Virus record (IMG/VR): IMGVR_UViG_3300038629_000248
Location: 1-30,037 of that record
Strand: one strand, 5' to 3'
DNA from: a virus
DNA length: 30,037 bases
Under the pieces are notes generated by a model. It was not told where the DNA came from. It was given only the letters and a program-made list of their open reading frames with translations, and made no database searches. A program made the translations under genes and the position numbers. Below are positions 1-30,037 of the stretch, in pieces (within the stretch, counting starts at the first letter, position 1; each line of letters opens with the position of its first letter).

Positions 1-188
1 CCGACCTTATCTTCGACCACTTGCGGCCTGACCTTCCTGGTGGTTATCTGGGCTGGTTTCGCTGGGTCTGGACAGAGGATGGCAAGATAGACTGCATCCC
101 GCTGGACCACCACGCGATCTTTCGGGAAGAGTGAACAGCCGCTACTCAGTAATAGCGCGAAGATCAGCAAACACTTTGTCGGTTGCAT
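1..188 (-). CDS. o-spanin (Rz1-like outer-membrane lipoprotein), partial, runs off left edge
   Basis: Sixty-two codons are visible from ATG at 188 to the window edge. The N-terminus is a lipoprotein signal peptide: MQPTK, a hydrophobic stretch, then the lipobox LSSGC with the lipidated cysteine at residue 18. After it come a short charged segment and a proline-containing stretch (CPDPAKPAQ), as in Rz1-type o-spanins. The start lies inside the last 47 bases of the i-spanin gene, in another frame, with an AGGA about 6 bases upstream. This is the usual nested or overlapping Rz/Rz1 arrangement. Such proteins sit in the outer membrane facing the periplasm and bind the i-spanin, and the pair fuses inner and outer membranes in the last step of lysis. 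The role is inferred from signal, position and overlap. The C-terminus is outside the window. Confidence 0.82.
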   Translation of the reverse strand, partial: MQPTKCLLIFALLLSSGCSLFPKDRVVVQRDAVYLAILCPDPAKPAQITTRKVRPQVVEDKV

Positions 189-519
189 TCTGCATCCTGG
201 TTGTGATCAGTCCAGGCTTCGCGGCCATCAGCTTTGCGAAGTCGTGATCGTTGAAAAGTGACCTGGTGTACTCGACCTGCTCTCTGGCTGTGGCTCTCTC
301 AGCTTCGATCTGAGCGATCTTCTCCTGAAACTGACCCACCTGGGTGGCTACCAGGTCGATCTCGTCCTCCAGCTGGGCTACGTTAGCTTGCTCAACCTCT
401 AACTCGATGGTCAGGTTCTGGTTCTCCAGGTTCAGCGCAGCGATCTGCTTGTCCTGGTACCAGCCGTACCCACCCAGGAGCACGATGACCAGGAGCAGGA
501 AGCCGGCAACGTAGGTCAT
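142..519 (-). CDS. i-spanin (Rz-like inner-membrane lysis protein)
   Basis: A protein of 125 aa. It has one N-terminal membrane segment (about residues 5-20, rich in L, V and I), a long predicted coiled coil (about 25-85, rich in E, Q and L), and an Rz-like C-terminus containing AKPGLITTRMQNATDKVF. This is the architecture of inner-membrane spanins: anchored in the cytoplasmic membrane with a periplasmic coiled coil that contacts the o-spanin. I prefer ATG at 519, which overlaps the previous stop as TGATG, over the GTG one codon upstream. The o-spanin begins inside its 3' end, which strongly supports the call. It is the penultimate gene of the leftward operon seen here. Confidence 0.88.
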   Translation of the reverse strand: MTYVAGFLLLVIVLLGGYGWYQDKQIAALNLENQNLTIELEVEQANVAQLEDEIDLVATQVGQFQEKIAQIEAERATAREQVEYTRSLFNDHDFAKLMAAKPGLITTRMQNATDKVFADLRAITE

Positions 520-959
520 CACTCGAACTCGTGCGAGATGCGCAGCTTGTAGCTGGCCTCGTCCACAACTGCCCGATTCACTTCCTTGCAGGACGCGGTC
601 GTGCTCGACAGCAGCCGGTCCTCCTCCTCATCGAAGGAGTGGCTGGATCCACAGCAGCCGACAAAGTTCTCGACCTCGTTGCCACGGTGTACGAACAGGC
701 ACAAGAAGCGACCATCGTCTGGCCGGCCAGGTGAATCCTCGAACTTCCAGACATTGAGATCCTCGTTCACCATGATGTAGCAGTCGCCATACTTCGGACT
801 CGAGAACGGGATCAGATCGTACTCACCCTGGGGGATGCATGACTCGTATGGTTTGTTGCCGAGATCTGGTGGCTCGAGACTGTGCCAGGTTTTGTCGATC
901 AAGAAGAATGTGCCGTGCGTACCCTTCTCACTTTTGTCATCACGGATTAGTTCAATCAT
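519..959 (-). CDS. DUF5675 family protein, probable lysis or peptidoglycan-related protein
   Basis: A protein of 146 aa with the hallmarks of DUF5675: an opening strand (IELIRDD), GTHGTFF, a W..LEPP motif, the central SCIPQGEYDL (residues 40-49), and a later VHRGN followed by GCCG (about 90-104). The biochemical role of the family is not settled as far as I know. Members are common in phages and mobile regions. The H-x-G-N then G-C pattern loosely recalls the His/Cys pair of L,D-transpeptidase-fold enzymes, but that is my inference. The gene overlaps the preceding fibre gene by ATGA and sits directly before the spanins. No other endolysin is recognisable in the window, so a lytic enzyme role is plausible but unproven. 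Confidence 0.75.
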   Translation of the reverse strand: MIELIRDDKSEKGTHGTFFLIDKTWHSLEPPDLGNKPYESCIPQGEYDLIPFSSPKYGDCYIMVNEDLNVWKFEDSPGRPDDGRFLCLFVHRGNEVENFVGCCGSSHSFDEEEDRLLSSTTASCKEVNRAVVDEASYKLRISHEFE

Positions 960-3900
960 GAGATACCGTCCACTGATCTGCCGATCTCGCCGTTCGAGCC
1001 GACTGCGATAATGATGTCATCGCTCGGATCATACCAGACCGCCAGGATGTTCGCGGTGAAAGGATTGATAACCTCGATCCAGTTACCCCCATCAAGGTCC
1101 GGACTGGCAAGCGTCCAGATCTGGGACTGATCACCGACCGCAACATACCGGCCCGACACGGAGGCCAGGGCAAACCCGCGCACTGCGCCAGGCATCACAT
1201 TCACAGTAGCAGGACTACCAAACTGGTAAGTGATGTCACCGTTGCTGTTGCCGACAAATATATCTCGTGAATGGGAGAGGGTGCCGTCATTATATTTGAA
1301 CGCAGTGCGAGGCACAGGATTCAACGTGATCGTACCCAGGCTTGAGGAGGTAAAGTCGCTGCCACCAGTAAAGTACGGGACGATGTTGCTGGTGTCCTGC
1401 CAGGCGACATTCGTGTTACTCGCCGGCCCAGACACTGGCACATCAGGCTGGATCGCAGTGACGGAGGCATCCTGGACCACGAACACAGGGGCCGTGATGT
1501 CGAGCACAGTGTAGGTTGTGGTTGCCGCGCCGGCTGGGAAAAAGAACAACCAGTTTCCAGTATCTCTGAAGAAGTACAGCCCTTGGACCGAGAGGCCACC
1601 AGGTAATCCAATCGCCGCGACCGTAGTAGTATCCGCTACCCAGACCAGGCCACCATCGATGGTGTACGCGAAATCACCGGACTCGAAGCCGGCAACGAAC
1701 GCCTCCACTTCAGGCGAGTAGTGCAGCGACACAACCGAGTCACTGCAGCCGTGCGTGATCGCGCTCCAGGTGACGCCGGCATCCGTGCTGCGGAACATCA
1801 GCGAACCACCACAAGCAACCCAGTAGACCTGGGCGCCGATGGCGCCGGCCATGATGTGAGTGATCGGGGCGCCACCGAAAGGATCCGCGGCGATCAGGGT
1901 GAAGCCAGCCTCAGTTGGAGTAGGGCCGGTAGGATCCCCGAGGCCATTCGTGCTCCGACAGATCTGCCCATTGTCAGCGACCGCGACATACATGCCATCG
2001 GTATTGTTGGCGTCAACTGCCAGGATGTCGGCCAGTGGATCGAAGCCATTCGTGACTGAGTGCCAGGTCTGGTTGACGGCTTTATCAACCCGATTCCAGT
2101 ACCCAATCTGACCAAGCACCCCGACACCGACAATGCGGTCGTGGACGTCGAGGTAAGCGAAGTCATTCATGTTGTTCGAGAAGGTCAAAGAGTCGACGGC
2201 ATTCCACCCGCTACCACCATCAATATCGTTGTTAGCTTTGCCGGCGACATTGGCAGCTTGCCCAGTAGATGGATCCAGAAACTCAAAGATGGCCACCAGT
2301 GCTGCAGTGCCAAACGACTGGATGCTGGAGACACCAGTATCAGCCTCGCCGGTCACACCATAGATGGCAGTGTTGCCTGGTCGCTTGTAACCCCAACCAA
2401 AGGAAGCAGAGCCAGACCAGTGGGCATTCATGCCTTTGTTTCCGTTGCCACCAATGGCAGTGCTTGATACCGCTCGGCGTACCCAGGTCGCACCGAAGTC
2501 GGTGCTGTTGAAGCCAACGTAAATGCCGACAGTATCCTCGGCGAAGACCGCAAGCCAGTCGGTGGTCACCATGTGCGCGAAGCCATGAATGTGGCCAGGG
2601 CCACCACCGATCAGGAGGGCTGGGATCGAGGTCGTGTCGAGCGACCAGTTGACACCGTCACTGGTCTTGCCGATGACACCAGACTCACCACCAACGTGGA
2701 ACTCCTCGTTGACTGAGTCATACACCAGGACATAGAAGTTCAGGGCCGTGGGCGTCTGGGTTACTGCAGTCCAGTTCAGCCCAGCATTGGTGGAGTACAT
2801 CAGAGCGCCATCGTTGCCACAGATGAACCACCACTCAGTAGCTCCGATGCGACCTGTCTTGATGTCGTGAATCGGGTTGTTGCCAAACGGCGCCTCGGAG
2901 ATCGCAGACCAGGCCGCGGCTCCTGTCACCAGGCAGAACTCGCTGATCGTTGGAGTCAGGATCTCGCCGTCCTCCATGTTCATCGTGATGGTGGTATCAG
3001 GCGCACTGTAAACGCTGTTCGCTACGGTGCCGTAGTAGTTCGCCGCGCCATCGATGAAGCGGACCCTGCGGTTGTTGAACAGCAATGAAGCATCAGTGCC
3101 GCTGATGTCGAAGACCGAATCGCTGACGTAGGTGAATGCGTACCCAGGGCAGTACTGGCCGGCAACCTGCGAGGGTCCGTAGCTGATGTCGACCTGGTCA
3201 GTCAGCGGCTGCGTGATATTGAAGCCGATGAAGTTCAGCAGCTGCACCGCGGTGGTAACTGGTACGCCAGTATCCTGCACCTCGATGCTCGGAGGCTGGG
3301 TGATACCGGATCCACCACCCGTATAGCGGATGATGTAATTCATGTAGATGTTGCGCGGACGAGTCTCGCTGCCACCAGTCTGACTGGTTGCGGTGTTCTG
3401 CGCCCTGACTTCCGCATCGCCACCACCGCCCTCGCTCGAGCCAATAATCTTGAGCGGCACAGTGTGGCCGTGCAGCTTGAACTCATCGGTCTGCTTGGTG
3501 CCTACCAGGTCACCCGTTGCTCCATCGCCGCGGTCAGTCCTCGCCAGCCGGTCAGGATCTTGGCCACTACCATTGGCCGTGCCACGGATGAAGGTGCCGC
3601 GCAGATCTGGCACGTTGAAGTTGGCTCCGGATCCACCGTACTTGTAACCCAGCACCGCGAACAGATCCGCGAAGGTGACAGCGTTGTAGGACTGGCCATC
3701 ACAGTCGAGGAAGTTCTGCGGTACATCAGCATCAGGCCAGGCGATGATCTCGCCGGTAGTGCCTGAAGATGTACTGAAGGCCTGCCAGGCGCCGTTCGCC
3801 CTGGCCCATAGCTGGTTATCGTTTGCGATAGATCCAGCCGCGTCGATCAGATACGCCTGCAGGTTGGTGATGTCTGCTTCAACGTGAACGTGACCAGCTG

Positions 3901-4486
3901 GTGAGAAGACACTGAAGTCAATCACTGACCAGCCGGCATCCTGCCTGGCGTAGAACTCACCGTCTATGGCGATGGATCCAGCAGCATCGAGGAGGTAATC
4001 CTGGAGGTCGCCGATGTCAGCCTCGACATGACCGTGGCCAGTGTCGGACTTGGCATCGAGTTCGAGCTGCAGGTCTGCCTGGTTGGACAAGGTCCCAGTG
4101 ATCGCACCCCAGAAGAATCCGACAGGTGACAGCAGCAGGCCGAAGTTCACAACGTCCGTGCCTGGTACCCAGGGATCCGGAGCGATGATCGAGTAGACCG
4201 CGGAGGTATTTCCGTCCGACAGCAGCTGGCCGTTCTCGACATCGTCGGGGCCATTCATGTCGTTGGCGCGTTCCCAGTCCTTGCCGCCTCGAGCGTTATA
4301 GATCCCGTTCTCAGTCGGGTCAGTCTGGGCGTTGATCGCCACGCGGTCCATGTCACCGATGACTACGCCAGCAATCGATTGGCCGATGCCGAAGAGTGTC
4401 TCCTGGCCAGAAGAGATCGTGACGACTGGCGCCTTCATTCCCTCTTCAGGTGCGGATCCTAATCTGGATTGCTGGCTGGTGGTCAT
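956..4486 (-). CDS. Tail fibre / receptor-binding protein with tail-collar domain and C-terminal beta-propeller-like repeats
   Basis: A protein of 1,176 aa. Residues about 15-125 form an N-terminal domain (contains ENGIYNA, DWERANDMN, VENGQLLSD) that recurs in the fibre protein ending at 5334. Residues about 150-235 hold two copies of a roughly 50-residue repeat (GHxHVEADI..LQ.YL.DAAGSIA). Residues about 243-390 are a phage tail-collar domain: GEIIAWPDADVP, LDCDGQSYN, NVPDLRGTFIRG, HGHTVP, YIIRYTG. The remaining 700 residues contain repeated units such as GALMYSTNAGLNW, SLMFRSTDAGVTW and GEIGRSVDG. These resemble BNR/YCF48-type propeller blades and probably form the host-binding tip. The start overlaps the upstream stop as ATGA. 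I infer receptor binding from architecture; the ligand cannot be read from sequence. Confidence 0.88.
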   Translation of the reverse strand: MTTSQQSRLGSAPEEGMKAPVVTISSGQETLFGIGQSIAGVVIGDMDRVAINAQTDPTENGIYNARGGKDWERANDMNGPDDVENGQLLSDGNTSAVYSIIAPDPWVPGTDVVNFGLLLSPVGFFWGAITGTLSNQADLQLELDAKSDTGHGHVEADIGDLQDYLLDAAGSIAIDGEFYARQDAGWSVIDFSVFSPAGHVHVEADITNLQAYLIDAAGSIANDNQLWARANGAWQAFSTSSGTTGEIIAWPDADVPQNFLDCDGQSYNAVTFADLFAVLGYKYGGSGANFNVPDLRGTFIRGTANGSGQDPDRLARTDRGDGATGDLVGTKQTDEFKLHGHTVPLKIIGSSEGGGGDAEVRAQNTATSQTGGSETRPRNIYMNYIIRYTGGGSGITQPPSIEVQDTGVPVTTAVQLLNFIGFNITQPLTDQVDISYGPSQVAGQYCPGYAFTYVSDSVFDISGTDASLLFNNRRVRFIDGAANYYGTVANSVYSAPDTTITMNMEDGEILTPTISEFCLVTGAAAWSAISEAPFGNNPIHDIKTGRIGATEWWFICGNDGALMYSTNAGLNWTAVTQTPTALNFYVLVYDSVNEEFHVGGESGVIGKTSDGVNWSLDTTSIPALLIGGGPGHIHGFAHMVTTDWLAVFAEDTVGIYVGFNSTDFGATWVRRAVSSTAIGGNGNKGMNAHWSGSASFGWGYKRPGNTAIYGVTGEADTGVSSIQSFGTAALVAIFEFLDPSTGQAANVAGKANNDIDGGSGWNAVDSLTFSNNMNDFAYLDVHDRIVGVGVLGQIGYWNRVDKAVNQTWHSVTNGFDPLADILAVDANNTDGMYVAVADNGQICRSTNGLGDPTGPTPTEAGFTLIAADPFGGAPITHIMAGAIGAQVYWVACGGSLMFRSTDAGVTWSAITHGCSDSVVSLHYSPEVEAFVAGFESGDFAYTIDGGLVWVADTTTVAAIGLPGGLSVQGLYFFRDTGNWLFFFPAGAATTTYTVLDITAPVFVVQDASVTAIQPDVPVSGPASNTNVAWQDTSNIVPYFTGGSDFTSSSLGTITLNPVPRTAFKYNDGTLSHSRDIFVGNSNGDITYQFGSPATVNVMPGAVRGFALASVSGRYVAVGDQSQIWTLASPDLDGGNWIEVINPFTANILAVWYDPSDDIIIAVGSNGEIGRSVDGIS

Positions 4487-5337
4487 GACTCAGTCCCGAT
4501 CCTTGTGGCCTTCAGGTAAGAGCCTGCAACGAGCACGACCGCGGTGGTTGTCGCTACGTTTTGCGCGAACTCCAGCACCCAGTTCCCTGCAGTGCTGGTG
4601 ACGATAACCCCCCTGGCAATCCATCGGTACTGAACACCCAGGAGCACAGGATCCAAAATGGTATCCCCAGCAGCGTTATCAGGGATCACGTTGAAGTCCG
4701 CGAAATGCACATTGAGCAATGTTTGTTCGCCGTGCAAGGATCCCTGGGTCAGACCGAAGGTGTTGTTGAAGTTGAACTTCAGGCTGGACGCAGGTGCGCC
4801 GGCAAGGCGGTTGAACCGCAAGGACATCTCGACCGAGTAAACAGTGGTGGCCTCGAGCGGCAAAGTCAGGACCGTATCATCGATCATGGTGGTGCTGTTG
4901 ACTCGCAGTATGCTGGCTTGCCTGAGAGCAACCAACGTGGTGCCAATACCTCCGGACCCCAGGTTGATGACGACCACGCAGGATTTGTTGTTCACCGGCA
5001 ATGCCAGGGTACTGACCACGGATACCGGCACGGTCCACCAGCCACCGTTGTCAGTCGCACCGCCGATCAACTCGAACAGTGTGGCATTCGCAGCGTCATC
5101 CTGCTGCTGAACATAGATCCGGTTGCCGGCGACGAGCAGGGCCAGGATGGTACCGGCATCACTGCCCTCGTTGGTGGTGTCGTTGAAGTACAGCTCGGTG
5201 ACGTCAGCCGGCGTGGCGTTGTTGTACCGGAAGTTCTTGCTACCAGGATCCGCAGCCGTGATGGTCGTGCTGAATTTCCAGGTACTGTTGAGCGTGACGC
5301 CGCCGCCTGAAGGCAGTTGGGGAATGAGATATGTCAT
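4483..5337 (-). CDS. Phage virion structural protein between the two fibre genes
   Basis: A protein of 284 aa using ATG at 5337, which overlaps the previous stop as ATGA and has GGAG 6 bases upstream. A GTG at 5349 would add four residues and is less likely. The N-terminal half has the pattern TWKFSTTITAADPGSKNFRY, then NRIYVQQQDD and GGWWTVPVSV. The C-terminal half looks all-beta (VLTLPLEATTVYSVEMSL, GNWVLEFAQN, GSYLKATRIG). Both patterns recur in proteins encoded among phage tail fibre genes, where they are usually called hypothetical structural proteins. It may be a fibre-tip or appendage component, or a partner of one of the flanking fibres. There is no signal peptide or membrane segment. 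Confidence 0.7.
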   Translation of the reverse strand: MTYLIPQLPSGGGVTLNSTWKFSTTITAADPGSKNFRYNNATPADVTELYFNDTTNEGSDAGTILALLVAGNRIYVQQQDDAANATLFELIGGATDNGGWWTVPVSVVSTLALPVNNKSCVVVINLGSGGIGTTLVALRQASILRVNSTTMIDDTVLTLPLEATTVYSVEMSLRFNRLAGAPASSLKFNFNNTFGLTQGSLHGEQTLLNVHFADFNVIPDNAAGDTILDPVLLGVQYRWIARGVIVTSTAGNWVLEFAQNVATTTAVVLVAGSYLKATRIGTES

Positions 5338-7190
5338 ACGATGCTCCACTCCGTGCCGTTCCAGAGAACAGTCAGTGATGAGTACTTCGCGGTCAGGGTA
5401 AATGTGAGCTGGCCATCGATGGTCTCGCCCGAGTCGCCATCGATGATGACGTCGAACGAGGAGCCGATCTTCTTCACGATGATCATGGCGTCCGTGGAGC
5501 CTGCCGGCAGATCAATGGTGATGACGCCGGCTGCGGTATCGTCGTCGGCCATGACAGCCTCCCAGGCCACCGCGGTTCGGGAGGTAGTGGTCTCGACAAC
5601 GACCGTGAAGTTATTGCTGGTACCAGGTGGAACTGTGAAGGTGCCGTCAGCTCGGAGGAAGTTGGCAGTGCCGCCTCCGGATCCTCGGACCAGGCCTGCG
5701 TCCGCGTCAGTGAATATCGGGATGACAACATCGTCGGCGCCACCATCACTGGTGATCGCCCAGGTTGTGCCGGTAACCGTACCGATCGACAGCGCGGTGG
5801 GTACGTTGGTGACCTTGGCCGTGTTGGCTGTGACCGCTGCGTTGTTCGCAACCTCGACATCGAAGTCTGAGATCTGGCTGGCCGGTATCGAGATCGCTGC
5901 CTGGGTGAAGTGGATCGTGCCATCACCAACGTGCATCGCCATCGCAGTCGAGAAGGCATCGATGTCGACGCCATCAACCGTGCCGGTGACGGCCAGGTCC
6001 GGAGCATCAACCGTGAAGCTCGTGACTGCAGTGAAAGCAATCGTGTCTACCTGGACCCCTGCACCAGTACCGCTTCGAGTAGTCCGGAAGTACTCGTAGA
6101 AGTTGGCCAGCGCGTCATCAAAGATTCGGTATACGTTCGGAGCAATCCGTGTATACCCCTGGTCAAGAGCGGCACCCGTACTGAGCAAGTTGATCCGAGG
6201 TGGGTTTGCCGAAAGAAGGAGGTCACCATTCACCTGGACTTCACCATCCTGGCTGATCCGCATGCGCTCGACCAAAACGGTGGTGCCAGCTGCTGCGGTC
6301 AGGAAGGTGATGCGTCCAGGCATGTCTCCAGCTGCAGCAACTCCATCCACCTGGAAGCGTATCTGCGCACCTTGCTTGTAGTCCACGCCATCCCAGCCCA
6401 CGGCCATGATCGCCAGCAGTGTGTCGTTGTCAGTGACGAGGGCATGGGTGTTGTCATCGCTGTTCGATCTTGACCCGACGATGATTGCCGGCAGGGTTGT
6501 TGAGTGCCGATGCACAATGAAGGCCGCGACATTCGTGCCGCCAATATCTGACGCCTTCAGTGCGCTCTGGTAGAGGATGCCGTCGATGGTGATGCCGGCC
6601 TGCTCGAGGCCTGGGTTACCGGCGATGACCTGCGGACCCTGGGTATAACTGCCCAGCGGATTCAGGAACAGCGGTGCCGCGGTGGTGTCATCGCTCTTTG
6701 ACTGGATGGCCTGGAAGTCATACTCCAGGTGCTGCGAGATGCTTGGATCCAGTGCGCCGGTAACCAGGGCAACATCGTGATCCACCAGGTCGATCGGGGA
6801 GTTGCTGGTCAGCACGATGGATGCCGGCATGGCGCCGACCAGGACGACAAAGTTCAGAGGTGTCGCACCAGGTGACCAGACTCCAGAGAACACAATGCTG
6901 TACAGGACGTTGGTGTTGGAGTCCACGATCAGCATGCCGTTGTCCAGGTCGTCGGCAGCATTCATATCCGTAGTGCGTTCCCACGCATCCGGACCCACAT
7001 TGTAGGTGCCGTTCTCTGCGTCGACCACCTGGTCCTTCACCAGGACACGGTCCTTGGTCCCAGTCAGTACGCCGTTAAGTGTTTGGCCGGTACCGAAGAG
7101 CGTGATCTGGGTCGTGGTCGATGTCTTGACCGGCGCCTTGATACCCTCTTCGGGCGACTTGCCCATTCTCGAGATCGCGGAAGTAACCAT
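5334..7190 (-). CDS. Second tail fibre protein sharing the N-terminal domain of the larger fibre
   Basis: A protein of 618 aa. Residues about 10-120 (SPEEGIKAP, TLFGTGQTLNGV, ENGTYNVGPDAWERTTDMN, LDNGMLIVD) match the N-terminus of the 1,176-aa fibre, which implies a common attachment point on the tail. The middle resembles fibre shaft regions, with beta-rich sequence and ITFLTAAAGTTVLVERMRI followed by QVNGDLLLS. The C-terminal 90 residues (AMIIVKKIGSSFDVIIDGD, GQLTFTLTAKYSSLTVLWNG) resemble a small terminal domain common in phage fibres. No collar, S74 peptidase or pectate-lyase motif is seen. The start overlaps the giant upstream gene by one base (TGATG) with a weak AAGGGCGGG upstream. Confidence 0.85.
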   Translation of the reverse strand: MVTSAISRMGKSPEEGIKAPVKTSTTTQITLFGTGQTLNGVLTGTKDRVLVKDQVVDAENGTYNVGPDAWERTTDMNAADDLDNGMLIVDSNTNVLYSIVFSGVWSPGATPLNFVVLVGAMPASIVLTSNSPIDLVDHDVALVTGALDPSISQHLEYDFQAIQSKSDDTTAAPLFLNPLGSYTQGPQVIAGNPGLEQAGITIDGILYQSALKASDIGGTNVAAFIVHRHSTTLPAIIVGSRSNSDDNTHALVTDNDTLLAIMAVGWDGVDYKQGAQIRFQVDGVAAAGDMPGRITFLTAAAGTTVLVERMRISQDGEVQVNGDLLLSANPPRINLLSTGAALDQGYTRIAPNVYRIFDDALANFYEYFRTTRSGTGAGVQVDTIAFTAVTSFTVDAPDLAVTGTVDGVDIDAFSTAMAMHVGDGTIHFTQAAISIPASQISDFDVEVANNAAVTANTAKVTNVPTALSIGTVTGTTWAITSDGGADDVVIPIFTDADAGLVRGSGGGTANFLRADGTFTVPPGTSNNFTVVVETTTSRTAVAWEAVMADDDTAAGVITIDLPAGSTDAMIIVKKIGSSFDVIIDGDSGETIDGQLTFTLTAKYSSLTVLWNGTEWSIV

Positions 7191-10100
7191 CAGTTTTTAT
7201 CCCGCCCTTCGGCCAGGGCCTGGTAGATGTTGAAGTTCTTGCCCTCGTTGCCCTCGAGGTACGAGTCGGTGTAATCCAGGAAGCGCCACAGGTTACCCGA
7301 GCCTGGCATCGGTATGATGGATCCAGCAGCTCGACCAATGTCAGCGGCCAGCTTGATGCCTGACTGGTTGCCTTTCATGTAGCTCTCGATCTCGGTCTTG
7401 ATCCGTACCGGCGCAACAGCGACCGCACTGATCGGCATGGTCGGCGCGAAGCCTTCCCAGGCTGATGAGATGTCACGGACCAAGGGGACGGTACCGAGCA
7501 AGAACTTGAATGTATTTTCTGCTGCCCACTCTACATACTCCTCGTCGTCTTCTGGAACGTCCATGATCAGGACCTGCGCCAGGTTAGCTGCAATTATCGG
7601 CATGAGCAGACCATCCATCAAGAAGGCAGCTGACAAAAAGTTTGTGCCGCCCTTCGAGGATTTGTACAGGCGCTGGTAGTAGGCGTTGAACCAGGAGCCG
7701 AAGACCGTCAGCGTCTTCACGAACTCGTTCTGGTTCGACTGCATGATGCGGCCCAGGTGCATGTCGGAGCCAGAGCCTACTGACTCGGCCACTGACTGGT
7801 CGGCCTCGATGATCGCGCGTTTCTCGTCGCCGTGTTTTTCCATGGCGCTGGTGTACCTGGCGTACCAGGTTGGATAGGCCACGGTTGAATCGACCATGGT
7901 CTGCAGGATGAAGCCTCGAGACTTGACCGTGTTCCACATGGCCTCGCCTCGGGAGGTAGCCATCACTTTTTTCATGTACTCCTTCGCTTCTCGGTTGACC
8001 ACCTGGGCGCGGTTCTCCATGAACTTGGATTTCTCATCGACCATGGCCATCACCTCGAGCGGTCTGGATCCGAAGTGACCCATCGCCTGCGCCCACTTGA
8101 GGACGCCGACTTCCCTGGCCGCGATCGGGATCGCGCTGAACTGCTGGGCCACGTTACGGATGGAGTACGCCAGGTGCATCATGGTCGCAGCGCCACGCAT
8201 GTGCCGCGACAGCCTGGCCAGCCAGCGACTGGTCTCACGCGCAGGCTCCGCTCTGCTGATCGAAGTGATGGCATGCAGCATGTTCTCGTAGAACGGAGCG
8301 CCGTGCTTTTTCTCGATCATGTTCTGAATCTTTTTGTTGTTCAGGATCGAACGCAGGTGCCGGCCAACCGTGGCGAAGGCAATGTAGTGTGTCTTCTCCT
8401 CGACCGACTGCGTGATGTTCCTGGTGTCCAGGAGCACAGGCCTGCCTCCGGATCCTTTCCTGGCGTGGGTGGATCCTGCTTGCATCGGCACTACCTGGGC
8501 CGTGTTCATTCCGCGCATCTGCTCGTCGGCAAGTTCCAGCGCCTGGCTGTCGTACATCAGCTGCATGTGGCCACCAGTCATCTGGACGCCGTTGACCTCG
8601 AAAGACACGGCCTCGAGTTTCGGAGGCGCGATGCCGAGCATGGCCTTCGCTGCTTCCTGGAGCTGCGGCCACTGTGATTCGTTCATGGCCCAGACGTTGT
8701 TGACCAGGGTGAGCTGTTCATTCGTTAGTCGGAGCATCAGCTGCTCGACGTCATTCTGGGACAGGCCGTGACCATCCATCAGCGATTGCCGGCTGGACTC
8801 GGTCCCCCAGTAGACAGCCATCATGAAAACCTCGGAGCTGGTGAAGTCATCCTCGGTGCCATCCTCCTTGGTGAATGGCATCGCGTCATTCTCACGCAGG
8901 CCCACGCGAGACATGTTCTGCATGAAGGCCTCCATCTCTTTGTACATCTGCATCTGCAGTTCGTACTTCCTGGTCATCGCATCGTTGATCGGCTTGTAGA
9001 TGTGCTCGAAGGCCCAGCCGCCTTCCTTGAATCCATCCAGCTTGCGGATCATATTGCCGAGCGATGGTATCGAGTTGACCATGTCGCCCCAGGTCAGCTT
9101 GGCCATCTTGCCCTTGCGGACTTTGCCACGCTGGACAGATGAATCCTTGCCGCCATTCTCTTCGATCGACTCGAGGCCAGCCTCACGGATCAGAGCTGCC
9201 TCGGCATTCCCCTTGTCCGCGATCTGGCCACCCACGTAGCGCAGGTGATCAAGCATGTCGGTCACGCCGCGGACTTCGTTGACAGTCATCTCATCGAAGG
9301 TGGTGACCTCGAATCCCTCGAGGGTACCGTTCTCGTGTCGGAATCGAATCGCTGCTGCCAGGTTTGGATCCAGCATCTCGAGACCAAACAGCTCGGCATT
9401 CTCATTACCCTCGCCGGTCTCTTTGTTGAAAGGTTTGGTCTGCCCTTCGTAGAAATCCAGGACCCGCCGAGCGTAGGCTTCGCGCTCGACCGGAGTCAGG
9501 CGCATGTCGTAGGCGTTGGCCAGTGCGGCCATGGCTTCGATGTATTGCTGATCGACCTGGGTGGGCTTGATCTTGCCGGCAGCGATTCGTACCTGGACTG
9601 ACCGGATCTTCTTCCGCGCCTTGTCCATTTTGTCCTTGGCCTCGAGCGCAGCTTTGTACAGGTAGTGGTTCGCCAGCTGCTGGATCTTGTGCGGGGTTGC
9701 GTCCTCGGTTGCCGTGGCCGCGGCCTGGGCAGCTTTGATCATCTGGTTGTAGTACTTCGACGGACGGATCTCCTTGTAGGTCATGGTGCCGATCAGCTGC
9801 TCCGCTTCATGCTTGAGCGTCTTGCGATCGATCTTCTGAGCTGATGAGCTGCCCTCGGCTTTCAGTTCCATCAGGAGCAGTGCCGCCTGGTCCTCGTTCA
9901 GCATGGCCTCGCGGACCTCCTGCTCCAGGGATCCATCGTTGAGGATGTCGCCATACTTCTCGATCATGATCGCTTCAGCGGCTTTGTCAGATGCCTGCTT
10001 CAGAGTGTCGGAGTTCTTTACCTGCTCGTACATATCCTTCACGGACGCGAAGCCATGGGCCTCTGCGTACAGCGCAGGATCCAGGCCACCACCGACAGCC

Positions 10101-13100
10101 TTGCCGATCCAGTTCTTGCCGTTCGGCCATCCACCGATCGCATCACGCAGCGCATGCCAATCCACGCGGCCATCGGTGACGACCTCGCCGTTCTCGTCCT
10201 TGATTACCTGCATGTCGGACATCACCTGGTAGACGGTTTCTTTCGCCAGGCGCTCGGTCTCCTGCTCGATCAGTGGCGCCTTCTCGTCGGCCCACTCCTC
10301 GGACTTCATTTTCTTGTACTGCTTCATCACCTTGGCGTCGACAGTTGCCTCGGCAGTTTCGTTCTTGCGGCCTGCCAGCTGCTGGTACTTCTCCCACTGG
10401 GCATCAGTCATGCCGGCCTGCTCCTTGCTCTGGAACAGCTGCGCGTATTCAGGGGACATACTGGCGATGTCGATCTCCTGCTCGGTGGCCAGCATCTTGT
10501 CGAAGATCTCGGTGATCTCAGGCGACAGCTTGGCACGAGTCAGCCGCGGATCCGACAGCGTCCGGTACAGTCGCTTCAACCAGGAAGTGAATGACGCGAA
10601 CGCTCGGCGCAGGCCGATCGATGGTGCCTTGCCCTCGCGCAGGTAGACCTCGAAAGTCTCGGCCCACATCTCGTGCTGCTCGGTGGTGAGATCCCTGAAG
10701 TTCTCGGCACCGAGCCAGTCGAGCATGGCCTGCTGGTTTTCGGACATGCCGTACTTCTCTACCCAGATGTCCTGGATGTCCAGGAACAGGTGACCGGACT
10801 CGTGCAGGTAGCTGGACAGGTCGGCAGCTTCGGTCAGCTGGATGATGCGCTTGCCACCAACGTCAGGGAAGAAACGACCGCGCTCACCACCTGGATCGTC
10901 CTGGAACAAGAAGTCCTCTTTGGATCCAAACTGTGCATCCTTCACCAGGACCAGGCCACCGATCTGGATGACCTTGCTGCCTGATATTACCGGCATGGTG
11001 CTGTCGCGATCGAAGAAGTAACTGTGCCGCTCGGGATCGAAGCCGACCTGCACCCAGGTAGGATCCTCGAGTGCGGCCTGGGCCTCGGCCATGGTCTCTG
11101 CCTGGTCCTGATTCTTCCAGGCGCCTTTGATAACAGCGGACGGTGCCTTGGCGCCACCAGCTGCTACCTTGATGGCATGCTTGTCCTCGGGGAACGTGGC
11201 ACCCTCGATGACGGCGACCGGCACATGAGACATCGGCCCCTTGCCTTTGCCAGGTTCGTTCTCGTGGATCGTCGGTACCCAGACGTTGTGATCTTTGTAC
11301 GCGGGGATGTCCAGGCGCAGGCCTACCTGGTGGCCGTCCTCGACAGGCACGTTGACCCGTTCTTGTTTGTTGGTGTGCAGAGCACCCATCATGTCGGCTG
11401 TGGTTGCCGGCGTGGGTAGGGATTCGTAGGCGCCGATCGGCTTGACCTGGTTGACCAGGGCATTGTATTCGGCTTTGGTGACGGTGCCGTCCCTGAGTTG
11501 CTGGGCGGCTTCCTTCAGAGCATCGATGCGCTGCAGTACAGCCTTGTGCTCCATGTTCACTCGAGACTTCCGATCAGCGGACTGGTCGGCCAGGTCTCGA
11601 GCTGCTATGACCTCTTCAGGTCTGGCGGTGAGTTGGCTTAGTGATCTGCTTCGCGCAGGCCCTTCACGAACTCCTTCACGTAGTCCTTCCGAGAAAAGGG
11701 CTTGCTCGGTTTCACCCGAGTAGGCGACTTTTTGGGAGAACCCTTCGTAGATCGCTTTTGAGATGTTGCCATTTGCATACTCCTGCTCAAGGATCTGAGC
11801 TATTTCTACTACAACCTTAGTATAGTCTACCTGGGAAAGAATTTCCACTGTGCCTTCAGCCTGGTTACCCTTACCCAGGGAGTTATCCACCACGCTGAAC
11901 GTGACCCTGGGGTCGTCCTTGTAGTGCTCACGCAGCTCCAGGTGAGCCTCGGCTGATTTCATGTGGGTCAGGATGTGCTCTGACATCGGCACGGTGCGTC
12001 CGGTACCCAGTTCTTTTTCCTGCTTCCTGGCTCTCGAGAGTGCGCCGTTTAGGAATGCCTCGGCAGGATCTCGGTAGACAAAAATGATGGTGACATCCTG
12101 GCCGGCATCGAGTGCCTGGTCGATCTTCTCGATCGAGCTGCCGGTGGTACGCATGTTGCTGTCGTACACGATGTGCGCCTGGTCGATCATCTTCTCGTAG
12201 CGCGGCTGGTTCAGTCCGGATGTCTTGCCGGCGCCGGTACCACCAGCAGTGAACAGCACCATGTTGTCGTTCTCGACTGGCTCGGCCAGGCGTATCGCGT
12301 ACAGCTTCTTGGCAAAGGCGCTGGTTGGCTCATGCACAGCAGCGGCTAAGGTGCGATCGCGAATGTAATCGGGTGACATCTCCTTGGCAATATCACCACC
12401 GATGATCTTGCCGCCCCTGGTTTCCTCGATCTGCTCGTACTCTTTCCTGGCAGCAGCGAAGTTCGACAGCTTGTCCGCGATGGCCTGCTCGACCTGGGCG
12501 AACTCGACGGTACGATCGACCTGCTCGGCTGGTGGATCCTCGAGGTTCAGATCCTCGGATCCAGGAAGCTCTGCCAGGGATCCATCAATGTCGGGCTGCA
12601 GGGTCTGAGCGTACTCGACCGGCATCAGCGCCACCTTCTGTGATGCGAATCCTCGCTCACTCAGTGGCAGGTCCTGGACCTCGGGACGGAAGTTGACCCA
12701 GGAGTTCTGGCCGCGGGTCTCGCTCGTAAGCGCCCACCTGGCCCAGGGTGACTTGGTCATCATCATGTGGTTGCGCCATGCTGCCTCCTCACCCTTGGGA
12801 CCGAAGCCGACAGGCGAGAGCGTGTGCGCGTAGTAGTCATGAACGATTCTCAGCAGGTCGTTGTACAGCAGCGGGGTACCATCAGCCAGGGTGCGGCCAC
12901 TGTCCTGCAGTAGCGGGTGCCTGGTGAAGTCCTCACCTGGTGGGCCGAAGGTCTCGGGCGCGGTCTTGTAGAACCACAGGTGATTGTTGGCGTTGACGTC
13001 CTGGCGCATCAGCTTCGAGTCGACGCCTTTCTTGCCGGTGTAGGGTTCTTCCTTGGTCGACGGCCAGGCTTCGGGAGTTATCGGCAGCGCATCGAACTGC

Positions 13101-15286
13101 TCGAGCACCTCGGTACCCAGCTCTTCGTAAGCGCGTTGGACGTCAGGGTTGTCCAGGTCGTTGACAGGCATGTCCTCGTAGGCCTGTTGGATCTCCGTCT
13201 GGATGTTGGACTGGTCAGGTGTGATCTTGCCGGCCTGGTCCTGCGGTTCAACAGGACGACCGGCAAGGCGGGTTGCTACCCTTTGCGAAGTTGCACTTGC
13301 TTGTTCCGTCTGCGGGGGACGAAAGTTGCCTGTGATGCTCCCGAAAGGGAGGGTACCTTCTCGCGAACCGTATAGCCAAGCGCGGCTGCGTCCGCTATGA
13401 ATTTCTCGTGCGAGAGGGCCAAGGGCGATCGCTGCCTGCTTGACCGCTTCGTGGTGAGCTTCGATCTCTTGCGCATTAGTCGGGTCTCCTGCAAAGTAAA
13501 CCTCCAGGGATTCGTCCGTGATCGTGAGACCAGGAAGACCTGAAGCGTCAATGATTTCTTGCGCCTGGTCCTGAGACAAAGGCGCAACCAAAGGAAATGT
13601 TATCACACTCGTGACAAAACTCCCATCCTCGAAAACGTGACCGAAGTCTTCTTTCCCATCAAATTCTTCACGGACATGAACCTCTTCCTGGTTGAAGTTC
13701 TCGGCGAACTTGGCCAGCATCGACAGTGTCTTCGCGCGGTCGGCTTCCTTGAACGACAGGTTGAGTCCGAGCGATGGCTCGAGTTCACCACCGAATAGGC
13801 CGGTGGTATCAGTGCGGTTGATCTCGACAGACTTCAATCCACCCAGGAGATAGTTCAGGCTGTCGGCTGCTACGTCCTGCAGTAACTTGTGGGCCTCGAG
13901 GTCGCCGCGGTTGGCAGCTGCCTGGAGTGTCGAGATCCCAGGGATGGATCCGGTAGCGGCTGACAGGTTGACCTGGATCTCTGCCCTGGTCGATGCAGCC
14001 TTGCGTGATTTCAGTAGCGCGTCGATGCGCTTGGCCACGCGGTTGAGATGCGTCTTGTCAGCTGGGTTCAGTACCGGACCTCGAGGCAGATCCGTCTTGC
14101 GGCTGTCGACATTCTTCTGAGTGCGCTGCAGGCTGTAACCACCGGCCTCGAGGACCGCGCGGTACTCGCCAGTCAGGAACAGCTGCTCGAAGTCTACGGT
14201 GCCGAGGATCTCCTCGTGGGTCAGATCACCATCGTTCAGGATCTGCAGTGCCGACCTGGTCTCACCACCTCGAGCTGTTTTCTCCATCAGGGTCTTGGCA
14301 AAGGACCAGACAGTTTCCTGGACCTCCATCGGGCGCATCCCCGTTTTCTCGCCAGCCTTCCTGGTCAGTACGTTCATTGCCAGGTAGCCAGGCTTCTTGC
14401 CAGGCATCTCGGCTGCACCGTTCGATGCGAATATGGTCTGCTCGAATCCAGTGTACGCGGCCATCCAGGCGTCGAGTGTTACCTCGTTCGGGTAGCCACT
14501 GAGGTTCAGCATGAATGAGTTTGCCTTGGCGCCAGACAGGACCAGGCTTGCTGGATCCGGAGATGTCAGTGCGCGGTAGCCATTGATCGCCCAGGCCTGC
14601 ATGACGCTGTCGATGCCTCGCTCACCCTGGACGTTGGCGCCCATGATGTCGAGGATCCGCTTCGTGTCCACTGGTCGGCCTGCTTTATCCCAGGCTGTCC
14701 AGATCTTGAGGGCATTGATGGTGTTGCCCTCGACTGAGTTGCGTGGCGAGAACGCAGCCAGGAGAGCTGTGAAGCGCGGTGCATCTTTGCCGAATACGGT
14801 GGTGATCGCGTGTTGACTGTTGGCGTACCAGCCTACCTTCGACCGGCCAGCTCGAGCGACCGCGGCCATCTCCTGGAAACCAGGCAGCTGCTTCATCAGC
14901 TCGAGGACATTACGCGCGGACTGCGCAGTCTTCAGTGCTGCGATTTCATCAGGCTGCAGGTACCGCTCGATGGCACTGAGGCCTTTGACTTCCTTCTTGA
15001 TCGCGCTCCACCTGGCCTGGTCTTCCGCGGTCAGCTGGTAATCCTGTGGCGGTACCGGAAAGCTCTTCGACTTCTCGACGTAGTCAGTGACCGGACCCTC
15101 GACCGCGATCTCACCACCTGCCTCTTCGATCCTGGCGATCAGCGCATCGGCTTCTCGGTTGACCAGGGTCTCGAGGCTGGTGATGGCCTGCTCATCGGTC
15201 TTGCCCTCGAGGATCTCCTGGCGTAGGAAAGCGATGTCGTTTTCAGACAGCGTCCCGACCTTGGCGATACAGGCGTCTAACGGCAT
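7190..15286 (-). CDS. Giant polyvalent virion protein (2,698 aa), probable ejected internal protein
   Basis: Modules seen in order. About 145-340: a domain with AFSPRNSVEGN, ALKIW and EVTLDAWMA that recurs in very large phage proteins. About 705-880: a domain with NDLLRIVHDYYAH and ETRGQNSWVN (856-865). About 960-1200: a P-loop domain with Walker A GGTGAGKT (1015-1022), followed by YDSNMRTTGSS and an Arg-rich segment as in zeta-toxin-like kinases. About 1310-1450: a domain with GLRLDIPAY and VGFDPERHSYFFDR. About 1480-1590: a metallopeptidase-like motif HESGH (1495-1499) with possible third ligands E1539 or E1543. About 2365-2698: a gp16/LPD38-like C-terminus with a hydrophobic stretch near 2550-2576. 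A packaged, ejected role is inferred from this C-terminus and from neighbouring gp14/15-like genes. AGGG about 7 bases upstream supports this start. I see no lysozyme or transglycosylase motif. Confidence 0.85.
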   Translation of the reverse strand: MPLDACIAKVGTLSENDIAFLRQEILEGKTDEQAITSLETLVNREADALIARIEEAGGEIAVEGPVTDYVEKSKSFPVPPQDYQLTAEDQARWSAIKKEVKGLSAIERYLQPDEIAALKTAQSARNVLELMKQLPGFQEMAAVARAGRSKVGWYANSQHAITTVFGKDAPRFTALLAAFSPRNSVEGNTINALKIWTAWDKAGRPVDTKRILDIMGANVQGERGIDSVMQAWAINGYRALTSPDPASLVLSGAKANSFMLNLSGYPNEVTLDAWMAAYTGFEQTIFASNGAAEMPGKKPGYLAMNVLTRKAGEKTGMRPMEVQETVWSFAKTLMEKTARGGETRSALQILNDGDLTHEEILGTVDFEQLFLTGEYRAVLEAGGYSLQRTQKNVDSRKTDLPRGPVLNPADKTHLNRVAKRIDALLKSRKAASTRAEIQVNLSAATGSIPGISTLQAAANRGDLEAHKLLQDVAADSLNYLLGGLKSVEINRTDTTGLFGGELEPSLGLNLSFKEADRAKTLSMLAKFAENFNQEEVHVREEFDGKEDFGHVFEDGSFVTSVITFPLVAPLSQDQAQEIIDASGLPGLTITDESLEVYFAGDPTNAQEIEAHHEAVKQAAIALGPLAREIHSGRSRAWLYGSREGTLPFGSITGNFRPPQTEQASATSQRVATRLAGRPVEPQDQAGKITPDQSNIQTEIQQAYEDMPVNDLDNPDVQRAYEELGTEVLEQFDALPITPEAWPSTKEEPYTGKKGVDSKLMRQDVNANNHLWFYKTAPETFGPPGEDFTRHPLLQDSGRTLADGTPLLYNDLLRIVHDYYAHTLSPVGFGPKGEEAAWRNHMMMTKSPWARWALTSETRGQNSWVNFRPEVQDLPLSERGFASQKVALMPVEYAQTLQPDIDGSLAELPGSEDLNLEDPPAEQVDRTVEFAQVEQAIADKLSNFAAARKEYEQIEETRGGKIIGGDIAKEMSPDYIRDRTLAAAVHEPTSAFAKKLYAIRLAEPVENDNMVLFTAGGTGAGKTSGLNQPRYEKMIDQAHIVYDSNMRTTGSSIEKIDQALDAGQDVTIIFVYRDPAEAFLNGALSRARKQEKELGTGRTVPMSEHILTHMKSAEAHLELREHYKDDPRVTFSVVDNSLGKGNQAEGTVEILSQVDYTKVVVEIAQILEQEYANGNISKAIYEGFSQKVAYSGETEQALFSEGLREGVREGPARSRSLSQLTARPEEVIAARDLADQSADRKSRVNMEHKAVLQRIDALKEAAQQLRDGTVTKAEYNALVNQVKPIGAYESLPTPATTADMMGALHTNKQERVNVPVEDGHQVGLRLDIPAYKDHNVWVPTIHENEPGKGKGPMSHVPVAVIEGATFPEDKHAIKVAAGGAKAPSAVIKGAWKNQDQAETMAEAQAALEDPTWVQVGFDPERHSYFFDRDSTMPVISGSKVIQIGGLVLVKDAQFGSKEDFLFQDDPGGERGRFFPDVGGKRIIQLTEAADLSSYLHESGHLFLDIQDIWVEKYGMSENQQAMLDWLGAENFRDLTTEQHEMWAETFEVYLREGKAPSIGLRRAFASFTSWLKRLYRTLSDPRLTRAKLSPEITEIFDKMLATEQEIDIASMSPEYAQLFQSKEQAGMTDAQWEKYQQLAGRKNETAEATVDAKVMKQYKKMKSEEWADEKAPLIEQETERLAKETVYQVMSDMQVIKDENGEVVTDGRVDWHALRDAIGGWPNGKNWIGKAVGGGLDPALYAEAHGFASVKDMYEQVKNSDTLKQASDKAAEAIMIEKYGDILNDGSLEQEVREAMLNEDQAALLLMELKAEGSSSAQKIDRKTLKHEAEQLIGTMTYKEIRPSKYYNQMIKAAQAAATATEDATPHKIQQLANHYLYKAALEAKDKMDKARKKIRSVQVRIAAGKIKPTQVDQQYIEAMAALANAYDMRLTPVEREAYARRVLDFYEGQTKPFNKETGEGNENAELFGLEMLDPNLAAAIRFRHENGTLEGFEVTTFDEMTVNEVRGVTDMLDHLRYVGGQIADKGNAEAALIREAGLESIEENGGKDSSVQRGKVRKGKMAKLTWGDMVNSIPSLGNMIRKLDGFKEGGWAFEHIYKPINDAMTRKYELQMQMYKEMEAFMQNMSRVGLRENDAMPFTKEDGTEDDFTSSEVFMMAVYWGTESSRQSLMDGHGLSQNDVEQLMLRLTNEQLTLVNNVWAMNESQWPQLQEAAKAMLGIAPPKLEAVSFEVNGVQMTGGHMQLMYDSQALELADEQMRGMNTAQVVPMQAGSTHARKGSGGRPVLLDTRNITQSVEEKTHYIAFATVGRHLRSILNNKKIQNMIEKKHGAPFYENMLHAITSISRAEPARETSRWLARLSRHMRGAATMMHLAYSIRNVAQQFSAIPIAAREVGVLKWAQAMGHFGSRPLEVMAMVDEKSKFMENRAQVVNREAKEYMKKVMATSRGEAMWNTVKSRGFILQTMVDSTVAYPTWYARYTSAMEKHGDEKRAIIEADQSVAESVGSGSDMHLGRIMQSNQNEFVKTLTVFGSWFNAYYQRLYKSSKGGTNFLSAAFLMDGLLMPIIAANLAQVLIMDVPEDDEEYVEWAAENTFKFLLGTVPLVRDISSAWEGFAPTMPISAVAVAPVRIKTEIESYMKGNQSGIKLAADIGRAAGSIIPMPGSGNLWRFLDYTDSYLEGNEGKNFNIYQALAEGRDKN

Positions 15287-15289
15287 AGC

Positions 15290-15544
15290 TTACCCTTGGC
15301 CTGGTGGCCCTTGTTGCATGGTGACCTGCTGTGGCTGCAGATTCTTCATGGCCTGCAGCAGCAGCTCGATCTCGTTGTACGGCAAGCACTTGATCGCATG
15401 CTTCATTTTGTCGTAGAGATCCACCGGCACAATCACGGCCATAATCTGCTGGACCTGCGGCATCAGCGGTGGCAATTGCGACTCCGGACCTGGCTTGTCT
15501 GCATTGTTCTTGCCTCGTTTCTGTACGTTTGCTTGTTCAGTCAT
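15290..15544 (-). CDS. Small proline- and glutamine-rich protein of unknown function
   Basis: A protein of 84 aa that I do not recognise. The N-terminal 25 residues are polar and probably disordered. The centre (about 28-68) looks helical and amphipathic (MPQVQQIMAVIVPVDLYDKM, EIELLLQAMKNL). The tail is short and rich in Q, P and G (QQGPPGQG). There is no signal peptide; the hydrophobic stretch is too short for a firm membrane call. It lies between the 435-aa protein (17-base gap) and the giant virion protein (start 4 bases beyond its stop). It may be a small virion component or a chaperone for the giant protein, but nothing in the sequence proves either. The Shine-Dalgarno sequence is weak (GTGAG). 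Confidence 0.7.
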   Translation of the reverse strand: MTEQANVQKRGKNNADKPGPESQLPPLMPQVQQIMAVIVPVDLYDKMKHAIKCLPYNEIELLLQAMKNLQPQQVTMQQGPPGQG

Positions 15545-15561
15545 TTTTATATCTCACTGGG

Positions 15562-16869
15562 TTAGTGGCGGTTGAAAAGTTCGACCGCTCCCTGGCCTAT
15601 CATAATCAGATCTTCATCTTCCCGATAGATCTGGTCTGTCACCTTATCGTGGAAGCGGTAGCTGTCAGCCTTGCCCTCACCTTCTGGTATTGGATCGCCA
15701 TACGTCACACGCAGGATCGCACCATCCAATGTTGGATGTGCGTTGGAGCTGATGAGCCGTTGCTGGTTGACATCGCTGACCCTGCTTAGATTGATGATGA
15801 TGCCCGAGTCAATCGAGTAGCCAGGCGCACTGACCTGGTCTTGTATCAGGTCAGTGATGTCGGGTGATGTCTCGGTCACACCGAGGACCTGGGTGTCGAT
15901 TGGCCAGAGAACATCGGCACTGGCAAACGGAGTAACAAGGTCGTTGGAGATGGCAAAATCCAAATCAACATTGCCAGGGTAGTTCTGGAAGTCATGACCC
16001 AGGCCTTCACCGAAGTGATACAGCTGACCGTTCGACAGGAACTCGTTCAGGTGGCCAATGGAAATGAAGTTGGTAAAGTCAGCTGCGTACTCGACCGTGA
16101 TGACCAGGAAGTAATCCTGGCCGGCCACCAGGACAGGGTTGGTCGTGAAGCGGAAAATGATGCCGCTCAATGGGAGAGGGACGAGTACCAAGGTGCTGGC
16201 TGCAATCGGGATGCTGGTCCCATTGGTAATATCAACGCCGTCCGGTATGTTGACCCCGCGGTCAACCGTGACGCCCTGGATGTGGCAAGTGATGTCTCCA
16301 ATCGGATTGTTGAATCGTCGCATCTGGTAGGAGATGAAGAGGACCTCGGTGTTACCTGCTACGGGCGTGATCCGCTGCGCCAGTTGATCGCTCTGCGGCA
16401 GGGTGGCACCAGGCACAGTAGCAAAGCGCAACGCCCACTCACGGTTGCCGACATCGAAACCGATTGGCTGCGCCATGAAAGTAAACGTGGTGCTGACAAC
16501 CGCGATCTCCTGGTTCGACCAGGCGTCACGCCGCCAGCCCTCGAACGGATCGAACGGAAGGTGAAGCGGATCCTGGGCCTGCGCATCCGCGCCAAACCGA
16601 TCCGGTGTGTTCATGGTGGCAGAGAACGGTAGTGGGTTCAGATTGGTATTGAACGGCGTGTACTCCATGGTCGCCGCGGTGATGCTCGAGTTCGGCGGGA
16701 TCTGCGCGTCCCAGCTGTTGGCAGTCTGGGCTTGCAATCCAATGAAGAAGTTGCCGATGGTCATGCGCTGGCTGTTGTTCAGCCAGGTCTGGTTCGGACC
16801 CTGAAACACATGCTGCCAGGTTGACCAATAGTTGTCGGCTTCTTCAACGGCGATGATGACTTCAGGCAT
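15562..16869 (-). CDS. Putative virion structural protein, beta-rich (435 aa)
   Basis: I choose ATG at 16869 (MPEVIIAVEEADNYW), with GGGGA 8 bases upstream and overlapping the stop of the small upstream gene. A longer frame reaching further upstream would run through that gene and is less likely. The N-terminal 100 residues contain IPPNSSITAATMEY. The C-terminal 110 contain TDLIQDQVSAPGYSIDSGII and HPTLDGAILRVTYGD. These look like the two ends of a jelly-roll of the type found in phage appendage and carbohydrate-binding domains. A middle segment (about 120-310) with VLFISYQMRRF and GQDYFLVITVEYA looks like a separate beta domain. The specific function is unknown; position in the late operon suggests a virion or adsorption component. 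Confidence 0.65.
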   Translation of the reverse strand: MPEVIIAVEEADNYWSTWQHVFQGPNQTWLNNSQRMTIGNFFIGLQAQTANSWDAQIPPNSSITAATMEYTPFNTNLNPLPFSATMNTPDRFGADAQAQDPLHLPFDPFEGWRRDAWSNQEIAVVSTTFTFMAQPIGFDVGNREWALRFATVPGATLPQSDQLAQRITPVAGNTEVLFISYQMRRFNNPIGDITCHIQGVTVDRGVNIPDGVDITNGTSIPIAASTLVLVPLPLSGIIFRFTTNPVLVAGQDYFLVITVEYAADFTNFISIGHLNEFLSNGQLYHFGEGLGHDFQNYPGNVDLDFAISNDLVTPFASADVLWPIDTQVLGVTETSPDITDLIQDQVSAPGYSIDSGIIINLSRVSDVNQQRLISSNAHPTLDGAILRVTYGDPIPEGEGKADSYRFHDKVTDQIYREDEDLIMIGQGAVELFNRH

Positions 16870-16975
16870 GAGGAAAATCCCCAGGGTCCAGTGGTAGCTG
16901 GATCTCATCAACCGGCATCTGCGCAACCTTTTCCAGCAGGTCCATCAGGTCATCGAACTCAAGGTCTTCGAGCAT
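16862..16975 (-). CDS. Very small acidic protein (37 aa), overlapping both neighbours
   Basis: A 37-codon frame that begins MLEDLEFDDLMDLLEKVA and ends PGDFPHA. It is strongly acidic and amphipathic-helical. ATG at 16975 has GGGGGTG about 4-5 bases upstream and overlaps the end of the 81-aa gene by 17 bases. Its stop overlaps the start of the 435-aa gene. This tight coupling on both sides and the good ribosome site argue for a real gene. Function unknown. Confidence 0.55.
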   Translation of the reverse strand: MLEDLEFDDLMDLLEKVAQMPVDEIQLPLDPGDFPHA

Positions 16976-17204
16976 TGAGCACCCCCAGGGCCACGCACTC
17001 GTCGTACATCTTGACCAGGTTGCGATCGACTTGACCCTGGGTGAGCCTGGCAGCATTTCGCAGGTGCGCCTCGATGGCGTTGCGATTCGGTCGAGCACCA
17101 GGCAGCACCAGGAACTTGAGCAGTGCGCTGACTGCGCGTTCCTTCGGAGGCCTGACGATCCTGGTTGCTGGATCCGGAAGCTGTGGTGGTTGGCCGTTAC
17201 TCAT
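16959..17204 (-). CDS. Small basic protein of unknown function (81 aa)
   Basis: A protein of 81 aa, starting at ATG 17204, which overlaps the preceding stop by one base (TGATG). The first 20 residues are proline-rich and polar (QPPQLPDPATR). The rest is predicted helical with many Arg and Lys residues (NRNAIEAHLRNAARLTQG, RNLVKMYDECVALG). No motif or family is recognised, and there is no signal peptide or membrane segment. It lies between the collagen-like inner-membrane protein and the 37-aa acidic protein, so the basic and acidic neighbours could be partners, but that is only a guess from charge and position. Confidence 0.6.
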   Translation of the reverse strand: MSNGQPPQLPDPATRIVRPPKERAVSALLKFLVLPGARPNRNAIEAHLRNAARLTQGQVDRNLVKMYDECVALGVLNARRP

Positions 17205-17719
17205 CAGTGTTCATCCAGGATGTGGGCCTTCATCGCGTCATCGAATGACACGGCTGCAGTGCTGGCGCCGGCAGGCCCAGGTGGACCGGCAGGCCCTGCT
17301 ATTCCCGCTACTCCCGCTACTCCTCGAGGACCAGCTGAACCTGGGGGACCTGCTATTCCCGCTATTCCCGCTATTCCTGGAGGACCGGCCTGGGCCTCGA
17401 GTTCGCTGACGATTGCTTCCAGGCGCTCGACATCCTCGATGAGATTCGACAGCTCGTCATACATCGCGTCATTGCCGACGATGTCTCTGGGTGCTTCATC
17501 GACCAGGCCGACAGCCACCGCGGCATCGCGGATCGGAGTTGTGTCGGTGACCTGGCCAACAACCAGGGATCCACCAGTGGCGACCACCAGGCCCCAGATC
17601 AGCATGGCGACTTTCTTGGTGGCCATAGCAATCTCGAACCACTGCTTGATCTTGCCGGCTCGAGACAGGATGACCTCTTCGGTGTCCTCCTCGGGGTAGT
17701 CTTTGGCTTCTTCGTTCAT
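17204..17719 (-). CDS. Inner-membrane protein with coiled coil and collagen-like repeat
   Basis: A protein of 171 aa from ATG 17719 (ATGA overlap, GGAAGA upstream). A start four codons earlier is possible but lacks the coupling. Order of parts: acidic cytoplasmic N-terminus (1-20); a basic stretch; one membrane segment (about 37-56, AMLIWGLVVATGGSLVV); a linker; a short coiled coil (about 86-110, ELSNLIEDVERLEAIVSELE); a collagen-like Gly-X-Y run (about 112-152, with GPPGIAGIAGIA, GPRGVAGVAGIA, GPPGPAGAS); and a polar tail. Predicted topology is N-in, C-out, probably trimeric because of the Gly-X-Y repeat and coiled coil. Collagen-like repeats are common in phage fibres, but a membrane-anchored one next to an exported one is unusual. 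Function unknown. Confidence 0.8.
   Translation of the reverse strand: MNEEAKDYPEEDTEEVILSRAGKIKQWFEIAMATKKVAMLIWGLVVATGGSLVVGQVTDTTPIRDAAVAVGLVDEAPRDIVGNDAMYDELSNLIEDVERLEAIVSELEAQAGPPGIAGIAGIAGPPGSAGPRGVAGVAGIAGPAGPPGPAGASTAAVSFDDAMKAHILDEH
17298..17378 (-). repeat. 9-base tandem repeats encoding the collagen-like run (inner-membrane protein)
   Basis: Two sets of three 9-base units: gctattccc/gctactccc/gctactcct at 17298-17324, and gctattccc/gctattccc/gctattcct at 17352-17378 (plus-strand reading). The two sets start 54 bases apart, so the region also looks like an imperfect 54-base duplication. Each unit encodes one Gly-X-Ala triplet, so slippage would change the stalk length by three residues without a frameshift. 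Confidence 0.85.
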
Positions 17720-18135
17720 TGGATCTTCCACACGGCTGAGACCACGCCGGCAGTGTGACTGTTGGCGGTCCCCATCTTGAGAGACAGCAGCACATCACCG
17801 AAGGTATCCGAGTCGATCACCTGGGCCACACCCAGGGCCACGCTGTTCTCACCGTCATACCAGGCGCCAGAGAAGCCTACCTGCAGTTTCGTGGTGGTGC
17901 TGGTGAAGTCCATACCCGACATCGCAAAAGCCAGTGACAGGCCTTGTGCGAAGTCTGACTCGGACAAACCGATGTCCATGCCGTTGAATCCATCGATGCC
18001 ATCGATGCCATCGATGCCGTCCTGGCCGTCGACACCGTCGACACCGTCGACACCAGGCTCACCCTGGTGATGTCCACCGTCAGCGTTGATGGCAAATGAC
18101 ACCCAGAATAACAACAGAAATGCCATTGACTTCAT
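17716..18135 (-). CDS. Exported mini trimeric autotransporter: signal peptide, collagen-like stalk, YadA-like membrane anchor
   Basis: A protein of 139 aa; ATG 18135 overlaps the previous stop as ATGA with AGGA 7 bases upstream. Residues 1-18 form a signal peptide (MKSMAFLLLFWVSFAINA). Residues 25-54 are ten Gly-X-Y triplets, mostly GVD and GID. Residues 58-75 are a helix (SESDFAQGLSLAFAMSGM). Residues 84-139 give four beta strands (LQVGFSGAWYDG, SVALGVAQVID, DVLLSLKMGTANS, AGVVSAVWKI). This helix-plus-four-strand order and the ALGV and GTANS landmarks match the YadA anchor, which trimerises into a 12-stranded outer-membrane barrel. I infer an outer-membrane trimer with a tiny collagen-like passenger. 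The last strand ends KIQ rather than the usual terminal aromatic residue. A remote alternative is an unrelated Lom-like outer-membrane protein. Confidence 0.78.
   Translation of the reverse strand: MKSMAFLLLFWVSFAINADGGHHQGEPGVDGVDGVDGQDGIDGIDGIDGFNGMDIGLSESDFAQGLSLAFAMSGMDFTSTTTKLQVGFSGAWYDGENSVALGVAQVIDSDTFGDVLLSLKMGTANSHTAGVVSAVWKIQ
17991..18054 (-). repeat. 9-base tandem repeats encoding the collagen-like run (YadA-like protein)
   Basis: Two perfect three-copy arrays on the plus-strand reading: catcgatgc at 17991-18017 (Gly-Ile-Asp units) and gtcgacacc at 18028-18054 (Gly-Val-Asp units). They are separated by about ten bases encoding Gly-Gln-Asp. The exact repetition suggests recent expansion or slippage; each 9-base step adds or removes one collagen-like triplet in frame. 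Confidence 0.88.
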
Positions 18136-18431
18136 GATAGATCCTGCAGTTCTTGTTTCAGGCCTTCCAGTTCGTACAGCTCCTGGTCGGTGATGATGCC
18201 TTTCTGCTTCAGGTACTCCAGCTTGCGGATCACTCGCTTGATCTCACGCTTGTCGCTGTCGCTGATCGCCTTCTCGAAGCCGGCCACCGTTTCATCCAGG
18301 CTGGTGTTGTGCGCCATGATGGTCTCGAAGTGAGCCTCCATCGCCCACAGCCAACCAACGAATAGGAAGCCGACCAGCACGGTGGATCCAGCAGCAGTGG
18401 TGATTATTGCTTGTGTCTTAGTCAGGGTCAC
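18132..18431 (-). CDS. Small membrane protein with coiled-coil tail (holin- or spanin-like)
   Basis: About 99 aa if it starts at GTG 18431, which has GGAG 10 bases upstream and overlaps the previous gene's end. An ATG at 18449 would add six residues but has no ribosome site. One membrane segment (about residues 8-29, with TVLVGFLFVGWLWAM) is followed by a charged helical region of about 65 residues (HNTSLDETVAGFEKAI, KREIKRVIRKLEYLKQK) ending DLS. Single membrane segment plus coiled coil is the layout of i-spanins and of some class III holins, but a convincing i-spanin already exists at 142-519. I leave the role open: lysis accessory, antiholin, or an envelope protein working with the collagen-like neighbours. 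Confidence 0.68.
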   Translation of the reverse strand: MTLTKTQAIITTAAGSTVLVGFLFVGWLWAMEAHFETIMAHNTSLDETVAGFEKAISDSDKREIKRVIRKLEYLKQKGIITDQELYELEGLKQELQDLS

Positions 18432-18627
18432 TTTTACCAGTCTCCACATAGAACTTGAAAAATGCTGCAGCAGCTGTCACCACCGAGGCCACCATCGCGG
18501 CCTGGGCATTACTCATGTCTGTCAGCTGCATCGCCCAGTCGATCACGATCCACATGACGTACAGGTAGAAGACCGCGAACAGCCTGGGGAAGACGCGGTA
18601 CTTGTTGATCCAGTCGCCGTTACTCAT
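18418..18627 (-). CDS. Small two-helix membrane protein, putative holin
   Basis: A protein of 69 aa, starting ATG 18627 and overlapping the preceding stop by 8 bases. After a short polar start (MSNGDWINKYRV) there are two likely membrane segments: about 13-35 (FPRLFAVFYLYVMWIVIDWA) and about 40-61 (NAQAAMVASVVTAAAAFFKF). It ends with a short charged tail (ETGKSDPD). Small proteins with the pattern RVFPRL then NAQA in phages are often listed as holin-like or unknown membrane proteins. Size and topology fit a class II-type holin. It is far from the DUF5675/spanin genes, so the lysis role is inference only. Confidence 0.7.
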   Translation of the reverse strand: MSNGDWINKYRVFPRLFAVFYLYVMWIVIDWAMQLTDMSNAQAAMVASVVTAAAAFFKFYVETGKSDPD

Positions 18628-19024
18628 CTTTCGGTACCGGCGTGAATGTCAGGCCTACTTCCAGGTCGATGAAGCCGCGGCGATCGCGCTTGCCGGTGAC
18701 CTTGTACGCGCATGGCTCGTGCTCGTCGTCTTCCTTCTTCTCGTGCTCTACCTGGAGAGCCTTCAGCTCGGTCATGATCTTGACCAGGGCAAGCAGGCCT
18801 GGGATCTCGGTCGGCTTGCCGATGGCTTTGATCATCTCGTCCATCTTCTTCAGCTTCGCGGCAGACGCTGCACGGTAGGCCTCGGCCTGCTCGTGCTTCA
18901 TGTCATGGAAGTGTCGAGCAATCGCCTCGAGTCCTGGGACCGCGATGATCTTGGCCATCAGGTTAACCTTGCCGCCGCCCTTCTCGATGCGTTCGATCTC
19001 TTCTTTGCTTATCGGATTAGGCAC
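18620..19024 (-). CDS. Unknown soluble helical protein (134 aa)
   Basis: Starts at GTG 19024, with GAGGAG 8 bases upstream, and overlaps the preceding stop by 8 bases (GTGCCTAA). About the first 100 residues are predicted alpha-helical and rich in K and E (KLKKMDEMIKAIGKP, LKALQVEHEKKEDDE). A short C-terminal part may be beta-stranded (HEPCAYKVTGKRDRRGFIDL, GLTFTPVP). There is no membrane segment, and I recognise no family. It is the first of the small genes inserted between the 850-aa and 2,698-aa ejection-protein genes, so a virion-associated role is possible. Confidence 0.7.
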   Translation of the reverse strand: MPNPISKEEIERIEKGGGKVNLMAKIIAVPGLEAIARHFHDMKHEQAEAYRAASAAKLKKMDEMIKAIGKPTEIPGLLALVKIMTELKALQVEHEKKEDDEHEPCAYKVTGKRDRRGFIDLEVGLTFTPVPKDE

Positions 19025-21569
19025 GGAGACAGCTCCTCAATTTATCAATGTTTCTCGAACGGGCCTGCTGATCTTTCCACAACATTCCAGCGTTCTGCGT
19101 TATCGTCAACACGTTGCCGGCAGGGTCGATCCTGTCTTCAACGAGTTCGATGTTACTCAGATTCTGCTGGCTGAGAACCCTCGGGGCTGCAGAAACCATA
19201 CGCTCGGCCACCAGCTCCTCGATGACCTGGCCACCAATCCGACTGCCGGCATCGTCCATATTCTCGTAGCCTTTCTCATTCAGCCTGGCCACGATGTCGG
19301 CGTAGGGGATCTGCATCGCCTCGGTTGCCTGGTAGTTCGCACCCTCGGGGAAGGAGTAGTTGACCGACTGAGTTCCTGCGGTCTTGGTCATGCCCTTGGC
19401 ACGGCCCACCTGGGTGGCTCCCTCGGCGCCCTTGCGTCCGGTGATTGCCTGGTACCCACCAAATTCATCCTGGGCTGTGACGTTGTACACCGTGACGGTA
19501 TCGCCAAAGCGAAGCTGGCTCGGACCCATGTCATCTTCCTGCCTGGCAATGTGAGCTGCCACGGCCTGGGCATTGCCGGCGTTGGTATTGGTCAGCTCAC
19601 CTCCGGATCCGATTCGCATCGCCAGGAACGGTTGACCAGGTGCAGGCGCCTCGGCCTGACCATCCTCGAAGGCGGCTTCCTGTTGCATGAACTCGCCGGC
19701 TACGTCTACTTCGGGACCGACTATCTCGAGATTGAAGTCCGCGAAGACATCCTCGAGCGTCCACTCGGATCCATCGGGTTTGGTCTTCCCCTCCCTTTTG
19801 AGTTCCTCGTACTTTGTGGTAACGAGCGCGGGGATGAGCGTAGCACTTTGCCTGGCCGTAGCCGCAGACTGTTGACCTGTCGCGACGAGCTGCGATGTAA
19901 TCCTCTCGTAAATCTCGTCGGCTGCGTTCTTTGTCTCAGCCGCCTCGTTGGCCTTAGCGAGTAGCGTCTTGATGTATTCACTGTCGGAGTCCTCCTCGAG
20001 TTCAGTCTGATTCAGCAGACCTTCGCTGGTCTTGATGTGTGGACGGATCAGCGCCAGCTTCGCTTCATCGTTGGCGAAATCCTTCAGGAAGGTGGACAGG
20101 GGAATGGACACATCACCACCGGATCCATCCATCTGATCGATGATGTAAGCGGGTGGATTGTCCAACAGATCAACACCCTCGGAACTCAGGAATACTTTCT
20201 GGTCCGGAGCGGCACCCTCCATGAATTTCTCGAACTCGTCAGCTGATCGTTGGTTGGTCTTACTGGCCTGCGCCAGGTAGAGCAGAGAGTCCAGGCGCTC
20301 TTGCTCGAACTCAGCGCCTCGGCGTTTGTTGATCTTCTTGATGACCTTGCCCATGGCACGGCGCTCACGGTTGGCCGCGTAGTCGACGCCCTTGATGGTC
20401 GCGGCCATGCCACCACCACCGACGATCGTGCCGATCAGTGTTACAGCCTGGCGTTGTCCCTGGATGTCGAGGATCTCCTCCCAGCCCTGGGCAGCGGCCA
20501 GCTCTTCATCCAGCTCGAAGGCGTAGGCATTGATGGTCTGGGTGGCCGTGGCAATCTGCTCGGTGCCGGCTTCCTGGAGCAACCACTTCTTGATCGAGGA
20601 CTTGATCCCACCACCACCGCCAGCTTCACCGATCAGCTTCTCCAGGCGCTTGGTCGGCAGCTTCTCGGTTGCGTACTCGAGTGCCGCATCGATGGTCGCG
20701 TAGGTGGTGGCCGTGTCGTGGTCCTTGCCACCGAGGATCGCGGATCCATAACTCGACAGGTAGGTTTTCCCAGTCAGGTATCCGAGTGTCGGGTTGATCT
20801 TGCCGCGGGTGGCCACAGAGATCGCGAGACCTGGTGCCATGTCGGCGCCCATCTGGAAGCCCTGGCGTACACCCTGTTCCATGGTGGTCAGATCTGCTGG
20901 CGTGAGCCTGCCAATCTCGCTCTCGGCAAACCCCAGGTTCTGCTTGTGTCCCTCGATGCGCCGTTCAAGCTCTGCGTTCCAGGCATCGGTATCCTCTTCA
21001 CCTTCCATGGCCATGTGGATTTGATCGCGCATCTTGCCCATCACGCTTGGGATGCTACCGAAGGCATCCTTCCAAGAAGTGAATCCCTCGCGCTTCATTT
21101 CGTTGAGCATCAGGATCGCTGTCTCGTCGTAGGTCTTGCCCATGCCGATCATCATGCTGTCGCCCAGGCCCTCGAACATACGCTCGTTGACCTCGTACCA
21201 ACTGCGGCCAGCTTCGTTCTCCAGGCCGGTCAGGTTGCTGAGATCATCGTATGAGATCTGGGCCGCGTCCGGATCCTCGAGGTACTTGGCGACCGCTGGG
21301 TTATCCAGCTCACTCAGTGGCTTGTCCCAGTCCTCCTGTTTGATCAGCGCAGTGGCATCTTGCTTGGCGATCTCGTCACGGTTGGCCTTGACGGCGCTGA
21401 CAGGTACGCCGGTACGGTTCGACAGCTCCAGGTCCTGGGCGTAGGTCTCGGGATTTCCCTGGGATGCTGCGTTCAGATTGGAATAGGCAGAGCTGTTCGG
21501 CAGCTTGAAGATGTCCTCTTCTTCAAGCGGTGCGTCCCAGTCCTCGTCGGATATGCGAAGGTCGGCCAT
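19017..21569 (-). CDS. Large internal virion protein resembling the N-terminal part of gp16-like ejected proteins (850 aa)
   Basis: Residues about 35-125 carry a pattern common at the start of huge phage virion proteins: NPETYAQDLELSNRTGVPVS (39-58), then ALIKQEDWDKPLSELDNPAV and ISYDDLSNLTGLENE. Residues about 460-520 contain another recurring segment (VDLLDNPPAYIIDQM, GGDVSIPLSTFLKD, LIRPHIKTSEGLL). Around 370-395 is a glycine-rich hydrophobic stretch (VTLIGTIVGGGGMAATIKG). No transglycosylase motif like that of T7 gp16 is visible. The start overlaps the previous stop (TAATG). I infer a role in DNA ejection from these patterns and from the preceding gp14/15-like genes. The matching C-terminal part appears to be in the 2,698-aa protein ten genes downstream. 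Confidence 0.75.
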   Translation of the reverse strand: MADLRISDEDWDAPLEEEDIFKLPNSSAYSNLNAASQGNPETYAQDLELSNRTGVPVSAVKANRDEIAKQDATALIKQEDWDKPLSELDNPAVAKYLEDPDAAQISYDDLSNLTGLENEAGRSWYEVNERMFEGLGDSMMIGMGKTYDETAILMLNEMKREGFTSWKDAFGSIPSVMGKMRDQIHMAMEGEEDTDAWNAELERRIEGHKQNLGFAESEIGRLTPADLTTMEQGVRQGFQMGADMAPGLAISVATRGKINPTLGYLTGKTYLSSYGSAILGGKDHDTATTYATIDAALEYATEKLPTKRLEKLIGEAGGGGGIKSSIKKWLLQEAGTEQIATATQTINAYAFELDEELAAAQGWEEILDIQGQRQAVTLIGTIVGGGGMAATIKGVDYAANRERRAMGKVIKKINKRRGAEFEQERLDSLLYLAQASKTNQRSADEFEKFMEGAAPDQKVFLSSEGVDLLDNPPAYIIDQMDGSGGDVSIPLSTFLKDFANDEAKLALIRPHIKTSEGLLNQTELEEDSDSEYIKTLLAKANEAAETKNAADEIYERITSQLVATGQQSAATARQSATLIPALVTTKYEELKREGKTKPDGSEWTLEDVFADFNLEIVGPEVDVAGEFMQQEAAFEDGQAEAPAPGQPFLAMRIGSGGELTNTNAGNAQAVAAHIARQEDDMGPSQLRFGDTVTVYNVTAQDEFGGYQAITGRKGAEGATQVGRAKGMTKTAGTQSVNYSFPEGANYQATEAMQIPYADIVARLNEKGYENMDDAGSRIGGQVIEELVAERMVSAAPRVLSQQNLSNIELVEDRIDPAGNVLTITQNAGMLWKDQQARSRNIDKLRSCLRA

Positions 21570-23365
21570 TACTGTGTCGCGTAGCCACGGCCAACACGCT
21601 TGCGAGTAACACCTGGTTCTTCTTCAACCTCAACCTCACCCCTCATTTTCTTGAGTCCACGCTTCCACTTGCCCAGGAACTCGACTGGATCCATGCCAGG
21701 ATTCTGCTGGCGCTTGCGCGTGAACTCGGCACGTTCAGGTGCGGACAGGCTGTTGAACTCTTTCACCGCGGCCACGCCGGTAAAGCCAGCTTGCTGGTAG
21801 ACATTGGTGATCGGCTTGACGACCCTGCGCTGCTCGGGGGTCATGTCGCGCTCGAGGAACTGCTCACCACCAAACTCCATCCACAAGATCTCGGTCGGCT
21901 TCTCGAGAATGATTTGCGCATGCTTGTCGCGGACCCACTGGTTGATCAGTGCGGTCTCGGGATTCTTCTGGTTGATGGCCTGGTAGTTCTCTACCTGGTC
22001 GGACAGGCTCTGCCACAGATCGACCTCGGCCTGGTCTCCATCGACCGGATGCACTGCCAGCAGATCGCTCATCAGCTGGTGCGTAGTCTGCAGCGGCTTG
22101 AACTTCGGATCCGTACTCTTCGACGGCGATGTCGCCGCGTTGAAGAACTTCCAGTCAGCATCGTTCAGCCTGGCTGCATTTTCGGACCAGTACTTACGAG
22201 CCTTCACAGGCTGGTCGTTGGACAGGAACTCTCGCAGCTTTGTCTTCGCTTCCAGGTCAGAGTACTTGCGCCCCTCGCCGGCAGCACGTTTCATCGCATT
22301 GTCTTCAGCTGCATGCATGTTGTCGCGCTGGCCCTGGGTCATCTTCTTCATCATCTCGATGCCACCAGGTGCGTCCTCGAGCTGCTTGATGGTGGTGCCA
22401 CCGTAAGCGATCTCGGCCATGCCTTCTTCCAGGTAGGCCTCGATCTCCGCAAGCTGCTGGACGTCCTGGTCGTTCTTTACGCGCAGGAATCGCAGCCGTG
22501 CTTTCTCATATTCCTCGTCATCGAGTTCGCCACTGATGAACTCCTGCTCGAGCGCAGCGAGGCCGGCAGCTTCATCCATGTTGCTCATCTCGAAGGCCTT
22601 GCGCAGGGCTGCGTTGTTCATCTCCTGGCCCTCGGCTTGGTCCTTCAATGCCTTCAGAACATCAGGCGGTATGTTCTCCACCCACCTGGCGTCCGGATCG
22701 TTCAGGACCGCAAGCTGCTGTTTTGGATCCATGGATTTCAGTCTGCCGTAGGCCATATCGAGCTGGGCCTTCTTCATGGTTTGCTGGGCATCGACAGCGG
22801 TGATGACGTTGCGCTCGACCATCGAGTCCAGGGTCAGCTGAATGCCGGTCGCTGCAGTGCCTGGATCCCCGTACTCGAGATCCATGCCGCCCTTCACCAT
22901 CAGGTCGATTGCGTTGGCCATGTGGCCTTTCTCGCGATCGTTCAGCCTGGTCGTGGTCTTGTCGGCCATTATCTGGTTGGCCTTGGCCATGCCTTCCTCG
23001 CCGCGGGTGATGAACATTGCCCGAGCCTTGGCGCTGGAGATGTTGGCCGAGGCCTTGCCCAGCTGGTCGGTCATGCCGGCAGCGTGGCGCTCCTCGATGG
23101 TGTCGAGATCTGTATCGTTCTTGTACTTCTCAGCCTCGGCCATGGTGGCAATCTGGAACTGGACTTCAGCAGTCGCGTACTCCTGGTTGGCGATGCGCTC
23201 ACCCTGTTCCTTCAATCCTTTCTGGACAGCGGTGGTCTCGACAGACTTCAGGTCGAGCGCCATGCCTCGGCGCCCTGCTCTCCTGACGCCTCCCACTTCC
23301 GCGCCCTTGGTGATTACCCTGGCCTCGCGGATCCCCAGGTCTTCAGCTGATGGGATTCTGGCCAT
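21569..23365 (-). CDS. Internal virion protein, T7 gp15-like by position and character (598 aa)
   Basis: Almost entirely predicted helical and rich in A, E, K and M. A basic N-terminus (RIPSAEDLGIREARVITKG) is followed by long helices (EQGERIANQEYATAEVQFQI, AKARAMFITRGEEGMAKANQ) and a highly charged C-terminus (GEVEVEEEPGVTRKRVGRGY). There is no membrane segment or enzyme motif. The gene lies between the gp14-like and gp16-like genes, with one-base TAATG overlaps on both sides, exactly the place of gp15 in T7-like virion modules. Length is somewhat below T7 gp15. By analogy it would form part of the ejected periplasmic conduit. The assignment rests on order and composition more than on a motif. 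Confidence 0.75.
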   Translation of the reverse strand: MARIPSAEDLGIREARVITKGAEVGGVRRAGRRGMALDLKSVETTAVQKGLKEQGERIANQEYATAEVQFQIATMAEAEKYKNDTDLDTIEERHAAGMTDQLGKASANISSAKARAMFITRGEEGMAKANQIMADKTTTRLNDREKGHMANAIDLMVKGGMDLEYGDPGTAATGIQLTLDSMVERNVITAVDAQQTMKKAQLDMAYGRLKSMDPKQQLAVLNDPDARWVENIPPDVLKALKDQAEGQEMNNAALRKAFEMSNMDEAAGLAALEQEFISGELDDEEYEKARLRFLRVKNDQDVQQLAEIEAYLEEGMAEIAYGGTTIKQLEDAPGGIEMMKKMTQGQRDNMHAAEDNAMKRAAGEGRKYSDLEAKTKLREFLSNDQPVKARKYWSENAARLNDADWKFFNAATSPSKSTDPKFKPLQTTHQLMSDLLAVHPVDGDQAEVDLWQSLSDQVENYQAINQKNPETALINQWVRDKHAQIILEKPTEILWMEFGGEQFLERDMTPEQRRVVKPITNVYQQAGFTGVAAVKEFNSLSAPERAEFTRKRQQNPGMDPVEFLGKWKRGLKKMRGEVEVEEEPGVTRKRVGRGYATQ

Positions 23366-23940
23366 TACTGTTGTCTCCCGCCGTGGGTGATGCGGCCACC
23401 GCTGGCGTTGGTGGCGTAGGTTTTCGGTTTCGGTGACTTCGCTTTTGGCGTGTAGGCCGAGGCGAACAGGTCCATCGAATTGAACACGGCGCCGACTCTT
23501 GCCTCGCGCTCGAGTGAGTCACCATAGCGTTGCGCGGATCCAGCACTTACCCTGGAACCGATGCGAGTCATCTCTGCCTGGTAGCGCAGATCGATCGCTG
23601 CTGTCCTGGCATCGAAGATGGCCGTCATGGAATTGTAGTCGCCACGCTGTTTGATCTTGGCCAGCATCTCGGGATCCACACCACCGCCACCTGCAGCCAT
23701 GGCCGCGACCGCATCGGATGAAACCATCGCGGTCTTCTGCTGTTCGAGCATCGCCGCGCGAACGCCTCGGTTCTCGATGCTGATGGCCGAGCGTTCCATC
23801 TGCCTGGCTTCAATACCGGACAGGGTCTGGTTCAGCTTGCTCTCAGCATCGATGATCTTCGACTTGTTGTAAGCCTCGGACAATGCGAAGTAGCTCTGCC
23901 CGACATTCGAGATTACTGCGCCCCAGCTTGGTGCTGCCAT
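23365..23940 (-). CDS. Internal virion protein, T7 gp14-like (191 aa)
   Basis: Length (191 aa) is close to T7 gp14. The sequence is helical and Ala-rich with few stops in pattern: AAPSWGAVISNVGQSYFALS, IEARQMERSAISIENRG, MVSSDAVAAMAAGGGGVDPE, then TAAIDLRYQAEMTRIGSRVS. The C-terminus is basic and probably disordered (YTPKAKSPKPKTYATNASGG). In T7-like phages this protein is ejected first and is thought to form the outer-membrane pore. The gene directly follows the nozzle gene (1-base gap) and precedes the gp15-like gene (TAATG overlap), which matches the usual order. Confidence 0.78.
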   Translation of the reverse strand: MAAPSWGAVISNVGQSYFALSEAYNKSKIIDAESKLNQTLSGIEARQMERSAISIENRGVRAAMLEQQKTAMVSSDAVAAMAAGGGGVDPEMLAKIKQRGDYNSMTAIFDARTAAIDLRYQAEMTRIGSRVSAGSAQRYGDSLEREARVGAVFNSMDLFASAYTPKAKSPKPKTYATNASGGRITHGGRQQ

Positions 23941-23941
23941 G

Positions 23942-26785
23942 TTATTGCCCCTGCTTCGTTGGCGTCTTCGATGCGGTGTCTTTCACATCGTAAACGTAGG
24001 CCAACATCTTCACTGGTGCGGTGGCCTTGATTGCAATTCGCGGATCCGTTTCGCTGGTCCCGTTGTACGGGAACGGAAAGTGATCGTACTCCTCGGTGCC
24101 GGCGACCACTGCCTTGCCATCCTCGACGGTCGGCATCGGCGCCAGGTTGTTGAGATCATACCCGACAGTGACGCCACCTTGAACATAGTTGCGCATCAAT
24201 AATCCGGTGTTGATGATTCGCTTGCGCTGGGCCACGACCGAGATGTTCGCGAAGTCGGTCAGCTTGTTGGACAGGTACGTTGCCTCGTAGCGGAAGCCGA
24301 CCGTGACATTGGCCGCGACATCAGCACCAGTCACGCCTGTGATCTGGTTGCCGCTGATGGTGAAGTCTCCGACATCGACGCCGTCAACCCAGGCCGCGAC
24401 GACCCAGGTGTTGAAGAAGGTGCCATTCATGGTGAGCGTGGTGCTACCAGGTGAGGCGAAGTACTGGAACGAATCGTGGTGCCTGGAGTCCAGGCCACCC
24501 TGGGCCAGGTTGAACGGTGCGAACTTCATCACCGCGTTGCGAGGGCCAGCTGTGGTGATCCAGACCTCGTCCTCGTCCTCGCTCGGCAGCACGGCCACGC
24601 TGACCACATCATCCTGGACGCCCAGGTTGTTGCGAATGGTGATGCGAGACCAGCCGAGGATCCCCTCAGTGATGTCGCGCAGCAGGACCCGCATCGTGCC
24701 ATCGGCCATGACAGCATAGACTCGAGTCTCGGGGTTCCTGGCAAACACGATCTGAATCACACCACCACCTTGGCGCAGGATCTCGGAGTTCAGCATGTTG
24801 AAATCTTCGACAGCATGCTTCTCAGTGTTCAGGCTGAAGTCGATGCCGATCAGTTTGTTGGCGCCACGTTGCACGAACAGGATCTCGTTATCGAGTACGA
24901 TCGGGACGATGTCCGCGGTGCCGATGTCGGAGCCTGCTTTGAGGTTGGTGTTAAGGGCCGTCAGCACTTCGCCGAAGGTGCTCGAGCGCACATCGATCTC
25001 GGAGATCGCGGTGGCCGCAACCAGCCTGGCAGATGGAGCCAGCCAGTGGATCCGCTGGGCAGCGCCGAAGCCGATGGTCTTCTTGATCGATGCACTCGCG
25101 CCCTCGAGGAGCGTGTCGAAGCTCTCGTAGAAATCTGACTCTGACCCCCAGATGCGATTGCCACCAGCGAACCACAGCCGGCCCTCATGGAGTGCGACCG
25201 CGGAAGGCATAACAAACTTGCCACCCCAGGATCCGATGAACCAGTCAGGGTACTCGGTAGAGATCGGACCATTGAACGGCACATACCATTCGATCTCGAC
25301 GTCTTGGTTGTTGTCATTTTCGACGGTTCTGCCCTGGCTCTCGAGGGTGCCGTAGGCGTAGGAGATCTGCATGTCGAGATCTGATGTCGCACCTGGTGTG
25401 ACCAGCTCGAGGCGGTAGAAGATCTCGGCGCCATCGAGGCCGTCATTGAAGGCCACGTTGTTCAGGTCGCCGCCACCAGTGAAGTCTCCACCAGGTACCA
25501 GCTGCCAGGTGATCTCATCGAAGGATTTCTGCAGCTCGATGCGGGTGTAGGCGCCGGTCGTCTGGACGTCATAGTTGAAGGTTCGAGCATCGCCGGTACC
25601 AAACACGAAGACACCCTGGGTGGCCGTGCCGGCACTGATGCCGCTCACTGCCTGGATCTGGCCGTTGACGGCGAGTTTGAGCAGGACGCCATAGCCAAAG
25701 TCGTTGTTGCCGAAGCCCATGCCTGGTGGTGATGCCTCGAAGTATGGCCGGCTCGGTGCCACGGTCATGTTGCCGTCGATCACGCCTTGCGGTTCCATCG
25801 TGACGTTGCCGATGTTGATGGTCTCGTAGGGTCCGAAGACATTGACGTACCGCTGGACCGAGAAGCTGGTGGCATTGTGCCGGCGCACCTCAAACGGGAT
25901 CCAGCCCTGCTGAAAGGTCAGCGGATCCTGACCCCCGCAGAAGTACAGGACGTCAGCTGACTGCGCCCAGCGCAGAGATCTCACGACCTGGTAAGCCACC
26001 TGGGAAGTGTTCACGATTGCTTTCTGAAGTGCGCTCTCGAGGCTCAAGGCCAGCGTGGTATCGCCCAGCAGTTCAGCGAAGATCATCCTGCCCTGGCGTA
26101 TGTTCGCGTTCGACAATGTGACGGTGATGTCGTCGTTGCCTGGGTCAATCTCGATGTGGTGGATGCCGATCTCGAGGAAGGCCTCGAACAGATCCGCGGA
26201 GTCAACGCCACCTGTGCCGATCTGGCAAAGGACCTGCCCCTTGTCGACCTGGAACAGGAAGCCGTGCGGGACACCATTCTCGGTGGTGCTCGAGGTCTGC
26301 CAGACTTTCGCCTCGTCGGTGCCGGTGCCGGTCATGAGCAGCCTGAAGCCTGAGATCGAACTGACGGCGCCACCGACATCGGCATCGGTCCAGCCGGTAC
26401 CCAGCGGCGTATCGAAGTTACCCTCGAGCCAGGTCGTGGTGGTCAGTGCTCTCTCGAAGAACTCGTAGGTGTTGCCCCTGATGAAGTCAAGTTCTGGATT
26501 ACCAGCGGCAGCGGCGAACAGCAGCATCGCTGGGTCATCCAGGCTGGTCGGGAACGGGACCAGCAGGGTCTCATCATCGACGGTGTGCGTGATGCTGCCT
26601 GGTGAGTTGTCCAGGGTCTCGGTGCCTGGTCGGAATGACATCGGCCCCAGGCGCTCCGGAGTGAAGTTCTCCATCAGCTCACAGCTGTTGTCTATCCTGG
26701 TGACGTCCTCGCGCGCGAAGGCATCCTTGCTCACCTCACCACGGTTGAACTTGTTGAATAGGCCCTTGCCAATACTCGAGGCCAT
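23942..26785 (-). CDS. Tail nozzle protein (T7 gp12 / tail tubular protein B-like), 947 aa
   Basis: The N-terminal 55 residues carry the diagnostic pattern of this family: LFNKFNRGEVSKDAFARED, then SCELMENFTPERLGPMSFRPGT. The rest is beta-rich, as expected of the propeller and nozzle domains. Segments such as VVRSLRWAQSADVLYFCGGQ, PLTFQQGWIPFEVRRHN, AVALHEGRLWFAGGNRIWGS and FGEVLTALNTNLKAGS also fit. It is somewhat longer than T7 gp12. The protein forms the distal tube of the short tail. The start overlaps the adaptor gene's stop by one base (TAATG), so the adaptor-nozzle order is conserved. Confidence 0.88.
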   Translation of the reverse strand: MASSIGKGLFNKFNRGEVSKDAFAREDVTRIDNSCELMENFTPERLGPMSFRPGTETLDNSPGSITHTVDDETLLVPFPTSLDDPAMLLFAAAAGNPELDFIRGNTYEFFERALTTTTWLEGNFDTPLGTGWTDADVGGAVSSISGFRLLMTGTGTDEAKVWQTSSTTENGVPHGFLFQVDKGQVLCQIGTGGVDSADLFEAFLEIGIHHIEIDPGNDDITVTLSNANIRQGRMIFAELLGDTTLALSLESALQKAIVNTSQVAYQVVRSLRWAQSADVLYFCGGQDPLTFQQGWIPFEVRRHNATSFSVQRYVNVFGPYETINIGNVTMEPQGVIDGNMTVAPSRPYFEASPPGMGFGNNDFGYGVLLKLAVNGQIQAVSGISAGTATQGVFVFGTGDARTFNYDVQTTGAYTRIELQKSFDEITWQLVPGGDFTGGGDLNNVAFNDGLDGAEIFYRLELVTPGATSDLDMQISYAYGTLESQGRTVENDNNQDVEIEWYVPFNGPISTEYPDWFIGSWGGKFVMPSAVALHEGRLWFAGGNRIWGSESDFYESFDTLLEGASASIKKTIGFGAAQRIHWLAPSARLVAATAISEIDVRSSTFGEVLTALNTNLKAGSDIGTADIVPIVLDNEILFVQRGANKLIGIDFSLNTEKHAVEDFNMLNSEILRQGGGVIQIVFARNPETRVYAVMADGTMRVLLRDITEGILGWSRITIRNNLGVQDDVVSVAVLPSEDEDEVWITTAGPRNAVMKFAPFNLAQGGLDSRHHDSFQYFASPGSTTLTMNGTFFNTWVVAAWVDGVDVGDFTISGNQITGVTGADVAANVTVGFRYEATYLSNKLTDFANISVVAQRKRIINTGLLMRNYVQGGVTVGYDLNNLAPMPTVEDGKAVVAGTEEYDHFPFPYNGTSETDPRIAIKATAPVKMLAYVYDVKDTASKTPTKQGQ

Positions 26786-27993
26786 TACGGACGATCTCGA
26801 TTGATATTCCCGCGGTAGAGGCGTGAGCGGCTCCAGCTGCCCAGTGCCAGGCGCTTCGGCACACCATTGATGGCGTTGGTGCTCATGGCTTCACGGCGCC
26901 TCGCAGTGTACTGAGCGACCGCATGCTCCTTGTTGCCGCGGGGGATGTTGGCATCGAGTGCCATCCTGGCAGCGACCAGGCGCTTGAAAAAGTCAGGCCA
27001 GTTGTCGTAGTCGGTCAGGAAGGCCTTGCTCACGTACTCGACATAGATGATCTGCTGACTCGAGTAGATCAGCGTGTTGCCGGTACCCTGGTCAGTCTGC
27101 TGGACGTAATCTCGCAGCGGTGTCCGCATCAGTTCATCGACGTAGACGCCATTGATCCGGTGCCAGTTGTCGGGCAGCTTCATGACAAACTCGTAGCCCC
27201 AGGGAGGATCGATCGATGGATCGTAGAACAGCTGGTCAGACTGCAGGCCGAAGTTCCAGGAGGTGTCCTCGAGGACGGCGCCGACCAGGCCATTCGACAG
27301 CGCGATCGAGATCCGGTTCTTGGCGATGCTGTCGTCGGTGTTGCTGACAATGGGATCCAGATCCAGGATCTGCAGGCAGTCGTTGTAGATCGCACGGAGT
27401 GTGTCGGTCAGGACGTCCGGAGCAAAGCCCCTGGTTTCTGGTTGGTTCGATGCCTCGACGGCCTTCGATACCTCGATGCGCTGCTCCAGTTTTGTCTGGA
27501 TCATTTCCTCTGCATCGGGATCGTACTTCCAGGCCAGCTCCCTGGCCATGTAGGCCGAGACCACCTTCGCGAACGATGGCGGCATATCGGCCAGCTGCGG
27601 ATCCGTGTGGTTGATCAGGTAGCGGATGTACGGGAACTCGAAGTCGGACAGCAGGTAGGTGCTCTCGCGAACCACCCTGGTGATGGGTGACTCTTCTCGA
27701 GCGTCCTGGTAGACGGCAGGCTTGCCATCGATCAGGTTGAACAGGGCCACAAAGTCTGCCGGCAACGGGGCCTCGAAGTCGAAGCCACTGTCACCAGAAG
27801 GAGCGCCACCAGTCAGCTGGGTCAGCAGGGTTGCGTACCTGGGCTTGACTATCTCCAGGCAGTAATCGACTGCATCCACATCGTACTGAGCATCAAGGTC
27901 ATAGCGGGTCGAGACATCGTCGGTGTCCGTCAACAGTCGCCGCTCACCAAGGAGTTGAAGTGTGCCGTTGTATAGCGACAGCTTTGTAGCCAT
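26785..27993 (-). CDS. Tail adaptor (T7 gp11 / tail tubular protein A-like), internally duplicated (402 aa)
   Basis: At 402 aa this is about twice the usual gp11-like size. The two halves share landmarks: LYNGTLQLLGERRLLTDTDD (7-26) pairs with IYNDCLQILDLDPIVSNTDD; LPADFVALFNLIDGK pairs with LPDNWHRINGVYVDE; MPPSFAKVVSAYMARELAW pairs with NWPDFFKRLVAARMALDANI. The family protein joins the portal to the nozzle; the gene immediately precedes the nozzle gene, as expected. ATG 27993 has a GAGG/AGG purine-rich site upstream and lies 13 bases after the previous stop. The tail is basic (RSRLYRGNINRDRP). Confidence 0.85.
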   Translation of the reverse strand: MATKLSLYNGTLQLLGERRLLTDTDDVSTRYDLDAQYDVDAVDYCLEIVKPRYATLLTQLTGGAPSGDSGFDFEAPLPADFVALFNLIDGKPAVYQDAREESPITRVVRESTYLLSDFEFPYIRYLINHTDPQLADMPPSFAKVVSAYMARELAWKYDPDAEEMIQTKLEQRIEVSKAVEASNQPETRGFAPDVLTDTLRAIYNDCLQILDLDPIVSNTDDSIAKNRISIALSNGLVGAVLEDTSWNFGLQSDQLFYDPSIDPPWGYEFVMKLPDNWHRINGVYVDELMRTPLRDYVQQTDQGTGNTLIYSSQQIIYVEYVSKAFLTDYDNWPDFFKRLVAARMALDANIPRGNKEHAVAQYTARRREAMSTNAINGVPKRLALGSWSRSRLYRGNINRDRP

Positions 27994-28006
27994 GTCCTAC
28001 CTCACG

Positions 28007-28534
28007 TTATGCGACCGCCGCCTGGATCTTTTCACCGGCATACTTCATCGCCTGGACCTGGGTGTTGAAACCCTCCTTGACCACGGCGCCGGTTACCTTG
28101 TTGCATACAGCAAACTTGCGCACGGTGCCGAAGTGGCGAATTACGTAGTCGTTCCCGATGTCGATCTCTGCTGCGATCATGGGTGCGGCCAGTTCAATCC
28201 AGTCGTACACCTGGACGGTTAGCTCCATTGCAACCGTGCGGCGTATGACTGCCATTGCAATCCAGGATCCGTCTTCCGCGGTGACGCGGATCATATCGAG
28301 ATCTCTGAATCGGGTGGCCATGAATGTCCAGGTTTTCTGATCCTCGACCTGGGCCTGGTTGTAGTGCGATGGCATGAAGCAGGCCCAGTTGTTGTGCATC
28401 TGGTCCTCGGTCTTCACTTCACCTGGTTTGACAGGGTTAACAGGTAGCCGTACCTTCTCGGTGTCGGCCTTCTGTACTGCTGGTGCTGCTGCGGTTGTAG
28501 TAGCCTTCTGTGTTGCGGCTTTCTTTGCAGTCAT
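28007..28534 (-). CDS. Unknown late protein, first gene after the capsid terminator (175 aa)
   Basis: Residues 1-25 are rich in Ala, Lys and Thr and likely disordered (TAKKAATQKATTTAAAPAVQ). The rest is a compact alpha/beta domain with HNNWACFMPSHYNQAQVED, TWTFMATRFRDLDMIRVTAE and DYVIRHFGTVRKFAVCNKVT. A final helix (NTQVQAMKYAGEKIQAAVA) closes the protein. I do not recognise the family; similar-sized proteins between capsid and adaptor genes in podoviruses are usually listed as hypothetical virion proteins. ATG 28534 has GGAGA 8 bases upstream, and that site immediately follows the T-tract of the terminator at 28551-28575, so a read-through transcript would be needed for expression unless an unseen promoter exists. 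Confidence 0.75.
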   Translation of the reverse strand: MTAKKAATQKATTTAAAPAVQKADTEKVRLPVNPVKPGEVKTEDQMHNNWACFMPSHYNQAQVEDQKTWTFMATRFRDLDMIRVTAEDGSWIAMAVIRRTVAMELTVQVYDWIELAAPMIAAEIDIGNDYVIRHFGTVRKFAVCNKVTGAVVKEGFNTQVQAMKYAGEKIQAAVA

Positions 28535-28550
28535 TACTGGTCTCCAATAT

Positions 28551-28575
28551 AAAAAGGGCCAGCGATCAACTGGCC
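28551..28575 (-). terminator. Intrinsic terminator between capsid and tail genes
   Basis: Read on the minus strand, GGCCAG and CTGGCC pair around a 7-base loop (TTGATCG), followed directly by CTTTTTATA. The stem is at 28557-28562 and 28570-28575; the T-tract corresponds to 28551-28555. It lies in the 105-base gap after the small capsid-associated gene, and likely lowers tail-gene expression relative to capsid. Confidence 0.85.
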
Positions 28576-28589
28576 AAAAATGACTGGCA

Positions 28590-28619
28590 CCCTGCGCCTC
28601 CGGAGAGAGAACGCAGGGG
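28590..28619 (-). other. Second hairpin just upstream of the capsid-tail terminator
   Basis: A 7-base-pair stem (CCCTGCG at 28590-28596 pairs with CGCAGGG at 28612-28618) with a 15-base loop. On the minus strand it is followed about 10 bases later by ATTTTT. It could be a weaker second terminator or an mRNA end-protecting structure. Confidence 0.55.
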
Positions 28620-28639
28620 CCAATCCCCAGTTACAAAGA

Positions 28640-28882
28640 TCAAACGAGAGTGGTATCGCCGTTTGCGTCGATAACTGTAACCTGTGCGGAAACAGTAGTC
28701 GTGCCAACGACAAGAACAACATCGCCAATCTTCAGGCCCTTATCCAGACCATCATCGATGTAGCCAGCTGCAATGATTGTTGCCACTGCAACAGCTGGTT
28801 CGACGTAGGTCCAGACAGAGCCACCAAAGCCAGCGCCAACATTCGGCGCGACAAGGTTAAGTTGCTTGGTAGTATAAGCCAC
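28640..28882 (-). CDS. Small capsid-associated (decoration- or head-fibre-like) protein, 80 aa
   Basis: Starts at GTG 28882 with a strong GGGGGTG site about 5-7 bases upstream, only 11 bases after the capsid stop. The sequence (AYTTKQLNLVAPNVGAGFGG, WTYVEPAVAVATIIAAGYID, IGDVVLVVGTTTVSAQVTVI) looks beta-rich with one hydrophobic stretch. There is no signal peptide. Small beta proteins immediately after major capsid genes are often decoration or head-fibre proteins that stabilise the shell, so I infer this role from position, size and composition. It shares the capsid transcript and precedes the terminator, so it would be made at high level. Confidence 0.75.
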   Translation of the reverse strand: MAYTTKQLNLVAPNVGAGFGGSVWTYVEPAVAVATIIAAGYIDDGLDKGLKIGDVVLVVGTTTVSAQVTVIDANGDTTLV

Positions 28883-28893
28883 GATTCACCCCC

Positions 28894-29736
28894 TTACGTA
28901 GTGTTAACTGGGAAGGCAGCTGTATCATCATGCAGCATTTTCACTACACCGATGTCCTGCAACAGCTTGGATCCCATGAAGGTTGTGCAACGCGCCCACG
29001 ACTTGTCGTTCTTGCGGTCGTAGCCCACTTCGGTGCGGATGTTCTCGATGTCACAAGCGTGACCAATCGCCGCCTTGGCATGCATGAAGCACGTTGCCGA
29101 GGCAGATCCGGTACCAGGAAGTCCTGCGTCCACGATCCAGTTGACGCCGTACCAGTTGAAGGCACGAGATTTACTTACATTCTCGAACCCCTTCAGGTTA
29201 ACGAAGTCGCTTGAAGTGAACTGCTGGAAACCCATCAGTTGGCCCACGAACGCTGGCGTCACAATCGCGAACGGCTCTTCATCCAGAGCGAAGTTATTCG
29301 CGAGGATAGTCCGAGCTGTCGATACGAGTGCGATGGTGGCAGCGGCTGCGCCACCCCAGGCAGTGGAAGCGGTTAAGAGTTCGGTGTAGATGTCATCATC
29401 AATCTTGCGGTTGATGACCTTCATCGAGGTCTCTTGCATAATCCGACGACCATCACCCTGGGACGCATAGATGTTGAATCTGGTGCGTTCCGGAACATCG
29501 TGCCACTCTTGGAGCAGCGCGGTGAATTGGTTCAGGTTGTCGGGGCGAGTTGGAATGTCACCATTCACGCCACGAGTTGTTGCCGTTGCCCCACCGCTGT
29601 CAGCGACCAAAAATGTGGCTTCGTTGCCATTGATTTCTGTCTCTACGGTAGTGGTCCGACGAGCCAGACTCTGGCCCTTTTCAAACCCCATGACGACTTC
29701 CTGGCGAAACATTTCTTGGAAGGCTGTATCAGCCAT
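28894..29736 (-). CDS. Major capsid protein (280 aa)
   Basis: Sequence features fit a short HK97-fold phage capsid protein: an extended N-terminal segment (FQEMFRQEVVMGFEKGQSLA), an E-loop-like region (ATTRGVNGDIPTRPDNLNQF), a helix-rich centre (MQETSMKVINRKIDDDIYTE, TARTILANNF), an F-x-I-V-T-P segment followed by a QLMGF loop, and a C-terminal part (FMHAKAAIGHACDIENIRTE, GSKLLQDIGVVKMLHDD). At 280 aa it is compact. ATG 29736 has AGGAG about 7 bases upstream, the best ribosome site in the window, fitting a highly expressed product. It is the first gene after the promoter at 29869-29898 and is followed by the small capsid-associated gene. The family call rests on pattern and gene order; no delta domain or maturation protease site is obvious. 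Confidence 0.85.
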   Translation of the reverse strand: MADTAFQEMFRQEVVMGFEKGQSLARRTTTVETEINGNEATFLVADSGGATATTRGVNGDIPTRPDNLNQFTALLQEWHDVPERTRFNIYASQGDGRRIMQETSMKVINRKIDDDIYTELLTASTAWGGAAAATIALVSTARTILANNFALDEEPFAIVTPAFVGQLMGFQQFTSSDFVNLKGFENVSKSRAFNWYGVNWIVDAGLPGTGSASATCFMHAKAAIGHACDIENIRTEVGYDRKNDKSWARCTTFMGSKLLQDIGVVKMLHDDTAAFPVNTT

Positions 29737-29868
29737 AGATTGCTCCTAATCAGTTAGTGGTCAGTTAACCGCTTTGTCGGAGGAGGCTCTAATGTCAGGT
29801 CTGCCAGGGAGGCCGTGTTGTGCGGGGCTGGCTCGTTGAGGTTGAGGGTCGTTCTCAGCGTCGACCCG

Positions 29869-29898
29869 ATGATAGATCAGCTCGGAGAATTATTGCAA
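29869..29898 (-). promoter_or_regulatory. Sigma70-like promoter for the capsid operon
   Basis: On the minus strand, TTGCAA (29898-29893) is followed after 18 bases by TATCAT (29874-29869). That is 4 of 6 and 5 of 6 matches to the -35 and -10 consensus. It lies directly downstream of the terminator at 29914-29951 and gives a leader of about 125 bases. A phage polymerase promoter cannot be excluded. Confidence 0.55.
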
Positions 29899-29913
29899 TC
29901 CCCCACCAGACAG

Positions 29914-29951
29914 AAAAATGCCTGCTACCTGGTCGCTAAACCAGGGCAGGC
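29914..29951 (-). terminator. Strong intrinsic terminator upstream of the capsid operon
   Basis: On the minus strand GCCTGC pairs with GCAGGC and CCTGGT pairs with ACCAGG, making a 12-base-pair stem with a two-base bulge and a 6-base loop (TTAGCG), followed by ATTTTTC. It would stop transcription arriving from genes beyond the right edge. Confidence 0.88.
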
Positions 29952-29993
29952 ACTGGACGCGGGGCAGCGAGTTACTGCAGCCAAGGACCCGCA

Positions 29994-30020
29994 GGATCCA
30001 GCTCGAGAACATCTGGATCC
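29994..30020. repeat. Perfect 8-base inverted repeat built from two GGATCC sites
   Basis: GGATCCAG (29994-30001) and CTGGATCC (30013-30020) flank an 11-base loop that begins with CTCGAG. It can form a hairpin on either strand, has no T-tract, and lies just after a possible stop codon of an upstream minus-strand gene. Confidence 0.6.
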
Positions 30021-30037
30021 CATTACTCAAAAAGAAC

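Follow-up and report, generated by a model that had tools for sequence, protein, structure and literature searches.

Tandem gp11-type domains in the tail adaptor of an uncultured phage suggest that a single gene sets the number of stacked rings

The tail adaptor of an uncultured, short-tailed phage (IMG/VR record IMGVR_UViG_3300038629_000248; the window, i.e., the whole stretch of 30,037 nucleotides analysed) holds two copies of the gp11-type ring domain in a single connector chain. The adaptors of its relatives hold one to five, a series suggesting that domain repeats in a single gene determine how many rings are stacked in the tail. The preliminary description placed the adaptor gene correctly at 26785-27993 but left out its strand, which is minus. 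In the window, the gene stands in a podovirus-type block, immediately before the gp12-like nozzle gene, and in the relatives, collected with the major capsid protein as the search handle, the gene order is terL, portal, capsid, adaptor, and nozzle. The genes and parts of the block are the following:

28894..29736, minus strand: major capsid protein gene (PF19821 1.1e-23, phrog_3437 2.2e-52)
28007..28534, minus strand: small gene in the interval between capsid and adaptor (phrog_26742 9.3e-9)
26785..27993, minus strand: adaptor gene (402 aa) encoding two gp11-type domains in tandem (ORF, phrog_394, self-alignment, hhalign, AlphaFold2)
27415..27993, minus strand: first domain (N-type, residues 1-193), predicted to form the ring on the nozzle side (VIA Z 17.8 to the Carin 1 connector, model 2-196; N-type clade in the domain tree)
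27406..27444, minus strand: 13-residue linker (184-196), from the last helix of domain 1 to the first helix of domain 2 (AlphaFold2 model)
26788..27414, minus strand: last domain (C-type, residues 194-402), predicted to form the ring on the portal side (own model pLDDT 89.4; VIA Z 16.4 to Carin 1 and 12.5 to T7 gp11; C-type clade)
23942..26785, minus strand: gp12-like nozzle gene (947 aa), the next gene downstream of the adaptor (phrog_376 2.3e-66)

Sequence comparison, profile comparison, and structure prediction confirm that both halves of the adaptor are complete gp11-type domains and that the chain is a tandem duplication of this fold, as had been proposed by eye. The landmarks named for that proposal are in place, specifically LYNGTLQLLG (7-16) and IYNDCLQILD (202-211), TDD (24-26 and 219-221), LP (77-78 and 273-274), and MAR (149-151) matched by ARM (342-344). 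The self-alignment that had been called for, residues 1-193 against 194-402, reaches a BLOSUM62 local score of 75 (shuffles 30.9 +- 4.9), equalled by 0/2000 shuffles; the BLOSUM45 global alignment gives z 7.7 (0/1000 shuffles as high) and PAM250 gives z 5.3 (p 0.001). The halves are only 21% identical in the HMM alignment, and hhalign matches the N-half profile to the C-half profile (n=10 each) with a probability of 92 and an E-value of 6e-7 over 142 columns. An external tail-protein family, phrog_394, matches the adaptor in two stretches (2.9e-34), and no Pfam family matches it above the cut-off. Other contigs carry the two-domain adaptor as well (16 loci, 74-100% identity), and it is therefore no assembly artefact.

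In the AlphaFold2 model of the 402-residue adaptor (pLDDT 85; pTM 0.62, so that the angle between the halves is not fixed by the model), both halves consist of two helices, six strands, and two helices, a predicted four-helix bundle with a beta insertion as in solved gp11-type adaptors; the C half folded alone reaches pLDDT 89.4 and pTM 0.79. In VIA fold comparisons, each half scores Z 16-18 against the Carin 1 connector and Z 12.5 against T7 gp11. Structure prediction of the halves, another check proposed at the outset, gives a gp11-type fold for each of them and not a single gp11 fold followed by unrelated sequence.

Among the relatives, 90 distinct complete adaptors hold one, two, three, four, or five domains in 20, 53, 14, 2, and 1 cases, respectively. 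Before counting, the locus of the window itself (L016) and four loci of isolates were left out, and the tally omits 16 loci with adaptors at contig ends and the frameshifted L052 (two ORFs); 20 loci are without an adaptor, and most of them end shortly past the capsid gene. The domain HMM was trained on these proteins and its E-values are accordingly inflated; phrog_394 served as the untrained check on seven proteins of the lineage and matches the six relatives among them in 5, 4, 3, 2, 2, and 1 stretches. The five-domain adaptor belongs to L068, and the fourth domain of L059, still of the middle type, lies at a contig end. When the five-copy protein is compared with relatives of unequal copy number, the repeats align out of register. 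As judged by sequence, a change in the number of adaptor domains leaves portal and nozzle similar: the near relatives L113 and L065, with three and four copies, share 72% identity in the portal, 75% in the first domain, 68% in the last, and 65% at the nozzle start. Some branches of the tree have larger nozzles (1476 aa in L066 and L067, 1627 in L111, at least 1286 in L068), with no general link between nozzle length and copy number, since the nozzle of the four-copy L115 has 891 residues. The copy-number series had gone unnoticed in the preliminary description.

A tree of 126 domains, built with 30 of the two-copy proteins (50 were known at that point), unites the 44 last domains in one clade (SH-aLRT 99) and the 65 first and middle domains in another (98), with all 20 middle domains inside this N-type clade. 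The tree shows one ancient duplication, with every extra copy of the N-terminal type, the copy number having probably changed by unequal recombination between repeats. Three single-copy adaptors (L087, L119, L122) are nested in the capsid tree (98) and stand beside the last-domain clade in the domain tree (93). In these adaptors, a head of the first type seems to be fused to a body of the last type, a pattern shared by the single-copy outgroups, and by sequence the three may be either reversions or retained single copies. The middle domains have first-type bodies, often with last-like heads, the latter in only 13/20.

The two ends of the chain bear different features, listed here with their distribution over single, first, middle, and last domains:

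27940..27948, minus strand: G16-E17-R18, part of the helix1-helix2 loop, retained by first domains and by adaptors with a single domain (column 21 K/R: singles 14/17, first 44/45, middle 1/20, last 0/44)
27841..27846, minus strand: K50-P51, where helix 2 of the N-type domain ends, a predicted ring-to-ring face (column 54 P: first 45/45, middle 20/20, last 0/44, singles 0/17)
27328..27363, minus strand: residues 211-222 with DDS at the end, the helix1-helix2 loop in its internal version, in the C-type domain (S at column 30: middle 20/20, last 41/44, first 0/45, singles 1/17)
27256..27258, minus strand: W246 of the C-type domain, at the position equivalent to K50-P51, kept in single-domain adaptors (W at column 54: singles 17/17, last 44/44, first 0/45, middle 0/20)
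26788..26841, minus strand: basic C-terminal tail, residues 385-402, in last domains only, putative counterpart of the T7 embracing helix (tail W191: last 44/44, singles 12/17, first and middle 0/65)

In T7, according to the available text of PMC6702177, the alpha1-alpha2 loop of gp11 binds the nozzle and its C-terminal embracing helix binds the portal. At the sequence level, the nozzle-binding loop is recognisable in the first domain and the portal-binding tail in the last, and the middle domains have neither. The end of a chain is in any event the only place for a C-terminal tail.

From these features and the analogy with T7, the concatenated adaptor probably forms stacked rings, with the C-type ring at the portal, the N-type rings below it, and the first domain at the nozzle. 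Each domain would be a gp11-type ring subunit, with twelve chains presumably lying under the twelve-fold portal. All last domains would build the ring that grips the portal through the C-terminal tail, each N-type copy would add one more ring below it, and the first domain would meet the nozzle. Ring number, and with it the length of the tail barrel, would be set by the N-type repeats (none to four), resulting in one to five rings. Stacking is something that we infer, together with the twelve chains, the axial order, and the effect on tail length. That the ring number is counted inside one gene, moving between one and five through unequal recombination that keeps the end faces and copies a neutral ring-to-ring face between them, seems to us slightly better than an even bet. 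In an up-down four-helix bundle, both ends of the chain should point to the portal side, so the linker would have to run along a ring, which argues against stacking, as does the share of middle domains with last-like heads (only 13/20).

Partial distance correlations over the 41 genomes that have portal, capsid, nozzle, and at least two adaptor copies link the nozzle to the first domain (0.53, against -0.11 for the last) and the portal to the last domain (0.51, against -0.07 for the first), with 0/2000 permutations as high for either pairing, the reverse of what gene adjacency would predict. In the 12 genomes with at least three copies, however, the nozzle correlates with the last domain (0.355; 4/2000) and hardly with the first (0.09), which goes against the stacked arrangement proposed here and would suit a stack of opposite order, with N-type rings at the portal and the C-type ring at the nozzle; the portal correlations over all 41 genomes and the placement of tail and loop by analogy with T7 oppose this order and make it very improbable. 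The nozzle signal within the first domain comes from its body, not from the loop-bearing head, and the control pair of terL and last domain, for which no contact is expected, reaches 0.41, with 0.37 for the upstream small gene and the first domain. Overall, these sequence distances lean toward stacked rings, but the picture is mixed. They also bear on an arrangement in which one canonical C-type ring carries the N-type domains outside, as fibre-docking or receptor-contact modules. The single adaptors of the Vibrio phages VP2 and K300 have long appendages within the chain (those of VP2 are Ig-like and glycine-rich), adaptors can bear outward inserts such as DEV gp83 (available text of PMC10925440), and the gp11 domain itself includes the fibre dock (as far as described in the accessible parts of PMC6702177). 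Yet the N-type domain has the GER loop, which by analogy with T7 would touch the nozzle, and is predicted to fold as a whole adaptor domain, and over all 41 genomes it is the first domain, not the last, that follows the nozzle, so we regard outside modules as unlikely.

The preliminary description had drawn two consequences from the duplication, an extra ring between portal and nozzle, which fits the relatives better, and a twelve-domain ring from six chains, which fits them poorly. The latter would be a pseudo-twelve-fold single ring with alternating N- and C-type domains matching the six-fold nozzle. Such an arrangement has a parallel in T5 tail tube proteins, described in the available part of the review PMC9022992 as trimers with pseudo-hexameric symmetry through tandem tube-domain duplication. 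Moreover, the loops of neighbouring gp11 subunits in T7 have two conformations that alternate around the six-fold nozzle (accessible text of PMC6702177), so specialised alternating domains would make sense. Two domains per chain, as in the window, divide the ring symmetry; the five domains of L068 do not divide twelve, nor does the fourth, mid-type domain of L059 fit, and a ring of twelve would take 4 chains with three copies and 3 chains with four, while nozzle and portal stay as they are. In a single ring, all domains should also keep the portal and nozzle features, which are instead split by position, with no exception at column 54. Stacked rings are favoured because of the five-copy chain and the conservation of portal and nozzle across copy numbers, and the single ring of six chains appears a poor prospect, slightly less likely than outside modules.

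Nowhere in 50,697 records of isolated phages was 80% of the window adaptor, or of a two-copy or three-copy relative, covered, and the window capsid finds one unannotated record there, at 24.9%. The gene before the adaptor in the Manatee Spring phages was considered as a second adaptor and rejected. In bacterial genomes, the alignment search with the adaptor gave no match and that with the capsid gave two MAG contigs. A literature search, mostly without subscription papers, found no report of a tandem, fused, or duplicated podovirus adaptor.

If the proposed stacking is true, a single gene with one to five ring domains offers a natural series for studying the effects of ring number on tail length, on the symmetry change from portal to nozzle, and on fibre docking, with the other partners well conserved. 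It would also be a clean case of a repeat protein that grows while its binding interface is split over its two ends.

Among known systems, the adaptors of the T7 gp11 and KP32 tail tubular protein A type (phrog_394; BcepC6B gp11, 207 aa) resemble each half in fold and share the gene place between capsid and nozzle, the helix1-helix2 loop, and the C-terminal tail features, but they have one domain per chain, whereas the window adaptor has two and its relatives up to five. The closest solved relatives, the Carin 1 connector (8ck1_E) and LME-1 orf17 (9efk), with sequence matches of 1e-9 and 7e-8 and fold Z of 16-18 and 14-16, are likewise single-domain chains, unlike the window adaptor. The T5 tail tube protein, whose fold differs from that of the adaptor, is a ring protein duplicated within one chain, as is the window adaptor. 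Its duplicated domains share one ring, according to the available part of PMC9022992. Podovirus tails have been described with one adaptor ring, and the accessible text of PMC10172136 presents crAss001 as an exception with several ring genes and five stacked dodecameric rings, about 23 nm in all, built from paralogous proteins of this fold class. The solved-structure search found no sequence match of the window adaptor to these ring proteins; R1-R5 of the tail barrel (gp43, gp40, gp35, gp34) belong to the same fold class at a weak VIA Z of 7-9. They are diverged paralogues, their number varies between clades up to five rings, and it has been linked to tail length (available parts of PMC10172136 and PMC10136315). 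The crAss001 rings come from separate genes and chains, whereas in the window lineage all domains, stacked by our reading, lie in one ORF.

The window is a viral record of 30,037 bases, and one of its genes encodes the tail adaptor:

26785-27993, minus strand, adaptor ORF of 402 aa

The preliminary description took this protein to be a tandem duplication of the gp11-like fold; the duplication is genuine, since sequence, profile, predicted-structure and solved-structure matches agree, and the finding is bigger than was claimed there. Specifically, the self-alignment of the two halves scores 75 against 30.9 ± 4.9 for shuffles (0/2000 as high), ten N halves match ten C halves in a profile-profile comparison (E 6e-7), and phrog_394, a tail protein family built independently of the present sequences, matches the protein twice. 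The AlphaFold2 model, for which the input was 37 two-copy proteins including that of the window, has a pLDDT of 85 and an identical order of elements in the N and C halves, and the C half folded alone reaches 89. Each half is predicted to adopt the adaptor fold: against solved structures, model residues 2-196 and the C half match the Carin 1 connector (Z 17.8 and 16.4, respectively), T7 gp11 scores Z 12.5 in both searches, and Foldseek was also run on the models against solved structures. Moreover, a sequence search with the C-type (last-domain) profile retrieves the adaptors of Carin 1 (1e-9) and LME-1 (7e-8).

A nozzle-type protein (phrog_376) lies downstream of the window adaptor, and upstream of it come a small gene and one for a capsid protein; in relatives the genes run terminase, portal-type connector, capsid, small gene, adaptor, nozzle. 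Also on the minus strand, the window encodes a 2698 aa protein (7190-15286) that matches phrog_9880, DUF7178 and a Zeta_toxin domain (28.8 bits, cut-off 22.3) and is perhaps an injected polyvalent protein, an 850 aa protein (19017-21569) carrying a domain of large polyvalent proteins, LPD22 (9.3e-16), and, close to fibre-type genes, a pair of short genes that overlap and contain collagen-like repeats (17204-18135), one of the two giving a weak YadA-anchor match.

Relatives collected via three queries (the capsid protein, the nozzle and the adaptor itself) include 90 distinct complete adaptors, in which a domain profile finds one, two, three, four or five end-to-end domains (20, 53, 14, 2 and 1 adaptors, respectively; sampling began with one capsid, and the counts are not population frequencies). 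As an independent check, phrog_394, a family not trained on these adaptors, finds 5, 4, 3, 2, 2 and 1 stretches in six tested relatives. On the capsid tree (84 rows), one-domain adaptors occupy basal lineages, nearly all members of the crown group (73 rows, SH-aLRT 99) have at least two domains, three copies arose several times, four and five copies are confined to one part, and a nested clade (L087, L119, L122) has single-domain adaptors. At least 10 copy-number changes are counted on this tree, and 6 on an earlier one of 66 rows. In another relative, L059, the adaptor breaks off at a contig end within a chain whose fourth domain is of the middle type, which would imply at least five copies there. 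Two unnamed BFVD predicted structures (583 and 1139 aa) match the two-domain model, so adaptor relatives are already present in sequence databases; the viral entry A0A516M5L4 (1139 aa, TM 0.68, 36% identity) has a length that would fit six domains.

At the relative's locus L052:3913-5012, a frame change between domains, by mutation or sequencing error, splits a two-copy adaptor into two ORFs, and at L069:2506-4135 a two-copy adaptor is continuous in frame with the gene before it, without an intervening stop. The adaptor ORFs of L141, L142 and L143 have approximately 116-192 residues in frame ahead of a single adaptor domain, an extent that depends on start codon choice, and these residues gave no domain-profile match. 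In the Vibrio phages VP2 and K300 (L018:7995-10220 and L019:7995-10247), a single adaptor domain opens a protein of approximately 740-750 aa, which in VP2 continues through Ig-like (Hoc-like) domains to a glycine-rich end. Two relatives of the same capsid lineage, L169 and L170, with two- and three-copy adaptors, come from contigs assigned by binning to Glaciecola and Muricauda MAGs, an assignment that may not be a reliable pointer to the host. The nozzle measures 845-945 aa in complete two-copy relatives and, in some three- to five-copy relatives, 1476 (L066, L067), 1627 (L111) and at least 1286 aa (L068); that of L066 (L066:11208-15632) has a Kelch-type beta-propeller at 880-1121.

A tree of 126 domains unites the 44 last domains in one clade (support 99) and the 65 first and middle domains in a second (support 98), with the nested singles adjoining the last domains (support 93). 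All 20 middle domains are of the N type (the class of first domains), and the sequences point to one duplication event and to a chain that would grow on one side only, by N-type copies. Recent copies are evident within individual adaptors: domains 2 and 3 are 64% identical in the five-copy one (L068), and domains 1 and 2 are 56% identical in that of L046. Unequal recombination inside domains could alter copy number. Scored with log odds derived from two-copy proteins (first-like versus last-like), the bodies of middle domains are first-like in 20/20 (+92 to +242) and their heads lean last-like in 13/20; in the three nested singles the heads score as first-like (+40 to +61) and the bodies as last-like (-127 to -176), a pattern that is partly ancestral, since single-copy outgroups resemble them, with weaker body scores.

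The window adaptor probably forms covalently linked stacked rings, and the face on each side of a domain, end-type or internal-type, depends on chain position. At column 54, where helix 2 ends, all singles (17/17) and last domains (44/44) have W, and all first (45/45) and middle (20/20) domains have P; column 21, in the helix 1-helix 2 loop, is K/R in 14/17 singles, 44/45 first, 1/20 middle and 0/44 last domains; and a tail W at column 191 is found in 44/44 last domains, 12/17 singles and 0/65 first or middle domains. In T7 the nozzle is bound by the alpha1-alpha2 loop, in two alternating conformations, and the portal by the C-terminal embracing helix (PMC6702177). Such a split of faces is what a ring stack predicts; domains sharing a ring should retain both, and the split therefore speaks against one of the two assemblies that the preliminary description had envisaged, in which six two-domain chains form a single twelve-domain ring. 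That assembly is improbable: tandem domains sharing a single ring are known from the T5 tail tube (PMC9022992), but five domains per chain do not fit a twelve-domain ring, and nor do the three- and four-copy relatives, with portals 72% identical.

For linked stacked rings, the evidence from coevolution is mixed and its weight modest. In correlations across 41 genomes, controlling for other proteins, the nozzle covaries with the first domain (0.53; last, -0.11) and the portal with the last (0.51; first, -0.07), with both positive values reached by 0/2000 permutations; gene adjacency as the cause would give the opposite correlations. Removal of near copies (n=34) leaves nozzle-first at 0.48, nozzle-last at -0.09, portal-last at 0.51 and portal-first at -0.09. 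Conversely, genomes with at least three copies (n=12) run against the stacking order (nozzle-first 0.09; nozzle-last 0.355, 4/2000). In two-copy genomes (n=23) portal-last falls to 0.24 (54/2000), the first-domain signal sits in the body and is absent from the loop, and controls without expected contact are similar in size to the signal (terL-last 0.41, upstream gene-first 0.37).

In the crAss001 tail barrel, paralogous proteins form a stack of five dodecameric rings; other podoviruses had shown one such ring, and ring gene number varies between clades (PMC10172136 and PMC10136315). A full-text literature search, with most subscription papers outside its coverage, found no report of a tandem multi-domain adaptor. 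The adaptor fold and the multi-ring principle are known, and their proposed union in one chain whose domain number varies would be new. In crAss001 the stacked rings come from separate paralogous proteins, whereas in the lineage of the window the same architecture is proposed for one chain, a crAss001-like stack that would be built from a single adaptor instead of several proteins.
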